DNA from: Candidatus Gracilibacteria bacterium CG17_big_fil_post_rev_8_21_14_2_50_48_13
GTDB lineage: Bacteria > Patescibacteriota > Gracilibacteria > 1-14-2-50-48-13
Assembly: GCA_002783265.1 (NCBI GenBank)
Contig: PFFG01000007.1
Span: 61,329-125,328 of the forward strand
Reading direction: 5' to 3'
DNA length: 64,000 bases
Each line of letters starts with the position of its first letter. Position 1 is the first letter of the stretch. Position numbers and translations under genes: made by a program. Positions 1-64,000 of this stretch are shown piece after piece. The notes under the pieces are model-generated. The model did not search any database, was not told the origin of the DNA, and saw only the letters and a list, made by a program, of their open reading frames with translations.

Positions 1-1
1 A

Positions 2-1018
2 ATTCTCGCGCGTTCGCCACAAACACAAGTGGTGTATATAGGCGAGGCTGGTGGCATGGAAGAGGCAATGGCGAAGGACGCAGGGCTTCCTTTTTTTGGT
101 ATCTGGGCTGGAAAATTCCGCCGGTATCTGAGCCTTCGCAACGGTATAGACTGGCTGAAAATTCCCGTCGGTATCCTTATGGCCATTATGTATATGCTCC
201 AGATACGCCCACGCGTACTCTTTTCCAAGGGTGGTTACGTCAGCGTTCCCGTTGTGCTTGCTGCCTGGCTCCTTCGCGTACCCGTCGTCATTCATGAGTC
301 GGATGTGCGGCCTGGTCTTGCAACACGGATCTGTAGTCGATTTGCTACAACTATTTGTGTTTCCTGGGAAGCAACTCGGCAGTATTTTCCCCATCATGCG
401 GATGTGCGCGTCACAGGCGTCCCCATACGTGCGGAGCTGCTTCTAGGAGATCGCACGCAAGGTCGTGCGCATCTGGGCATTACTAACGACCTTCCGCTAC
501 TTATGGTTATGGGGGGGAGTCTTGGAGCCGCAGATATCAATACTTTTCTCTGGGAAAGTCTTCCTCTGCTCCTCAAGGAGTGGAATGTCTATCATCTGAC
601 GGGTACAGGAAAAAATGCATCTCCCGCACCCATGCAGGAGACCAAAGGCATGTACATCGCACAGGAATTCAGTGATGCTGCCTTTGCAGACTGTCTTGCT
701 GCTGCGGATGTTATTTTCTCGCGCGCAGGTACCACAGCCCTTGCCGAGTTTGCAGCGCTTGGCAAACGCCTCATCTTGTGCCCCTTGCCTGCCGACCGCT
801 CACGAGGAGATCAAATTGACAACGCAGCAGCCTACAAGGCAATGTACCCCGCCTCTACCATTGTCCATCCTCAGCAAACACTGAATACTAAACTCCTCCT
901 GGAGTCACTGAGACAGCTACGTGCAGTTGCTGAGCCACCTCGCAAAAAAGAAGAGGCGACCCAGTTGGTCGCCTCCTTCTTGTTTGAGGGAACCTATGCA
1001 GCAAAGTCATCAAAATAA
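2..1018 (+). CDS. murG: MurG, UDP-GlcNAc transferase (lipid II synthesis), 5' truncated by window edge
   Basis: Transfers GlcNAc from UDP-GlcNAc to lipid I, giving lipid II at the inner face of the membrane. The reading frame is open to the first base, so the N-terminal glycine-rich loop lies outside the window; what remains covers the end of the N-domain and the whole C-domain. Visible family marks are the GGSLGA segment (family usually GGSQGA) opening the C-domain and the SRAGTTALAEFAALGK stretch followed by DQIDNA, the UDP-GlcNAc binding region. The last 25 bases overlap the 3' end of the convergent gene on the minus strand. A terminator-like hairpin lies within the final codons, so the C-terminal Lys/Glu-rich tail is partly dictated by RNA structure. 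Assignment is confident; the true start is not visible. Confidence 0.93.
   Translation: MLARSPQTQVVYIGEAGGMEEAMAKDAGLPFFGIWAGKFRRYLSLRNGIDWLKIPVGILMAIMYMLQIRPRVLFSKGGYVSVPVVLAAWLLRVPVVIHESDVRPGLATRICSRFATTICVSWEATRQYFPHHADVRVTGVPIRAELLLGDRTQGRAHLGITNDLPLLMVMGGSLGAADINTFLWESLPLLLKEWNVYHLTGTGKNASPAPMQETKGMYIAQEFSDAAFADCLAAADVIFSRAGTTALAEFAALGKRLILCPLPADRSRGDQIDNAAAYKAMYPASTIVHPQQTLNTKLLLESLRQLRAVAEPPRKKEEATQLVASFLFEGTYAAKSSK
948..981 (-). terminator. Intrinsic terminator of the minus-strand cluster, inside the murG 3' coding end
   Basis: GAGGCGACC (953-961) and GGTCGCCTC (967-975) form a perfect 9-bp stem with a 5-base loop, extended by AAGAA/TTCTT with one bulged base. Read on the minus strand the hairpin is followed by CTTTTTTGCG, a good U-tract, and lies just past the stop of the 1665-aa gene at 994. 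The plus-strand reading has a weaker T-rich flank. Confidence 0.7.
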
Positions 1019-4000
1019 AAGTCCTGCTGCATCTGTGATTGATTTCGTCGATTATTGACTGTGTTTTTATTATTACCATTCTTGTAGTTGGTAACATCCC
1101 ACACAAGATAGTCCGCACGCTTATCCTTAAATCGGTCCTTAAATTCCGGGTCAGTATTATCGACAAAGGTCAATTCCTGACCTGCCGCTTTCGCACACTC
1201 CTGGACACTCAAACCAACGCTTTTTAACTTGTTGTAGTAAGCTTTCATAAAGCCGTTTCTTCGCTGTGACGCTTCAAGAGGATAGTCTGTAATTATTCCC
1301 TCATTTTGGGTACTGTAGCTACCACCACTTTCCATGGTGTCCTTAAAGGAAAATTTTACATAGACCTTGTCATAAATCATGCGTCGCATGCGATTGAGAA
1401 AGGCCTCCATGTCATGACGAAGATGGGGCGGCGTGTTTTTCTCCATTTTCTCCAGAGATGCCACAAGAGATTCAATGTAATTTCTCGAATGGCCATTATC
1501 AAGACCTGAACCAGATAAATGTCGAGTGATCATGTTTTCGATCACATACTCATTGGTATAGAGCAAAGGCGATCGGCTCCACATTTTTGCATCATGATCC
1601 GAGAGGTGCAACGCTGGGGGGTTAATATTGAGCTTTTGGAGACATGTAATGTAATTTGAATCAATCAAAGAACTTTCTGCACCTTGTTTACTTGCTTCTG
1701 CATAGTTTTCCAAAAATTGATAATTCCCGTCCAACGTAAAGGCCTCATGAATCTTTGATTTTGATCCATCAGGAGCGAGCAGCTGAATTGTGCCCTCTGC
1801 ATTTTCATCCAGTTTATACTTGTAGAAGTTGGGATCCACCTGTGTTAAGAAGCGTTCAAGATTCCGTACATTTGGTTCACCCTTCAAGAGGAAGAAATAC
1901 AGTTCTGGCGAGGAAGGAAACACTGATCCAGCGATATCCTTTAACTCCTCATAAGGAATGTGTGGAGGAAGTCCATGTTTATCTCCATATTTTGTAATCT
2001 CAATATAGAGAAAGAGGAACATGTTGAAGAGTACGTCAGACCCCACATCTTTCTGAACGAGTTTTGCAAAGGTTGCTTCAATACCTGCCCAGTTTCTATC
2101 TTTGAGTTCCTGCACCAGTTGTTCGCGAATTTGCCCTCCAGACTGCTTGAGCTTAAGTTCCGCTTCTTTCTTTCCTTTGGCGACACTCTTACCCTTCTCA
2201 TAAGCCGCATCGACCTGCTGCGCAAAGGTATCTCCATAGAGGTTAATACGCGCACGGGCAATACCTGAAATTTGATGCACCTCCGCAAGACCGTCAGACT
2301 TTCCTTTATTTTTAATGGCAAACTTGTAGCCACGTTCATTTTCCGCAGCACTGCCCTTAATTTTTGAAAGCCAGAATTGATCTCCTCGCTGGTTTGCAAG
2401 GGACTCAAAGGGATACAAATTCCCAAAATGCTCGAGAACAAAAATAAGGAGTGCCTTGAACTCTGCACGCTTCACAAAAATTGGTTCTTGTCCCATCATG
2501 TCTGTCAGTGCGTTTCCAGAGGTCACCTGATTAATATTGATGTTCTTAAAGCGCTGCATCTCCTCGCGTATCTTCTCTTCCATCTGGTCAGACTGGAGAT
2601 TTTCCAGTTTCGCCTTATAGCTCTTTGCTATCTCGTTCTCCATACTCTCCATCTCATTTTGCTGTTTCGACCACAGTGATGCGTTGTTGAAGACCTGCTT
2701 CCCATCGTGCTTGTAAAAATAGAGCGCCTCGAGGGTCTTACGCATTTTCCCCCATTTCTCAATTTCTTCCTTTTTATGAGTGAATATGCCCTTACCTACG
2801 GCAAACATGGTCATAAGAGAAATACGTGGGTGTCCACCTTCATCGGCACCACCCTTCACTGAGTCAACATCGTAGCTCTGGGCAGAAAGGGAATCACGCT
2901 TAATGTACATCTCTGTAAACGACATGAACCGTACATTCCTCTTGTCTGCAAATAGTCGAAGACCCCCTTTTTTCTTTGGGTTTTTATCAGCTGTCTTCTC
3001 CACTTCAAGTATAACACCGTGCTGGCGGTCTGCGCCCTTCCCTATCGATGCATGTTTTAGAACTTTACCAAGGGGTTTACCTCCTTCCTGAAGTAAAGAT
3101 CCCTTCTCAAGATTACCACTATGCACTGGGGCCTTCGCCTCATCCAGGTCTTTCAGTTTGCGAATAGGCGTTTTCTGGTTGTCGTGCTTCCAGGTCATTT
3201 TAACTGCTTTTGCCTCACCCGCAGCCGTATTAATGATGTGGTAGATAAACTGCTCGAGAGAAACGCGCTCACTGGCCCCCACAAAAGAAATTCCCGCAGT
3301 AGAAACAGTGGAAATGGCAAGCAGTTCCGTTTGTTCCTGTTCCTTCATCTCACCCTTTTTTCCCGTTGGATCAGGTACGGGTACCTTTGCATACATTTCA
3401 TACCAGACATCTTTTCCAAGACGGTGGTCGATGGGCGGGAGATTATTCACCCGTGCGGCAAGTGCATACATGTCATTAAGTTGCTTTTGCGCATCGGCAA
3501 CGCTATGAAAGCGGAGCGTTTTTCCAGCAAGTCGTTCCAGAAAATCATGGAGTTGCTCTTTGGGCCCATTTTCCAGGCGCTTTTCGAGTAACTGTTCCTC
3601 CGTCTTTTGGTCGTTTTTATGATCAATGCTGGCAATTTCCTCAGGTGAGAGTGGTGTTTGATGGTCAAGTTCAAAGCGGGCTCGCGCTTCAGCTGTTTCA
3701 ATAATGCCGCGACGTGCGAGGCGGCGCGCATGCTCGGCAAGATCAGCGGAAAAAGACAGCGTTGGGTCTGTCAGACTTTGAAAATGGTTGATATCTTCCA
3801 GGGCAAAATGACCAGCCGTCAGCTGCTCTCGAAGTTTTTTGAGTGCAGCGATTTTGTCCTGATGCGGGTTAGTCGTTGGCGTCCCTGCTTGCGCTGCTGC
3901 GTTTGCAGCATTTCCTGCCTGACTTTCAAGATCCTGAATCAGCTCATCGATCCGTGTGCGAATAGCAGACAGTTGCCAGTCTCCTGTAGGCACGGCCGTT

Positions 4001-5991
4001 GCGTCATAATCCGCCTGAGCGCCTTCCAGTTCATGAAGACTCCGTTTAGCAGGTAAATGTTTCCACGAGAGATTCTCCGAGGTGAATTCTTGCATGGTCT
4101 GCAAATTCAGTGGCAGTCCATCCTGCGAAAACGTACTGTAGGCATCTTTCAGGAAGACATATTCCTGCGCGAACAGAGTCAAGTTCTGCAGCAGTTCATC
4201 CGTGTCCGCATCACTGGTTTGCCATGGTTCTCCAAGAAAAATATTGAGTTTTTTCAGTTTGTTTCCATCGGACCACAAATACTTTGAGGCAGGTGGAGTG
4301 GGTGCTGGCCTTGAGCAGACATCACGATACACCGCAAGAGCATCATGCACTTCCACCTCAAATTCTCCCAACAGTACTTCACTGCGCACATGCTTCGTGA
4401 GCAATCGGCCACGCATACGCAAGTGTTTCAAAGATTCATTGAGATTATCCAGCACTTCCTGCTCATCAATGGCTACTTCCTCCACAAAGGTCTTCACCTT
4501 CTCAAAATCATCCAGAGAAAAATCAGCGGGCAGATTTGCTGCATCAACATCAAGTTTTTCGAGTTTTTCCAGTGCCTGAACAAGAACATCATGCTTACCT
4601 CCTCGGAGCACCTTCGATAACTTTTGTAAATTATCCTGATAGATAACCGCAATGCGTTTTTGCATTGCCAGATGGGGAACATCTATACCCGCTGATATGT
4701 CCATGACCGGCTTGAGTAGTGGGTCCTGCAGAGGAGACTGAAAGTCTTCCCTGACATTCAGTAAACGCACATACTTGCTTTTCAATTGCGCGAGACGTGT
4801 GCGAAGCGCTTTGTGGCGATAGCGGTCGTTGCCTGCAAGAATCGCACGAACATCCTGACCTAACTCTGTATCCACATTGGAAAAGGCATCTGAAGCATCG
4901 AGAGATTTCGCCTGCTTCATCTCCAGATAGTTTTTTATGTAGGCAACACGTGCCGCTCCATGGTTTGGATCCTGCATATACTGATGCAGTGCTTCCGCTG
5001 CTGTGCGAAGCTCGAGCGCATAAGCGAGCTTTTCCGGCGAAAGACCTAAAGCGGCATTTTTCGCATCCGCATCTGCTGTACCTGGCAGAGAAACATTTCG
5101 CGCATCTTCCGGCAGATATTTGAAGGGACCAAACAACTTTTCCTGAGACATTCCCAGGTGAGAGGAGACGGTCTGATGTTCGTTGGCCAGAAGATCAATA
5201 TACTGGCGTATATACAGCTGATCCATGGCTCGATCATTCAGCTGATATTCTGAAACCGCATAGGGGCGCTTTTTTTTCTTTCGCTCCGCTCGTCCCTGCT
5301 CGTTCTGGTCAATCACATCAACTTCCACCGGTTCATCGCTGACCTGCTGAATGACCACAGGTTTATCGAGAACAAAGGGCAGGTCCAGTCCGGCACCTGT
5401 AAATACAGCCCGAATTACATTATTTGCATGGGCGTAGTTTTGAGCTCCACCTGCTCTCGCTAGCCGCTCAGCATGCAGTATCTCCAGAGCAGTAATCGCC
5501 TCCTGTTCATGCCCGCGCTGTACCTGAACACAATACAAGTTCTGCAGGAGGTACTCGCGCAGAAACTGCATGCGGCGCATATAGTCTCTCGCCGTTGCAT
5601 TAGCAGGCGCTCGGTGAAAGACATACATTCGCAGGAGTTGGTCTATAGGTGTCGCTTCTGGAATTGTTGTGCCCGTCAATGCTTCAAGGAGTGGCTTGAG
5701 TGTTTCAGCAATACCTCTTGATATCTCCGCACGGGGGAACTCTGCATAATTTTCAAACAGCTGATCTTCTAAGGCGTCAAAATACAAACTGTCCTGCAAA
5801 TCCAATCGATGCGGATTCAAACGTGCCGCTTCGAGGGCATCGTTGTTTAACTGGCCCGTAAGATTCGAGAGGAGATCTTGTGCCTCTGGACTCATATTCT
5901 CCTGCAGGGAATTGAGCGCATCCAAACGTCGCTGTGCTTCTGCCTGAGCAAGTTCTTCTGGTGTAGGTTGTTGCGGTTGATGGACAGTCAT
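994..5991 (-). CDS. Giant soluble orphan protein (1665 aa) of the VirB6-like cluster
   Basis: No domain recognised. There is no signal peptide and no convincing membrane segment, so it should be cytoplasmic. The sequence is largely helical and charged, rich in Glu, Lys, Gln and Leu, with a basic patch (ERKKKKRP, about residue 235) and an Ala/Thr linker near residue 760. The C-terminus is Asn/Gln-rich and ends in an acidic-aromatic FYFDDFAA tail. It is the last gene of a minus-strand cluster after the VirB6/TrbL-like protein (53-base gap) and has a promoter-like site in that gap. A cytoplasmic partner of the membrane protein is an inference from position only. The 3' end overlaps convergent murG by 25 bases. 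Confidence 0.85.
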   Translation of the reverse strand: MTVHQPQQPTPEELAQAEAQRRLDALNSLQENMSPEAQDLLSNLTGQLNNDALEAARLNPHRLDLQDSLYFDALEDQLFENYAEFPRAEISRGIAETLKPLLEALTGTTIPEATPIDQLLRMYVFHRAPANATARDYMRRMQFLREYLLQNLYCVQVQRGHEQEAITALEILHAERLARAGGAQNYAHANNVIRAVFTGAGLDLPFVLDKPVVIQQVSDEPVEVDVIDQNEQGRAERKKKKRPYAVSEYQLNDRAMDQLYIRQYIDLLANEHQTVSSHLGMSQEKLFGPFKYLPEDARNVSLPGTADADAKNAALGLSPEKLAYALELRTAAEALHQYMQDPNHGAARVAYIKNYLEMKQAKSLDASDAFSNVDTELGQDVRAILAGNDRYRHKALRTRLAQLKSKYVRLLNVREDFQSPLQDPLLKPVMDISAGIDVPHLAMQKRIAVIYQDNLQKLSKVLRGGKHDVLVQALEKLEKLDVDAANLPADFSLDDFEKVKTFVEEVAIDEQEVLDNLNESLKHLRMRGRLLTKHVRSEVLLGEFEVEVHDALAVYRDVCSRPAPTPPASKYLWSDGNKLKKLNIFLGEPWQTSDADTDELLQNLTLFAQEYVFLKDAYSTFSQDGLPLNLQTMQEFTSENLSWKHLPAKRSLHELEGAQADYDATAVPTGDWQLSAIRTRIDELIQDLESQAGNAANAAAQAGTPTTNPHQDKIAALKKLREQLTAGHFALEDINHFQSLTDPTLSFSADLAEHARRLARRGIIETAEARARFELDHQTPLSPEEIASIDHKNDQKTEEQLLEKRLENGPKEQLHDFLERLAGKTLRFHSVADAQKQLNDMYALAARVNNLPPIDHRLGKDVWYEMYAKVPVPDPTGKKGEMKEQEQTELLAISTVSTAGISFVGASERVSLEQFIYHIINTAAGEAKAVKMTWKHDNQKTPIRKLKDLDEAKAPVHSGNLEKGSLLQEGGKPLGKVLKHASIGKGADRQHGVILEVEKTADKNPKKKGGLRLFADKRNVRFMSFTEMYIKRDSLSAQSYDVDSVKGGADEGGHPRISLMTMFAVGKGIFTHKKEEIEKWGKMRKTLEALYFYKHDGKQVFNNASLWSKQQNEMESMENEIAKSYKAKLENLQSDQMEEKIREEMQRFKNININQVTSGNALTDMMGQEPIFVKRAEFKALLIFVLEHFGNLYPFESLANQRGDQFWLSKIKGSAAENERGYKFAIKNKGKSDGLAEVHQISGIARARINLYGDTFAQQVDAAYEKGKSVAKGKKEAELKLKQSGGQIREQLVQELKDRNWAGIEATFAKLVQKDVGSDVLFNMFLFLYIEITKYGDKHGLPPHIPYEELKDIAGSVFPSSPELYFFLLKGEPNVRNLERFLTQVDPNFYKYKLDENAEGTIQLLAPDGSKSKIHEAFTLDGNYQFLENYAEASKQGAESSLIDSNYITCLQKLNINPPALHLSDHDAKMWSRSPLLYTNEYVIENMITRHLSGSGLDNGHSRNYIESLVASLEKMEKNTPPHLRHDMEAFLNRMRRMIYDKVYVKFSFKDTMESGGSYSTQNEGIITDYPLEASQRRNGFMKAYYNKLKSVGLSVQECAKAAGQELTFVDNTDPEFKDRFKDKRADYLVWDVTNYKNGNNKNTVNNRRNQSQMQQDFYFDDFAA

Positions 5992-6016
5992 GAGAGGGGT
6001 TTATGACGTATGTTGT

Positions 6017-6044
6017 ATATTAGTATTTTTTGTGCTTTAGTCAA
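6017..6044 (-). promoter_or_regulatory. Promoter-like site for the 1665-aa gene
   Basis: On the minus strand TTGACT (6039-6044) is separated by 16 bases from TAATAT (6017-6022), directly after the stop codon of the upstream gene and about 25 bases before the start codon. This would let the giant gene be transcribed independently of the membrane protein gene. Confidence 0.45.
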
Positions 6045-8822
6045 TTATTTTGACTTTTCATTAATATAATCCTGCAAAGACTTTTTAGCATTTGATTTGT
6101 ATTCCCAATTCAGTATCTCAGTATATGTGTGACCAGTGATGCTGGATTGGAGAGCACTACGAATTTCGTTAGGAGCTAGACCAGTTCTTTTCGCATCAGC
6201 AATGAAGGAATCTATGGCCGTGACAATTTGTGTCGGAACGACCTTTGTCGCCCTAGCTGCAATTACTGCATTTTTATATCGAGTATCTCCGATATTCATG
6301 TACGGTGTCGTTCTCCCTTCAAGGTTAATTGCATTATTAGTACCTACTGTATACTTCGGCTTCGCAGTCGTTGGCGTCACGAAACTACCAAATTTGTCGT
6401 GGTAGCTCAGATAGCTTCCGTCCATATAGCGTCCATTTCTACGCGCATCAGCAGAATTGCGGAAACCTGTTAAGAAATCTCTGAATTTAGCATTATCATT
6501 TGTGGCCATGTCCGTAAAGTGCTTGTGCATCGCAAGAGCCTGCTGACCAGACACTTTGTATTTTCGTCCATTCGACTCAACCTCTATACCGTTTGAGAGG
6601 GTGTTCGCATTCACCAGACCCATGCCATCGGAACGAACAATATTGTCCATAATCTTATCGCGTACAGCTCGGCCTTCATAACTTTGTGCATTTTTCTGGA
6701 GGACATCAAAGGACTTTGTCGCATCATTGGTTGTGCTCTGAAGGCCATTTTGAATTTCCGAACGTCCAAGGTCGGAAAGTTTGGTGCTCGGATCCAAGCC
6801 CATGTTACGAATACCTTGCGCGACATTTTCACGACGCTGCGCTTCGATGTTTTCCATCATCTGATTAGGCGCACGTAAAAGCGTTGATGCAGAGACCTTG
6901 GCGCCATTTTGGCCGAAAGGAAGCACCTGAGCATCGAGTGGCGTTCGTGCAATGAATCCACCAACACGCTTCGCCCCACTTTCGAACTTCTCCAGCACGG
7001 TGGAGGCAAGCTTAATTGACTTAAAGCCAAACTTGAAGGCAGCAAACACTGCGATCCAAAGGGCCATAAGGGCAAAAATACCCATCATCGTTGAGAAGAG
7101 GTCGCCCACTCCACCTACAGGCTGTGCCGGGTCAAACCATACGGAAATACTTCCCATATTGAGTCGCCCGTTTGCAGTTCCATCTCGCGTCGCAAAAAGT
7201 GTGATGAGGTGCACCATCATGAAGCCAACAGAGAGCACAACACCCAGAATCGTTGGCATAAAGGCAAGCGCAATAAACTTCCCATATCCTCCAAGGACAC
7301 CTTCTTTATCGACGTCATCTCCACGCCAAACTTTCAGTACATCTGTAAGTACCCACACGGGTGAAAGCATCATCATAAACCAAAGAAAGAAGGTTCGTGC
7401 AACCATAGCAACGAGCATCGCAATGGTAATGCCGAAGAACATGACGAGGAAGAAGGCGGAAATGAATAGACGCGTCGTAATATCTGCAAAGCCTTGAATA
7501 TCCGTGAAGGACTTTTCATAACTTGGAATGCGGAGCAGATTGAAGGCGTAGACATACATGGCATTGCGTGCCGAGAAGGACATTTCCTCAAAGGTATGAA
7601 TACAGTCGCTGTAGTACGGGTAGGCTGCATTTTCTGCCTTTTGTTTACGAACTTCCTCTGTTTGTTTTGCATACTCCTCCTGGGTAGGAGCTGTTATGGA
7701 GCTTTCTGTGGAACCTGCTGCCGTTGCGTTTGTGATCAGTATGCGTTTATAGTAATTCTGATCTGTCACAAACTTCCGATTTTCATTAATTTTCGGGTTC
7801 GCAATAAGGGTTGGCTCCGATGTATTTCCCGTATTGTTAAAGTTAAAGGCATAGTTTTTGTGGAGACACTCCATGGCGAAAATACTATCTTTGGAGATTT
7901 TCTGCGTGGAAGTGATTTTTGTTACCTCATCAGAAATTGCTTTTTGCTTTGCTAGATCAGGCCCGATAGGTTCATACCAGATGTACGGCGTCGTCGTGGG
8001 AGATGCACCATCTGTGACGTTGATTTTATTGTAGATATTCGCGCCAATAGTATTGGGCATCGAAAAAGCCATCGTTGTTGTGATATTCGCAAAGGAAAGA
8101 ATCGTCCGGCAGAAGAAAAAGGAAAAATTCACCACCACAAGTGCCAAGGCAACCTTTGGAAGTACGCGTTTCACATCATACTGACCGTTGTCACCGAAGG
8201 GCACGATGTTGCGCGCTGCGACATACACAAGGTACAAAATAATCACAATGTTCACCATATTGCGGATGATCTGCCACAGCGTTTCAATGAGCACGTCTAC
8301 ATTGAAGACGCCTCCACTTACCCAGTCTCCACTCATAAATTTACCGATCATTCCGGCAATGGGTACCAGGAGCGAGTACAGCATTTTTAACACTATGCTC
8401 AGAATCACAATGAAGGTCGTGAGGGCCTGAGCCGTTTCCTGCGGAATCTTGTACTTATCGACCAGGAGGCGAATACTTTCTTCACAATTGAGCCGCGCCG
8501 TCGGGTTATCCGTAAACTTGGAACACACAGCTGTGTCTGCTTTGGAGTTATCGATGGCTGCCTTACAGTCTATTAAGGCCTGATCTGTTTTGCCTGCACA
8601 CGTTTGATATTTTGTTTGCTCAGCTATTCGCGCGTCCACTTTTGCCATACATTCGTTTCTTTTCGCACTCGATGACGAGCCATTACACTCAGCATAAATT
8701 GGCGAGTCCATTGGCTGCTCAGCGGCAAATGCATAGCCTGCGCTAAATCCCAAAGCAAGCAGTCCTGCAAGAACAGCACCTACAATTCGCGTCTTCCACA
8801 TGGCATGTCGTTGAGTTTGCAT
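6045..8822 (-). CDS. VirB6/TrbL-like polytopic membrane protein with Cys-rich exported N-terminus
   Basis: 925 aa. An N-terminal hydrophobic signal (about residues 13-34, ending AYAFA) precedes a roughly 90-residue segment with six or more cysteines, probably extracytoplasmic and disulfide-bonded. Membrane segments follow at about 135-160, 185-205, 220-245, 455-500 (two), 525-550 and 585-610. The C-terminal third is soluble and polar. This arrangement, with a loop between the third and fourth membrane segments and a long soluble tail, is what VirB6/TrbL-type inner-membrane channel proteins of type IV secretion look like in Patescibacteria; I rely on architecture, not a specific motif. It starts 3 bases after the upstream two-TM gene, so the two are co-transcribed. 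No VirB4 ATPase is in the window. Confidence 0.75.
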   Translation of the reverse strand: MQTQRHAMWKTRIVGAVLAGLLALGFSAGYAFAAEQPMDSPIYAECNGSSSSAKRNECMAKVDARIAEQTKYQTCAGKTDQALIDCKAAIDNSKADTAVCSKFTDNPTARLNCEESIRLLVDKYKIPQETAQALTTFIVILSIVLKMLYSLLVPIAGMIGKFMSGDWVSGGVFNVDVLIETLWQIIRNMVNIVIILYLVYVAARNIVPFGDNGQYDVKRVLPKVALALVVVNFSFFFCRTILSFANITTTMAFSMPNTIGANIYNKINVTDGASPTTTPYIWYEPIGPDLAKQKAISDEVTKITSTQKISKDSIFAMECLHKNYAFNFNNTGNTSEPTLIANPKINENRKFVTDQNYYKRILITNATAAGSTESSITAPTQEEYAKQTEEVRKQKAENAAYPYYSDCIHTFEEMSFSARNAMYVYAFNLLRIPSYEKSFTDIQGFADITTRLFISAFFLVMFFGITIAMLVAMVARTFFLWFMMMLSPVWVLTDVLKVWRGDDVDKEGVLGGYGKFIALAFMPTILGVVLSVGFMMVHLITLFATRDGTANGRLNMGSISVWFDPAQPVGGVGDLFSTMMGIFALMALWIAVFAAFKFGFKSIKLASTVLEKFESGAKRVGGFIARTPLDAQVLPFGQNGAKVSASTLLRAPNQMMENIEAQRRENVAQGIRNMGLDPSTKLSDLGRSEIQNGLQSTTNDATKSFDVLQKNAQSYEGRAVRDKIMDNIVRSDGMGLVNANTLSNGIEVESNGRKYKVSGQQALAMHKHFTDMATNDNAKFRDFLTGFRNSADARRNGRYMDGSYLSYHDKFGSFVTPTTAKPKYTVGTNNAINLEGRTTPYMNIGDTRYKNAVIAARATKVVPTQIVTAIDSFIADAKRTGLAPNEIRSALQSSITGHTYTEILNWEYKSNAKKSLQDYINEKSK

Positions 8823-8825
8823 AGA

Positions 8826-9431
8826 TTACAATTGAAGAAGACGAACAACTTTCTGTACCGGTGTTTCCTTCGCAGACAGATTCTCGCGCACGTGTTCCGA
8901 GAGAGCAGAACGAAGACCTTCGATGTCATCGGTCAGCTCCAAGAAGAGCTCTACACCAGTGGAGAATCGCGCATCATGCTGCAGCGTCACCTGCACATAG
9001 TCGGGAAACTGCGTGATGTAGAAATAGCCCAGTTCCGCATAAGGGTAAAATTTCCCCGCAAGCTGTAAACCATAGGTTGTGAGGGTCAGGGTAATCCGCC
9101 GTGAAGGGTCTGTGTGCCGCATCGTCATGGCATAGACCACAATCAAGGCGACAAAAGCCACAGCCATGGTGAGTGAATTTGCACCATCAAGACCAAAACC
9201 AAAGCCAAGGAGCACAAAAACCACCGCAAGCATCGTCCACATCCAGCGGCGACTGCGCGTGTACGGCGCACCTTCCATCACCGAGAACGTTCGAAGTACC
9301 TCACCCGCCTTAATCGACTGGGAGGAGAGACTTCGATCCTGTTGTTCACGACTTCGCGCTTCACTGACCGCATCAGAACTGGGGTTCTGCGACGGGGCTA
9401 CCGGTGGTATCTGATTGCCAAACTCGTCCAT
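8826..9431 (-). CDS. Two-TM protein with C-terminal PH-like domain
   Basis: 201 aa. A disordered, Ser/Gln-rich N-terminus (1-45) is followed by two adjacent membrane helices (about 62-80 and 84-102) and a C-terminal beta-rich domain (about 110-195) beginning RRITLTLTTYGLQL and ending in an amphipathic helix. Two helices followed by a small beta domain is the layout of bacterial PH-like membrane proteins (DUF5673 type); PrgI-like proteins of type IV secretion clusters are also small two-TM proteins. Its position 3 bases upstream of the VirB6-like gene supports a role in the same membrane complex. Function unproven. Confidence 0.75.
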   Translation of the reverse strand: MDEFGNQIPPVAPSQNPSSDAVSEARSREQQDRSLSSQSIKAGEVLRTFSVMEGAPYTRSRRWMWTMLAVVFVLLGFGFGLDGANSLTMAVAFVALIVVYAMTMRHTDPSRRITLTLTTYGLQLAGKFYPYAELGYFYITQFPDYVQVTLQHDARFSTGVELFLELTDDIEGLRSALSEHVRENLSAKETPVQKVVRLLQL

Positions 9432-9461
9432 GAGGTTGATTGTGTGGGTATAAATCTACCC

Positions 9462-9490
9462 AGTATACCTCATTTTGCATGAAAAAACAA
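9462..9490 (-). promoter_or_regulatory. Promoter for the two-TM / VirB6-like genes
   Basis: Minus-strand TTGTTT (9485-9490), 17-base spacer, TATACT (9462-9467). It lies 30 bases upstream of the start codon at 9431, in the only gap between this gene and the upstream 659-aa gene. The -10 box is near-perfect, the -35 box is moderate. Confidence 0.55.
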
Positions 9491-9504
9491 CGACTTCACT
9501 TGGC

Positions 9505-11484
9505 CTAGAGATATTTTTTGTAGTGCGAAACGGGCGATACGGAATTCCTTATGTCTTGTTCTCGCTTTACCTCATCCTCACGGCGCTTCTCAAGAATAGC
9601 GATACCGTCTGCAAACTTTAATCCCGCATCTGTTTCTGTAAGCTGCACAAGCGTGTTAAAGGCTAGTTCCAACTGTTTGAAGAACTCTTTTGCATCTTCA
9701 TCAAATTCAGCGTACTCAGGCTTTTCACACAGTGCTCCGACAGCCTTCAAATACATTTCCTTCACAAATCCGAAGCTGAGTTTGGCGTTATCCTTCGTCG
9801 TCGTTACTCTAGAAAAAATCTCATAGGCGCTATTGTGCAACACCTCGGGAAGATCTTCCCATATATCATCCACACCGGAGACACGTATAAGCTCATCTAC
9901 ATTTGCCTTTTGCGCCAAGGCATTCAGAACTTTTGTGTGAGCATAGGGAACAACTGTGCCTTGATTCACCTCGAGCCATTTGGAGATATTACCTCCATCT
10001 CCATCAAGGCCGAGCATCCGACGCATATCCGCCTTTTCCTTCGCTTTACGCATTTTTTCCTGCGCTTCTGCGATGGGATCCCGCTTCTTTTCCTCCACAA
10101 CATGACTGCCCTTTGCGTTGGGGTTCACTTGATATCCCTTACGATCTTTGTTGTAGCGGTCGAACCATTCCTTTCCATCAGGCATGAGGCCGTTCTTTTG
10201 AAGTATATTGATAAAGACCTTCAAATCATCACCGCGAAGGATAGCAAGCTTTTTCATGGGCTGTACCATATTGATAGCAAGCGACATCGCCTTTCTTGGA
10301 GCTATACGCTGCGCATAAATTTCCTCGAGACGCTTTTCCAGTTTTTGTGTGCCTTCAAGCGTATCCTCAAAGGTTGCCACCTCCCGAAGAATTTCAGGTT
10401 CAAGGCCAGTGCGTATAGCTGCCTGCTCCTCTAGATCAGAGCCCATCATAAGTAGGGAGAGCTCGTTTGCGAGGTCCGTTGCTTCCTTCAGTTTGCTGGA
10501 TTGCTCTTTTTCCTTCGTCTGTACTTGCGGCGCTGAGGCTGGAGCATTGAGTGAAGCAAGGTGTTGCTGCTTCTCTGTTTCGTATTGTTTTTTTCGCATT
10601 TGATATTGCCGAAAAATCTCCGCAGCCGGATTAGGCACATATTGCTTTGCTCTCGTCGTAAAAAGTGCACGCTCCATTACTGCATCCTTTCGTTCAAGAG
10701 AATTCGGACTTCCAGGGTTTTTCTCAAAATAAAACCCATGGAGAAATCCCATCAGTAGTTTTTCATTGAGAGGAAATGCCGATGGTCGAGGATTTCCCGT
10801 TTTTTCATCGTGCAGTGTCACACTGATAGCATGCTTTGGAGTATTCGTTAATGCGAGCAAAAGGTAGACAACAGCCGTATCAAAATCGATGGGGAATGTC
10901 ACTTTTTGTTGTACCTTTGCATCAAACTTTTCACGGAGCGTTTGCATGACCAATTTGAAGTCTGGATTTTCGAGTGTTTTCATTGCACCAGACTCGACAA
11001 GTCCCAAAACATGAGCCACACGCATCTCCTCCTTTGGTCCAAGAACCCTGCTCATGTACGGTTCTATAAGGGGGAGGAGTTGGTCTTTTTTTCCATTCCC
11101 TGTATAGGAAACTATTTCACTCAGTGCCTTCTGTTTTTCTGGTGGAAATTTCAATGATGCAGGCTGATCTTTGCGCGCAAGTCTATAGGTAATAACCACG
11201 GACTCTTTTTCCAAATCACTCATAACAAAGGGTGGGTAGGCATTCTCCGCCTCCGTTTGAACTTTTGCCGGTGATGACTGAACACTCATAGGGGGCACCT
11301 TAGGCGTCTCTATGGGCCGAGGAGAAGCTCCTGCGCCATTGTTCTTATAACGGTCTGCAAAACTTTCACCAATCGGTTTCAGAGGGACTTTTGACGACTC
11401 TGCATTGTTCCCCTTCGACTGGTCATTCGGCGTATTGTCTTTACGATACCCGTCAAAATTACTTGGTGGCTTCGGAAAATTCAT
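9505..11484 (-). CDS. Soluble orphan protein, 659 aa, first gene of the VirB6-like cluster
   Basis: No domain recognised. Residues 1-90 are low-complexity, rich in Pro, Ser, Asn and Lys, typical of a disordered leader. The remainder is helical and charged, with a probable coiled coil around 290-345 (KKQYETEKQQHLASLN region) and a second charged helix near 470-490. There is no signal peptide or membrane segment. It lies upstream of the two-TM and VirB6-like genes on the same strand with a 73-base gap that carries its own promoter-like site, so it may be only partly co-regulated. A cytoplasmic accessory role is inferred from neighbourhood alone. Confidence 0.8.
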   Translation of the reverse strand: MNFPKPPSNFDGYRKDNTPNDQSKGNNAESSKVPLKPIGESFADRYKNNGAGASPRPIETPKVPPMSVQSSPAKVQTEAENAYPPFVMSDLEKESVVITYRLARKDQPASLKFPPEKQKALSEIVSYTGNGKKDQLLPLIEPYMSRVLGPKEEMRVAHVLGLVESGAMKTLENPDFKLVMQTLREKFDAKVQQKVTFPIDFDTAVVYLLLALTNTPKHAISVTLHDEKTGNPRPSAFPLNEKLLMGFLHGFYFEKNPGSPNSLERKDAVMERALFTTRAKQYVPNPAAEIFRQYQMRKKQYETEKQQHLASLNAPASAPQVQTKEKEQSSKLKEATDLANELSLLMMGSDLEEQAAIRTGLEPEILREVATFEDTLEGTQKLEKRLEEIYAQRIAPRKAMSLAINMVQPMKKLAILRGDDLKVFINILQKNGLMPDGKEWFDRYNKDRKGYQVNPNAKGSHVVEEKKRDPIAEAQEKMRKAKEKADMRRMLGLDGDGGNISKWLEVNQGTVVPYAHTKVLNALAQKANVDELIRVSGVDDIWEDLPEVLHNSAYEIFSRVTTTKDNAKLSFGFVKEMYLKAVGALCEKPEYAEFDEDAKEFFKQLELAFNTLVQLTETDAGLKFADGIAILEKRREDEVKREQDIRNSVSPVSHYKKYL

Positions 11485-11639
11485 GGCGCTGGCAAAGAAA
11501 TATTGGTAAGTATGGTCCTCTGGAAAGACGGCACTCTAGCACAAATTTATTGTAACACAATACTTTTGATCTCAAGATTTTTTTGCACTCTTGCCATTCA
11601 GCCAAAAGACACTACTCTGCTTTTACGTTTACGATCCCT

Positions 11640-13367
11640 ATGGCTACGAAAAAATACATTCAGCTGAGTAATGTTGCTCTGCAGGTGGGCACAGACATTT
11701 TGTTTCAAGCTCTTAGTCACACGCTACAGGAAACGGATCGACTTGCACTCGTGGGCGTCAATGGTGTTGGCAAGTCCACACTTCTTCGGCATATTGCGCA
11801 AAAGACCGAGCCCTATGAAGGAAGCATTACCTACCACGGCGACCCACGGATTGGCTATCTTTCGCAAATACATGACGACGGTGTGGGAACAGTATGGGAA
11901 TATCTTCTGACGGCGCGAGAAGATCTTCAGCCCCTTCGCGAAGGGCTTGCACGCATGGAAGAACAAATGCAGGCTGGTGACTATGATGAGGAGTTTTTGA
12001 TTCGATATGGAGAAGTCCAGGAGCAGTTTACTAACCTTGGCGGCTATACCCTCGAGGCAGATATTCACCAGGCGCTCACGGGGCTTAGTTTCGCAAAGGA
12101 TCTGTGGAATGCACCGCTTTCCCAGCTCTCCGGTGGCCAGCGAACAAAAATTGCTTTTGCGCACATTCTGCTCAGTAGTCCAGATTTTTTGTTTCTCGAT
12201 GAGCCCACCAACTTTCTGGATATGGAATCGCTGGAATGGCTAGAGCATTACCTCATTAATCACTGGAAAAAGGGGCTGCTCATTGTCTCCCACGATCGCT
12301 TTTTTCTGGATGCTGTGACGGATCAGACCCTCGAACTGATTCCCCAGAGCACGCCGGAGCTGTATCACCTTTCCTATACAGAGTACATGCATGAGCGTGA
12401 GCGGCGCATGGCTCTTCGCACAAAACATTATGAACATCAGCAGGAAGAGATAATGCGCCAGGAGGAAATTGTACGCAGACTGAAAAGTGGTAGTCGCGCG
12501 TCTCTTGCGCAAAGCCGTATGAAAATGCTCGACAAAATTGATCGACTCGAAAAGCCGTATGCCTTTGAAAGCCCCGTAATTACCTTTCGCAAAGCGGAAC
12601 AAAGCTCTGATCTTATCTTTGAAATCAGTGAATTGTGGATTGGCTATGATATAGAAAAGCCACTTTTCATCATTCCGCATATGTCAGTTCTTCGTGGCCA
12701 GCGCATTGTGCTTCGCGGTGCCAATGGATGTGGTAAGACCACCTTGCTCAAAACCCTCATGAAAGAACTGGACCCGCTTGATGGATACGTGGTCACGGGC
12801 AAACACATGCATGTGGGCTACTATTCGCAAGTCCTGTCTCATTTACGCAACGACATGAGTATTCTAGATGAAATCATGGATACGGGCATGAATATGACAA
12901 GACAGCAGGCACGCGCGTTCATGGGGCGCTTTCTCTTTACAGGTGACGATATTTTTAAAACCATTGGCGTGCTCAGTGGTGGCGAGCGCGCCCGCGTTGC
13001 ACTGGCCAAACTCAGCGCCATGCCAACGAATGTGTTGATTCTCGATGAACCCACAAACCACCTTGACTATCTTGCCAGGGAAGCACTGGAAGAGGGCCTC
13101 AAAGAATACAAAGGCACAATCCTCTGTATTTCCCACGACCGCTACTTTATCGATAAGATTGCCACGCATCTCTGGCATGTCGACCCTATGAGTGGTGAAC
13201 TCAAAGTTACGGGTGGCAACTACAGTGATTACACGCGCATGAAACAACGCGGGACACTTGCCTACAGCTCCCCTGCGCAGGAAGCTGGGGAGGTGATGCT
13301 CGCACAAATAGAAAAAATGGGCGGCCGGGAGACCTGGGAACGCAAAAAGAAAAAACGCCGAAAATAA
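11640..13367 (+). CDS. ABC-F family ATPase (ribosome-associated type)
   Basis: 575 aa from the ATG at 11640; an in-frame TTG 57 bases upstream adds an unlikely leader. Two ABC domains in one chain without membrane segments. The first has Walker A GVNGVGKST, signature LSGGQRTKIAF and Walker B LFLDEPTNFLD. The second has GANGCGKTT, LSGGERARVAL and LILDEPTNHLD. The linker (about 250-330) is highly charged, with MRQEEIVRRLKSGSR, as in ABC-F proteins that reach the ribosomal E site. The C-terminus ends in a Lys/Arg run. Family members act in translation (EttA, Uup) or antibiotic resistance; the subfamily cannot be fixed here. It is a single gene followed by its own terminator. Confidence 0.93.
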   Translation: MATKKYIQLSNVALQVGTDILFQALSHTLQETDRLALVGVNGVGKSTLLRHIAQKTEPYEGSITYHGDPRIGYLSQIHDDGVGTVWEYLLTAREDLQPLREGLARMEEQMQAGDYDEEFLIRYGEVQEQFTNLGGYTLEADIHQALTGLSFAKDLWNAPLSQLSGGQRTKIAFAHILLSSPDFLFLDEPTNFLDMESLEWLEHYLINHWKKGLLIVSHDRFFLDAVTDQTLELIPQSTPELYHLSYTEYMHERERRMALRTKHYEHQQEEIMRQEEIVRRLKSGSRASLAQSRMKMLDKIDRLEKPYAFESPVITFRKAEQSSDLIFEISELWIGYDIEKPLFIIPHMSVLRGQRIVLRGANGCGKTTLLKTLMKELDPLDGYVVTGKHMHVGYYSQVLSHLRNDMSILDEIMDTGMNMTRQQARAFMGRFLFTGDDIFKTIGVLSGGERARVALAKLSAMPTNVLILDEPTNHLDYLAREALEEGLKEYKGTILCISHDRYFIDKIATHLWHVDPMSGELKVTGGNYSDYTRMKQRGTLAYSSPAQEAGEVMLAQIEKMGGRETWERKKKKRRK

Positions 13368-13368
13368 C

Positions 13369-13403
13369 AAAAAAAGTTGAGCGTTGTCCACCCCAACTTT
13401 TTT
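13369..13403 (+). terminator. Terminator after the ABC-F gene
   Basis: AAAAAAGTTG and CAACTTTTTT pair around a 14-base loop, directly after the stop codon. The T-tract on one side and A-tract on the other would also serve the opposite strand, but the minus gene at 13438 runs away from it on the other side. Confidence 0.65.
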
Positions 13404-13437
13404 CTGTTGATGCTTCTATAGTTGTCTGGGAGCTGGC

Positions 13438-13950
13438 CTATTGTATGTTTTTCTCGGCACTTGTCAATGTTAGGCCGCCAGCCTCCATGAGGATATCAAT
13501 AGAGCCTCCGATTTTCTGTGTAATGTAGTTGTCGTTTCTATACCGAGGATATACATCACGCAAAGCGCACGCTATAGTAGCCACGACCGTAATAGGTAAG
13601 GGAAATTTGTCATGCCCGGATGTACAGACAGGAAAGTTGCGACTAATCGACTTATACTCTGCTCCAAGGGACTCCTCAAAGAGCGATATAGATGCCCAAA
13701 TGGCGCAGATTGTCGTATAGAGCTGACTGTATTCTTTGAGATTTAGGGTTACAGGGGCATAGCTGCATTGCATGTTTTCCTGAAACATCTCCATAAAGTT
13801 GTGGGAAACGGAGCGGATCATTGCTTGCGTTTGCTTCATCATCCTTGGAGTATTCTGCTCTCTTTCTTCTCTATTTTCAATCACGTCCATAACCTGTGCA
13901 GATGAGGTAAATCTGCACCTTTCTACAGCACAATTACTTTGTGTCAACAT
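13438..13950 (-). CDS. Orphan protein, 170 aa, coupled to the NYN gene
   Basis: No family recognised. The start is taken at the ATG at 13950, which overlaps the 3' end of the upstream NYN-domain gene by 17 bases and suggests translational coupling; a start 72 bases further upstream would overlap by 89 bases and is less likely. The protein has a short polar N-terminus, a Glu/Arg-rich helix (about 25-55), then a mixed region with three cysteines and no clear membrane segment. It may work with the NYN ribonuclease-like protein, judging only by overlap. Confidence 0.65.
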   Translation of the reverse strand: MLTQSNCAVERCRFTSSAQVMDVIENREEREQNTPRMMKQTQAMIRSVSHNFMEMFQENMQCSYAPVTLNLKEYSQLYTTICAIWASISLFEESLGAEYKSISRNFPVCTSGHDKFPLPITVVATIACALRDVYPRYRNDNYITQKIGGSIDILMEAGGLTLTSAEKNIQ

Positions 13951-14632
13951 CTTGCACTTTTTTCGCGGGCGGTCGTCTTCGCGCTGGACGGCGTCGTGGT
14001 GGACGCTTCGCGTTGTTTTCAACGGGTGCCTTCACTGGTGCTGGCGCCGTCTCAACTTTTACTGGTGCAGAGACCGTCACATTTTGCCGCAGCTTTGGCA
14101 TAACCAAGAGCTTTTTATCCGCAGGGGCAGGTTTTGCAGATACTTCATCTTTTAACTGCTCCAAATCAATATATTTATCCGCAGCATTGATGAGTTCTTT
14201 CGCAACCGACCCCTTTGCACTGACCACAAGGACTTCTTTGCCATAGGTACGCAGCAGTTCCAGTGCACGTTCAAAATCACTGTCACCGGAAAAAAGAATC
14301 ACAACATCGTAGAGATCGCGGGTATTGAACATATCCACTACCATTTCAATATCCACATTCCCTTTGCGAATCATTTTATCTCCAGCCCGTATCAGTTTGA
14401 CAAGTTTACGACGCACTGTGTACCCCTCAAGGGCAAGAGCATCGAGAAACTGATTTTTTTCCTCATAATTCTCTTCATTCGATGGGTCCACCACCGTGTA
14501 GTAGAATGCATTATAAATAGAATAGTGCTGGGCGAAAAAGGCGTAGAGTCGCTCAAAATCAATGGGCCAGCCATTTTTTTGGGTAAAGAACAGGTTTTCA
14601 GCGTCGAGAAACAACGCGGCAATTTTTTTCAT
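13934..14632 (-). CDS. NYN-domain (LabA/DUF88-like) putative ribonuclease with basic tail
   Basis: 232 aa. The PIN-like NYN fold is indicated by LDAENL near the N-terminus, KGNVDIEMVVDM (about residue 90) and FSGDSDFERALELL (about 112), which place the conserved acidic metal-binding residues. After residue 165 an Ala/Pro-rich linker leads to an Arg/Pro/Lys-rich tail (PPRRRPARRRPP), likely nucleic-acid binding. NYN proteins cleave RNA or serve in RNA maturation; the substrate here is unknown. It is 8 bases downstream of the Mur-ligase-like gene and overlaps the following 170-aa gene, so the three form one minus-strand unit. Confidence 0.88.
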   Translation of the reverse strand: MKKIAALFLDAENLFFTQKNGWPIDFERLYAFFAQHYSIYNAFYYTVVDPSNEENYEEKNQFLDALALEGYTVRRKLVKLIRAGDKMIRKGNVDIEMVVDMFNTRDLYDVVILFSGDSDFERALELLRTYGKEVLVVSAKGSVAKELINAADKYIDLEQLKDEVSAKPAPADKKLLVMPKLRQNVTVSAPVKVETAPAPVKAPVENNAKRPPRRRPARRRPPAKKVQDVDTK

Positions 14633-14640
14633 TTGGTGGG

Positions 14641-15822
14641 TTATAAGGGCGGAAAGCTCGCCGGGGCATCAAAAATCATCGTAACAGCCTGGGCTCTTGC
14701 AAAAACATGCTTAAAGACAGACGTCAGCGCTTCTATTTCCGGTAAATAGACAATGACATGGTAGGAATCACGCTCCTTGCTCAGAAAATAATCTTGGAAA
14801 AGGGACACCTGATTTTGATCTTCTGCTACAACGAGAATCGTTTCAAACTGCTCGATACGTTCTTCAATAAGTGCTTCAAATCGAAGATAAGGGCCCACAC
14901 CAATACACAAATATGTAGAGGAGGGTAGGGTCAGAACAGCATCTATATCACTACGCAGTTCAAAGGGGCGCGCCCAGAAAAGCGTCAAGGGCCCATGATG
15001 ATCTTCCAGAAGCGGAAGAGCACCATAACCTGTCGTAATAACCTTGGGGTCAAGGAGCGTCGTGATATCCAGCCAGGACAGGGCTGCAAAAATGCCCTCT
15101 TGGCGAAGGAGCGTACTGGTAGGCAAATCAAACACGGGCAGCGTCACTTGGGCATTAGGCATACTTCCCTGTAACAGTTCCCCCTCGATGCTCCAATGTA
15201 TGGTGCTTACCTGTGAACGGCCAAAACTAAAATGGGACCGTACAGGAATATCTTCTACGGTCAAAAGAACCGTATCTTTGGACACTTCGCCGAGGTCATT
15301 GTTATAAAGAATAGTTTGGAACGTCGGTGTCGTGCGAACCTGGCTCGTTAAGTAATCACGCATTTCGGCGCAGGTATCGACATCTGGGCATTGGAGATCA
15401 GTCAAAATGAGTGTTTGCACATGATGCTTTGCAAGCGAAAACTGGCGTAGCTGGCTTAGCGTCATTTCGATAATGATCACCGACTTTTGCTCCATGGGGT
15501 GCTCGAAGGTCTTCTGCTCAGCAATAAACGCACCGTAGGAATAGGGCCGTAGGTGCATTTGAGAGTTTTTCCCGGAAAGAGCGGCAAGTTCTGTAGGACG
15601 GAGCGATTGAGAAAAGGCCACAACATTCATGCCATGCTCCGGCAAAATTTCCAAAAGCGTTGCGACTGCAAAAAGCCTGCGCGTTGAATCCCCCGCTATG
15701 ACGATAACCTCTGCAGTGGTATGAAAACCGCCATGCGACCTGATTGATGGAGTTGATGTGCTCAAAAAACAACCATTAGTATTTTCATCAATAAGTATAC
15801 CATAGACACTTTTGCTCCTCAT
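14641..15822 (-). CDS. Mur-ligase-like protein without a P-loop (possible pseudoenzyme)
   Basis: 393 aa, no signal or membrane segments. The order of segments recalls MurD-type ligases. EVIVIAGDSTRRLFAVATLLE stands where GTNGKTT is expected, SVIIIEMTLSQLRQF resembles the vlElSSfqL segment, LILTDLQCPD resembles the iTNi..DHld segment, ILYNNDLGEV resembles the asparagine loop, and a C-terminal Rossmann-like part contains CIGVGPYLRFEALI. The P-loop lysine is missing and the metal-binding histidine is replaced, so ligase activity is not expected. This is my own alignment by eye; a divergent unrelated Rossmann protein is the alternative. It heads a unit with the NYN gene. Confidence 0.5.
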   Translation of the reverse strand: MRSKSVYGILIDENTNGCFLSTSTPSIRSHGGFHTTAEVIVIAGDSTRRLFAVATLLEILPEHGMNVVAFSQSLRPTELAALSGKNSQMHLRPYSYGAFIAEQKTFEHPMEQKSVIIIEMTLSQLRQFSLAKHHVQTLILTDLQCPDVDTCAEMRDYLTSQVRTTPTFQTILYNNDLGEVSKDTVLLTVEDIPVRSHFSFGRSQVSTIHWSIEGELLQGSMPNAQVTLPVFDLPTSTLLRQEGIFAALSWLDITTLLDPKVITTGYGALPLLEDHHGPLTLFWARPFELRSDIDAVLTLPSSTYLCIGVGPYLRFEALIEERIEQFETILVVAEDQNQVSLFQDYFLSKERDSYHVIVYLPEIEALTSVFKHVFARAQAVTMIFDAPASFPPL

Positions 15823-15864
15823 GCTTTATACTTGCCCCTTAGTGGGTTTATGGTGCTTGGTATC

Positions 15865-15893
15865 TTGCATTTTTTCCCAGTGCACCGTACAAT
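15865..15893 (+). promoter_or_regulatory. Promoter upstream of the 198-aa gene
   Basis: TTGCAT (15865-15870), 17-base spacer, TACAAT (15888-15893), 27 bases before the start codon at 15921. It would drive the 198-aa gene, the adjoining pseudouridine synthase and probably the cyclase. Confidence 0.6.
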
Positions 15894-15920
15894 AACCCTG
15901 ATACACATAACAACGAGTTT

Positions 15921-16517
15921 ATGGCAGATGATCAGCAGCAGACTACGCAAGCATCAGAGGAGAGTAATCAAGCTCCCCAGAATATACAGAGTGGAATGTC
16001 CACTGGAGCATCCCCGGTAGGTACCGGTGGTGGTGCCCAGCAAGGCGATGGTTCCGCAGCACAAACGGATGAACAAGAGGCAGATCGCCGTGTACAGGAG
16101 TTTTTAAAAAGTACTCCACCACCAGAGCCTCGCGGAAGTGCCTATAAGCATACGGAGGATTTCTCTACTTTCGCAACAGCCGTTGCACTACCTGGTCACA
16201 CGACCATTTTTGATGAGAAGTACTTTCTCTACCTGTTTGCTGGCTCTCTCGTCCTTTCTCTTCCTGAAAAAAAAGAAATTCTAGGCCGTATTCCACAGCT
16301 CTCCCAATTTCAAATTGATGAGCTTATAAAAATTCTTGAAGAGGAAAAACAGAAGTTTGATCTTCTTGAAAACGAACACCCGGAACAGATTCAGAAAATG
16401 CGTGTCGAAACCAAGCGAGACTGGGATATTCTCGAAATGGAAATTCCTAAGCAGGCCGCTTCTGAAAACGCAAACAATGAAGCGGAGGAGATTCGCAAAA
16501 AACTTGGCCTTGCGTAA
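15921..16517 (+). CDS. Orphan protein, 198 aa, disordered N-terminus
   Basis: Residues 1-60 are Gln/Ser/Gly-rich and disordered. A compact middle part (about 75-135) includes a hydrophobic stretch around YFLYLFAGSLVLSLP, too short and mixed for a sure membrane helix. The C-terminal third is a charged helix (EEEKQKFDLLENEHPEQIQ), probably coiled coil. No domain is recognised. It is followed after one base by the pseudouridine synthase gene. The small genes at 62.0-63.2 kb have a similar feel (short, polar N-terminus, helical C-terminus) but no clear sequence match. Confidence 0.75.
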   Translation: MADDQQQTTQASEESNQAPQNIQSGMSTGASPVGTGGGAQQGDGSAAQTDEQEADRRVQEFLKSTPPPEPRGSAYKHTEDFSTFATAVALPGHTTIFDEKYFLYLFAGSLVLSLPEKKEILGRIPQLSQFQIDELIKILEEEKQKFDLLENEHPEQIQKMRVETKRDWDILEMEIPKQAASENANNEAEEIRKKLGLA

Positions 16518-16518
16518 C

Positions 16519-17472
16519 ATGGGTGCAAACACCACCCAATTTTGTGCTCTGATACGAACACCCCAACGGCTCGATGTGCTGCTTGCGGGTGTTTTTGCAG
16601 AACATTCTCGTAGTCAGACAGGCAAGTGGATTGCTGAGGGGGCCGTAGAGGTAGACGGCAAGTTGATGCAGAAATCAGCCTATTTGGTGCAGGCAAAACA
16701 AATCATTTCCTGCAAGACCCCAGAGCATGCGCCTACGAATGTTCTTCCCAATACTGAGCTCGACTGCCCCGTGCTTTTTGAAAATGCCAGCTGCATAGTT
16801 GTGAATAAACCTCTCGGCATGCTGACGCATCCAACGGCAGATCCGGCGTCTTTTCATACCTCCGTTGCCAGCTGGCTTTCTGCGAGGCTTGACGGTAAGA
16901 AAGATGCGCCAACACTCGGCGCCCGGCCAGGTATCGTCCATCGTCTCGATAAGTGGACCAGTGGTGCACTGCTGCTAGCAAAGTCTGATGCAGCCATGCG
17001 ATGGTACGCAGAGGCATTTGAACAGCGGTCCACGACAAAAATATATCTTGCTTTAGTCTGTGGGCGGCTTCCCTATCCCAAAGGACGAATCGACTCACCC
17101 ATTGGGCGTGACCAGGTGAGAAGAATAGCTATGGCGGTTACCTCGCTAGGAAAAAATGCCATCTCGGAATACACCGTCCTTGCGGAAGGGAAGTTAGGCT
17201 CTGAGACCGTTTCTCTTGTGCGCGTGCACATCCATACGGGAAGAACTCATCAGATTCGCGTGCATTTTGCCTCCATTGGCCACCCGCTTGTCGGTGATGA
17301 GGTGTATTTTACACGCATTACTCACACCCTGCTCCGAGGGCAATGGCTCCACGCAGCGCATTTAGAAATTCCCGATATGGATACGAAAAAGCTGCTGGTT
17401 GTTGATGCGCCACTACCACCGGTTTTTACGGAAATTCTCCGTGAAGCGTCCATAGAAGTTCCTACCATCTAA
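16519..17472 (+). CDS. RluA/RluD-family pseudouridine synthase
   Basis: 317 aa from the ATG at 16519, which directly follows the previous stop codon; upstream in-frame starts lie within that gene and are rejected. An S4-like RNA-binding domain (about 10-60) precedes the catalytic domain. VVNKPLGMLTHP opens it, and GIVHRLDKWTSGALLLAK carries the HRLDxxTSG motif with the catalytic aspartate. Later VHIHTGRTHQIRVHFASIGHP and VGDEVY are the closing family motifs. It isomerises uridines in rRNA or tRNA; the target cannot be told from sequence. Length fits RluD-type enzymes. Confidence 0.93.
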   Translation: MGANTTQFCALIRTPQRLDVLLAGVFAEHSRSQTGKWIAEGAVEVDGKLMQKSAYLVQAKQIISCKTPEHAPTNVLPNTELDCPVLFENASCIVVNKPLGMLTHPTADPASFHTSVASWLSARLDGKKDAPTLGARPGIVHRLDKWTSGALLLAKSDAAMRWYAEAFEQRSTTKIYLALVCGRLPYPKGRIDSPIGRDQVRRIAMAVTSLGKNAISEYTVLAEGKLGSETVSLVRVHIHTGRTHQIRVHFASIGHPLVGDEVYFTRITHTLLRGQWLHAAHLEIPDMDTKKLLVVDAPLPPVFTEILREASIEVPTI

Positions 17473-17481
17473 TACCTGCCC

Positions 17482-19629
17482 ATGCTTCGTCATACAAAAG
17501 AACAACTGGTGACCTCCTTCGTTTTTCTCGTATTTTGGAGCATCCTCGGTACCATGATGTATATGTTCCTGCTGTTTCCTCAAGTCCATACGCGACTCAC
17601 AGATTTACTGCACGACGAACAGGCCACTTTGCCTACTCACGTCACTCTCGTGGGTATTGATCAGAAAAGCCTTTCTTCGGAATCAGAGGGCGGGCTGGGT
17701 CGATGGCAAGATTGGCGACGGTCGTACTATGCAAAAACCATCGAGCATCTTCGGGCAGCTGGGGCGACGGTCATAGGCGTCGATGTCTTTTTTTCCGAAC
17801 CCTCTTCGGAAGGACAGGCGAAAACCATCAAGAATTTTCTTGAACGCCAAGGTATTCCCTTTGATAGCGAAAGCGTTTCTGCCTTTGCCGAGGAAGAAGA
17901 TCGTGCGCTTCGGTCACAGATTGAAGGCAAAAATGACATCGTCTTGGCGGCGGATGCAACAAAAGGGATGCCTGCACTGGTGCCTGATGCACGCATAACC
18001 GGCAGTGGTGCCATGCTTGGTAGCGTTACTCTTGTGGAAGACAGTGATAATATTTTACGCCGCGTCCCCTTATGGACTGGCAGTGCAGTGGTTCCCCACT
18101 CCTTTGCCTTTCGACTTTTTCTCGCATGGACAGGTGCAAAAGAAGGTGATTTTCGCAGAGAGCAACAGCACATTGCCTATACAGGGCCACAGCTACGCAG
18201 TATGGGATCTGGCACCAAATTGCCGCTCTGGAATTTCACGACGGATACAGAAGGAACCCTGCCCGTTCGTTTTCGAGGTGCTCCACTAACGAGGTTTCCT
18301 CTGATTTCCTTTGTCGATGCGTACAACAACGCTTTTGACCCGTCCCTTGTGGCCGGTAAAATTGTTTTAATCGGAGAAGTGGATGCAGGTCTCCACGACA
18401 ACGTGTATACGCCTGTTTCCTTTGGCCAGAAGCGCCCTGGAGTTGAGGTGCACGCTCAGGCACTTGAGTCGCTCATCAATAACGATACCACCACTCCTGC
18501 CCCTATTTGGTATCATGCACTTTTCACCGCCGTACTCCTGATGGTACTCCTTGTGGTCGGCATGAAGTTTGGAGCCGTTTGGGGGGCAGTTATGCTCTTC
18601 TTCTTACTGGCGAGTGAATTTTTCTACACACTTTGGGCCTTTGATGCGAGTCGACTGACCCTGAGTAGTTGGTACATTGGTCTCGCACTGGTGGGCACCT
18701 ACGCAAGTCTTCTCGTGTACAAGCTTTTTCTAGAACAACGTGATAAAAAGCAGGCAATAAAAGCATTCTCCCACTATGTCAGCGACAAAGTAGCCAACAT
18801 GATGATTCGTCAGCCCTCGCTGCTTCGCCTGGGTGGTGAAAAACGGACGCTTTCCGTGAGTTTTACGGACATTGCGAATTTCACAACCATTTCGGAACAA
18901 CTGACTCCAGAGCAAATCAGTGACTTTTTGCGCATTTATCTCGAGCGCATGACCAATATTGTGCTTTCTGAGGACGGGACCCTCGATAAATACATTGGTG
19001 ATGCCTTGATGTGTTTATACGGCGCCCCCCTTGCCTTTGACGATCATGCACTGCGCGCTTGTCGTGCGGCACTTGCCATGCATGCAGCGATTCCTGATAT
19101 TCAGCGTGCACTTCCTATGACGCTTCCTCCTGACCTCCCCCTAGCAATTCGCACAGGAATAGGTACAGGTGAAATGGTCGTCGGAAATTTTGGTTCCCAG
19201 AAGCGCTTTGACTACACCGCCATTGGAGACACTGTAAATACGGCCTCTCGCCTCGAAGGCGCAAATAAACAATATAGTAGCCAGATTTGTGTAAACGAAG
19301 CAACGTACCTTGCGGTGCAGGATGCCTGCGTTTTACGTACGCTTGATATTGTTCGCGTGAAAGGCAAACACCAGCCCGTCAAAATTTATGAACTGCTGTC
19401 CATGCGGGATGCAAGTAGCACCATGATGGAAAAAATGAGTGAGGAATTCGAGCGAGCATTTCTCCATTATCAGGGGAAGGATTTCCTCACGGCTCGTGAT
19501 GTTTTTGAGTCTATTCATGCGACCTTTGGCGATGCAGTTTCCGCCATGTATGTCCACCGGTGCAACACCTATCTGGAAAAGCCACCTGCAGCCTCGTGGG
19601 ATGGTGTATATGTCATGACTTCGAAGTAG
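17482..19629 (+). CDS. CHASE2-domain class III adenylate/guanylate cyclase
   Basis: 715 aa. An N-terminal membrane helix (about 12-33) is followed by an extracytoplasmic CHASE2 sensor (about 45-335, with VTLVGIDQKSL, VIGVDVFFSEPS and the GKIVLIGEVDAG segment typical of the domain). Three or so membrane helices come next (about 345-420), then the catalytic domain (about 450-640). The domain shows SVSFTDIANFTTISEQ with the first metal aspartate, DKYIGDALMCLYG with the second, and AIGDTVNTASRLEG. The lysine in DKYIGD fits adenylate cyclase specificity. A short tail resembles the C-terminal helix region of CHASE2 cyclases. It likely makes cAMP in response to an external signal; no cAMP receptor was seen nearby. 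Confidence 0.93.
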   Translation: MLRHTKEQLVTSFVFLVFWSILGTMMYMFLLFPQVHTRLTDLLHDEQATLPTHVTLVGIDQKSLSSESEGGLGRWQDWRRSYYAKTIEHLRAAGATVIGVDVFFSEPSSEGQAKTIKNFLERQGIPFDSESVSAFAEEEDRALRSQIEGKNDIVLAADATKGMPALVPDARITGSGAMLGSVTLVEDSDNILRRVPLWTGSAVVPHSFAFRLFLAWTGAKEGDFRREQQHIAYTGPQLRSMGSGTKLPLWNFTTDTEGTLPVRFRGAPLTRFPLISFVDAYNNAFDPSLVAGKIVLIGEVDAGLHDNVYTPVSFGQKRPGVEVHAQALESLINNDTTTPAPIWYHALFTAVLLMVLLVVGMKFGAVWGAVMLFFLLASEFFYTLWAFDASRLTLSSWYIGLALVGTYASLLVYKLFLEQRDKKQAIKAFSHYVSDKVANMMIRQPSLLRLGGEKRTLSVSFTDIANFTTISEQLTPEQISDFLRIYLERMTNIVLSEDGTLDKYIGDALMCLYGAPLAFDDHALRACRAALAMHAAIPDIQRALPMTLPPDLPLAIRTGIGTGEMVVGNFGSQKRFDYTAIGDTVNTASRLEGANKQYSSQICVNEATYLAVQDACVLRTLDIVRVKGKHQPVKIYELLSMRDASSTMMEKMSEEFERAFLHYQGKDFLTARDVFESIHATFGDAVSAMYVHRCNTYLEKPPAASWDGVYVMTSK

Positions 19630-19649
19630 TATAAAACTATATATTTTAT

Positions 19650-19679
19650 TTGACGCAATAGCATAGGATACGGTACACT
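19650..19679 (+). promoter_or_regulatory. Promoter of the candidate ncRNA
   Basis: TTGACG (19650-19655), 18-base spacer, TACACT (19674-19679), placing transcription start near 19686. No open reading frame on this strand follows; instead a structured segment ending in a T-run does. Confidence 0.6.
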
Positions 19680-19685
19680 ACTTAG

Positions 19686-19924
19686 TGCAGAAGGTCGCAA
19701 TACACCTGTCGTTGTCCACTTGCATATCTGTGGGGTATGTGAGGACGGAGATGTAAAGCGAGCGATACCTTGAATGTCTAAACAGCGTTCACACTCCAAA
19801 ACAATTGGCGACATGGTAAGCAGACGAGAGAACCCTCGTACTGATGATGTCTCCGTTGGGAGGGATACCACATGATTCTCTTTATTATCATAGGTGGTAG
19901 TGGGTCGCAGCCTTCTGTTTTTTT
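19686..19924 (+). ncRNA. Candidate structured non-coding RNA, about 239 nt
   Basis: The 5' end GCAGAAGG (CAGAAGG at 19688-19694) pairs with CCTTCTG (19911-19917), which is followed directly by seven Ts. This gives a closing stem that doubles as a terminator. Internal hairpins include GTC-CA-CTTGCATA with TATGTGAG-GAC (around 19714-19746), ACGAG/CTCGT (around 19824-19840) and ACCAC-ATGAT with ATCAT-AG-GTGGT (around 19868-19899). A promoter sits at the right distance upstream. I looked for hallmarks of RNase P RNA, tmRNA, SRP RNA and common riboswitches and found none. A closed long stem recalls 6S RNA but the multi-hairpin interior does not clearly match. A 100-aa minus-strand reading frame overlaps but has no support. 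Confidence 0.5.
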
Positions 19925-20366
19925 AATTGCCGTCTTCTGTCGAGACCTCTCCACCTTCGGAGAGGATACTTTCTAGAACGCGCCAGGCAAGCATGGCACA
20001 TTTGACGCGAGAGGGATAGTCGCGTACTCCACCAAGGATTTCCAGACGACCGGGAAGACCCTCTAAGGGTTCCGCAGTGAGGTGGATCGTCAGGAGTTTC
20101 ATGAGTTGCTCCGCTTCTTCCACAGTTTTGCCTTTAATTTCTGAGGTCATCAATGAGCAGGAAGCCTGGGAAATAGCACAGCCCTCACCGACAAAGGCAA
20201 CATCCGTAATGCGGTTTCCTTCCATGTGGAGCATGAGTTCGAGTGCATCACCACAGAGGGGATTTTTCCCCGCACCATGGTGCGTCGGATGCTCGAGGCG
20301 GCCAGCATTACGCGGGTGCTTCGCATGTTCCAAAATAGTTTGCTGATAGAGGTGAGAAAGAGACAT
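19923..20366 (-). CDS. sufU: SufU, iron-sulfur scaffold / sulfur-transfer protein
   Basis: 147 aa, the usual IscU/SufU length. The three conserved cysteines are in NPLCGD (about residue 38), EGCAISQAS (about 62) and SRVKCAMLAW (about 124), with the SufU-type aspartate after the first. In SUF systems without SufE, SufU accepts persulfide sulfur from SufS, often through zinc-ligand exchange. It is the last gene of the operon, 8 bases after sufS. The 20-residue insertion between the second and third cysteine that marks SufU versus IscU appears present. Confidence 0.93.
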   Translation of the reverse strand: MSLSHLYQQTILEHAKHPRNAGRLEHPTHHGAGKNPLCGDALELMLHMEGNRITDVAFVGEGCAISQASCSLMTSEIKGKTVEEAEQLMKLLTIHLTAEPLEGLPGRLEILGGVRDYPSRVKCAMLAWRVLESILSEGGEVSTEDGN

Positions 20367-20374
20367 GAGCGTGT

Positions 20375-21577
20375 TTATGCAAAAAGATCCACGGTTTTAT
20401 GGAGAGAGGCAACTGCTGCATCGATTTCTTCCGTGGTGGTGTACAGGGAGCAGGAAATGCGTGTGGTTGCAGGTATGCCAAAACGCTGCATGAGCGGTTC
20501 CGCACAGTGCTGCCCTGTACGCACACAAATATTATCACTATCCAGAATGGTCCCGACATCATGAGGATGCACCCCCTTCAGAGTGAAAGAGAACACGGGA
20601 ACTCTCTGCTCCGCCGTACCCAGAAGCTGCAGGCCGGGAACTACCTTGAGGGCTGATAGGGCGTGCTTCGCGAGCGACGCCTCGTAGGCGGAAGCCACCT
20701 CCCAGGAAAGTTCGGAAAAAAATGTGAGGCTGCTACCCAGGCCCAGAACGCCTGCAATATTTGGCGTACCTGCTTCAAAGCGTGCAGGACCAGAGCGGTA
20801 AGTGATGTGATCAAAACTGACTCGCTCAATCATATCTCCCCCACCTTGCCAAGGTGGCAACGTTGCAAGAAGGTCTTCGTTCATATAGAGAACTCCCGTA
20901 CCCGTCGGTGCGAAAAATTTGTGACCTGTCCAAACGTAGGCATCCACACCCAGGGTTTGCATGGCGAGGGGCATGTGCGGTGCTGCTTGAGAGCCATCCA
21001 CAATCATGAGGGCGCCAACGCGATGTGCGGCTGTGGTCATGGCAGCTATGGGATTTATCGTTCCCAGCACATTCGAAACATGGGTGAGGGCCACAACGCG
21101 AACCCGTGGGCTCAGTAGTTGTTCATAGGCCGTTTGATCGATGGTGCCGTCGTCCAGCACAGGAATTTCCCTCAGCTCCGCCCCCGTTCGCTGGCATGCC
21201 ATGAACCAGGGGACAAGATTCGCATGGTGCTCCATTCCGGAAACGAGCACCACATCGCCCTCCCTTAGAGGTATGGTATAGGCGAGGAGGTTAAGAGCTT
21301 CCGTTGCACTGCGTGTAAAAATGATTTCCTCTGAGTTCGCATGCATGTAGGCAGCTGCTTGATCGCGAACATGTTCATAGGCAGCGGTTGCTGCTTCACT
21401 CAAGCGATAGACACCTCGATGAATATTGCTGTATTCATGCGTATAAAAGGCCATTTCTCGTTCTATAACCGTGCCCAGTTTCTGAGCGGAGGCTGCAGAG
21501 TCAAGATAGACAATGGGCAATCCATCTTGCTGGGTGTTGAAAAACGGAAAATATTTTCGGTAGGGAGATGTCGTCAT
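20375..21577 (-). CDS. sufS: SufS, cysteine desulfurase
   Basis: 400 aa from the ATG at 21577, which overlaps the sufD stop in an ATGA arrangement; a start 51 bases upstream lies inside sufD. It is a PLP enzyme that removes sulfur from cysteine as a persulfide for Fe-S cluster assembly. Visible are the DSAASAQKLGTVIE opening of class II desulfurases, EYSNIHRGVYRLSEAAT, the PLP lysine in WTGHKFFAPTGTGVLY and the catalytic cysteine in VRTGQHCAEPLMQRFG (RxGxHCA). It passes sulfur to the adjacent SufU. Confidence 0.96.
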   Translation of the reverse strand: MTTSPYRKYFPFFNTQQDGLPIVYLDSAASAQKLGTVIEREMAFYTHEYSNIHRGVYRLSEAATAAYEHVRDQAAAYMHANSEEIIFTRSATEALNLLAYTIPLREGDVVLVSGMEHHANLVPWFMACQRTGAELREIPVLDDGTIDQTAYEQLLSPRVRVVALTHVSNVLGTINPIAAMTTAAHRVGALMIVDGSQAAPHMPLAMQTLGVDAYVWTGHKFFAPTGTGVLYMNEDLLATLPPWQGGGDMIERVSFDHITYRSGPARFEAGTPNIAGVLGLGSSLTFFSELSWEVASAYEASLAKHALSALKVVPGLQLLGTAEQRVPVFSFTLKGVHPHDVGTILDSDNICVRTGQHCAEPLMQRFGIPATTRISCSLYTTTEEIDAAVASLHKTVDLFA

Positions 21578-22728
21578 GATCCAAGCTGGAAAAGAGATCG
21601 AAGGGAAGCGAGGTAATTTGCTTCGCAAGATGCTGGGAGGTGATGGGCAAGTTCTGCCATGTGCCCAAGGGCGAGCAAAGCTTTTGCACGTTGCTCACCA
21701 ATGCCGCGCGTCGCCATATAGGACAGGAGTTCTGGAGTTGCGTGCCCCATGGTGGCACCATGACTGCAGACCACATCATCGTTGTGAATGAAGAGGCGCG
21801 GCACCGTATAGGCCTTTGCTCCCTCTTCCATCAGCAGATGTTTTGTTTCCTGTCTGGCGGACGTTCCCGACGCATGAGGAGCAACATCGGTACGGACATC
21901 CACATCCACCTCTGCGCCAGAAAACACCGCACTCCGAAAAATTTGCATGCTGGACGCGTTCTTTTCTTTATGCACCATGCGGGTAGACAAAGAAGTATGC
22001 CCCGTCTTTTGCACCATGAGAGCACGAAGCGATGCGTGCGCACCCTCGAAGATTTCACAGGTAATTTCCTCTCTAGCACGGCCCGTTGGCGATACGGTAC
22101 GGATCATACGAAGTTTTGCGTTAGCATGGACGGTTGCCTGTACCCCACGAAGAGATGTTGGCGCATGCGCGTTTGCAAGCAAAGCACAATCGAGAGAAGA
22201 GGATTCTTCGAGGACCAGTTCGAGGGAACTGAGGTGCAAATGATTCTCTGAGAGCGCACGGTCTTCTAATATTATGGACGCCTGAATACCGCCCGCAACT
22301 TCGATGCGTAGAGACGAACAAAGAATCGCAGGGCGCAGTGCATCACATATCCATCCAAGGGAAAGCGGTGTTTTTGGAGATGCCGTTATGCGTACAACAA
22401 GAGTTGACGTGAGAGCACGGGCAAGGTCGCTGAAACTTGACGTGTCCGCCGCAAGGGGTGCGGGGTTTTCGTGGGTAAGGTGGAACTCAGCATGTTGAGC
22501 CCGAGGAAGCAGCCCACCATTCCATAGGACAACATCATAAGGCACATCCAGTGCTGGTAGTGTGAGGGAATCGTCAAATATCAGGAGTTCTCGTTCCTGT
22601 GCTAATAACTGCCGAAGTCCTGCATGGGCGTAGCCCTCCGTTTTGATCGTGGGCATGATAAATGAACCACCACTCCCTTCTCCGTGCTTTTTGTGTAGTG
22701 CGCGCACTACTGCGTCGAAAAAGTTCAT
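21574..22728 (-). CDS. sufD: SufD, Fe-S scaffold subunit
   Basis: 384 aa. It partners SufB in the SufBC2D scaffold. The N-terminal half is divergent; the C-terminal half is a beta-helix ending in HNDDVVCSHGATMGHATPEL with a following helical part, matching the SufB/SufD core. The gene overlaps sufC by 4 bases at its start and sufS by 4 at its end, so translation is coupled across three genes. The family is sure; the N-terminal region is more divergent than in well-studied SufD proteins. Confidence 0.92.
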   Translation of the reverse strand: MNFFDAVVRALHKKHGEGSGGSFIMPTIKTEGYAHAGLRQLLAQERELLIFDDSLTLPALDVPYDVVLWNGGLLPRAQHAEFHLTHENPAPLAADTSSFSDLARALTSTLVVRITASPKTPLSLGWICDALRPAILCSSLRIEVAGGIQASIILEDRALSENHLHLSSLELVLEESSSLDCALLANAHAPTSLRGVQATVHANAKLRMIRTVSPTGRAREEITCEIFEGAHASLRALMVQKTGHTSLSTRMVHKEKNASSMQIFRSAVFSGAEVDVDVRTDVAPHASGTSARQETKHLLMEEGAKAYTVPRLFIHNDDVVCSHGATMGHATPELLSYMATRGIGEQRAKALLALGHMAELAHHLPASCEANYLASLRSLFQLGS

Positions 22729-23474
22729 GCGTTCTGGTCAATAGCAGCTTCATATCCTTCCCGCTCAATTTGACGTGCCAGGGCCATATCGCCAGAACGA
22801 ACAATGCGCCCGTTGTGGAGAATATGTACGACGTCAGGCTGCAGCTCTTCGAGCACGCGTTCGTAATGGGTAATCACAAGAAAGGAACGATCTGGTGAGC
22901 GCATATCTCGGATACTCGCAGCAATCGTCTTTAGCGCGTCCACGTCGAGACCTGAGTCCGTCTCATCGAGAATACAGAGTTTTGGTTCTAAAAGCAGCAT
23001 TTGTAGAACTTCGTTGCGTTTCTTTTCCCCACCGGAAAATCCGTCATTCATATGCCGTTCTAAAAACGCCTCGGATAGATGCACTTTTGCTAACATTGGA
23101 CGCAGCAGATCGCGGAGTTCGAAGGGGTCAATCGTGGATTTCCACTGATACTTGCGAATTTCGTTGAGGGAGGTGCGCAGGAACTCCTCCGTCGTGACAC
23201 CAGGAATGGCAGGCGGATACTGAAAGGCGAGAAACAAGCCTTCCCGAGCGCGGACCTCCGGTGAAAGTGCAAGCAAGTCCTTTCCAGAAAATTGTACATC
23301 TCCTTTCGTCACCGTATATTCGTCGCGACCTGCGAGCACTGACGCAAGGGAGGTCTTCCCTGCTCCATTTTGTCCCATAATTGCATGAATTTCACCCGGT
23401 TTCATGTGGAGTGATATGCCTTTAAGGACTTCTTTCCCGGCAATAGATGCGTGGAGTTGATGAATATGAAGCAT
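22725..23474 (-). CDS. sufC: SufC, Fe-S assembly ATPase
   Basis: 249 aa ABC ATPase that powers conformational change in the SufBCD scaffold. It has Walker A GQNGAGKTS, the Q-loop region FLAFQYPPAIPG, the SufC-type signature FSGGEKKRNEVLQ and Walker B CILDETDSGLDVDALK, followed by the switch histidine in VITHYER. There are no membrane segments. It lies 15 bases after sufB and overlaps sufD by 4 bases. Confidence 0.97.
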   Translation of the reverse strand: MLHIHQLHASIAGKEVLKGISLHMKPGEIHAIMGQNGAGKTSLASVLAGRDEYTVTKGDVQFSGKDLLALSPEVRAREGLFLAFQYPPAIPGVTTEEFLRTSLNEIRKYQWKSTIDPFELRDLLRPMLAKVHLSEAFLERHMNDGFSGGEKKRNEVLQMLLLEPKLCILDETDSGLDVDALKTIAASIRDMRSPDRSFLVITHYERVLEELQPDVVHILHNGRIVRSGDMALARQIEREGYEAAIDQNA

Positions 23475-23489
23475 AAGATTTGATGATGT

Positions 23490-24965
23490 TTAACCGACAC
23501 TCCCTTCAAGGGAGATCGTGAGTAGTTTACGGGATTCGACAGCAAATTCCATGGGAAGCTGATCGAGGACGTCACTGCAGTAACCGTTGACAATGAGCGC
23601 TGTTGCATCTTCCCGACTAATGCCCCGCTGCTGCATGTAGGCGAGAAGCTCTTCGCTGACCTTTGATGTAGTTGCTTCGTGTTCAATGCTACTGGAAGCC
23701 GCAGAATCCTCGAGATACGGTATAGTATTGGCGCTGCATCCATCACCGATGAGAAGGGAGTCACACTGCGAAAAGTTGCTCGCACCCGTTGCGGTCGGCA
23801 TCATACGCACTAAACCTCGATAGGTATTGTTGCTTTTGCCAGCGGAAATCCCTTTAGAAATGATGCGACTCTTGGTTCCCTTCCCTATATGTATCATTTT
23901 CGTGCCTGTGTCCGCCTGCTGCATGGCTCGTGTGACCGCAACAGAATAGAATTCGCCGCTACTATAATCGCCTTTTAGGACAACAGATGGGTACTTCCAG
24001 GTGATGCTGCTACCCGTTTCTACCTGTGTCCAGGAAATCTTGGCAAAATCTTCAGCGAGGCCACGTTTGGTCACAAAATTGTATATGCCCCCCTTTCCAT
24101 TTTCGTCGCCAGGATACCAGTTTTGCACGGTGGAGTATATTATTTCTGCCCCCCTATGGGCAACAAGCTCTACCACAGCGGCATGCAGTTGATTTTCGTC
24201 ACGTTGTGGCGCCGTACACCCCTCCAGATAACTGACATAACTCCCTTCATCGGCGATGATCAGTGTGCGCTCAAACTGGCCGGTCCCCGCTGCATTGATG
24301 CGGAAATAGGTGGAAAGATCCATTGGGCATCGCACACCCTTCGGAATATATACAAAGGTTCCATCCGTAAACACTGCACTGTTGAGGGCCGCGTAGTAAT
24401 TGTCGGTCACGGGAACGACCGTACCGAGGTACTTCGCCAGCACCTTCGGATATTTGCGGATTGCCTCACTAATAGAACAGAATATCACGCCCGATTTGCG
24501 CAGTCGCTTTTGAAAGGTCGTTGCCACAGAAACACTATCTACAACTGCATCGACGGCCACATTGGCAAGTTGTTTTTGTTCATCAAGCGGAATGCCGAGT
24601 TTTTCAAAGGTCGCCAAAATTTCCGGGTCGACCTCATCGAGACTCCCCAGTTTTTTCTTTTGTTTGGGCGCTGCATAATAAATGATCTCCTGAAAGTCTA
24701 TGGGTGGATACACCACATTTTGCCATGTGGGTTCTTGCATTTTTTGCCAAGCACGAAAGGCAGAGAGGCGCCACTCCAGCATAAAGTCGGGTTCCTGTTT
24801 TTTGGCAGAGATCAGGCGAATAACCTCTTCCGAAAGACCTTTTGGAGCGAGATCTTCGTCGAAATTTGAGGTGAAACCGTAGGCGTAATCCTCCGTCGTT
24901 GCTTTCTGAATGATATCCTTTTCGCTTTGCATACAAGAACATATATTACCGTCAATTTGTACCAT
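23490..24965 (-). CDS. sufB: SufB, Fe-S scaffold subunit
   Basis: 491 aa, close to the usual 465-495. It is the main scaffold subunit on which clusters form. Characteristic parts are the DYAYGF N-terminal region, [19 protein letters not shown], the [10 protein letters not shown] segment, [30 protein letters not shown] and the C-terminal [17 protein letters not shown] region. The start at 24965 is preceded by AGGTAG; an alternative ATG at 24932 gives an N-terminus more like other SufB proteins but lacks a ribosome site. It is the first gene of sufBCDSU, divergent from the HTH/GHKL pair across 130 bases. Confidence 0.95.
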
Positions 24966-25081
24966 ATCTACCTGCTAAAGCAATGCGTAAATAGAATCCT
25001 AATAGTATATTTGACAAACCGTACTTTATATTGACTTAAAGAACAATATACGTAGACTTCTGTGGATTCGACCTTTGACAG

Positions 25082-25098
25082 ATAGGAGAAAGATTATG
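25082..25098 (+). promoter_or_regulatory. Ribosome binding site duplicated before both genes of the HTH/GHKL pair
   Basis: The 17-base string ataggagaaagattatg occurs here (ATG at 25096) and again at 25785-25801 (ATG at 25799). AGGAGA sits about 7 bases before each start. It decides the start of the first gene over the upstream TTG at 25075, and the second copy contains the first gene's stop codon, so the two are translated as a matched pair. Confidence 0.8.
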
Positions 25099-25788
25099 AC
25101 TCAAGCTGATACGCCTGAATGGCATGCAGTGAAGAGATTCTCGAAAGAGAAAAAAATGAAGCGTGCCACGCTTTATGCTTTGCTCGAAATTCCTGCGAGG
25201 ACCATGCAAATGCAACTGACAAATCAAACGTTGACTCCAACGTCAAAGGCAAGATTGTACCTTCTCACAAAGGCAACAATTTTTAAGCCCATGACAGATG
25301 AAGAAAACATTGAATTTGCTCGGCAGCAAATGAATCCTCCAGAAGGCATAATACCCTTCATTCAGGAATCGACAGCAATATCCGGAGATTCAATGGAAAA
25401 AATACGTTCGAGCAAGAAACAGCTCATACGTGTTTATCTTGAAGAACTCATTGGAAAAGAAAATGGTTCGTTAGAAACTCTGCAAAGCATTTGGCAACTT
25501 TTGCCAGCAAATGACTTTAAGAAACCTAATGAGCAAATTTTTAAAGAAGATGTGCGTGAGACGGCCAAACTTATCCGTCTTTTAACTGCACATCTGCAAT
25601 ATTATGCTATGCATGAAAACGAAAACCTGCGGCATGAGATTCATGCCTATCTGGATTCGAGCATGTCACAGCTTACTATCGCATTCGAGTTATTCAACAA
25701 GGCTTACCCCTTGGTTGCACTCGGAAACTTGCTCCGCCATCGGCAGGTGCAAGAATTGTTTCTACAAAAAACATTGAAAGAAGAATAG
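25096..25788 (+). CDS. Small HTH-like protein paired with a GHKL ATPase
   Basis: 230 aa. The first 60 residues (EWHAVKRFSKEKKMKRATLYALLEI... then TLTPTSKARLYLLTKATIF) look like a helix-turn-helix of the XRE/lambda-repressor shape, with the recognition-helix region around residues 20-45. The rest is all-helical without membrane segments and not recognised. The identical ribosome site and 10-base gap to the GHKL ATPase gene argue that the two proteins work together. It may bind DNA and recruit or regulate the ATPase; this is inference. It could also simply autoregulate the pair. Confidence 0.75.
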   Translation: MTQADTPEWHAVKRFSKEKKMKRATLYALLEIPARTMQMQLTNQTLTPTSKARLYLLTKATIFKPMTDEENIEFARQQMNPPEGIIPFIQESTAISGDSMEKIRSSKKQLIRVYLEELIGKENGSLETLQSIWQLLPANDFKKPNEQIFKEDVRETAKLIRLLTAHLQYYAMHENENLRHEIHAYLDSSMSQLTIAFELFNKAYPLVALGNLLRHRQVQELFLQKTLKEE

Positions 25789-25798
25789 GAGAAAGATT

Positions 25799-27835
25799 AT
25801 GGGTGTAGTTGCGACAGATAAGCGTTTCGAAATTGAGATGGGAATTGATATTACTGAAGTGATGCGGACATATATCCGCAACGTCGCTTCGGGAAACGAT
25901 GCCATCTACCAAGCAATTCGGCAAGCGCTAGAAAACGTTGTCGATGCAGGCGGAACCTATCTCAAGATTTTACTCGATGAAAAAACCAAAACCATTACAT
26001 TTATCGACAATGGTTGCGGCATGGGTAAAAAAGAACGTACCGGGTTTCACTCCCTGCACAAGGGATCGAAGGATGGTATCAATACCATCGGTCGAAATAA
26101 CAGTGGACGTGTGGCATTCCTCGCTTTGGCCGAAAGTGTCACAGTAGTATCACGCACGATGGAAAATGGAAAATTAACATTGTTTGAGTTTCCGTTTTCC
26201 CTCGATGTCTTTAGTAAAATCTTTGAAGCTGCCGCTTTGAAGAAAACCATCGATATCGCCCCCATCAAAGCTCACGCTCTGGAAAAGCATATCGAAAAAA
26301 CCGGTACAGTCATTGTGCTGGAAGGTGTGAATTGGGATAAGGTACACGGAATTCAATATCTCCGTCGTAACCTGCCAAACTATTTTTCCAGAAAATATGC
26401 CAAGATGATTCTTTTGAATGGATCCCCACTTCCTGAAAAACAGCAAGTTGGTGAACCATTAATCTATTCCGTGGAACACCCCATTCTGGGGACCATTGAT
26501 GTGGATCTCTTCCTCGTCAGTGAGATGGATAAAAGCGCCGAGCGCGACCACGAGGTCAGACTTGGAGCGAATAACCCCATTTTTAAGACATGGCAGGTAT
26601 TCCTGCAGAAATACGTTACCCCTGAACAAATTCGCTTTGTTCCAGTGAAGCTACTCAATGAGCAACTTGGAGGAACGATTTTGATCAAGGGTCTGAACAA
26701 GTTTCGCGAACACTCCAGTCACGATTTGCTTGATGAACGCTTTGTTGGCTCAAAAGAGCAAGCAGCACTCATCGACTTTCTGGCAACGGATCTTGGTCCG
26801 AAACTTGACGCAGCGTTCCAACACTTGAAAGAGGCGGAACGTCAAGAAGAAGATTTAGCATGGAAGGCAACCATTACGGAAGCCCTCAATCCGATCTTCA
26901 AATACGACCCGAAGAAGCACAACCCCCCCGCGGGCAAAGGCTCTCAGTTGGGTGCGAAAGATCTTGTAGAAAAGAAAAAACCTGAGCCGCAAGGTCTCCA
27001 GGTTAATCATCGCGAGATTGAGTTACTGCCCGGCGAAAACCAGATTTTTGAAGTAACGCGCAAAAGTGGTACTTCAGGAAAATTTGTGTGGGATGTAACC
27101 CAAGCTGGTGGTGTATTTCAACCAAAACCAAAGACCGGCGCATCCATGGTGAATTATGAAGCAGGTTCTACTCCTGGTCATTATAGCCTTGGTGTTGCTG
27201 ACATGAGTAACCCTGAACTTTGTGCTACCATTAGCATCAATATCGTCGAGGAAAAAACTGTCACCATTAGCCCCAAACGGGTGAAAATACAGCAGGGCAA
27301 AAAGCAGGCTTTTCGCCTTGCCAATAGCCCTACTCAAGATGTGCAATGGTCCGTAGAAGGTCCAGGGAAAGGGTTTAGCATCAAGCCTGCAACAGGTTGT
27401 GCTATAACCGTATCCATACCGAAAAATGCAGCACTGGCTCAATACCAGTTAGTTGCACGGTATGGGGATAAAGAGGTTCGCGAGACTTTTATAGTCGAGG
27501 AACCCCCAAAAAGTGGAGAATACCTCTTAATTGAGGACACTCTCTACATTTTGGAAGCTCCAAGAGGCGGGGAAGATCTACCATATGTGGCCAAAGTCGA
27601 TCCTGACGCTGGATTGATTCGAGGAACGAAAACGCCTGTTATGTTAGTGAATCGCGAGCATTCGATTATAAAAGGATGTTCGAATAAATACCGCCTACAA
27701 TTGTTGATTCCAGGACTCGTTGCAGCACATGCAACCTATGCGCTTCAGCGAGATATCTGGAAACAGCCAGAAATGGCACCTCAACGTATGGAAACTTTGC
27801 GCCTAAAGGTGACAGAAGAACTCCAGAAACAGTAG
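25799..27835 (+). CDS. GHKL (MORC/Hsp90-like) ATPase with Ig-like domains
   Basis: 678 aa. The N-terminal Bergerat ATP-binding fold shows the N-box QALENVVDAGG (about 42-52, with Glu, Asn and Asp), the G1 box DNGCGMG (70-76) and the G2 region IGRNNSGRVAF (97-107). A transducer-like S5 domain follows (to about 250), then a charged helical part (about 340-365). Residues about 400-485 and 490-570 read as two Ig-like beta domains, and a 100-residue C-terminal domain closes the chain. No signal peptide is present, so the Ig-like parts are intracellular. GHKL ATPases of this kind (MORC, MutL-like) occur in bacterial defence and DNA-remodelling loci. Its exact role is unknown. A strong terminator follows. 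Confidence 0.82.
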   Translation: MGVVATDKRFEIEMGIDITEVMRTYIRNVASGNDAIYQAIRQALENVVDAGGTYLKILLDEKTKTITFIDNGCGMGKKERTGFHSLHKGSKDGINTIGRNNSGRVAFLALAESVTVVSRTMENGKLTLFEFPFSLDVFSKIFEAAALKKTIDIAPIKAHALEKHIEKTGTVIVLEGVNWDKVHGIQYLRRNLPNYFSRKYAKMILLNGSPLPEKQQVGEPLIYSVEHPILGTIDVDLFLVSEMDKSAERDHEVRLGANNPIFKTWQVFLQKYVTPEQIRFVPVKLLNEQLGGTILIKGLNKFREHSSHDLLDERFVGSKEQAALIDFLATDLGPKLDAAFQHLKEAERQEEDLAWKATITEALNPIFKYDPKKHNPPAGKGSQLGAKDLVEKKKPEPQGLQVNHREIELLPGENQIFEVTRKSGTSGKFVWDVTQAGGVFQPKPKTGASMVNYEAGSTPGHYSLGVADMSNPELCATISINIVEEKTVTISPKRVKIQQGKKQAFRLANSPTQDVQWSVEGPGKGFSIKPATGCAITVSIPKNAALAQYQLVARYGDKEVRETFIVEEPPKSGEYLLIEDTLYILEAPRGGEDLPYVAKVDPDAGLIRGTKTPVMLVNREHSIIKGCSNKYRLQLLIPGLVAAHATYALQRDIWKQPEMAPQRMETLRLKVTEELQKQ

Positions 27836-27843
27836 GTGCTTCG

Positions 27844-27870
27844 CCCTCCGAGAAATCGGAGGGTTTTTTT
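27844..27870 (+). terminator. Terminator after the GHKL ATPase gene
   Basis: CCCTCCGA and TCGGAGGG form a perfect 8-bp stem with a GAAA loop, followed by seven Ts, 8 bases after the stop codon. Confidence 0.92.
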
Positions 27871-27894
27871 ATGTTCTAGTAGATACCATAAACG

Positions 27895-27921
27895 AAAAAA
27901 TCCCCGGGTTCTGCCCGAGGA
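27895..27921 (-). terminator. Terminator of the 945-aa minus-strand gene
   Basis: On the minus strand TCCTCGGG pairs with CCCGGGGA (one G-T pair, 5-base loop) and is followed by six Ts, about 27 bases after the stop codon at 27949. Confidence 0.85.
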
Positions 27922-27948
27922 TTGTTTCTAATAGCTCCTGTATAGTTG

Positions 27949-30786
27949 TCATTGGTACATACGTCGTTCATTGACCAGACGCTGTTCGTTTACGAGATAC
28001 CAACGGATTGCCTGGCGAACCTCTTTTGGAATGTACGGAATATGATCATGCATCACCTCAAGTTGTACACCATTTTCATACCAGAAAGCTGTAGTTCTGA
28101 AGAATGTTGTTACCTTACCCTGCGCTACAGTATTGTGTGCCTGAGCTTTACCCCACCGCAAGACAGGCATTTTGACCGAATTAATCGCAGTGACAGGTGC
28201 ATCCTGTAGTTGATTCTCAGGAACTACATACAAAATGGAATTGAGCGAATCCGTGAGTCGCGCAAGTTCATATGGTTCAAGAATGTTACCAAAAATGGTT
28301 CTCGCAATTGAGGATAGCTGCCTTGCAGTGAGACCAAAACTATATGTGGAACGTCCATCATCGACGCGCTCTTGCATAACAGTGAGCAAAAAGTACTGCA
28401 ACCGGTTGATGGCCAGCTTTTTTCCACCGGGCAAATCCAATGTCATCACGATTTTCGCGAAATCCGTTCGGTTATGTATACCGAAGGTATGCAGAAACAA
28501 CGTATGGATTCTCTCTGACATCTGTATTTCACCATCTACAACATGGAGATCTAAATCTACCTCCTCCACAAGTTGCTTTTCCTTCGGCGGAAGTACTTCA
28601 GCTAACTCCTGAAGCGTTCTGAAGGTTCGTTCTGTCTTTTTTGGCGTATTCTTTTTTGGCAAAACTACATGTTGCTTCGCAGGTGCAGGTGATTCTAGAG
28701 AAACCACCACCTCCGCTTTAGGTTTCTGGGAGAAGTCCATACGACTTTCCAATTTCATGAGGATCACCTTATAGGCTTCGATAATTTTGAAGGCGGCATT
28801 CCAAGGATCCTCTGACGAAACATTCAGTTTTGTAATAAGCTTTTCACTAAGCAATCGGTATTTACTAAAGAGGGTCATGGCCACCTCAATGAGCTTCTGC
28901 TGTTCATACAGTTTGTCTCGGGTGTTTGAGTCTGCAAGATGTAATTGCTGTCGATCTGCATCAGTATAAAGCCCCTCGGTTGAGATACCGTAGAATGTTT
29001 TCCTGACTATATGATCAAAGTTTGCAACTTGATTAGAGAGATCTTCACGAGACGCAATTAACTCTTTGAAGACATCTGTGTTTTTTGAAAGATGATGAAA
29101 CAAATGGATATCATTATGCAATTGCTTCATCAACTGCTCAGATTTCACAAGATCTTTATAGGGCTGCAAATCTTCATAAGTGAGAGATCGAACGTCCAAA
29201 TCCTGTGCGTACTTCATAAGCTTCTGCACCTGAGCCACTGTGTTGACAATTTCAACACTGCGCGCATTTAATCGCGCCTCAGTTTCGATGATACTGACCA
29301 TGTGCTTGTAGGTAACGGCATTTGTTTCATGATCTTCGGTTTTGCCTAAGATAAATTCAAGTTTTTGAATCTCATCACTAATAGGATGTGTTTCAATGGA
29401 TGCTCGTTGTTGCAGTACAGATTTATACATCTCTTTTAGTAGAGCGTGTACTTGCCTGAGGTCCGGTGTAAATTCTTGCAGCACCTCTTCTTCCCGCTCT
29501 TCGTTCTCAAGAAGGCCATCTTCCTCGATCACTGTGGTGTCAGAAAGTTCAGTATATTTCTCGTCATCACGAATTTTTGCAAGAGTCGTAAGCATTTCCA
29601 CAATCTCCTCCGTGGTACGAAGAGGCATGCGAACATGAAACTTTTCATTAAGTTCATCAGCAATTTCTGAAGGTGATTTCCCTTGGTCAGAAAGAATTTC
29701 AAGCTCCTGTACTTCAGCATCAGACTGCCATGGGAATGGTTGATCCGAATCGAGATAGGCCTGACGTTGTTCCGTAATGAGTGACAGAATTTCATCCGAA
29801 GTGGCGTTCACAAACTCACCATCATACTTGCCATTGAAGGTTTCTCCCTCAAGTTGCATGTAGGACATAAACGTTTCACCCACTTTACGGAAAAGTTCAC
29901 CACCTGCTTCCTGCATGCTTTGCCAGGATTTTCTCTTTGTCAATTCGTGGACATTTGCAACAAGACCCTCTGAAAAAAGTGCATTAAACTCACTAGGAGT
30001 AACAGGATTCTTATGCAGAGCTAATTCATTGAGAATTCCTATTTGAAGATCAACGAGGATTTTTATTGCCTGATATTGCATGAAGGAAAAGGCATGCAAA
30101 ACCTCACCAGAGGAGATAGCACTCTTGACCTGCATATGTAATGACATGAGCAAATGACTCTTCATGAGCAATGCATATTCCTCTGTCCGTACATGTTCCA
30201 CTACTTCCAAGCTACCAGGATCAAGCTCTTCCTCATCGAGGTCTTCATCTGTACTATCGATCATTGAGGCGCTGAAATCGTCAATCGACGGCTGTTCAAC
30301 GTTTGATACGTGAAAAGTGGACTGAAGTGGTTCTTCCTCCATTTGCACAGGTTGATATTCCTTTGGAACGTATGCAGGTAGTGCTCGAATTCTTCTCCCC
30401 TCTTTATCAAGGAGCTCAGCCAAATACGCCTCAATATTTTTGTAACTAACATTGGTTGATGCATAGCGCACTTCACCTGCAAAGTTCGTTAATGTTTTTC
30501 GGACAACGGTACAAAATACATCGATGTCTGTCACGACAAGACTTTGTCTGCCAGAATCCTTTGAAATGATGCTTTTAATTGCCTCCCTCGTAGTATCAAG
30601 GTATTTCAATATGGTTCCTACGGCAGCTTTAATCTTAGTCGATTGAATCTTATCCTCTCGATTCGGATTATTCCGAAATACACGTCCGGAGCGAACGTAA
30701 TCGCGAAGAAGTGCATATTCCTCATCGAGACGATTCAAGAGGTACTCTTTCTCAACAACAATCTTTTTTTTTGCCTTCTTTGGCAT
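27949..30786 (-). CDS. Large helical orphan protein, 945 aa
   Basis: The start is taken at the ATG at 30786, preceded by GAGGGGC; an in-frame ATG 27 bases upstream has no ribosome site. It begins MPKKAKKKIVV, a basic leader, then is almost wholly helical and charged with an acidic stretch (DSTDEDLDEEELDPG) near residue 190. A basic-Pro linker around 715-745 leads to a C-terminal domain of about 200 residues (HTLFLHTFGIHNRTDF onward) that looks globular. No signal peptide, membrane segment or known domain. It is convergent with the GHKL gene and divergent from the coiled-coil array. Overall shape resembles the 1665-aa and 943-aa proteins, but I cannot show sequence kinship. Confidence 0.8.
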   Translation of the reverse strand: MPKKAKKKIVVEKEYLLNRLDEEYALLRDYVRSGRVFRNNPNREDKIQSTKIKAAVGTILKYLDTTREAIKSIISKDSGRQSLVVTDIDVFCTVVRKTLTNFAGEVRYASTNVSYKNIEAYLAELLDKEGRRIRALPAYVPKEYQPVQMEEEPLQSTFHVSNVEQPSIDDFSASMIDSTDEDLDEEELDPGSLEVVEHVRTEEYALLMKSHLLMSLHMQVKSAISSGEVLHAFSFMQYQAIKILVDLQIGILNELALHKNPVTPSEFNALFSEGLVANVHELTKRKSWQSMQEAGGELFRKVGETFMSYMQLEGETFNGKYDGEFVNATSDEILSLITEQRQAYLDSDQPFPWQSDAEVQELEILSDQGKSPSEIADELNEKFHVRMPLRTTEEIVEMLTTLAKIRDDEKYTELSDTTVIEEDGLLENEEREEEVLQEFTPDLRQVHALLKEMYKSVLQQRASIETHPISDEIQKLEFILGKTEDHETNAVTYKHMVSIIETEARLNARSVEIVNTVAQVQKLMKYAQDLDVRSLTYEDLQPYKDLVKSEQLMKQLHNDIHLFHHLSKNTDVFKELIASREDLSNQVANFDHIVRKTFYGISTEGLYTDADRQQLHLADSNTRDKLYEQQKLIEVAMTLFSKYRLLSEKLITKLNVSSEDPWNAAFKIIEAYKVILMKLESRMDFSQKPKAEVVVSLESPAPAKQHVVLPKKNTPKKTERTFRTLQELAEVLPPKEKQLVEEVDLDLHVVDGEIQMSERIHTLFLHTFGIHNRTDFAKIVMTLDLPGGKKLAINRLQYFLLTVMQERVDDGRSTYSFGLTARQLSSIARTIFGNILEPYELARLTDSLNSILYVVPENQLQDAPVTAINSVKMPVLRWGKAQAHNTVAQGKVTTFFRTTAFWYENGVQLEVMHDHIPYIPKEVRQAIRWYLVNEQRLVNERRMYQ

Positions 30787-30878
30787 GTTTGCCCCTCGAA
30801 TAGTGTTCTTCATGAATAGTTCATAAATTAATTCGCTAATTCTCTACAATATTATATACATTCTGTCAATTTATTATG

Positions 30879-30909
30879 TTGACATTTTTTTATTTTAGTT
30901 TTATATACT
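30879..30909 (+). promoter_or_regulatory. Promoter of the first coiled-coil array gene
   Basis: TTGACA, 17-base T-rich spacer, TATATA (or TATACT two bases on), about 40 bases upstream of the start codon at 30949. The spacer holds TATTTTAGT, a string also seen upstream of the gene at 35131. The same intergenic region carries the start of the divergent 945-aa gene. Confidence 0.65.
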
Positions 30910-30948
30910 TCCGCTTTTGATCATACAAAATGAGGAGAATGATTAGGT

Positions 30949-31653
30949 ATGTTAAAGATTACCGAGTTTATTTCTGACTTTTTTGTCCGAGAGGACATGA
31001 ATGTAATAGAAAAGAGAGTCATTGAGCGTGATTCCGCTATCTATGATGCAATCTACTCAGAATTTAACGATCAGGACTCGTTGCCTGAGACCTTTGAAAT
31101 CACACATGTTCAACGGATCCTCTCGCGGCTCATGAGTCAAAATCAGATAGTTGAATTAAGTAATTCGATTATCCAAGAGAAGATGAAGCGATTGAAGCAT
31201 GCTGAGAACTGGTTTCTCAAACCTCAGTACCAATCGACTATCAAAAAAGAAGGACGTGACGCGAAGTATCTCAAGCATGTACAATATACCTTTGTCCGGT
31301 ATCTCTGGGACAAAAAAATTTTTACAACAGAAGATCTCTATCGCCACCATGCAAAATACATGCAAAATGCACGTATTATGCCTGTAATGAAGCAAGCGCA
31401 GTCACCATCAGTAGTTTCAATGGGCGAAATTGTTACCATGCTGTCAAAGTGGGAACAAACGCTTGCTGACTACAAAGAAAAGATTAAGGGCCTTGAACAG
31501 ACTGTTGAAACCCTGAATCAGACCAATCATTCTCTTCAAACGAAGATTGAAGAGCTTGAAGGAAATCAGAAGGAACCACAAAGTGTCATGACACCAGAAG
31601 AGGTGCAGGATATGGTTGCCAAACAATTTCCCCTTCTCAGAGAACATCTGTAG
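30949..31653 (+). CDS. Array protein A: helical N-domain plus C-terminal coiled coil (234 aa)
   Basis: The N-terminal 150 residues are mixed helical with aromatic and basic clusters (AENWFLKPQYQ, YLWDKKIFTTEDLYRHH) suggestive of a winged-helix-like fold. Residues about 165-215 form a clear coiled coil (LADYKEKIKGLEQTVETLNQ...). No family recognised. It is a single-gene transcription unit with its own promoter and terminator, the first of four such genes in tandem that share the pattern of globular N-part and coiled-coil C-part. GAGGAG lies 13 bases ahead of the start, a loose ribosome site. Confidence 0.75.
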   Translation: MLKITEFISDFFVREDMNVIEKRVIERDSAIYDAIYSEFNDQDSLPETFEITHVQRILSRLMSQNQIVELSNSIIQEKMKRLKHAENWFLKPQYQSTIKKEGRDAKYLKHVQYTFVRYLWDKKIFTTEDLYRHHAKYMQNARIMPVMKQAQSPSVVSMGEIVTMLSKWEQTLADYKEKIKGLEQTVETLNQTNHSLQTKIEELEGNQKEPQSVMTPEEVQDMVAKQFPLLREHL

Positions 31654-31665
31654 AAGACGTTATAG

Positions 31666-31696
31666 CCCTGTGCATATTGCATGGGGTTATTTGTTT
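31666..31696 (+). terminator. Terminator of array gene A
   Basis: CCCTGTGC (31666-31673) pairs with GCATGGGG (31679-31686) with two wobble pairs and a 5-base loop, followed by TTATTTGTTT. The -35 box of the next gene starts within the same stretch. Confidence 0.65.
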
Positions 31697-31760
31697 GACA
31701 AATTTTTTTTATTTAGTATTAGTTGCTTAGATAAAAATACAAAAGGATGGTCGGGGCTGT

Positions 31761-32561
31761 ATGGCAAAAAATTTGTTTTCTTTTATTCCTGGATTTTACT
31801 CAACGTTCAATAGCGCGACTAAGATAAGCGACCTCGGTGGTCCCAAAGTCTTGTTCGACTACATAGCAGAACATGTGATGAACGAAGAATATCTCCCGGA
31901 CAAAAAAAAATTTGGGCTGGTCATTGACTGGGCCAAGGAAAAAGGTGTTTCCATTGACGAGAAAAATCTCCGTAATTGGACAGAGCTTCTCGCCAAAACC
32001 TACGGATTTCTGGTGGCTGGAGAGACACACAAACATGCGTACAGGCATTACTGGACACCTAGTAATCCTGCATACAATGACTTTACTGGTAAAGGGATCC
32101 GGTATTGTTGGGAAAGACGGGTTGTCCAACTTCCAGAGGGATTTAAACCGACGTCACCGATACACCAATCGGTTCAGAAAACACCGTCTCACCCAAAACA
32201 GGACAGTGTCGAAACGATCCCAATCTCCGTCGATGCACTCAAAAAAATTGAGGCTAGACTGAAAGAATCTGAGGCGACAAAGGAGGAGCTTCAACGAATT
32301 CTCGAAGTACAAGGTACTCTCGAGGAGAAACTCGGAGAGGCACAAAAGACAATTTCTGATCTCACGGAGGAGATTAAAACAAACAAAGTGTTGCTGGTGA
32401 CTGCGGAAACCCTTCTGCGAGACACGGAGCAATCAAAAGACCTGAATACTGAAAGCAGAGCATTGCTCAGTAAAGAAATTCAGGAAAAAACTGAGTCCCA
32501 GGTGATCCACCTTATGCTGAGCTTTCCGCATATTGCAGATGCACTAGAGACTCGCAACTAG
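31761..32561 (+). CDS. Array protein B: globular N-domain plus coiled coil (266 aa)
   Basis: Residues 1-120 are a globular domain rich in Trp, Tyr and Phe (including AYRHYWTPSNPAYNDF), followed by a Pro/Ser/Gln linker (about 125-150) and a coiled coil (about 155-245) of the pattern ARLKESEATKEELQRI. No membrane segment or known domain. A TTGACA box lies about 70 bases upstream and a strong terminator follows, so it is transcribed alone. The ribosome site is weak (GGATGG or GGGGCTG). Confidence 0.75.
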   Translation: MAKNLFSFIPGFYSTFNSATKISDLGGPKVLFDYIAEHVMNEEYLPDKKKFGLVIDWAKEKGVSIDEKNLRNWTELLAKTYGFLVAGETHKHAYRHYWTPSNPAYNDFTGKGIRYCWERRVVQLPEGFKPTSPIHQSVQKTPSHPKQDSVETIPISVDALKKIEARLKESEATKEELQRILEVQGTLEEKLGEAQKTISDLTEEIKTNKVLLVTAETLLRDTEQSKDLNTESRALLSKEIQEKTESQVIHLMLSFPHIADALETRN

Positions 32562-32578
32562 TTTGCACCTTTCGTTTG

Positions 32579-32607
32579 AGGACCAGTGTATGGTCCTCTT
32601 TTTTTTA
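32579..32607 (+). terminator. Terminator of array gene B
   Basis: GAGGACC (32579-32585) and GGTCCTC (32593-32599) form a perfect stem with a 7-base loop, followed by eight Ts. Confidence 0.93.
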
Positions 32608-32689
32608 TTTTTCCAATAATATTGACATATTTGATTTCACTAGTAAATTCACACCGGTTCTTTGAAATACATAGAAAGAGGTGACCTGT

Positions 32690-33931
32690 ATGGCAATTGA
32701 TGTTGAAGTCCATGCACCGGAATCATGGAAAAAATTTTCTCCATTGGAAAGGCAGATTTTTGCATTCTGTACCAAGGAAATTCTTCCGCCAGATTTTGAG
32801 TTGCGTGGGTCAGAGTCGTTGATATCTCGATTTCATCGAGCAGGTATCAAGCCAGAAGTATCCTGGGAAAAAAAATGGGAAGAATGCTCTCAACGTCATA
32901 TTGAAAGTATAGTCTACCTGTTTGGCTCTGACGCGATACGTCAGTGCTTTGACCTTGCGGATACAACACTACTTCACCCCATGCTTCTTGAGATGATGGA
33001 GAGGCGGGCGAGAGCAAATACGGTTCTCATCAAGGACATTGCTGCAGTTCCCCGTAAAACGGAACTCCTGCGAAGTCTTACAAAGAACGATAAAGCATCG
33101 CCTGTCGCAATTCAGCCCGTAAATTTTCTCGCTCGACTCAGTGGTTTTAAACTCACCTCTGAAGAGAAGATCATTTACGACAAAGTTGCAAGCCTATTCT
33201 TGCCTGGTTTTATTTTACCGGGGAAAAAGGAATTGGCTCAGCGGTATCCTGAGGTTCTTGCAGAACTACAGGAATCAAACATAGTTATGAGTGCTGGTTC
33301 GCTTCAAAAGCGTATCGAGTACTTTGAGAAACTTGCACAATTTCCTGGATTACGTTTAAGTGAACAACGAAAACTTTGCAGGAAAAATGGCCCGTTTCAA
33401 AAACTTTTGCATGCGAAAATAACGACTCCAGAATCGTTCGCGGCTTTGTGCCAAACAGGTATTGAGGAGGAAACACCTGTCATAGAGCCCGCCGATACGC
33501 AGAACCCTGATGAATTGGCGCAACTGAGGAAACTCTTTGCTCAGCTCAACCAATGCATAGGCACTCTTGTAGAGGAGAAGGAAACGCTCGCAACGCACTT
33601 TCGCGAGTTCCAAGATGCTGCAAAACAAGAGGAGGAAAAAGCAGCAAGAGAACTCAAAATTGTGAAGAAAATGCTCTCACAGAGCCGTGAGCAAGTGGAA
33701 CAACTCCAAGAGATACTGGATGCCGAGCGAGAAGCATCTCAGACACAGATACTGTCGCTGGAAAAAGAAGTACAACACTGGAAGGAGGAAACTCAAGCAG
33801 CAGAAGAACTGCTGTTTAACACAGAAGAAAGAAAGGAAACAAAGATATTGAGTTCTTCTGAGGATTCAGAACGTATACTCGAGCAACTGCGTCATGTCGC
33901 ACCTCGTGTGATACAAATGATACTCCCTTAA
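32690..33931 (+). CDS. Array protein C: globular N-domain plus long coiled coil (413 aa)
   Basis: The ATG at 32690 is chosen because AGAGGTG stands 7 bases ahead; the in-frame GTG 9 bases upstream overlaps that site. The first 260 residues look globular, with a repeated motif feel: KFSPLERQIFAFCTKEILPPDF near the start and KLTSEEKIIYDKVASLFLPGF near residue 160 resemble each other, so the N-part may be two related halves. A coiled coil runs from about 275 to 385. No known domain. It is transcribed alone, with TTGACA upstream and a strong terminator downstream. Confidence 0.75.
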   Translation: MAIDVEVHAPESWKKFSPLERQIFAFCTKEILPPDFELRGSESLISRFHRAGIKPEVSWEKKWEECSQRHIESIVYLFGSDAIRQCFDLADTTLLHPMLLEMMERRARANTVLIKDIAAVPRKTELLRSLTKNDKASPVAIQPVNFLARLSGFKLTSEEKIIYDKVASLFLPGFILPGKKELAQRYPEVLAELQESNIVMSAGSLQKRIEYFEKLAQFPGLRLSEQRKLCRKNGPFQKLLHAKITTPESFAALCQTGIEEETPVIEPADTQNPDELAQLRKLFAQLNQCIGTLVEEKETLATHFREFQDAAKQEEEKAARELKIVKKMLSQSREQVEQLQEILDAEREASQTQILSLEKEVQHWKEETQAAEELLFNTEERKETKILSSSEDSERILEQLRHVAPRVIQMILP

Positions 33932-33938
33932 GAACCAA

Positions 33939-33969
33939 GGCCTGTAGCGTAAAGCTACAGGCCATTTTT
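33939..33969 (+). terminator. Terminator of array gene C
   Basis: GGCCTGTAGC and GCTACAGGCC form a perfect 10-bp stem with a 5-base loop, followed by ATTTTT. Confidence 0.92.
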
Positions 33970-33987
33970 CGTTATAGACGTTCGAAT

Positions 33988-34020
33988 ATATTGACTATAT
34001 CATTTTTTATTATATATATG
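33988..34020 (+). promoter_or_regulatory. Promoter of array gene D
   Basis: TTGACT followed after 16-18 T/A-rich bases by TATATATATG, about 45 bases upstream of the gene at 34062. The start codon has a strong GGAGGTG ribosome site. Confidence 0.55.
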
Positions 34021-34061
34021 TATTAAATCAAAATACAACTATTGACAATTGGAGGTGTGAG

Positions 34062-35036
34062 ATGGCCAGAAAAGCACTTGGCATCATTAAGCAAGTCGTG
34101 GGGTCAGAGCATTGGCGAAACAACGTCATGTCTCTTGATTTCATTCAAAAGCAGCTGAGCAGCAAGGAGCAACTCGTGGACATTCTCCACCGGTTATCCC
34201 CATATCTCAACTGGAACGGGTCGTTACAAGACGGAAGGAATTCACTGGACCAGATTCAACAGGAACTCCGAGGTGCTGATATACATATACCTCAAAAGTT
34301 TGTGGAGAAACTCATCATTCAATTGGTGAGAATCAGTGAATACAACTCTGAGAGCAATCTCAAGCTCCGTCTTCAAATGCTCCGTAAAAAAAAGGATGAC
34401 AGCTATGCTTTTCTGCGATTGGTATGTGTATCACCTGACAATGGAGAGGAAGTGATTCCAACTCATCAGGAGGTAGAGAAACCACCGCAAGAAACGCAAA
34501 TTGAGCTGACCGAAAAGGTGGAAAAGACCCAGGATCCCCCCGCAGACTATATGACTGTTTGGGGACCAATTCTGACACCGGAACGGGCGAAAGTGATCGA
34601 GGAAAATCTGATCACTCTTGAAACAAGAGTCGTCGAACTAGAATCGTCACACAACAAAAAAGTTGCAGGGCTCCAAAGTGAACTCTCAAGGTTTCAGTCT
34701 GAACGAGACTCTATCAAAAAGAATTTTGATGAGAGTCAACGTGAGCTTCAGAAACTTCGAGAAGACAATGCAGGGCTCGAATCGAGCTTGGCGCAATTAC
34801 AACAATCATTGCGATCAAGGAAAAAAGAATGGGAGAAGAAAGATCATGATTTTCATGAGTCACTTCTTTCCCTACAGCAGGAGCTACATGATTTACAAAA
34901 TCAATTAGCAAAAGAATCGGAAGCACATCGGCAAACAAAGGCAAAACTAGAAACCAGCAGCAAGGCAAGCGGTTCGGGAACGAACAATAAGCACCTGATG
35001 GAACAAGCTGAAGCACTGTTTCGTCCCAAAAGCTAA
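34062..35036 (+). CDS. Array protein D: helical N-domain plus coiled coil (324 aa)
   Basis: Residues 1-120 form a helical domain, followed by a Pro/Glu/Thr linker (about 130-165) and a long coiled coil (about 185-300; LESSHNKKVAGLQSELSRFQ and onward). The tail KHLMEQAEALFRPKS may be a short docking helix. No known domain. GGAGGTG lies just ahead of the ATG. Like genes A-C it has its own promoter and terminator; the four do not look alike beyond architecture. Confidence 0.75.
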   Translation: MARKALGIIKQVVGSEHWRNNVMSLDFIQKQLSSKEQLVDILHRLSPYLNWNGSLQDGRNSLDQIQQELRGADIHIPQKFVEKLIIQLVRISEYNSESNLKLRLQMLRKKKDDSYAFLRLVCVSPDNGEEVIPTHQEVEKPPQETQIELTEKVEKTQDPPADYMTVWGPILTPERAKVIEENLITLETRVVELESSHNKKVAGLQSELSRFQSERDSIKKNFDESQRELQKLREDNAGLESSLAQLQQSLRSRKKEWEKKDHDFHESLLSLQQELHDLQNQLAKESEAHRQTKAKLETSSKASGSGTNNKHLMEQAEALFRPKS

Positions 35037-35043
35037 CGATGAA

Positions 35044-35071
35044 GAGAGTCCTCCGTGGACTCTCTTTTTTT
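35044..35071 (+). terminator. Terminator of array gene D
   Basis: GAGAGTCC (35044-35051) and GGACTCTC (35057-35064) form a perfect 8-bp stem with a 5-base loop, followed by seven Ts. Confidence 0.94.
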
Positions 35072-35074
35072 GTT

Positions 35075-35103
35075 TTGTTGACTTTTCTGTATTTTAGTAT
35101 AAA
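35075..35103 (+). promoter_or_regulatory. Promoter of the 943-aa gene
   Basis: TTGTTG, 17-base spacer containing TATTTTAG, then TATAAA, about 30 bases before the start codon at 35131. An overlapping TTGACT gives a shorter spacer. Confidence 0.5.
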
Positions 35104-35130
35104 ACACAACAAATTACATTTCTGTCATCT

Positions 35131-37962
35131 ATGCAACAACGACCAGACCATACAGAACTTTCCTTTGATAATCTTCGTTCGAAGCCCAGTTCTCTAGAAT
35201 CTCTAGGTTACGACAAACGCCAAGCAATGGAAGCTCGTATACTTGAGCTGATTGAAGCAAGTCCATATACAGACCCTTCCCCAGAAGAGTTACTGCAATT
35301 AATAAGCAGTCATGGGTCCTCCATGGATATCCGTCTTGTTATGGCACTCAGCGATGTCCTTCCTACACTTGAAGACAAACGCCGTGAGCTTTTTGCATGT
35401 CTTGGAAGTGAGCAACTTGCCAATATGCCCTCCATTGCGTTTATTCGGTCCCGTATGCTACCCAGTTCACACATTTTCCGACCTGAAGAGGAGGCAGCAA
35501 AAGCAACTATTGATGAGGAAATGCCAGCAAAGATCCTACCGTCATACATCTATCTCTCATCAAACGTTGGTTCAAAAAAACCCTTTGCCATTGCTCTCAA
35601 TTCCTTTGAAACTGCTGCAAGTATTGCTCTGACGCTACAGACAAAAGATACATTGAAGCAAACCTATGCAGATCATGCTCATGCACTTGAAAACAAGACC
35701 ATTACACACCCCCAATTACAACGCGAGACATTTCGTGCGATAAGCACGGGGCACGCACTTCGCGTACTGTTTCAACGACTCTGCACGGTCCAAGGTTTAC
35801 ATGAGAAACTGCGAAGCCATTTTGACTCCTGGCCTTATCGCTACAATGAAGCAGAATCCCAGCACGCTTTTGCACTGCTGAATAGAGTTGATACATCCCA
35901 AGCGACATTTTTTGAACGTGTGGGAACTAAGGTCGTGACAGCGCTCTACCTCGAAAAAAAGGATTTTCGAGCATTGATGCATGAGCGGTTTCCAACCTTT
36001 AGTCTTTACCTTCGACCTGAAGATTTTGGAGCCTTGGACATTGAGATCACACTCCGTCATCGTCAGGTGATTGACACCAGTCGACTCCATGCGATTTTTC
36101 AGGACGAATCTATTTTTGCGCGTTTAGAAGAGGCCTTGCTTAATGGTGAAGATGAACGGTTGAAAGCAGCAGATCTTCTCACCGAGATTGCTACAAACAT
36201 ACGTATTGGACGAAAAAAACCCTCTCAATCTCTTGATCTCAGACCACTTGCTGAAGCATTTGAACATGTCACTTTAGAGAACTACCGAAAGAAAACCGTT
36301 TCAGAGAGAAGAGCGAGCAGTATCTATTATGTTTTTGAAGAAGAAAAACTCAACGCAGTGCAACGTGACGCCTATGCTCTCATAAATAGAGCAACGAGAA
36401 CAGGTGTATGGACGCAAGAAGTCTGCGATACCTTTATGGAACACGAGCATATCTGGCCACAATGGGCAGAACATCGCGCACAGTGGCTCCTCCTTCGCCA
36501 AACCCTTGCGGACCAAGGTGTACCTTTTACACCAAGAAGTGTCTTATCACTTGGAGCAGGGTCTTATGATTTTCTTAAAGCCTACGAGGATGTCTTTGGA
36601 GAAGGATCCAATAGTGACTCTATAGATTGGACTTTCACAGACTATCGCACCAATTTGTTGCAAACAGCGAAAATACTTTCTGAACCAAATGTCCGAAAAA
36701 CTATTGATGCTAGCACACACATCCATACATCAATTCGAGAAGCATTCAGTCATATAGATGCAAACCGTTCCTTCGATATTATCGAGAGTAGCGCACTTGA
36801 AGAATTTGCGCACCTAGATGCATCAAGCCAGTCACAGGAAACTGCGACCTTTCTTGCCAATATTGTCGAACACATGAATTTGGGGGGATTTGCAGTTCTT
36901 GCATGCCCTGCACCTCTTCGAAGAAAGACACTCGAAGCACTGCAAAAGTATGGCGTGCATCCGATTTGCAATGGAGGAAAATTTCGCTTAACTCCACACG
37001 CGAAAAAGTATTTGGAAGATACGATCGACGCCCCAAACAGTTTTGAACTCATTGAGCGGTTTGTGAGTAAGATGCAGTCTCGCCATACTCACGTTATTCT
37101 CCAAAAACGTGAGATGAAGGACACTATCGGGTTGCAACAAGCTCTTGTTACACAGGGAAACTGTTTTGAGGAAAAAATCCCTTCCCGGAAGAATCGTGAC
37201 TTGACCCCGGATATTCGTTTAGAAGATTACGCGCTAAATGATGATGAGCATAGTGCATTATTGTTCGAAATTTTGACCTACACCACATCGGAAGAGGTTG
37301 GCTTGATAGCATTGAAGAAAGTACTTGGTCTTACTGAGCATATCGATGAAGTATTACCACGTATTATCCGCATTCTTCAAAATAAAGATAGTCTCTGGGA
37401 ACAGTGTCTTCTCCTTGTCTTGGATTCCATTGGTGATATCAACGAGGAGATTCGTACGATCTTGCAAGAAGTAATTCAAGCATGTCATGCAGACTTGCAG
37501 GCACGCATTGCACAATTACTCGATCAAGATGAGGAAACTTTCCCTATTGAAGTGGAAGATATCGTCGAGAATCAGCCTGAAGAAGTACGTGGAGCTATAG
37601 AAATCACTCCTGCGCAGTTTCTCACGGATCGAGCACTGCGTGATATGCTGGAAGTTCACCTCATAATTGAGGGAACTGCCCATCGAGATCTTGAACAACT
37701 CAAAATCAGTCTGGCCTATCAACTCCTTGGAGAAGATTTGTTTGAAGTCTGCTATTCTCTGATTATTAAAATGGGGGTCATCCTCACAGCATACCCACTT
37801 ATTCGAAGAGAGCTTCAGCCCACCTACGATGCCTTTGCAGAACTCTGTTTGAATCAGCAAATTTCTACATCTACAGTCTTCTCAGAAGTTGCCATACTCG
37901 ACAACTTGAAAAAGCATCAACTCGTTTCAGAAGCATTTATAGCCGCAAACATGGAAGCATAA
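35131..37962 (+). CDS. 943-aa protein with an embedded SAM-methyltransferase-like domain
   Basis: The N-terminal half (1-460) is helical and unrecognised. Residues about 465-650 look like a class I methyltransferase: VLSLGAGSYDFLKAY (motif I, GxGxxD-like), WTFTDYRTNLLQTAKIL (motif II aspartate region), SFDIIESSALEEFAHL (motif IV position) and LGGFAVLACPAP with a following helix (motif V-VI area). The C-terminal 270 residues are helical with an acidic patch. No signal or membrane segment. A DNA, RNA or protein target cannot be told. It closes the accessory region begun at 25 kb and is transcribed separately from the coiled-coil array genes. The methyltransferase fold is my reading by eye. Confidence 0.72.
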   Translation: MQQRPDHTELSFDNLRSKPSSLESLGYDKRQAMEARILELIEASPYTDPSPEELLQLISSHGSSMDIRLVMALSDVLPTLEDKRRELFACLGSEQLANMPSIAFIRSRMLPSSHIFRPEEEAAKATIDEEMPAKILPSYIYLSSNVGSKKPFAIALNSFETAASIALTLQTKDTLKQTYADHAHALENKTITHPQLQRETFRAISTGHALRVLFQRLCTVQGLHEKLRSHFDSWPYRYNEAESQHAFALLNRVDTSQATFFERVGTKVVTALYLEKKDFRALMHERFPTFSLYLRPEDFGALDIEITLRHRQVIDTSRLHAIFQDESIFARLEEALLNGEDERLKAADLLTEIATNIRIGRKKPSQSLDLRPLAEAFEHVTLENYRKKTVSERRASSIYYVFEEEKLNAVQRDAYALINRATRTGVWTQEVCDTFMEHEHIWPQWAEHRAQWLLLRQTLADQGVPFTPRSVLSLGAGSYDFLKAYEDVFGEGSNSDSIDWTFTDYRTNLLQTAKILSEPNVRKTIDASTHIHTSIREAFSHIDANRSFDIIESSALEEFAHLDASSQSQETATFLANIVEHMNLGGFAVLACPAPLRRKTLEALQKYGVHPICNGGKFRLTPHAKKYLEDTIDAPNSFELIERFVSKMQSRHTHVILQKREMKDTIGLQQALVTQGNCFEEKIPSRKNRDLTPDIRLEDYALNDDEHSALLFEILTYTTSEEVGLIALKKVLGLTEHIDEVLPRIIRILQNKDSLWEQCLLLVLDSIGDINEEIRTILQEVIQACHADLQARIAQLLDQDEETFPIEVEDIVENQPEEVRGAIEITPAQFLTDRALRDMLEVHLIIEGTAHRDLEQLKISLAYQLLGEDLFEVCYSLIIKMGVILTAYPLIRRELQPTYDAFAELCLNQQISTSTVFSEVAILDNLKKHQLVSEAFIAANMEA

Positions 37963-38001
37963 ACATCCTCTCGTGTTTGGTTTGGTGAACACATGGCAGA
38001 A

Positions 38002-38060
38002 GGATGGCTTTTCAACTTCTTGAAAAACACTATAGTTTTTGAGAATGTTACCAGCCATCC
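38002..38060 (+). repeat. Nested inverted repeat filling the leader of the murF-like gene
   Basis: GGATGGC (38002-38008) is the reverse complement of GCCATCC (38054-38060), which ends at the base before the start codon. Inside, a second imperfect pair TTCTTGAAAAAC / GTTTTTGAGAA closes a small ATA-rich loop. The 3' arm covers the place where a ribosome site would be, so the element may control translation. Alternatively it is a terminator of the upstream gene, though no T-run follows. Confidence 0.5.
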
Positions 38061-39329
38061 ATGAAAACCATTTTTCGATCAATCATTTCAGGAATACTTC
38101 GTCTACTTGCAAAGAGTAAGCTAGCAAAAAGCAAACCAACTCTTATCGGCATAACTGGCAGTATCGGTAAAACCTCGACCAAAGACGCTGTTGTTGCCAT
38201 TCTTCGACAGAAATTTCAGGTCAAGGCGGCAGACGGCGGCTACAACACAGAAATCGGCGTTCCGCTGATGATTTTGAATCAGCGATCGGACAACACGAGT
38301 AGCGTGGCTTCCTGGGCTCGCATTCTCTGGAAAGCCTTTCTCGACGTCTCACAGGGCGAACACATGGATGTACTCGTAGTGGAAATGGGCGTCGATAAAC
38401 CTGGAGACATGCGCGAACTGACGAAAATCATCTCGCCAGACATCGCTATTCTCACCAGTATTGCCGCGAACCATATTGCTCCAGGTCAATTTTCATCAGA
38501 ACAGGATATTCTTCGAGAAAAAACGGGCATCGCGGCACTCCAGAAGAAAAACAACTATTTTATCACGAACAATGATAACCCCTGGATTTTTTCCTATGTG
38601 CATACGGGCAGTACCCGCCTGCGGTATGGAGAAGATGGCGCCAATGAATTCGTTGTCAGCAATGTCACGGGTAACGTGCAAGGCATTTCCTTTCATGTCA
38701 AAGGCAGAAGCCTCGATCATGACTTTCGTGTACCTATTTTAGGGACATACCATACGTCGGTATTGGTGCCTGCAATTATCTGTGGCGAATTACTTGGATT
38801 GACGGGTGAAGAAATTCAGAAAGGTCTTGCTGACTTTCAGCTGCCGAAGGGGCGCCTTCGCTTGCTGCCTGGGGTACATAACTCCACTATCATTGATAGT
38901 AGTTATAATGCATCGAAAGCGGCTATGCTCCATGCTCTCGAGCTGGTTGATTCCTTACCTGCACCGCGAAAGATTCTTTGTCTTGGACAAATGAATGAAC
39001 TTGGTGAGCGTACAGAGGAATCTCACCTGGAAGTCGCCCGCTTGGCGGCGCAAATCGGGAATCTCTTTATTCTCGTGGGACCAGATGCAAAAATCTATGA
39101 ACAAGAACTTCTCCGCGTCGGTGTGGAGAAAGGTACCGTTCATCATTTTTTGGATAGTCAGGAAGCAGGAAAATTTCTCCTGCCCCTTATTCAGGACGGT
39201 GACCTTGTTTTTGTGAAGGGTTCTCAGGGGGGTGTGCGCTTAGAGCGTCTTATTGCTGAAATTCTTGCGGATCCTGCTACTGCGAAAGACGTCTTGGTCC
39301 GCCAGGGGCCCGAGTGGCAAAATCGCTAG
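38061..39329 (+). CDS. MurF-like UDP-MurNAc-tripeptide:D-Ala-D-Ala ligase family protein
   Basis: 422 aa Mur ligase. ATP-dependent P-loop GITGSIGKTSTKDAV (about 30-44), then GGYNTEIGVPL, VEMGVDKPGDM (MurF-type EMG...GD), ISPDIAILTSIAANH and the C-terminal IIDSSYNASKAAMLHALE (DSYNANP-like). It has no N-terminal UDP-binding domain of full MurF, starting almost directly at the central domain, so it may belong to a shortened MurF-like group. The second segment pair EMG/GD and length favour MurF over MurC/D/E, but the exact substrate is uncertain. The gene is alone on its strand, preceded by the inverted repeat and followed by sod after 60 bases. Confidence 0.85.
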   Translation: MKTIFRSIISGILRLLAKSKLAKSKPTLIGITGSIGKTSTKDAVVAILRQKFQVKAADGGYNTEIGVPLMILNQRSDNTSSVASWARILWKAFLDVSQGEHMDVLVVEMGVDKPGDMRELTKIISPDIAILTSIAANHIAPGQFSSEQDILREKTGIAALQKKNNYFITNNDNPWIFSYVHTGSTRLRYGEDGANEFVVSNVTGNVQGISFHVKGRSLDHDFRVPILGTYHTSVLVPAIICGELLGLTGEEIQKGLADFQLPKGRLRLLPGVHNSTIIDSSYNASKAAMLHALELVDSLPAPRKILCLGQMNELGERTEESHLEVARLAAQIGNLFILVGPDAKIYEQELLRVGVEKGTVHHFLDSQEAGKFLLPLIQDGDLVFVKGSQGGVRLERLIAEILADPATAKDVLVRQGPEWQNR

Positions 39330-39389
39330 GTAAACAAACACCTACGCCTGTATACTCAGCCTGATAGATATTCATTTTTCAACCATACT

Positions 39390-39998
39390 ATGATGACACT
39401 ACCTTCCCTGCCCTTTGATTACAAGGATCTCGAGCCCTTCATTGACGAAGAGACCGTGCACATTCACTACGATAAGCACCACCAGACGTATCTCGCTAAA
39501 CTCAACGCGGCGCTCGAGGGCACAGAAGCAGCATCCTTATCCCTTGATACGATCATTGCACAGGCGAACTCTCTGCCTAAAGCAGTCAAAAATAATGGCG
39601 GTGGTGTTTGGAACCACTCCTTTTACTGGGCCTGTCTTGGAAAAGGAAAAAATACACCTTCTTCCCGCATGATGGGTCTGCTAAGCGCTTCCTTTGGGAG
39701 CCTGGAAGGATTTCAAACAGCTTTCATGGATGCGGGTCTTGCACTCTTTGGTTCAGGATGGGTTTGGCTCGAAAAAAATACCGACGGCACTCTGGCCATT
39801 TCTACGACGACCAACCAGGATAACCCCATGAATGATCGCGCCTCTGCTCACCTCGTTCTGACCTGCGACGTCTGGGAACATGCCTATTACCTGAAATACC
39901 GCAACATGCGTGCGGATTATCTGAAGAATTTTTGGGAAGTGGTGAACTGGGAAGCGGTCGAGGGGTTTTATGATGCGCCCTATACGTTTGGCGCCTAG
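39390..39998 (+). CDS. Fe/Mn superoxide dismutase
   Basis: 202 aa. It converts superoxide to oxygen and peroxide in the cytoplasm. Metal ligands are visible as the histidine in IHYDKHHQTY (about 26), the one in WNHSFYW (about 74) and Asp/His in CDVWEHAYYLKYRNMRADYL (about 160). GSGWVWL and the terminal NFWEVVNWEAV are family features. Iron versus manganese cannot be fixed from this. Two in-frame ATGs lie at the start (39390 and 39393). Downstream is a hairpin terminator shared with the convergent small gene. Confidence 0.96.
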   Translation: MMTLPSLPFDYKDLEPFIDEETVHIHYDKHHQTYLAKLNAALEGTEAASLSLDTIIAQANSLPKAVKNNGGGVWNHSFYWACLGKGKNTPSSRMMGLLSASFGSLEGFQTAFMDAGLALFGSGWVWLEKNTDGTLAISTTTNQDNPMNDRASAHLVLTCDVWEHAYYLKYRNMRADYLKNFWEVVNWEAVEGFYDAPYTFGA

Positions 39999-40018
39999 GA
40001 ACTTTTTTTCACAAGAAA

Positions 40019-40046
40019 GGAGACCCGGCGTATATGCCGTGTCTCC
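40019..40046. terminator. Bidirectional terminator between sod and a small minus-strand gene
   Basis: GGAGACCCGGC pairs with GCCGTGTCTCC (one mismatch, short loop). The plus side continues CTAATCTTTC, the minus side TTTCTTGTGAAAAAAAG, so both convergent genes may use it. Confidence 0.7.
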
Positions 40047-40062
40047 CTAATCTTTCATGTTA

Positions 40063-40290
40063 TTATCTGTTTTTTTTGAGAAAGAAAACATCAATCATGA
40101 AAGTAAGATTCAGTACGAGGAGACAATTGATAACCATCCAATCGGATTGTGCTTTTGACAAATGTAAAGCATTTGAATCCAGAGCATTGATGCTTATCAA
40201 AGCAAGTACACAAAGAGAAATTGCTATGGTTGAGCTCTCAGAGTTCAACCAGGTGGGCAACTTTTCTACCCTCGCCTCACTATCTTTCAT
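40063..40290 (-). CDS. Small two-TM membrane protein, 75 aa
   Basis: The start at 40290 is fixed by an excellent ribosome site, AAGGAGGT 7 bases ahead; the upstream in-frame ATG at 40341 has none. Two membrane helices are seen (about residues 21-39 and 50-68, TIAISLCVLALISINAL and WMVINCLLVLNLTFMIDVFF), with a short charged N-terminus and a basic C-terminal LKKNR. A minus-strand TTGACT/TACTTT pair with 16-base spacing lies about 60 bases upstream. Function unknown. Small membrane proteins next to sod are not a recognised association. Confidence 0.75.
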   Translation of the reverse strand: MKDSEARVEKLPTWLNSESSTIAISLCVLALISINALDSNALHLSKAQSDWMVINCLLVLNLTFMIDVFFLKKNR

Positions 40291-40397
40291 AGAACGCACC
40301 TCCTTTCCATAAAGATAGGATCCTATGTGAAAGTACAGCAATATGTTATGTAGTCAAATTTTTCCAAAATACTTTTTGCAATTAACGTCGTATTCTT

Positions 40398-41633
40398 TCA
40401 CGATACAGATAGGCCCGCCAGGCGTCCCGTGGCCCACGATGCTTGCAAATTGAAGCCACCCGTGTAGCCATCGACATCCAAAACTTCCCCGGCGAAATAC
40501 AGCCCGGGGATTTTTTTCGATTCCATAGTTTTGGGGTCTACCTCACTCGTCGACACACCTCCCGCCGTCACAAACTCATCTCCAGCGCTGCGACCGATGA
40601 TGTGAAGCGGAACATGTTTCACAAACTGTGCTATTTTCCTGAGCGATTTATCAGAAGTGCCCACCATGAAGGTGTCACCAGCAACTTCCAGCTCACGGAG
40701 CACGCACTCCGCAAAGGATCTCGGCACAAGACTAGTGAGCATGGTCAGCACATGTTTTTTCTGGTCTGTTTGTTTCGCAGAAAGAAAATAGCCCGTGAGT
40801 TCCTCGAGGGTATACCCCGGGAGCACATCAAGGAAAAGGGAGAGAGGATGTTCACGTGAGATTTTTTCAAAGGCAACATGAGCGGAGACCGCAAACACTG
40901 CGGGACCACTGGTGCCCTTATGCGTCAGAAGGACGGGAGCTGGGTAGGAAAATTTTGTGGGCTGCGTCACGGAAAGAACTGCCTTCTGAAAAGAAACACC
41001 CGCAAGATGTTTGGGCCACTCTTCCGCGAGTAGGAAGCTGCTGAGACTTGCTGCGAGGGGCGTTATACTATGCCCAAATTCTTCTGCAAAGGTATAGCCA
41101 TCGCCCGTGGAGCCCGTACGACGAAAGGCCTGGCCTCCCGTGGTGATAATCACCGCATCTGCGCGGAAGGTTTTCCCTTCCTTCAAGGTGATGATGAATT
41201 GACCATTTTTCTGAATCGTCGCTACAGAGGAGCGTAGGTGGACATGCATACCAGAATGCCGCGCAAACAGTTTTTCAAAAGCCCCCACTACATCGGCGCC
41301 CTGATTTGACCGTGGGAAAACACGCATATCCGCCTCTACCTTGAGCGGAGTTCCCTGAGATTCAAACCAGGCATACACCGCATCTGGCGGAAAAGCATAC
41401 ATGGCCGTACGCAAAAACCGTGCCCCCCGTGGATAGCGAGTAAGAACTTCTTTGAGATCATGGATTCCCGTCGTCACGTTACATCGCCCACCTCCCGAGA
41501 TCAGAACTTTTGCGCCCAAATGCGTATTTTTTTCAAACAGATGCACCTCTGTTCCAGGTGCAGTTTGGCAAATGCTTGCTGCAGCCATAAGACCAGCCGC
41601 TCCGCCACCAATGATTGCAACGGTCTTTTTCAT
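40398..41633 (-). CDS. HI0933/BaiN-family FAD-dependent oxidoreductase
   Basis: 411 aa flavoprotein. The FAD Rossmann motif is IIGGGAAGLMAA (about 7-18), followed by LFEKNTHLGAKVLISGGGRCNVT (LGxKxxxSGGGRCN), the hallmark of the HI0933 family, and AVIITTGGQAFRRTGSTGDGY. The end carries GLYFAGEVLDVDGYTGGFNLQ. Some members act on bile acids or reduce other small molecules; substrate unknown here. Its start codon abuts the stop of the NDH-2 gene, so the two flavoproteins are translationally linked. Confidence 0.94.
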   Translation of the reverse strand: MKKTVAIIGGGAAGLMAAASICQTAPGTEVHLFEKNTHLGAKVLISGGGRCNVTTGIHDLKEVLTRYPRGARFLRTAMYAFPPDAVYAWFESQGTPLKVEADMRVFPRSNQGADVVGAFEKLFARHSGMHVHLRSSVATIQKNGQFIITLKEGKTFRADAVIITTGGQAFRRTGSTGDGYTFAEEFGHSITPLAASLSSFLLAEEWPKHLAGVSFQKAVLSVTQPTKFSYPAPVLLTHKGTSGPAVFAVSAHVAFEKISREHPLSLFLDVLPGYTLEELTGYFLSAKQTDQKKHVLTMLTSLVPRSFAECVLRELEVAGDTFMVGTSDKSLRKIAQFVKHVPLHIIGRSAGDEFVTAGGVSTSEVDPKTMESKKIPGLYFAGEVLDVDGYTGGFNLQASWATGRLAGLSVS

Positions 41634-42878
41634 TTATTCTATAGTCATATCACGACGCGCTACGATCCCAAGAAACCAATCCGTGAGGATACGCAGCCGA
41701 CCTGGCATAAATCCATACTTCATCAAGTACACGCCTTTCCATAGAACACTCGCCACAAAACCAGAAATGGGTATACCAAACACGAGCCCTATTGCTGCAT
41801 GCCTGCCTAAACTCACCAGCTCACCCAGCAAGTGCGCCTGGAACGGTTTTGCAACCTTGCCAAGAAGACGCGCTTTCATCACTTTTCCAAAGTATGCCCC
41901 TTGTTGCTGTGCAACCTGAGCAAGCATAGGAAGACCGCGCCCATCTTTCGTTGGTACATGGGCAGCATCTCCCAGCACATAAATATGTGCATCTTCTGGA
42001 AGATGTAACTCATTGGTGACGGATACACGTCCTAACGGCGTGATCTCTGGCGTAATGTCCACAAATTCAGGCAAATGGGCCCTAACTCCAGATGCCCACA
42101 CAACCGTGCCTGCTCCAAGCCGTTTTCCTGAGGCTGTCCAGACCGCGCCCTCCTCCACTTTGGTGACCTCTTCCCCCAGGTGAAGTTCCACACCCTTTTT
42201 TTCCAGGGCACGCATCGCCTTCTTCTGCAAAGACGTAGGGTACATATCGAGCACTCGAGGCGATCGATTCACGAGGCAAATACGCAAGTCTTCTGGTGCT
42301 AACTCCTGATCACAAGCGGGGCAAAGTGTGTCATGCATAAGCGAGGCAACTTCCGCCGCAAACTCAACCCCCGTCGGGCCAGCGCCCACAACAACAACGG
42401 TCATGAGCTCCCTACGCTTCGTCAGATCTTTCACGGTTAAGGCTTCCTCATAGCGAGAAATGAGCTGCCGACGAATATGTTGGGCATCCGCAATGGTTTT
42501 GAGGGGAAGTGCATATTCCTCCGCTCCTGCAATTCCAAAATAATTGGTCTGTGCGCCTGTTGCGATGAGAAGCGTGTCGTACGGAAGGTTTCCAGCCGTC
42601 GTTTCGACAATGTTATCTTTTGCATGTATACGCATAGCCTTTGCCATGACAAACCGAATGCCGTTTTTTGCCGTTATACTGCGCACAGGAACCGCAGGCA
42701 AATGTGCCGCAATAACCCCAGATGCAGCCTCATGAAGCATGGGCGTAAACACAAAGTGGTTTTTTTCTCCCAGAAGCGTAACGGAGACCTTTTCCCCCAA
42801 TTGCCGACGGACGGATTTTGCTGCGTGGATACCAGCGAAACCAGTACCGAGTATCATTACTTTATGAGGATTTTGCAT
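41634..42878 (-). CDS. ndh: Type II NADH dehydrogenase (NDH-2)
   Basis: 414 aa, single-subunit, non-proton-pumping NADH:quinone oxidoreductase at the inner membrane face. FAD motif ILGTGFAGIHAAKSV near the N-terminus, NADH motif VVVVGAGPTGVEFAAEVA (about 165-182), VYVLGDAAHVP near 305, and the C-terminal membrane-anchoring helices (around 360-400, GFVASVLWKGVYLMKYG). A CPAC pair (about 190, in a loop between the two nucleotide domains) is shared with some family members. It gives the cell a way to reoxidise NADH if quinone is available, and with superoxide dismutase and SUF points to contact with oxygen. Confidence 0.94.
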   Translation of the reverse strand: MQNPHKVMILGTGFAGIHAAKSVRRQLGEKVSVTLLGEKNHFVFTPMLHEAASGVIAAHLPAVPVRSITAKNGIRFVMAKAMRIHAKDNIVETTAGNLPYDTLLIATGAQTNYFGIAGAEEYALPLKTIADAQHIRRQLISRYEEALTVKDLTKRRELMTVVVVGAGPTGVEFAAEVASLMHDTLCPACDQELAPEDLRICLVNRSPRVLDMYPTSLQKKAMRALEKKGVELHLGEEVTKVEEGAVWTASGKRLGAGTVVWASGVRAHLPEFVDITPEITPLGRVSVTNELHLPEDAHIYVLGDAAHVPTKDGRGLPMLAQVAQQQGAYFGKVMKARLLGKVAKPFQAHLLGELVSLGRHAAIGLVFGIPISGFVASVLWKGVYLMKYGFMPGRLRILTDWFLGIVARRDMTIE

Positions 42879-42937
42879 AGAGTTCTAGGTCGTTAATACC
42901 TGTACGCTACCCATTTTATGCAGGAAAAACAATAGAT

Positions 42938-42966
42938 TTGCATTCTGCCGTGAAGCACTTTACTAT
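42938..42966 (+). promoter_or_regulatory. Promoter of the 686-aa gene
   Basis: TTGCAT (42938-42943), 17-base spacer, TACTAT (42961-42966). The leader then has AAGGGA before the start at 42993. The same TTGCAT-17 layout is used at 15865. Confidence 0.6.
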
Positions 42967-42992
42967 CGCTCATAAGGGATGTGTGTGATACA

Positions 42993-45053
42993 ATGTCCCG
43001 ACATACAACACAATACCGAGAGATGACAAACATACACACGAGAGAAGACGCAGAAGAGATGTCAGAAGCACTTTCTACGGCTATAGATATCGTTCGGGAG
43101 CAGTACATCGATGATGGGCTCGAACGAACTGCCATGATTGCCCTTGATAGGCTTCACCATGACGATCTCAGCACCCTCTTCAAGTTTGCCCCCTTTGACG
43201 CCCTCAAAAGTGTTCAAGGACTTGTCGAGACACTGAGTCACAAAATTCTCTCGATCGTTGCAATGACCAAGGAACCTACCCCCCAACTCCTTACCGAACT
43301 GCACCTTGTGATCCAGGAAAATATTAGGCGAAATCTCGGTTTTCTTCGTCATAACCTCAATTTGTATGAGGGATTTCGTGATGACCGCGCTCTCACCCTA
43401 GAAACACTCATTTCTGAAAAAGATCGCATTTTTGCAGAACGACTCGGAAAATTTACAGGAGATCTTCTGTCAAACAGTGTCCATTGTAGCCCTTCTGAGA
43501 ACGCACTTCTCGCCCAGCATCGCCCATGTATTGAAAGAAAACTTCTTCCGCTTTTTCTTGATGGAACGATTAAAACTATTAACGATCTCTACTTCTCCCT
43601 GCAGCAGTTTGACGTAGATGAGCTTCCCTATAATGTTCGGTTTCTCCTCCGCCGGTTGTTTAATGACATGTTGATTGACGTCAACAAGAACCTTATCCGG
43701 GCCATTGATCTCGTGCCTGAGAGAGATATTGCAAGCCCGGAGCACGCACTCGACGTCTGGACAAAACGTCGCAATGCAACTGTGCATAAAATTGATGCGG
43801 TGGGTCCCTTTCTCAATTCCCTCATTAACCGCTTGTGGCTCGATCAAGACGAGAATCGTCCGAACCAACTGACCACAGACCTAAGGCCACCTAATGAGCT
43901 CCGTCAGGCACTGCTTTCAGAACTGCTTGATGACATGGATGTGGATCGGGTCATGCGCCGATCGACTCTTGCAGCACATACAACCAGTGTTGAAGCCGCG
44001 AAAAAAGAGGCAAATCGCCACGCGCACCTCGCACAGCTTATTGCTCTCAAAACAGGGCACAGTTTGTCCATCACGTATTCCGACGTCCTCAAGAAGGTCA
44101 GTAACCTTCTGCGGCTTGTGGATATTCAATCGGTAGCGCCAAAAAATAATAAACTCCTCTATGTCCTCTGGAATGATGATAAGAAGCGTAATGAGCTCCA
44201 CAAACATCCCAATCCAGACGATATTCGCCATGTCCGCCTGCAGACCAATGGTCACAGTCGCGAAGAGAGCCCACTCACACCAACCATGGACGAAGATGGC
44301 AATATGGGGAATAACGAGGAAGCGCTGGAGCAATCTCTGAGACGCGCAAAGCACACACCCTATATTATGAACCTACGTACCTGGGTTGATGCGAAAGGTC
44401 GTGAAAAAACCTCCCCAGATGGACATCCTTTCATGGTCCACTTTTGTGACATTAATGAAAAACAGGAAGACCCCATTGACGCAAAACTTCGTGGTGATGT
44501 GTCCCACATTGAGGAGATTTTTGACCTTGCACGGATGAACTTCTGGCTCACCTACACCCTCGAGGAAATTCTCGCGGATGATGCACTCCATGAAACTATT
44601 ATGGAGTTTGCCACCGATCTGGGAACCCGTGGAGCAGGGCTCACACTGCGCGAATACAACAAAAAAGAAGATCGATATATTTTGGCACCGGGGGAATTTA
44701 TGATTCTTTCAAACCTTCGCAGAACAACTTCCAAGAAAAGTGCGGTGAATACCTTTAAAGACATTCGCCTGTACTGCCAGAGCTATGACGGTGTCGGTTT
44801 TGAAATTCAAATTGTACCCATCGACATTGCGCTGAAAGAAAAAAATACCGACGATTTCATGAATCATGGATGGCTCGAAGTCATGCGCCAGCTGCGCGTT
44901 ATTCTTGAGGAGGCGTCCTATATGTACGATCCGGAGATTCACGAGTTGATTCCACGGATACAACACCGCATCTCCTATCTGAGTACTCTGGAAGAGGCGC
45001 CGGAAAATCCTTCCTATGCGCCAATACCCCTTCTGCGCCGGGCGACTACTTGA
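42993..45053 (+). CDS. Orphan protein, 686 aa, possible RelA/SpoT-like C-terminal part
   Basis: The start is taken at the ATG at 42993; a GTG at 42981 and an ATG at 43023 are alternatives. The first 350 residues are helical without a recognised domain. A region around 560-655 recalls the RelA/SpoT synthetase fold: FEIQIVPIDIAL followed by NHGWLEV resembles the vEiQiRT...H segment. However, the catalytic residues of the family are not evident, so I do not call it a (p)ppGpp enzyme. No signal or membrane segment. The next gene, 45105, starts 51 bases later on the same strand and may be co-transcribed. Confidence 0.7.
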   Translation: MSRHTTQYREMTNIHTREDAEEMSEALSTAIDIVREQYIDDGLERTAMIALDRLHHDDLSTLFKFAPFDALKSVQGLVETLSHKILSIVAMTKEPTPQLLTELHLVIQENIRRNLGFLRHNLNLYEGFRDDRALTLETLISEKDRIFAERLGKFTGDLLSNSVHCSPSENALLAQHRPCIERKLLPLFLDGTIKTINDLYFSLQQFDVDELPYNVRFLLRRLFNDMLIDVNKNLIRAIDLVPERDIASPEHALDVWTKRRNATVHKIDAVGPFLNSLINRLWLDQDENRPNQLTTDLRPPNELRQALLSELLDDMDVDRVMRRSTLAAHTTSVEAAKKEANRHAHLAQLIALKTGHSLSITYSDVLKKVSNLLRLVDIQSVAPKNNKLLYVLWNDDKKRNELHKHPNPDDIRHVRLQTNGHSREESPLTPTMDEDGNMGNNEEALEQSLRRAKHTPYIMNLRTWVDAKGREKTSPDGHPFMVHFCDINEKQEDPIDAKLRGDVSHIEEIFDLARMNFWLTYTLEEILADDALHETIMEFATDLGTRGAGLTLREYNKKEDRYILAPGEFMILSNLRRTTSKKSAVNTFKDIRLYCQSYDGVGFEIQIVPIDIALKEKNTDDFMNHGWLEVMRQLRVILEEASYMYDPEIHELIPRIQHRISYLSTLEEAPENPSYAPIPLLRRATT

Positions 45054-45104
45054 CATTTACGACTAAAAGGCGCATAGAAGGTGCAAAAACTTTTTTTGGT
45101 ACCC

Positions 45105-46136
45105 ATGAAACCTTTAGGACGGCAGAAAAATAGAGGAAATGCATCCACACCCGCGCCCAAGAAAACGCTTTCCCTGCAATCTGATTTTGGCAAACAAATT
45201 CATAATCAGATCTATGCACCAACGCCACAACTTAGTCGAGAAGAAGCAGCGATTGGTCTTGCGGTCGACGAGTTTTTTGTCGACCTTCGCGCAAATACCC
45301 TTGCGCGTATGTGGGAGGCGCATGGTTTTCTCGATCAACTCTTTGATAGGGGCATTGAAAACGCAGTACGGCGCGTAGAGGAGGATTTGTCGGGTGCGGA
45401 TATTCGCGTGAAAAATCTTCGTCATAAAATTCGTGTTGGCCTTGTTCGTGGTACGGTTACTTTCGCAAAGACATACCCAAAAGCAAAAAACCAACTGGAG
45501 GTTGTGCACACATATGCAAAAGCGCTTGGTGCACAATTTCAACTCTTTCTCGGCAAGGATGATACCCCTCAGACCAAGGAAGTACTTGCCTTACAGGCAG
45601 AAACATTTCGCACAACCTTAGACCCGAAGGTTGGTGATGCATCAGCCTTTGAAGAACTGCCCACAGTGGAAGATATTCTCTACAGTTACAAACGTCATTT
45701 GGGATCGAGTTTTTTATACAGTAATCCCGAAAAGTTTTTCCGGACCTTTTTGGGCGATCTGGGCGATGCCTCTGACGCTTTTGAAAAACTGTATCCCTTT
45801 GTTTCAGATGATGAGCTTATTTTTGAGCACGTCGATGCACTTTTTGAGAGGTACTGTATCATCGCCATGAGCGTACGATCACAGATTCACGAAAAAATAC
45901 GGATGCACGAGCTAAAGCCCTATAAGGTTGCCATAGAAGTCGAAAAGGTCACGGAACAGACAAGACTGAGCCTGGAAAAGGGTGATGGGACACTTGAGAT
46001 CGTCAGTTTCCTTGATATGAAGGGAGTTTCCGTCAAAACCATCGCGAATATACTGACGACCCATTTTACCAAGCAGTATGATGCAATTCGGAACTGGACT
46101 CCACCCCTAAGGAACGAAGGCGCCCACGATGTCTAA
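45105..46136 (+). CDS. Orphan protein, 343 aa
   Basis: Residues 1-25 are basic and polar (MKPLGRQKNRGNASTPAPKKT); the remainder is helical with several Phe/Leu-rich stretches (DEFFVDLRANTLARMW, YRRHLGSS-like YKRHLGSSFLYSNPEKFFRTF). No signal, membrane segment or known domain. The ATG at 45105 is preferred to a GTG at 45081, but neither has a clear ribosome site. It probably forms a unit with the preceding 686-aa gene; a TTGACA box lies after its stop for the next gene. Confidence 0.72.
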   Translation: MKPLGRQKNRGNASTPAPKKTLSLQSDFGKQIHNQIYAPTPQLSREEAAIGLAVDEFFVDLRANTLARMWEAHGFLDQLFDRGIENAVRRVEEDLSGADIRVKNLRHKIRVGLVRGTVTFAKTYPKAKNQLEVVHTYAKALGAQFQLFLGKDDTPQTKEVLALQAETFRTTLDPKVGDASAFEELPTVEDILYSYKRHLGSSFLYSNPEKFFRTFLGDLGDASDAFEKLYPFVSDDELIFEHVDALFERYCIIAMSVRSQIHEKIRMHELKPYKVAIEVEKVTEQTRLSLEKGDGTLEIVSFLDMKGVSVKTIANILTTHFTKQYDAIRNWTPPLRNEGAHDV

Positions 46137-46139
46137 ATG

Positions 46140-46167
46140 TTGACATAGTCTCATTTTACATTATCCT
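46140..46167 (+). promoter_or_regulatory. Promoter of the 117-aa gene
   Basis: TTGACA (46140-46145), 16-base spacer, TATCCT (46162-46167), 23 bases upstream of the start codon at 46191. The -35 box is perfect, the -10 box moderate. Confidence 0.5.
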
Positions 46168-46190
46168 CACGCAAATACTTTCCCCCACGT

Positions 46191-46544
46191 ATGCTTGACC
46201 GAGATTTCCCCCTGAAATTTTTGCCAGACAATGCCCGTTTGCGCCTGTCTTTTGATAACTCTGTCAAAGATATTGTTCCTGCCCTACAGCACGCTCCCAA
46301 AGAAGAGAGCGTCATTTGGCTGGAAAACTTTATCCGCTACGCACTTGGACGCAACCTACCTGATATGCTCATGAAAGCTGCTGTTATAACGGAACAGGTG
46401 GTACTTCCTCTCGAAGAGGATCTTCGGGCGCAATTAGAACAAACATTGGTACAGCCTGAAAAGACACCTTCAATCCCTTTGCTGGAAAGCGATGAGAGTT
46501 TATATGAGATGATGTATACAGACGACGATCCGAAGATTTGGTAG
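46191..46544 (+). CDS. Small orphan protein, 117 aa
   Basis: A short acidic protein with a helical middle and Glu/Asp-rich C-terminus (LLESDESLYEMMYTDDDPKIW). No signal or membrane segment, no known domain. It has its own promoter. Immediately downstream lies a 24-base tandem duplication, then the convergent RhuM-Fic gene. Confidence 0.65.
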   Translation: MLDRDFPLKFLPDNARLRLSFDNSVKDIVPALQHAPKEESVIWLENFIRYALGRNLPDMLMKAAVITEQVVLPLEEDLRAQLEQTLVQPEKTPSIPLLESDESLYEMMYTDDDPKIW

Positions 46545-46552
46545 ATTAACTT

Positions 46553-46600
46553 TGTCGTTCTATTGAATCTTTTCGTTGTCGTTCTATTGAATCTTTTCGT
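46553..46600. repeat. 24-base perfect tandem duplication
   Basis: The 24-base unit beginning TGTCGTTCTATTG occurs twice head to tail (46553-46576 and 46577-46600) with no mismatches, in the short gap between the convergent 117-aa and RhuM-Fic genes. A recent slippage or a binding site pair; no function is visible. Confidence 0.9.
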
Positions 46601-46603
46601 TTC

Positions 46604-47563
46604 CTACGTCCGTAACATCTGCAGAATCAGCCCAACCATGCGGTCTTTTTCCTTGGGATGACTTTCTGCCACCAGGAGCGTGAGTGCCGTGAGCGCCTCG
46701 GCGGTCATGCGATCTTTGCGAAGCAAACTGGCTTTACTCAGGAACCACACAAAGGCGAAGGCACCACTGCGCTTGTTGCCGTCCGTGAATGGGTGATTTT
46801 TGACGATAAAGTAGAGCAGGTGCGCCGCCTTCTCCTCGACTGTTGGATAGGCATCCTCGCCAAAGACGGACTGAAAGACGTTGCCGATAATACCCTCCAC
46901 CGCATCGTGCGCACGTTCTTGCGCAAAGAGTTCCGTCGCTTCCTTTTTTGAGAGTAAACTCTTCTTGAGTTCGCGAATGGCCATGGAAAGATCTGCCGCC
47001 GTCACATCTACCTGCTTTTTACTGAGGCCACTTTGGGGCAGGGTCGCCTTGTCGTAGGCATCGAGAGACACCCACGTATCGGCAAACATTTTTACCAGTT
47101 CCAGAGCATCCTCCGCATTGACCTGCGTGCCTGCTGGAAGCAACCTTTTCACTGTTTCCACAGCCTGCATAAAGGCCTCATGATTTTTCGCTATCTGTTT
47201 CGGGTGGATCACAAACCCCTCCGTCATGTACGTTCGCAGGGTTTTCGTGGCCCATTGGCGAAATTTTGTCGCAGTCTTTGAGTTCACCCTATACCCAACA
47301 GAGAGTACAAGATCAAGATTGAAGTATTCCACCTGATAGGTTTTCCCATCGGCAGCAGTTGTTGCAAAAAATGCAACAACTCCATCCCTCTTCAATTCTT
47401 CATCCGCAAAAATCTTTTTAATGTGACGCGAAATAACAGACTTATCTCGTTCAAAAATATCCGCGATTTGTTGTAAATTCGCCCAAATCGTCTCCTTCGA
47501 CATATCACCCTTAAAAGCGATTTCACCGTTCTTTGCCTGATACAGCACAATATCTTTGTTCAT
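46604..47563 (-). CDS. RhuM-Fic fusion protein (Fic/DOC-type)
   Basis: 319 aa. N-terminal RhuM-type region (about 1-130: NLQQIADIFERDKSVISRHIKKIF with a helix-turn-helix feel, then VEYFNLDLVLSVGYRVNS and the FRQWATKTLRTYMTEGF segment). The C-terminal Fic/DOC domain (about 190-319) carries NHPFTDGNKRSGAFAF, matching the HPFxDGNxR catalytic motif. Fic enzymes transfer AMP or phosphate groups to proteins; the RhuM part is often found with phage or virulence-linked loci. No inhibitory helix motif is evident. A start 9 bases upstream (47572) is equally possible. It stands alone, with no antitoxin-like partner of the usual Phd kind adjoining. Confidence 0.88.
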   Translation of the reverse strand: MNKDIVLYQAKNGEIAFKGDMSKETIWANLQQIADIFERDKSVISRHIKKIFADEELKRDGVVAFFATTAADGKTYQVEYFNLDLVLSVGYRVNSKTATKFRQWATKTLRTYMTEGFVIHPKQIAKNHEAFMQAVETVKRLLPAGTQVNAEDALELVKMFADTWVSLDAYDKATLPQSGLSKKQVDVTAADLSMAIRELKKSLLSKKEATELFAQERAHDAVEGIIGNVFQSVFGEDAYPTVEEKAAHLLYFIVKNHPFTDGNKRSGAFAFVWFLSKASLLRKDRMTAEALTALTLLVAESHPKEKDRMVGLILQMLRT

Positions 47564-47686
47564 AGGTGCCATGGGATCATGAAGTACAGCACTTCAGCGT
47601 ATGCATATCCCGATGCAAAGGCAAGTGAGACTTTTCAATTCCTCTAGCCAAGCGGATCAGCGAACAAAAGACAAACGTACCACGCA

Positions 47687-47715
47687 TTGACATGATTAGC
47701 CGTTAGTATTTAATG
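47687..47715 (+). promoter_or_regulatory. Promoter of the 278-aa gene
   Basis: TTGACA (47687-47692), 17-base spacer, TTAATG (47710-47715). The spacer holds TTAGTAT, also seen in the promoter region of the gene at 31761. Confidence 0.4.
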
Positions 47716-47737
47716 CACATATATTAACAGTCGATCC

Positions 47738-48574
47738 ATGGGGTACGCAGATTTTTTTCAACAGGTAGAAGTTTCTTCGCAAAAAAAAGAGTCCGAATTT
47801 CATCATTTGATAGCAAAGTATTTTTATGAGACGAGTACAAGATATGTACTTGGAGTGAACACGGTCAATTTTGACTTTGAGCTTGCAGAATTTAACAAGC
47901 GATTTCTCCGTTGTCGTCTCACACCACCCCAGTTCAAGGTTTTCTTTACCCTATTGCTTGAGCTAAGATCTGGCTTGTATGCACAGACCCCCTACGATGT
48001 AGAAATGGTCGAGAGACTGGTCAAAAAGATGTTTATGGCTATTGAAGAAGACATTTATTCTACAAGGGAATATTTTACAGAGGAACTCAAAACAATGTCA
48101 CAGCCTGTGCAAGTTGTCGCAACTCCGCAAATGCCCGTCAGAATATTGCCCAAAAAGCAAACAAGACCGTATGCACCAAGTTCCCATTCCACGTCTGACA
48201 ACAGACGTCATCACAATGAAGACTGTGTCAATTGTCATAAAGAAACGCTTCGCAGGCTTCGTGGATACATGAAAGAAGCACATGTGAGCAGAAGCATTGC
48301 ACGGAGCAGTTTCATGCACCCCAAATTAGAAGATGTCCTTTTCAGAACAAATTTTTCCGACACACGGCCCAATCTCCTTCCGAATACCTTCCTTACAAAT
48401 TTCTATTCTGTGGTCTGCATCGGGTTTGATGTCTTTGCACAAACAGCGAAAAAAATAGAATTTCATGCATTTTTTACCGCATGTTTTCCACATATACGAA
48501 TAAACCATGACACAAGTAGCTGGCAAACTGTACATACAGAACTTACGCAGATACGAAATAAGCGATTCAAATAG
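47738..48574 (+). CDS. Orphan protein, 278 aa
   Basis: The N-terminal half is helical (SEFHHLIAKYFYETSTRYVLG). A basic, Ser/Pro/His-rich linker (about 130-165) includes the CVNC pair (about 166-169, with nearby histidines), which could be half of a zinc site. The C-terminal part has hydrophobic stretches but no clear membrane helix. No family recognised. It ends 36 bases before the left direct repeat that borders the defence module. Confidence 0.65.
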   Translation: MGYADFFQQVEVSSQKKESEFHHLIAKYFYETSTRYVLGVNTVNFDFELAEFNKRFLRCRLTPPQFKVFFTLLLELRSGLYAQTPYDVEMVERLVKKMFMAIEEDIYSTREYFTEELKTMSQPVQVVATPQMPVRILPKKQTRPYAPSSHSTSDNRRHHNEDCVNCHKETLRRLRGYMKEAHVSRSIARSSFMHPKLEDVLFRTNFSDTRPNLLPNTFLTNFYSVVCIGFDVFAQTAKKIEFHAFFTACFPHIRINHDTSSWQTVHTELTQIRNKRFK

Positions 48575-48610
48575 ACATATGGCGTAGTTTGGTGGGGGGT
48601 CATTGACGCG

Positions 48611-48633
48611 GTTCGAACCGTTAACCAAAAGGT
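48611..48633 (+). repeat. Left copy of an imperfect 23-bp direct repeat flanking the defence module
   Basis: GTTCGAACC, three variable bases (GTT), then AACCAAAAGGT. The right copy is at 54258-54280 with ACG as the variable bases. The two copies match at 20 of 23 positions, same orientation, 5.6 kb apart, enclosing the restriction-modification/ATPase genes. Confidence 0.7.
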
Positions 48634-48647
48634 TAGTAAAGAAAAGG

Positions 48648-48875
48648 ATGACTGTCGATGAATATTTAGCACATCAGCCAGAGGGAGAAAAGCCTGAACC
48701 TAAGCAAATTTCGAGCATTTTAGATTCTGAGGCGGCAATATGGGATCGGGTCTGGTGGCAACTTTTGGATGAGCTGTTTTTGGGGTGGTATATCTGGCTC
48801 AAGGATCATTTTGTGGAAATGAAGGAGTTTGTGCAAGAGGTAAAATTAGCGGCAGGTGAAGTACCCGATGATTAA
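48648..48875 (+). CDS. Small Trp-rich orphan protein, 75 aa
   Basis: Starts MTVDEYLAHQPEG and has an aromatic segment with five tryptophans (AIWDRVWWQLLDELFLGWYIWLK region), then an acidic end. The segment is amphipathic with charges and is not a sure membrane helix. GAAAAGG directly precedes the ATG. It lies just inside the left direct repeat. The upstream in-frame reading through the repeat is not supported. Coding status is moderately sure. Confidence 0.5.
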   Translation: MTVDEYLAHQPEGEKPEPKQISSILDSEAAIWDRVWWQLLDELFLGWYIWLKDHFVEMKEFVQEVKLAAGEVPDD

Positions 48876-49008
48876 GAGTGATGGCAAATTATCCATATCC
48901 TTTAGTAGTACTTATGACTAGCTCCTATTTAGCTGCAGCAATGTCTTAATACGGTGTTATTGCAGACGGAAACGGGATTGGTGGACACGATAACCCCGGT
49001 ACTGAACA

Positions 49009-51714
49009 CTATAAGTTCTTAATAGGATCAGCCTTGTCCTGTTTTCTTTTCTCTTCACGCTTCTTGTTATTTTCAGATTGTCGCTTTTTTATTTCGGCAT
49101 GCAAATCTTCAAAGGTCTTTTTCAACCCCTTGAAATCATCAATTGTAGTAGGGTTTTGTTCTTCAAAGTCACTTCGGTTGTGCATCATTCCTTTCTCAGA
49201 AATCTGACCATGTAATTCTACTATTTTCTCCGCAAGGTCTGCGTCAAGAACTGCGGATGCAAGATTTTGGACTCGGATATGGTGATCATATCTTTGTACC
49301 GTACCAGCAAAAAGAACATCTTCAATCAGGCATTCACAAGCAGAGCGCAAATAATCGAGTGCAGCAGACAACGCTCGTTCTTTCTCCTGGTTATCTTTGC
49401 TCTCAAAATCTGATACGGATGCGTCATATTTACCTTGAAGCACTCCGATATTTGCCATCTTGGGAGTGCTGTTGAGATCGATCTGTCCTGAACCAGCTGT
49501 TGTTTTTTGAACCCAGTGCGGAGCAAGCTTCACGCTTTCCTTTTCGCAGGCAGCAACAATTTTCCTTGCAAACCACAAATCATGCGTAAACACGACTACT
49601 TGCCGTTCTTTGGAGAGCTGAGCAATTCTCAGTGCGAGCGACTCACCGACCTCGTGATCTAAGCTATTTACAGGATCATCAAACACAACAGGCATCTTAG
49701 TGAGGTCTCCAGAAATTTCTGCAAAAAAGAGAGATAGGGCGACCGCTTTCTGTTCGCCTTCACTCAAAATCTCTTTCAAGCTTCTGCCACGAATTTCCTT
49801 TTTCGTGCGGATACTTCCTTTCACCACTTTTGCTTTTGGGATTTGGATATTATCCGTACCGATATTCTTATTGAGTTTTTCTAGTTCATCCTTAAACGCA
49901 TTACGAAATGAATCCGTCAATAATTCCTCAGATGCCTCTCCACACATTTTTGAGAATGCCGTTGTATCCAATTGCCTTGTTGCTATATCAACCTTCGTGA
50001 TCAGATCATTGAATTGATAATGCTTTTGAATGTCTGCTTTCCATCGAGTCAGAACTTCCTTATCTTTCAAGGATTGAATTTCAGCAATGGCCTTGTTGAG
50101 TGCTTCTAAGCGCGCCTTATCATCCGACAGTGCAGTCAATGCGTCATCTTTGGCCTTTATAAATGCATCAATCGCTGTTGTGATTGATGAAGAATCTATC
50201 TGATAATCATCAGTGATTTTCTTCTTGTCAGCGATACACGAAAGCAGTGTTTGCTTGGCATTCTCTAATGAGACCAGAATCTCTGTTGTGGCTACTTTGA
50301 GGGTGTTACTTGCTACGGACACGCTTTCCAATAGAACATTCAGCTCATCATCAAAAGTAAAATCCGTCGCCACCCCCTTCAAGGCTACTTGCACTACACT
50401 CAATGCGATCTCAGCATCTTTCAGTTGTTTTTGAGACTGGTCACCGAGATGTGCGCCATATGACTGCACAAGTGTTAGTGCATCAGTGTCTAAGTCTTGA
50501 TGACAATAAAGGCACTTCTTTGTGTAATTGAATTCTCTTACATCGATTTTCTCTTGATATTTTTCAGAGGAATCCAAAAAATCCTTCCATTCAGTGGAAT
50601 CTTTGGCAGGTAGAGATTTGAGTGCCTCGAACTGCTTGAGACGATCATCGGCAGTAGCTTTCTTTGTGAGAAAATCACTAATTGCCGCCTTGGTTTTAGG
50701 ATGATTTTCCCTGAGATTCTTGTCTGCTGTTGCAAGAAACGTTTTTAACGATTGCAGCTTGGTTTTTTCCGCATTCAATATCTTCTTGCGGTCTTCGGGA
50801 TTGCTTTTTTCTAAATCAGTCTTTTTCTTTTCTTCTCCTTTCAGTTTATCCTTATCCGCATCGGTAAATGTGGAATGTGCATCTAGCTGGGCTTGTTCGG
50901 TCTGCGTTAATGCACTTTTCCGCAATAAGACCTTCAAATCAATGGCGTTGATTTCTTCGATAATATTATCGATATTTGGCTTCTTGGCGACTGTTGAGTC
51001 ACGAAGTACAGTTAGTCGCCCCTTGAAATCCTCCAATACGGCAATGATCAAATAGAAGAGATGCAAGCCGAGTGGTTCCAAATCGACAACATTTTCTCTT
51101 TCACTCAAGAAAACAGGAAGGTATTCCGAATCAAAAACCTTGATTCCAGCAAACGGCTGAACACCTCGAAGACCTTTATCAGTCCAGTTGTAATTCTTTG
51201 CAGAATCATCGTGCCCGATATAGTCCACGAGAACTTCAAATTTTTGCTCAGACGCGCCATACACATTTCCAATGATCTCCTTGGCCGATTCACCCCCAGC
51301 GAGTTCGTGAATAATGCGAAAATACCCGCTCTTGCCACTGCCGTTCAATCCAAAGACTAGGGTGCATTCTGGATGGAAGCTCAATTCCTGATCGGCTAGA
51401 AGTGCATTTACACCTTGTTTGTGGGTTATTTTTTCCAGTCTTTTCAATTGCAATCCAGTCGTGGTTGCTTCTTGAAAAGATGCGGGAACTGCCACGGGTG
51501 ATTCCTGATCCGACTCTACACCCGTAGCGTCTCCGGTATTGATTTTGTTTTCGGACAAAATCTTTCCGTACAAACGGTCTTTTTCAGTATCAGACAGAAT
51601 GCCATTTGTTTTAATGACGGTATCAATCAAATCTACGAGCCAAGGCAAACCACCTTTCTTGACAGAAAGCTCAGAGAGGTACTCTTTGGCATGTGTTTTC
51701 TTTGGTGCTCCCAT
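49009..51714 (-). CDS. Zinc-hook SMC-like ATPase (AAA_13 / RloC-like)
   Basis: 901 aa. Walker A GLNGSGKSG lies at about 122-130. A long helical, coiled-coil-forming middle (about 230-600) is interrupted near residue 401 by CLYC, the position of a Rad50-type zinc hook. The ABC signature ILSEGEQKAVAL (about 649) and Walker B PVVFDDPVNSLDHE (about 675-688) follow, then VVVFTHD. The C-terminal 180 residues contain ALDYLRSACECLIED and KGMMHNRSDFEEQNP, reminiscent of a HEPN-type nuclease helix pair, as in the tRNA-cleaving PrrC/RloC proteins; this last point is inference. It is the last gene of a minus-strand module after the DUF262-HNH gene (91-base gap). Confidence 0.82.
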   Translation of the reverse strand: MGAPKKTHAKEYLSELSVKKGGLPWLVDLIDTVIKTNGILSDTEKDRLYGKILSENKINTGDATGVESDQESPVAVPASFQEATTTGLQLKRLEKITHKQGVNALLADQELSFHPECTLVFGLNGSGKSGYFRIIHELAGGESAKEIIGNVYGASEQKFEVLVDYIGHDDSAKNYNWTDKGLRGVQPFAGIKVFDSEYLPVFLSERENVVDLEPLGLHLFYLIIAVLEDFKGRLTVLRDSTVAKKPNIDNIIEEINAIDLKVLLRKSALTQTEQAQLDAHSTFTDADKDKLKGEEKKKTDLEKSNPEDRKKILNAEKTKLQSLKTFLATADKNLRENHPKTKAAISDFLTKKATADDRLKQFEALKSLPAKDSTEWKDFLDSSEKYQEKIDVREFNYTKKCLYCHQDLDTDALTLVQSYGAHLGDQSQKQLKDAEIALSVVQVALKGVATDFTFDDELNVLLESVSVASNTLKVATTEILVSLENAKQTLLSCIADKKKITDDYQIDSSSITTAIDAFIKAKDDALTALSDDKARLEALNKAIAEIQSLKDKEVLTRWKADIQKHYQFNDLITKVDIATRQLDTTAFSKMCGEASEELLTDSFRNAFKDELEKLNKNIGTDNIQIPKAKVVKGSIRTKKEIRGRSLKEILSEGEQKAVALSLFFAEISGDLTKMPVVFDDPVNSLDHEVGESLALRIAQLSKERQVVVFTHDLWFARKIVAACEKESVKLAPHWVQKTTAGSGQIDLNSTPKMANIGVLQGKYDASVSDFESKDNQEKERALSAALDYLRSACECLIEDVLFAGTVQRYDHHIRVQNLASAVLDADLAEKIVELHGQISEKGMMHNRSDFEEQNPTTIDDFKGLKKTFEDLHAEIKKRQSENNKKREEKRKQDKADPIKNL

Positions 51715-51805
51715 AAGCTTTAAGCTCTAATTAGATTTGAACGGTTCTATCTCTTCAAAAATTTTTAACTATTGGCTTTGATCCATAGAATTTAAACTTG
51801 GAAAT

Positions 51806-52897
51806 TTATTTCCCTGACTTTGTGCGATTGTCCAGTTTGCACAACATCTGACAATTTTGTGCGGTAGTTTTCCCGCCTTCGTGCCACGGCGTAATATGAT
51901 CTGCTTCCATTTCATCAAGTGAAAACTCCTTTCGGCACTTTATACAAATACCTTTCTGTCGCTCATACGCTTCGCGCTTCATTTTATCGTTAAAAGCGCG
52001 TATGGAGAGATGCCTTTCTTGTCCTGTAAGAATATAGGGGTAAATGCCTGATTTCTTCGTTACATCCTCATCCTGCATCAACTTCGCAACCTCTGCTTCC
52101 AGTTTCTTTGCGTCTAGTTTCTTCTCTTTGAACTGATTATATAATTCACCCCAATTAACACTCGCCATTTCTTTGCGATGGTTAGGGAACGATTTTCGCA
52201 CCCACGCAATAACATTTTGAAAATACTCCCACAATTCGTTAGCGTTTTGATCATGCTGATGCTTAGCCATGTAGTCCGACACCTCGTCATTGTTGATCCA
52301 CGCAAGTGCAGTTTCTAGATATTCTTGGCGTATCGGTGAACCTGTAAGCAGTGCACCACCATCGTTTGCCAAAAGATAAGCAGCACAATTTGATTTACTA
52401 AACTTAAGCTTTGCATCCGAAAGCCAAGGACCTGTGTAAACAGCATTACGCAACTCTTGATCTGTCAATTTTTCACCAGCAATGTTAATGGTCTTAAACC
52501 AATCTAGTCGCTCCTTGTCTGTACCTTCGCAAAAATAGATCATCAACTCGTATGCAAGTATTTGCTCTTGCTCCTCCTTTGCAAGATTATGAAAAAAACG
52601 ATTCTCTAGGGAAAAGTCTCCATTAACGTATTGCCCAAGACTAATAGTGCGCTGCTGGCCATCCAACACTTCATAGCCACCATCATCGCGTACCATCCAA
52701 TACATCACATTGAGCGGAAATCCTTTTTTCACGGTATCGAGAACTGCATCGCGTTGTTTTTCTTTATATACAAATTCACGCTGATACTTCGGACGAACAT
52801 CGAGATTACCATCATATGCGACAACGCCTTCTTCGGCGCTATCCTTAAAGCCGCTAACAACATCGCGAATTTTTATTCTTTGCAGTTCAATTTTCAT
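51806..52897 (-). CDS. DUF262-HNH endonuclease
   Basis: 363 aa. The N-terminal DUF262 (ParB/GmrS-like NTPase) domain shows YQREFVY and the VLDGQQRT motif (about 78-84). The C-terminal HNH nuclease has the zinc pair CIKC, the catalytic ADHITPWHEGG (about 333) and NCQMLC. Such proteins act as restriction enzymes, some of them type IV or modification-sensitive. It lies 2 bases downstream of the EcoRI-type methyltransferase gene and is probably its partner nuclease. Confidence 0.93.
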   Translation of the reverse strand: MKIELQRIKIRDVVSGFKDSAEEGVVAYDGNLDVRPKYQREFVYKEKQRDAVLDTVKKGFPLNVMYWMVRDDGGYEVLDGQQRTISLGQYVNGDFSLENRFFHNLAKEEQEQILAYELMIYFCEGTDKERLDWFKTINIAGEKLTDQELRNAVYTGPWLSDAKLKFSKSNCAAYLLANDGGALLTGSPIRQEYLETALAWINNDEVSDYMAKHQHDQNANELWEYFQNVIAWVRKSFPNHRKEMASVNWGELYNQFKEKKLDAKKLEAEVAKLMQDEDVTKKSGIYPYILTGQERHLSIRAFNDKMKREAYERQKGICIKCRKEFSLDEMEADHITPWHEGGKTTAQNCQMLCKLDNRTKSGK

Positions 52898-52899
52898 AA

Positions 52900-53976
52900 T
52901 TATTTATTGATAAGTTTATTTCTTATAAAAAGTCTTTTGAATGTTTCCTTGCCATTCAAAAAGGATCCCCGACCAAATATCCCTTTCGGGTCTTGATCTA
53001 CGCCACGATTCGAGCCAACAATTTCAAATTGCTTAGGATTATAACGGTCAAGAAAAGTAACAGGAACACCCATCACTCCGTCATAATCCATTGGAATATC
53101 TAGAAACCTCGGTACTTCAATCGCGTCATAGTTGTCGTATTTTCGGTATTGGTCTGACGAGTATTTTTTATATAAGATCAGTTCTTCGTGGCGTTTAGTG
53201 GTATCCATGTTTGTAAACCAAACAATACTTCCCATGCTGAAATATTTTGTTCCATTTTCAATCTTAATTCTTGATTCTGTTGGTATTTCATAATCATCTG
53301 GAACCTGAAACCATTTCGTTCCGCCATTATCATAGCCAAGCCACATCTTATTGTCTTTGATAAATTTGAAGATTTCCTTATAAATTATAGCATTCTGATT
53401 GCCGAGGATGAGAAATTTCTTATTGTGATCCATTAGTTGCGCAACATATTCACGAAAAAGTGAAAAAGGTGGGTTGGTCACCACAATATCTGCTTGCTTT
53501 AACAGCTCTATGCTCTCCTTAGTTCTAAAGTCACCATCCCCTTTTAACGGACCCCACTCATTGTTTTTATTAGCTTTAAGCTGTTCAGCAATATCTCGCA
53601 AATCAAAAGCTCCATCACCATCCATGTCGTGCACTTCATTGATAATGAATTTGTTGGCGGTCACCTTTGGTCGCCCCTTTCGAGCTGGCTGAATCTCAAC
53701 ATCACCAAATAAGCCGAGTTGAGTATTTGCTATTGGAGAAGGTTTGTAGCTAGTAGCAATAAGCCTCTTCAATCCAAGCGCATTAAAATTTGCCGCAAAA
53801 TACTTAAAAAAGTTGCTCTCAAATGGGTCATCGCAATTCAAATACACCACCTTGTCACCAAACTGACTCTTATAATGTTTCAACTCCTTTTCAATATCAA
53901 CAAGCTGAGTATAAAATTCATCTTTTTTCCCTTTTAGGGCTTTATTTAAATTTTTATTAAGTGATTTATCAGCCAT
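52900..53976 (-). CDS. EcoRI-type adenine-specific DNA methyltransferase
   Basis: 358 aa. The amino-methyltransferase motif IV reads IVVTNPPFSLFREY (about 164-177). The KDEFYTQ and NCDDPFESNFFKYF segments near the N-terminus and GLKRLIATSY (AdoMet-binding side) are typical of the EcoRI-methylase family, though here the nuclease partner is of another type. It presumably methylates adenine in the recognition site, protecting host DNA. It starts 4 bases after the XRE regulator stop and ends 2 bases before the nuclease, so all three are co-transcribed. Confidence 0.93.
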   Translation of the reverse strand: MADKSLNKNLNKALKGKKDEFYTQLVDIEKELKHYKSQFGDKVVYLNCDDPFESNFFKYFAANFNALGLKRLIATSYKPSPIANTQLGLFGDVEIQPARKGRPKVTANKFIINEVHDMDGDGAFDLRDIAEQLKANKNNEWGPLKGDGDFRTKESIELLKQADIVVTNPPFSLFREYVAQLMDHNKKFLILGNQNAIIYKEIFKFIKDNKMWLGYDNGGTKWFQVPDDYEIPTESRIKIENGTKYFSMGSIVWFTNMDTTKRHEELILYKKYSSDQYRKYDNYDAIEVPRFLDIPMDYDGVMGVPVTFLDRYNPKQFEIVGSNRGVDQDPKGIFGRGSFLNGKETFKRLFIRNKLINK

Positions 53977-53980
53977 ATGT

Positions 53981-54187
53981 TTATTTTGTTAATTCATCAA
54001 GCGTAACCCCTAACCCTGTGGCAATCTTCTTTACGGTATCTAGCGTCGGATTGGTTACCGTATCCGACTCAATTTTAATCAAGGTCGGGTATGGTATATC
54101 CGCCTTTTTCGCGAGCTCATCCTGCGTCAAATCCTTCTTCGCTCGCCAAGCTCTAATTTTTTGTCCAATTGTTTGTTTTTTGGTCAT
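53981..54187 (-). CDS. XRE-family HTH regulator (C-protein-like)
   Basis: 68 aa from the ATG at 54187; upstream in-frame starts run into non-coding sequence. The helix-turn-helix is LTQDELAKKADIPYPTLIKIES (about 22-43 overall), followed by a stabilising helix pair and ending VTLDELTK. Size and position at the head of the methylase-nuclease genes match control (C) proteins of restriction-modification systems, which delay nuclease expression. No C-box was searched in detail. Confidence 0.88.
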   Translation of the reverse strand: MTKKQTIGQKIRAWRAKKDLTQDELAKKADIPYPTLIKIESDTVTNPTLDTVKKIATGLGVTLDELTK

Positions 54188-54447
54188 AAAAGACATGTAA
54201 TCTATGGTTAGTTGTATTATAGCGCGCATGGCAAAATTTACAAGAGATCTGCTTAACGTTCGAACCACGAACCAAAAGGTCTTTGCCCTTTAATCTAAGC
54301 CACTTTTCTTTCTTGTCTTCCTCCGAAAAGCCAAATGGTCTCCCCAAAGTTCGAACCGCATACACATCAACAAAACCGCCAACATATACAATAAACAAGC
54401 GCTTGCCGCGCAAAACAAAAATCCCTCCGTTCAGGAGAGATGTTTGA
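54188..54447. other. 260-base non-coding region between the defence module and the tRNA
   Basis: It holds the right 23-bp repeat (54258-54280) and a further GTTCGAACC (54349-54357). An 86-codon minus-strand reading frame crosses it but has no ribosome site or recognisable product. The upstream control region of the XRE gene must lie at its left end. Confidence 0.6.
54258..54280 (+). repeat. Right copy of the imperfect 23-bp direct repeat
   Basis: GTTCGAACC, ACG, AACCAAAAGGT; matches the left copy at 48611-48633 in 20 of 23 positions and in the same orientation. A likely remnant of insertion of the 5.6-kb defence module. It stands about 170 bases from tRNA-Ile2. Confidence 0.7.
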
Positions 54448-54523
54448 TGGTGGGCCCAGCTGGGTTTGAACCAGCGACCAATCGGTTATGAGCCGACTGC
54501 TCTAACCACTGAGCTATGGGCCC
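54448..54523 (-). tRNA. tRNA-Ile2 (CAT anticodon, lysidine-modified type), CCA encoded
   Basis: On the minus strand: acceptor GGGCCCA pairs with TGGGCCC, D arm GCTCAGTGGTTAGAGC, anticodon stem GTCGG/CCGAT with loop CTCATAA, and T arm GCTGGTTCAAACCCAGC, then A and an encoded CCA. The anticodon CAT fits Met or Ile2. The D arm, TGGTCGCTGGTTCAA segment and GC-rich acceptor match tRNA-Ile2 (read by TilS-modified lysidine) rather than initiator (no three G-C pairs in the anticodon stem) or elongator Met. Confidence 0.88.
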
Positions 54524-54591
54524 GTGACCACATGAAAATGTAATGGCACGAGCGAAAAAATGCAAGGTGAAGCGAAGGATCCTCTGACGTT

Positions 54592-54825
54592 TTATCGCAC
54601 CGGATCTTCCCCGCCCTTTGCCCACGGGTGGCAGCGCAGTACGCGCCACAATGCCATGACGGAGCCCCGAAGGCTGCCATATTTTTCCAGTGCCCCAATG
54701 GCGTACATCGAGCAGGTAGGATGAAACCGGCAGTACCCCTGTGGGTGCCACTGCCGGAAATATCCATGATCAGGTGAAAGAGTTCGCTGATATAGGCGAA
54801 TAAACCAAATAAGGAGGCCGCGCAT
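54592..54825 (-). CDS. yidD: YidD, membrane protein insertion efficiency factor
   Basis: 77 aa. It assists YidC-mediated membrane protein insertion at the inner membrane. The amphipathic N-terminal helix [18 protein letters not shown] is followed by the family signature [15 protein letters not shown] and [14 protein letters not shown], with all three conserved cysteines. It starts 3 bases after the FecR-domain gene, an unusual neighbour (yidD is usually with rnpA and yidC). Confidence 0.95.
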
Positions 54826-54827
54826 CC

Positions 54828-56543
54828 TTATTTTGGTGTCGAGGTTAAGACAGGTCGCGTCGTGGGCGTTGTGGTTGTGGTCGTCGTACGTACGGGTGCT
54901 GGCACCAGCGTCGTAGTTGATGTGTTCGTATTCGTAGGTTTCACCGTCGTTGTTGTCGTTGTCGTCGTCGTTGTTGTCGTTGGTTTGACAGCCGTGTTGG
55001 TATTGGTTTGCTTCACCGTATTCGTGTTGGTATTCACCTTCACGGCCGTATTCGTATTCGTGTTCGTTCGTCGAGCTGTATTCGTATTCAGATTCGCGTT
55101 CCTCTGTTCTACATTCACATTCGCGTTTTCCACCAAAGGCTCTGCATTCATATTGTCGTTGATGTTCGCGTTGACGTTGTCGTTGGCATTTTCAAGCGCG
55201 TCCTGCATATAGAGCTGCCGTCTCAAAGATTGTACCCCTGACGTCGTGCTTGGCATCATACTTTCCATACGCTCCGCAACACGATCAAAGAGCTCGCGCT
55301 CTGCAGGCGTCGCTGTCTCGAGCAGTGGATTCTGATATTTTTCATCCCCACGCACCATTGTGAGAATTTCTTCAACCTGGCGTTCCTTTCCTGCCTCTGC
55401 CTGATCAAGAGCCACAAACATTTCACGGCGAAGTGCATGTTTCAGAGCGTCATTGTCTCCCTTTGGCAACAGAGCAAGGCGTGCCCGAGCAAGTGCCTGC
55501 CTTGTGAGGAACGTTGTATCATCTACTCCTGCACTAAAGAGCACCGCCGCATGCATCGTTACACGAGAACGAAGGGCTTCCCGGAGCGTGTTATCATCTC
55601 CCGCTGCATTCAACAATGCAGGCACAAGCTGTTCGTAAAACTCCGTCAAATCTGCGAGGCGCACTGTATCCTCCGACTCTTCCGCAGAAATCATCTCCTT
55701 CACCAGTAAGTCGAGCATCGATCCAAGCTCCTGCTCACGCTCCGCAGAAGTTCCCTGTTTTTCCAGTACGGTCTTCAAGAATTCTTCCTTATCAGGAAGC
55801 TTTCCACTGTTGGCCATCTTTTCCATAAAGAGCGTTCGGCGCTTCGTGTTCACATCTGCAAGATATGCAGTATCCTTTTGCTCACTTTCTGTGATAAATT
55901 CGTTCATAAGTGAACCGGTGGCTGCTTTTTCCATAGTTGTTCCACGGATCACGGCTCCTTCACCCGCCAACAGTACCTCTCGCTTTTCCGCCCCCGTGAC
56001 CATAAGATCAATTCCATGTTCCATAGGGAGCATAACAACACCCGTCGCGGATACTGCCGTATACAGCGCCGTTCCTCGAATACCCGCCACGGTATTCTGC
56101 GTGCGTACCTGCATGGAAGAATCATCATGCACCACGTTCAGCACCTTTGTCCACGCCTGCCCCGTGCGCACTTCCAGTTCATTTGTCACAGCTCCCGTTG
56201 TTTCATTCGTTGCTGCCTTGGCAATCACTACCTCTGTTCCACCAGCAAGGCGAGTAATAGAGCCATCCGTCCATAGCAAATTTGCCTTTGCAGACGTTTC
56301 TACCCGCACTGTATCGCCTTCCTTCAAGTCCAGGGATGCAGTGACTGCAATGCTATCCGCATCTTTCCGCAGCACCGTCGCCTGCCCCGCCGTGACTTCC
56401 AGCTGCATGGGTATATCCAAAACATTTGTCGCTACGAGTTCTGCCTGTGCAGGAGTACCCGCTGGCACCAGCATCTTCCAAGCAAGTACACCCACTACCG
56501 CCACAAACAACAAGCCAAAGAGGCTAACAAGAACTTTTTTCAT
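54828..56543 (-). CDS. Membrane-anchored FecR-domain protein with Asn/Thr-rich tail
   Basis: 571 aa from the ATG at 56543 (a GTG 12 bases upstream is possible). A membrane anchor (about 3-22) is followed by a FecR-like beta domain (about 45-215; [19 protein letters not shown] and [17 protein letters not shown]). A helical middle (220-440) has a heptad feel. The last 120 residues are low complexity: alternating Asn-containing dipeptides ([16 protein letters not shown]), then a run of twelve threonines and a Thr/Pro tail. The tail is extracellular by topology and may be a glycosylated or wall-spanning stalk. The DNA beneath it is a repeat prone to slippage. Confidence 0.85.
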
Positions 56544-56609
56544 AGAAGGAGACACAAATAGAATGACACGCGGAAGCTCCGCTAGCCCTATAGTAGCAGG
56601 ATGCCTCGC

Positions 56610-57071
56610 CTACGCAAGGCGCAGTGCATACAAAAACGCGCCCCCGCTGACTGCCACATTCAGTGAGTCTTTATGCCCCAACATGGGCAAGTGCACAACC
56701 GCATCAGCTAGTGCTAGTGCCTCCGCATGCACCCCCTCCTTTTCATTACCAAAAATACAGGCAACACGGCTTTCCTTGGTGAGGGTCGGGAGAAAGGTGC
56801 GAAGATCCATACTCGCATCATTTTTTTCCACTGCTACGAGCAAATAGCCTTCCGCCCGCAGGTGGTGCATGGCCTCCACAATAGTCTCAAAATGCCGCCA
56901 CGGCACGTGTTCTTCCGCAGAAAGAGCGGTTTTACTGATTTCCTTGCGGGGAGGCGTGGCCGTATAGCCCGTTAAAATAAGCTCCCGCACCCCCGCGCCA
57001 TCACAGGTGCGAAAGAAAGAACCCACATTATACATACTCCGCAACTGATCCAACACCACAACAATTTCCAT
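56610..57071 (-). CDS. TrmH/SpoU-family RNA 2'-O-methyltransferase
   Basis: 153 aa, short form without a substrate-binding extension, typical of TrmL-like proteins. The three knot motifs are NVGSFFRTCDGAG (motif 1), CIFGNEKEGV (motif 2) and LPMLGHKDSLNVAVSGG (motif 3). It methylates ribose in tRNA or rRNA; target unknown. It overlaps the recG stop codon by one base, so the two are translated together. Confidence 0.93.
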   Translation of the reverse strand: MEIVVVLDQLRSMYNVGSFFRTCDGAGVRELILTGYTATPPRKEISKTALSAEEHVPWRHFETIVEAMHHLRAEGYLLVAVEKNDASMDLRTFLPTLTKESRVACIFGNEKEGVHAEALALADAVVHLPMLGHKDSLNVAVSGGAFLYALRLA

Positions 57072-59122
57072 TATTCAGGAATATAAGACGTATCTCCATC
57101 AATTAAACGCTTCAGTACAGGCATTGTGTTCAAATCGAGATCTTTTTCAAGGATTTCTTCAGCCAGTTCTCTTGCCTCCACAATCAGGGGCAAATCCGTG
57201 AGGCTTGCAACGCGCAAATCAGGCACACCGCTCTGGCGGATACCATAGACTTCCCCTGGCCCTCTCAGTTCTAAATCGATTTCTGAGAGACGGAACCCAT
57301 CCGCATATTTTTCCATGGCTTTGAGGCGCTGACTCTGCCCTTTCTGCGATGAATCTGTGGCGAGAAAACAATAGGATTGCGCCTCACCACGCCCGACACG
57401 CCCACGAAACTGATGCAACTGCGAGAGACCAAAACGCTCGGCACCTTCGATAACAATCGTCGATGCGTTGGGGATATCCACGCCCACTTCAATAACACTG
57501 GTGGAAACAAGAATATCAAACTTTCTGTCTTTAAAGCTGGTCATAATCTGCTCCTTTTCCTCTGCTTTCATTTTGCCGTGTAGAAGCCCAATTTTCAGTT
57601 CCGGAAAAATATGTTCCTGCAAAAAGGCATATTCCTTCGTAACAGCACGCACATCTTCCAGTTTCTCCGATTCATCAATGAGGGGACAAATGACAAACGC
57701 CTGACGTCCTTTGCGCACCTGATCCTCCAGAAAGTAATACATTTTCTGACGATCTTGCGGGTTCACAAGCCGCGTGATGATTGTTTTGCGACCCTTAGGC
57801 ATCTCGCTGATCAACGAAATATCTTGATCCCCATACATGGTGAGCGCAAGGGTGCGGGGAATAGGTGTTGCCGTCATGTGCAACACATGAGGAAATCCGT
57901 GCTGCGCAAGAGTTCGCCGCTGTTCGACACCAAAACGATGTTGTTCATCAATAACCACAAGACCCAGCCGGTGAAACTGCACGTACTCCTGAATTAGCGC
58001 GTGTGTTCCGATCACCACATCCACGGTTCCTTGAGCTAAGCCAAGAGCCGTTGTTTCCTTTTCTTTTTTTGTAAGCGATCCCGCCAGATATTGCACATTC
58101 AGCCCCCAGGGCGCGAGCAGAGCAGTAATACTTTTATAATGCTGACTTGCCAGCACTTCCGTGGGTGCCATAATGGCCGCCTGCACGCCCCCCTTACGAA
58201 TGGCATGGTAGGCACAAAGCACTGCCACCAGTGTTTTCCCTGACCCAACGTCGCCTTCCACCAGACGTTGCATTGGCACATCCCGCTCCATGTCGCGCAA
58301 AATTTGATAGGTCACCAGACGTTGGTGATCCGTCAGCTGAAAAGGGAGCTGTTCCACAAATTCCTTCATAATCTCGGCATCCAGAGGAATGGCCGGCGCA
58401 CATTTCGCAGCGTCCCGTTGAAAGGAGAGTTTTCTGCGCACCCCTGCCAACTGCAACAAAAACAGCTCTTCGAATCCGAGGCGATACCGCGCTCTTTCCA
58501 GCTGCTCTCGTGAGGTAGGCATATGCAGTTCCCGAATTGCCTCCCCACGCCCCATAAGACCTCGCGACTTTCGCACCTCCTCGGGCAGGGTTTCCTCAAA
58601 CAAGAGCGCATGATGCGCCACATCATGCATTTTTTTTCGAAGCCATTCCGTGCTGATCCGATCGATTTCCGGATAGATTGGTGTTATTCCTCCAAAATGC
58701 ACGAGCGACTGCCCCGGCACAAAATATTCAAAGGTGGGCGATTGAAAGGAGAGCATCCGCTGCTCGTATTTCAGTTTCCCTGACAAAATGATGGATTTCC
58801 CCAGAGTCAGCATATTCATGAGATGGGGCTGATTGAACCACACCACTTCCGCCTCGTTGCCTTCTTCATCACGAAAGAGCGCTTTGAGGAGTTTATACCC
58901 TCGTTTCGTTCTGATGTTATCTTTATCCACCAGGATGCCCTGCACCGTAACTGTGTCTTTCAAATTCGCCCGAGCCAAACTCTTTTGAATCGACCGATCC
59001 TCATACGTGCGAGGAAAATAGAGGAGCAAATCTTCCAACGTCGAAAGCCCCGCCTTTTCTAAGGTTTTTAAAAAGTAGGGTGTGGTGGCCAGAACATCGC
59101 GGAGGGGAGTGCCAAGTTTCAT
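57071..59122 (-). CDS. recG: RecG, replication-fork-remodelling DNA helicase
   Basis: 683 aa, normal length. An N-terminal wedge/OB region (about 60-150) includes the RSIQKSLARANLKDTVTVQG segment. Helicase motif I is EGDVGSGKTLVA (about 288), DEQHRFG is the DEAH-box-like motif II (about 390), MTATPIPRTL motif III, and GRVGRGEAQSYC motif VI (about 590). It reverses stalled forks and branch-migrates Holliday junctions. It is coupled to the TrmH-family gene by a one-base overlap. Confidence 0.97.
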   Translation of the reverse strand: MKLGTPLRDVLATTPYFLKTLEKAGLSTLEDLLLYFPRTYEDRSIQKSLARANLKDTVTVQGILVDKDNIRTKRGYKLLKALFRDEEGNEAEVVWFNQPHLMNMLTLGKSIILSGKLKYEQRMLSFQSPTFEYFVPGQSLVHFGGITPIYPEIDRISTEWLRKKMHDVAHHALLFEETLPEEVRKSRGLMGRGEAIRELHMPTSREQLERARYRLGFEELFLLQLAGVRRKLSFQRDAAKCAPAIPLDAEIMKEFVEQLPFQLTDHQRLVTYQILRDMERDVPMQRLVEGDVGSGKTLVAVLCAYHAIRKGGVQAAIMAPTEVLASQHYKSITALLAPWGLNVQYLAGSLTKKEKETTALGLAQGTVDVVIGTHALIQEYVQFHRLGLVVIDEQHRFGVEQRRTLAQHGFPHVLHMTATPIPRTLALTMYGDQDISLISEMPKGRKTIITRLVNPQDRQKMYYFLEDQVRKGRQAFVICPLIDESEKLEDVRAVTKEYAFLQEHIFPELKIGLLHGKMKAEEKEQIMTSFKDRKFDILVSTSVIEVGVDIPNASTIVIEGAERFGLSQLHQFRGRVGRGEAQSYCFLATDSSQKGQSQRLKAMEKYADGFRLSEIDLELRGPGEVYGIRQSGVPDLRVASLTDLPLIVEARELAEEILEKDLDLNTMPVLKRLIDGDTSYIPE

Positions 59123-59175
59123 ACGCGAGGGAAAATATCTACTTGTAGCCTACCGCGTTTACGTTCTCCTGCAAC

Positions 59176-59206
59176 AAAAAAAGGCCCGCAGATTGCGAGC
59201 CTTTTT
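59176..59206 (-). terminator. Terminator of the SLH beta-propeller gene
   Basis: AAAAAGGCCCGC pairs with GCGAGCCTTTTT (one mismatch, 5-base loop). On the minus strand the 3' side continues into a long T-run. It lies 12 bases past the stop codon at 59218 and upstream of the recG start. Confidence 0.85.
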
Positions 59207-59217
59207 CTCAGTCATGT

Positions 59218-61848
59218 TTATTTTGCCAAGTTCACTACTCCTGTTTCCTGAACCGTATCAAGCGTTGCTTGCTTGATCATCGCCTGAGAAATTGTGTAGA
59301 GTTTATCGCCAATGTAAATGACGCGCATAATTGTTTTCAGATATTCATCATCAGGAATATTTGATGCGGACCAATCAAGGAATCCCTTCGCAAAGTGCGA
59401 AATGCGCCCTCTCTCCGTAAATCCGTTCACCAGATCCACCGTAAAGATCACCGCACCTTCAAAGGTCGTCTTCGTCGCATCGTAGCGGTTTGTTTCAGTA
59501 CACACCTCTGCACCCGTTGCATCTAGAGTACATTCTTTATAGATACGCACACCATCCGGTTCAGAGATACTGATTGGGAAGGCTAGCAGATTTTTCTCCT
59601 TATCAAACAAGAGGGCCTTGTGGTTGTAGAAAATATCACTGTACGTTCCAGATACTCCTAGTGTCGTCTTAAACTGCTCAACTGGGTTAGCAGGATCCGT
59701 CACATCAAACATACTCATTTTGAGACCCTGCACATTCTGCCACGTGGTTCGCCCGTCTGTTGAAGAGGTATCCTCTGGCACATCACGACCTATTCCAATG
59801 ACATGGTTTGCATCATATGGATGCAGATAGTTTGACCAGCCCGGAATCTTCAATGCGCCAAGAATTTTTGGTGCGTTAGGCACCTTGAGATCCAAGACAA
59901 AGAAAGGATCCACCTGTTTAAAGGTCACCAAATATGCCCGATCTCCCATAAAGCGAGCAGAGTAAATGGTCTCACCTGGTGCAATATCCAGGACGCTCCC
60001 CACAATCTTCATGGCCTCATCGAGAACATAGACAGCGTTTTCACTGTTGTTCGATCCATCTGTCCAATTGTTGTTTGTCGTCGCAATACGGAAGTGGTTC
60101 TGATATTCATCCATGGAAAACTGATTGAGGACACGTCCTCGCACGCGAGCTGTACCTTTTTGTTCTACACCTGTGTCAGAAAGGGCAAACTTATAAATTT
60201 GCGTAAAATCCCAATTCCAGTACCCACTGGTACCATCGTATGCTCCCGTCGTTACATACAAAGATTCCGGAGACATATGAATTTGCTCCGCATCCCCAAG
60301 GAATACCTGCGCAGAAACATTTTTTGTCGTGTCATCCGTCGGAACAACTGCAACGGTCATGTAATTCGGACGCTGGAACCCTGGAAAATATTGTACTTGA
60401 TCACACCCAACAACATTTTTCTCTATATCACCACGGGCGCTATCCGCAAATTTCGGCAAAATTGCATCGACTGGCAAAAACTGTTCTCGCATAAGCCAAT
60501 AGCGTGGTTCGTCGTTGAGCACGAGATAGAGTTTGTTTCCAATTCTTCTAGACTGGGAAAGGTATCCATCGAAGCGCACCGTACGCTCGATTTTTGGTGC
60601 AGCATGATCCGTGACATCGAGAATAATATTCTTGGTGTAGTCTCGATAGTAATAATACGGTGGCATAATACCTCGCATGGTCGACATGGTGGTTTCCTCA
60701 GCGGGAATATCTCCATAGGTCGACCCCAGCACAATCAAACGATTACCATCCAGATACATATCTGTCGGAGAGAAGTTTTCATCCACCGCCTTGATGCGGG
60801 CAATCTCCTTCATTGATCCACTAGCATCCTTCGTATCAACGATACGTACTTCATTTCCACGGATAGTGTAAATATATCGTGCGTCATTTTTCACAATGTC
60901 CGCTTCATCGACACCCTCCACTTGCACATTTGTGGTCGAAAAATCCGTATCTGTACCTCCTCCCGCACCCGTTTTTTCCGGTGACGCGGCTGCATCAGAA
61001 GTAACGCTGCCGTTGAAATTCATGTTCGGTGCACCCGCAGAAACTTCCTCGTTCATCGTCTGATAGCGCAGATAATTCGTTCCCTCTTCGCGCATTTGTC
61101 TATCCATGACACTGGAGAGTTCAGAACAGGAGGCGATTTTCCCCACGTTCCCACTTGTTAAGTGGGCGACAGGCATTTTCAAGAGACTGGTTAAAGTCGT
61201 CGATGCTTTATCCGTGCGGTTTTCCTTTGTACGGAAAATCGTTTCCGCCATTTCACCACGGGTCACCATGTGAGAAAGCTCACTGAGCGATTCTGGCAGT
61301 GCATTTTTTGCTTCCAGGGCAAGAACAAACTTTTCATACCAGTTTGTACCTTCAGACCCAAGAGGTAGCTGCATTGTGAGTGCAACTATTTTTGCCATTT
61401 CCGGTACGTTTATTGTATTTGCAGGACGCATAAGGCCATCTGGATATCCCTGCATAATGCCCTTTTGCACGGCATAACACATATACGGTGCATACCAGGC
61501 AGTAAGATCAAGATCGCTCAGTTTTTTTACAGCTGCAGGAGCATTTGCCAAACAACTGCTTCCAGCATTTTCCGTGTACCCGTCCGTAGAAAGGAGCAAA
61601 ATCTTCAAAAACTCTGCTCGATTTATGGCTTTATCGACGCCAAAGCTGCCGTCAGAATAGCCTTCCACAACTTTTTTATCGCGCAGATAACTCACTGCTT
61701 CTGCGTTAATGTTTGATCGGTTAACATCGGAAAAAATTGCCGTACTCGGTGCCGAGTACATGGCTGGCATGGTACTGCCAGCGGAAGCCGGGACCACCGA
61801 CGTTAGGAGGAGTGCACTACTCAGTAGCAGTGCAAAGGATTTTTTCAT
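59218..61848 (-). CDS. Secreted SLH-domain beta-propeller protein
   Basis: 876 aa. The signal peptide spans about 1-23 (KKSFALLLSSALLLTSVVPASA). Three SLH-type repeats lie at about 35-215, with FSDVNRSNINAEAV, VVEGYSDGSFGVDKAINRAEF, IMQGYPDGLMRPANTINVPE and VTRGEMAETIF, anchoring to the cell surface. From about 305 a beta-propeller domain of the secreted Beta_propel type begins with TTNVQVEGVDEADIVKNDARYIY, its signature. No catalytic site is visible; a cell-surface adhesion or binding role is likely. It is the largest surface protein in the window and has its own terminator. It is divergent from the small gene at 61999. Confidence 0.9.
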   Translation of the reverse strand: MKKSFALLLSSALLLTSVVPASAGSTMPAMYSAPSTAIFSDVNRSNINAEAVSYLRDKKVVEGYSDGSFGVDKAINRAEFLKILLLSTDGYTENAGSSCLANAPAAVKKLSDLDLTAWYAPYMCYAVQKGIMQGYPDGLMRPANTINVPEMAKIVALTMQLPLGSEGTNWYEKFVLALEAKNALPESLSELSHMVTRGEMAETIFRTKENRTDKASTTLTSLLKMPVAHLTSGNVGKIASCSELSSVMDRQMREEGTNYLRYQTMNEEVSAGAPNMNFNGSVTSDAAASPEKTGAGGGTDTDFSTTNVQVEGVDEADIVKNDARYIYTIRGNEVRIVDTKDASGSMKEIARIKAVDENFSPTDMYLDGNRLIVLGSTYGDIPAEETTMSTMRGIMPPYYYYRDYTKNIILDVTDHAAPKIERTVRFDGYLSQSRRIGNKLYLVLNDEPRYWLMREQFLPVDAILPKFADSARGDIEKNVVGCDQVQYFPGFQRPNYMTVAVVPTDDTTKNVSAQVFLGDAEQIHMSPESLYVTTGAYDGTSGYWNWDFTQIYKFALSDTGVEQKGTARVRGRVLNQFSMDEYQNHFRIATTNNNWTDGSNNSENAVYVLDEAMKIVGSVLDIAPGETIYSARFMGDRAYLVTFKQVDPFFVLDLKVPNAPKILGALKIPGWSNYLHPYDANHVIGIGRDVPEDTSSTDGRTTWQNVQGLKMSMFDVTDPANPVEQFKTTLGVSGTYSDIFYNHKALLFDKEKNLLAFPISISEPDGVRIYKECTLDATGAEVCTETNRYDATKTTFEGAVIFTVDLVNGFTERGRISHFAKGFLDWSASNIPDDEYLKTIMRVIYIGDKLYTISQAMIKQATLDTVQETGVVNLAK

Positions 61849-61952
61849 ACAGTGCGAAAAGAAGAGATAGAAGTCACTTGTTACAACGTACTATGCCGGG
61901 CAATGTTACATTCACCAAATGCTTTGCCTCGACAGGTTAGGTGGGCATTTTC

Positions 61953-61981
61953 TTGTTCTAGTCAGCCCCGCGTGGTATACT
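61953..61981 (+). promoter_or_regulatory. Promoter of the three-gene small-protein unit
   Basis: TTGTTC (61953-61958), 17-base spacer, TATACT (61976-61981), 18 bases before the start codon at 61999. The -10 box is perfect. Confidence 0.6.
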
Positions 61982-61998
61982 GTGTTGATTATTTCTGA

Positions 61999-62340
61999 AT
62001 GTCAGACACTATGGGGGATAATATTGAAAAGTATATTGCAGACACCGGCCCTATGGGTGGAGTGGAAGGTGCAGGCAGTCACGCAGAAGTACCGAAGAAA
62101 GGACTGGATCTTTCCGTTGATCAAAAACAGGAACTCAATGAGCTAATTGCACCAATTGACCAGGGGACAAAAGAAAGTATTCGTGCTCTAGGACAAGATT
62201 ACGCCTCTCTCAAAGAATTTGCCAATAGCTTAGACCCTAACAGTGAAAAGGCCGCAGAACGGGCACCAAGTTTTTGGAGCCTCCACGGGCCTGAGGTCAC
62301 GGGTGAAAATGTTCAAAATCCATTGAATAGAAATGCGTAA
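61999..62340 (+). CDS. Small orphan protein, 113 aa
   Basis: Polar, acidic and probably largely disordered at both ends, with a helical middle (about 40-85; QKQELNELIAPIDQGTKESI). No signal, membrane segment or domain. The start may also be the ATG 12 bases on (62011). It is the first of three small genes separated by 2 and 11 bases. Confidence 0.65.
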   Translation: MSDTMGDNIEKYIADTGPMGGVEGAGSHAEVPKKGLDLSVDQKQELNELIAPIDQGTKESIRALGQDYASLKEFANSLDPNSEKAAERAPSFWSLHGPEVTGENVQNPLNRNA

Positions 62341-62342
62341 CT

Positions 62343-62819
62343 ATGACTGCTGCAACGACGACCTACGACAAGCTTCTCGATGAAAACGCTGCACGACTGC
62401 AGCGGCTTCTTGCTGCATTTAAAAATGAGTACAATTACAACACGTACCTCAGCAGTATTCGTGCAACGAAATTGCTTCTTACTGAAGCCCTGAAAGATAC
62501 CGCACACATGTCGCCCGTGGAGCTCAAAATGCTCATTTCCAAACTCACCGAGTTCGAGCTGAAAAAACGCGGCCTACCCTTCCCTAGGCTGGTTATGGAT
62601 GCAAAAGGGTATAAATACTATGACATGCGATCAACAAATATTGTTGCGCGAAAAATTGGCGGGGATACAGATTTAAAGCTCCTGGAACTGCCCATGAATA
62701 CCATGACCGTGCTCATCGTGACCGTGATGAACGACGCCCGCATGCGTCTCATTGCCTTTACCGACGACCTTTCGATTCCCTTTATCGATGTGGGCGACCT
62801 CTTTGAACGCGCCCCGTAA
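62343..62819 (+). CDS. Orphan protein, 158 aa
   Basis: Helical N-terminal half (YDKLLDENAARLQRLLAAF) followed by a beta-rich half containing RKIGGDTDLKLLELPMN and VTVMNDARMRLIAFTDDL. No domain recognised, no signal or membrane segment. It follows the 113-aa gene by 2 bases and precedes the coiled-coil gene by 11, so the three are one operon. Confidence 0.75.
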   Translation: MTAATTTYDKLLDENAARLQRLLAAFKNEYNYNTYLSSIRATKLLLTEALKDTAHMSPVELKMLISKLTEFELKKRGLPFPRLVMDAKGYKYYDMRSTNIVARKIGGDTDLKLLELPMNTMTVLIVTVMNDARMRLIAFTDDLSIPFIDVGDLFERAP

Positions 62820-62830
62820 ATATTCCTCCT

Positions 62831-63181
62831 ATGTTTCATACCTCCGTCACCTATAATAGTCAGTACATCGTCGATCTGCTTCGTCAGACCGATTTACTCG
62901 CGCAGGAAGAAAAGGACAAGCTCATAAGCTTTATGCCCAATTTTTCGCAGGAAGAAAAAAACTTACTGGGGAATCAGATTGTGGACTATGAACGAAAGAA
63001 AGCGGAAATTTTGAAGGATGCTGAGGAGCAGAAAAAGAAGATTGAAGAAGAGTACTATAGAAAGATTGACGCGCTCCATGCAGAGGAACAACGCAAAGTA
63101 CGGGAAGAATTGCGACGCAGAGAGGAGGCGGAAGCACAAAAATCAGAAGATGAAGCCAATTCGCTCCTAGGGCAAATGTAG
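62831..63181 (+). CDS. Small coiled-coil protein, 116 aa
   Basis: Residues 1-50 are a short helical domain. Residues about 50-108 form a strongly charged coiled coil (ERKKAEILKDAEEQKKKIEE and REELRRREEAEAQ). No other feature. Such small coiled-coil genes next to orphan genes recur in this window. Confidence 0.75.
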   Translation: MFHTSVTYNSQYIVDLLRQTDLLAQEEKDKLISFMPNFSQEEKNLLGNQIVDYERKKAEILKDAEEQKKKIEEEYYRKIDALHAEEQRKVREELRRREEAEAQKSEDEANSLLGQM

Positions 63182-63275
63182 TGTTGTACAACATGAACAA
63201 CTGCTTTGCATCTCTTCCTATGGTCACCACCAAGGTTTTGTGTATAGTGCATACGATTCATCTTTTTGATGCGCT

Positions 63276-64000
63276 ATGTACCCCATCCTTTTGCAGTTTC
63301 AAGGCTTCATTGTCACTACCTTCGGGTTATTTCTGACACTTTCCTTTCTCGCCTTTGTGGTTGCCCTCATGAAAACCACCTTGCTGCGAAAAGTAAGCAT
63401 TGGTTTTTTCTCACGACATGTACTCGTTCTCTTTCTTGCCACCATTTTGGGGGCAAAGGGCCTGTATTGGGTCCACAAAATTATCATCTGGATTTTGCAA
63501 CCAGGTGATTACTATAACGACATTTCCTCTAATCTCGATTACGGCCGATACCTCACGGTGCTAAAGCAGTTTATTAATGTGGAAGAGTTTTATGTCATAG
63601 GCGGTGTTCTTGCCTTTGGCCTGTTGTTCTTCTTCTATGCGAAACGGGAAAAAGAGCACGTTCTCGAGTGGCTCGATGCACTCCTCCCACCCTTTGCCCT
63701 AGCTCTCGCAGTAGGGTTTATTGGCTCGCTCCTTGGAGGATACTACGTTGGTTCTGAAATCTACGGTTTCCCAGGAATTTCTTATGCCGCGGTAGACTTC
63801 CGGTATTCCTATGCAGCGCAAATTGCGTCTTCTGTGCTTGTGCATCCCATTGCACTGTATGCGAGTATTACATGTTTTCTCATTGCCTTTATCAGTTATA
63901 CCATGCTGAAAAAGGTGACGACGTCAGGTGTCGTAGGCATTGTAACACTCATTCTCATTTGTCTACAGAACATCATCATTGAATTCTTCCGCAATCCCGT
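63276..64000 (+). CDS. Lgt-like (prolipoprotein diacylglyceryl transferase family) membrane protein, 3' truncated by window edge
   Basis: An open frame of at least 241 codons, ATG at 63276, with several membrane helices (about 12-32, 47-67, 105-125, 145-165 and 200-235). YPILLQFQGFIVTTFGLFL at the start and HPIALYASI (about residue 189) match the Lgt family. However, the stretch GSLLGGYYVGSEIYGFPG stands where Lgt has GRxxNFxNGExxG, so the conserved arginine and asparagine seem lost. It is either a divergent Lgt or a pseudoenzyme in lipoprotein maturation. The C-terminus is outside the window. Confidence 0.72.
   Translation, partial: MYPILLQFQGFIVTTFGLFLTLSFLAFVVALMKTTLLRKVSIGFFSRHVLVLFLATILGAKGLYWVHKIIIWILQPGDYYNDISSNLDYGRYLTVLKQFINVEEFYVIGGVLAFGLLFFFYAKREKEHVLEWLDALLPPFALALAVGFIGSLLGGYYVGSEIYGFPGISYAAVDFRYSYAAQIASSVLVHPIALYASITCFLIAFISYTMLKKVTTSGVVGIVTLILICLQNIIIEFFRNP

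Follow-up and report, generated by a model that had tools for sequence, protein, structure and literature searches.

ATPases that join a GHKL domain to an S5-like domain dimerize through their N-terminal domains in response to ATP, and many of them work as DNA or protein clamps. Prokaryotic MORC/paraMORC ATPases are tied to restriction-modification (R-M) systems, and the MORC/paraMORC1-5 proteins have an N-terminal GHKL plus S5-like arrangement and a sporadic spread (Iyer et al. 2008; PMC2292703). The GHKL-Shedu protein VcSduA (formerly paraMORC3) protects Vibrio cholerae against phage and is a single protein with an N-terminal GHKL ATPase, a clamp-like middle domain and a C-terminal PD-(D/E)xK nuclease (DUF4263) (PMC12137116). 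Phage RIIA is a GHKL ATPase with a variable C terminus that is tied to counter-defence, with RIIB as its regulator (PMC7824862), and eukaryotic MORC2 has been reported to clamp and compact DNA (PMC12216690). Here we describe a pair of genes, A and B, found in a 64,000-nucleotide stretch of the genome of Candidatus Gracilibacteria bacterium CG17_big_fil_post_rev_8_21_14_2_50_48_13 (contig PFFG01000007.1), referred to as the window. No text describing this module was found among open-licence papers; it is apparently undescribed, and seems to add a further variant to the DNA-directed systems built on GHKL ATPases. Our best explanation, which we hold with evenly balanced confidence, is that A and B are the conserved central part of a conflict system that is directed at DNA and specific to lineages of Patescibacteria, probably an anti-phage or anti-plasmid one.

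Gene A (25096..25788, + strand; an ORF of 230 aa with an ATG start) and gene B (25799..27835, + strand; an ORF of 678 aa encoding a GHKL/S5 ATPase with two Ig-like domains) are adjacent and separated by 10 bases (25789-25798). An earlier note on this DNA had called attention to this spacing, to identical start strings and to a single terminator closing the pair, and all three are borne out. The 17-base ribosome-site/start string ATAGGAGAAAGATTATG of gene A (25082..25098, + strand) recurs exactly at the start of gene B (25785..25801, + strand), and a search of the window that allowed up to 3 mismatches turned up no third site; in a shuffle control, 2 of 100 shuffles reached the same number of loose matches. 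The argument for pairing does not need the shared string, because the distance between the two genes differs among relatives, some overlapping and others lying up to about 120 bases apart. A terminator with a 9-pair stem and a T run follows B (27843..27864, + strand), and a second one in the opposite orientation (27923-27899) serves the convergent gene. The pair is placed between the suf operon, of which sufB (23490-24965, - strand) lies beside it, and a stretch of orphan genes that is followed by a Mur ligase gene. The suf genes have a G+C content of about 0.50-0.54, which falls to about 0.38-0.47 in this region.

B belongs to the GHKL superfamily by its Bergerat fold and its N-box, G1 and G2 motifs, and profile searches confirm the N-terminal fold that the earlier note had assigned. 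Pfam PF13589 (HATPase_c_3) matches residues 38-127 (E=9.2e-9) and is found in 21 of 26 B family members. A family profile built from 20 homologues has human MORC2 as its best PDB match (4.7e-13), with further matches to MLH1 (2.3e-11), MORC3 (6.8e-11) and MutL (1.2e-9) and also to MORC4, PMS2, topo VI-B and Hsp90. In the searches of genomes for homologues, many weak GHKL matches cover the N-box region only and were discarded as MutL/GyrB-like or other GHKL proteins outside the family.

An AlphaFold model of B from a 26-sequence alignment (mean pLDDT 80, pTM 0.52) was used instead of an earlier model from 5 sequences, the ATPase part of which was poor (mean pLDDT 48). Along the + strand it comprises the GHKL domain (about residues 20-175; 25856..26323), also marked by Pfam and by conserved motifs; an S5-like/transducer domain (about residues 204-300; 26408..26698); a long helix of 49 residues (319-367; 26753..26899); two beta sandwiches (about 406-567); and an alpha+beta C-terminal domain (27521..27832), visible in the alignment as well, in which the family motif hxNxxHP reads NREHS in the window copy. 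The beta sandwiches are the two Ig-like domains claimed earlier (about residues 406-482, 27014..27244, and about residues 489-567, 27263..27499) and are modelled with high confidence; Pfam gives weak Ig/PKD matches, in other members only among the 26 scanned. Foldseek aligns the model with the N+M domains of TRAP1/Hsp90, with MORC4 (TMt 0.44) and with the SMCHD1 ATPase module (TMt 0.37); TM-scores taken over the full query are low, because the alignment covers the ATPase half only, and sequence identity in the MORC4 and SMCHD1 fold alignments is only about 14-16%.

The earlier note had also described the N-box, G1 and G2 motifs as complete. The motifs themselves stand: N46 and D49 (N box), D70/G72/G74 (G1, DxGxG) and G98/G103 (G2, GxxxxG) are conserved among the 26 homologues, and N46, D49, G72, G74, G98 and G103 are near-invariant (N and D each in 24 of 26 homologues; G72, G98 and G103 each in 25). 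Completeness fails at residue 42, where Gln replaces the usual glutamate. GHKL ATPases usually carry a general-base (catalytic) glutamate, E29 in MutL and E42 in GyrB, and we take position 42 of B, four residues before the N-box Asn, to be its equivalent. This residue is Gln in the window copy and 7 other homologues (8 in total, among them each of the four from the window's class) and Glu in 16. The general-base glutamate marks the hydrolysing members rather than the fold, and superfamily membership of B is independent of it; hydrolysis by the window protein might hinge on this residue. Gln42 leads to the prediction that window B may bind ATP and close, yet turn over slowly. We consider B quite likely to be a clamp-type ATPase.

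B is closest by profile to MORC and MutL, and shows the GHKL-then-S5-like order that is a MORC trait (AlphaFold, Foldseek) and the sporadic spread of MORC/paraMORC1-5. The MORC S5 motif, GhXhhpXXRhl, was found in 0 of 26 B homologues by pattern search, and by that motif B is not a MORC protein. Ig-like domains and an HTH-like partner, both features of A/B, are not described in the available portion of PMC2292703, and whereas the R-M operons presented there have a helicase or nuclease neighbour, none lies beside A/B. No SFII helicase, nuclease or DNA methylase gene adjoins the window pair, and none is a constant neighbour elsewhere. B resembles VcSduA in its GHKL ATPase and clamp-like middle part but differs in having Ig-like domains, in travelling with A and in having no recognised nuclease, since neither Pfam nor PADLOC gave a nuclease match for it, and its C-terminal part consists of the Ig-like and alpha+beta domains rather than a PD-(D/E)xK (DUF4263) domain. 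Neither A nor B has a match in PADLOC-DB or contains a recognisable nuclease or other effector. With eukaryotic MORC2 and SMCHD1, B has the GHKL-S5 ATPase module in common but no recognised CW, chromo or SMC-hinge domain; a Pfam scan of 26 B members gave no SMC-hinge match.

Gene A encodes an XRE/HTH-like N-terminal domain and a conserved helical C-terminal domain. The former, present in one copy (residues 10-59; 25123..25272, + strand), has a weak NCBIfam Xre match (E=0.014), from which we predict DNA binding; Pfam gave no match to A. The latter (25477..25773, + strand) is common to the A family by alignment and presumably makes the contact with B. A proteins at other loci are between 230 and about 600 aa long, with start codons partly uncertain, and follow one layout, in which one or more HTH-like units lead through a linker to the conserved helical domain; several seem by eye to have two or more such units (for example L016). 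Against a profile built from the C-terminal regions of the remaining A proteins, window A scores 32.1 bits (best of 200 shuffles, 9.0), and with a leave-one-out profile it ranks 1 of 461 neighbouring proteins (E=1e-6). In this test 20 of the 24 A genes rank first. The exceptions are those at L019, L077 and L085, for which homology rests on position, BLAST clustering and other profile matches, and at L087, for which it rests on position and size. By these sequence comparisons gene A forms a protein family of its own. An apparent A-B fusion at L078 (a 1107-aa B frame) was rejected: the frame begins with an extension that is out of frame, and the true A is a separate ORF of 479 aa.

At 24 loci, in at least two classes of Patescibacteria, B is immediately preceded by an A-type gene. 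Because A and B are each homologous across genomes, the pairing is not a matter of chance, and we regard the pair as real with near certainty. The earlier proposal of a two-gene module, an HTH-like protein with a GHKL ATPase bearing Ig-like domains, is thus upheld by its recurrence and by the structural and profile evidence for GHKL/S5, and the neighbourhood survey found an A-type gene at every readable upstream flank rather than B alone in housekeeping surroundings. In the window's class, full or near-full B occurs in 4 of 353 genomes (the window genome, G349, G191 and G235), each with A directly upstream; a deep profile finds full-length B in 3 of 362 genomes of a phylum sample, and the class of G631 has about 16 longer B family members among 381 genomes. 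Two family members come from organisms designated Candidatus Gracilibacteria and Candidatus Peribacteria. In one family, f161, B is present in 14 of 43 genomes, with presence mixed within genera; this count is a lower bound, because a B-negative genome (G1049) has a commonly associated gene, E (below), beside tig at a contig end. Outside Patescibacteria the coverage is one pattern scan of genome contigs, which does not establish absence there.

In the B tree the four members of the window's class form one clade (96/91) and nine f161 members another (100/99). Two further f161 members, G806 and G1050, fall outside the latter on long branches, a placement that may reflect transfer, old duplication or long-branch error. 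Terminal branches of about 1 change per site indicate very high divergence, and the tree is partly vertical. Across the genomes sampled, A/B is a rare, fast-changing, consistently paired module of Patescibacteria.

The strongest evidence for a defence role is indirect and comes from the site that the pair occupies in the class of G631. At nine loci where the flanks on either side could be read (L075, L076, L080, L082, L083, L085, L134, L136 and L137), A/B lies between an H+-pyrophosphatase (HPPase) gene, identified by Pfam (1.2e-273), and tig, which encodes trigger factor. In two related genomes without B (G971 and G994), the same interval holds a SNF2-helicase/methyltransferase fusion of 1061-1093 aa together with small genes and a protein resembling DndB/DpdB (Pfam DndB 1.4e-5, under the curated cut-off; PADLOC DpdB 4.3e-6). 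Two others without B (G1058 and G1055) have the tig-proximal part of this set, G918, also without B, has a nearly empty interval, and G857 has an AbiEi/AbiEii pair beside tig (PADLOC 1.2e-40 and 6.2e-28). The interval is an apparent chromosomal hotspot with alternative occupants, and since A/B alternates there with known phage-defence genes, the pair probably constitutes a defence system, directed at DNA and so far undescribed. The earlier note's hint of a conflict system, a putative function, gains support from this site, and we predict a defence role with confidence at or slightly above the even mark. Two shorter GHKL relatives (G287 and G1012) have type I R-M, C5-methylase, Mrr and Abi_C genes around them; no known defence gene adjoins the window pair.

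Two other gene sets merit a record of their own. The SNF2-methyltransferase and DndB/DpdB-like DGQHR set beside tig (L125:3560-9001, L128:2435-8962, L124:1-3054 and L126) looks like a Dpd/Dnd-like modification-defence cassette of a kind unfamiliar to us. Around an AbiE pair, L129:3-8697 holds six tandem genes of one family, of which a member at L128 contains HNH_repeat-like, homing-endonuclease-associated units.

An alternative that we consider rather unlikely is that the pair organizes or silences the nucleoid of its own chromosome, with B as a bacterial MORC/SMCHD1-type clamp and A targeting chromosomal sites. The GHKL-S5-helix-Ig-like architecture resembles that of MORC/SMCHD1-type ATPases, the location beside tig is fixed across several families of one class, and partly vertical descent would suit such a role. 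However, sporadic presence even inside genera and rapid divergence are a poor fit to a core chromosome function, and cassettes recognised as defence genes take the place of A/B at this same site.

Many A/B loci in other Patescibacteria have flanking genes that we call C, D and E: C combines a coiled coil with a winged-helix-like domain at its C terminus, D has winged-helix-like and coiled-coil parts, and E is methyltransferase-like, all three fold names coming from sequence reading and motifs rather than database matches. A relation of C and D to kleisin or KITE proteins was considered and set aside, a profile search of D against PDB having returned nothing significant, and PADLOC matches of C to LmuB and ZorA (E ~0.005-0.01) were dismissed as coiled-coil noise. 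E was found in 5 of 13 tested B-carrying genomes, where it is usually a neighbour of A/B, but in 0 of 5 B-lacking congeners; several genomes with B, among them that of the window, also lack it.

The window pair is itself followed by about 10 kb of orphan genes (27949-37962). The convergent gene (27949..30813, - strand; 954 aa) has no significant Pfam family and no match in 39 class relatives, and is a possible extra partner. Beyond it lie four coiled-coil genes (234, 266, 416 and 324 aa), with globular N-terminal and coiled-coil C-terminal parts, and a 943-aa gene with the class I methyltransferase-like motif VLSLGAGSYDFL (together 30949..37962, + strand), for which a link to A/B is only possible. 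The convergent gene and the coiled-coil genes resemble C and D in general appearance, but BLAST, HMMER and HHalign showed no similarity between the window's genes and C, D or E, and they are therefore listed as possible members only. Elsewhere in the window, outside this island, 46604-47572 encodes a RhuM plus Fic/DOC domain protein (Pfam 1.4e-20 and 4.7e-14), likely a toxin-type or conflict gene, and 17482-19629 encodes a CHASE2-adenylate/guanylate cyclase protein, which one would seemingly not expect in a patescibacterial genome of small size.

The flanking genes bear on a second alternative, in which A/B would be part of a larger multi-subunit restriction-type system with its effector elsewhere, C, D and E being obligate and B a paraMORC-like switch. 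The recurrence of these genes beside A/B, the match between the C families of two lineages (HHalign E=1e-6) and the absence of E from the B-lacking congeners examined argue for it. We nevertheless judge it improbable: the window neighbours lack detectable similarity to these genes, several loci lack E, no nuclease domain was found, and similarity is inflated by coiled coils.

Least likely of the three alternatives is an accessory module like RIIA/RIIB, derived from a mobile element or virus, with a part in counter-defence, in superinfection exclusion or in maintaining the element. The many RIIA proteins among Foldseek matches of B to viral models, the RIIA-like pairing of a GHKL ATPase with a possible regulator and the AT-richer orphan-gene setting of the window pair would point to it. 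But RIIA and RIIB are phage-encoded with a different partner and no sequence-level relation found to A/B, the likeness to RIIA is that of the common GHKL fold only, no integrase, capsid or other element gene was seen at A/B loci, and our searches of 50,697 phage records, 72,556 plasmid records and viral contigs gave no homologue.

Returning to a DNA-directed conflict system, the evidence that A/B probably serves defence comprises the conserved pairing, the GHKL/S5 unit of B with the published roles of MORC2 and of prokaryotic MORC/paraMORC ATPases, sporadic presence, exchange at the HPPase-tig site, R-M-sited GHKL relatives, the pattern of gene E and high divergence. Against it stand the missing PADLOC match, a window copy with no adjoining defence gene, the lack of a recognisable effector and the weak HTH match, together with the stable site in one class, the partly vertical tree and the failure to find a phage, plasmid or viral copy. 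In the mechanism that we propose, A would bind DNA through its HTH part or parts and recruit B through its C-terminal domain; on ATP binding, two B subunits would close their N-domains as a clamp around the DNA, with the Ig-like and C-terminal domains of B serving as a spacer and as a second dimer or partner contact. As A and B have no nuclease, the most likely outcome would be that the bound foreign DNA is clamped, compacted or silenced, or alternatively held for locus-variable partners such as the coiled-coil proteins and the methyltransferase-like protein.

A bolder version, which we regard as a long shot, is an SMC-free DNA-clamping immune machine in which B would take the part of the SMC motor, C and D would be kleisin/KITE-like, and A would read foreign DNA through a variable array of HTH units; if true, MORC/SMCHD1 silencing would have in A/B a mechanistic relative among bacteria. 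At the level of the conflict system itself, A/B constitutes an undescribed paired ATPase module of Patescibacteria that is tied to a site exchanging defence cassettes. If A and B clamp or silence foreign DNA without cutting it, they would offer a simple bacterial system for MORC/SMCHD1-type action on DNA, and would let one ask whether eukaryotic silencing clamps and bacterial immunity have common roots.
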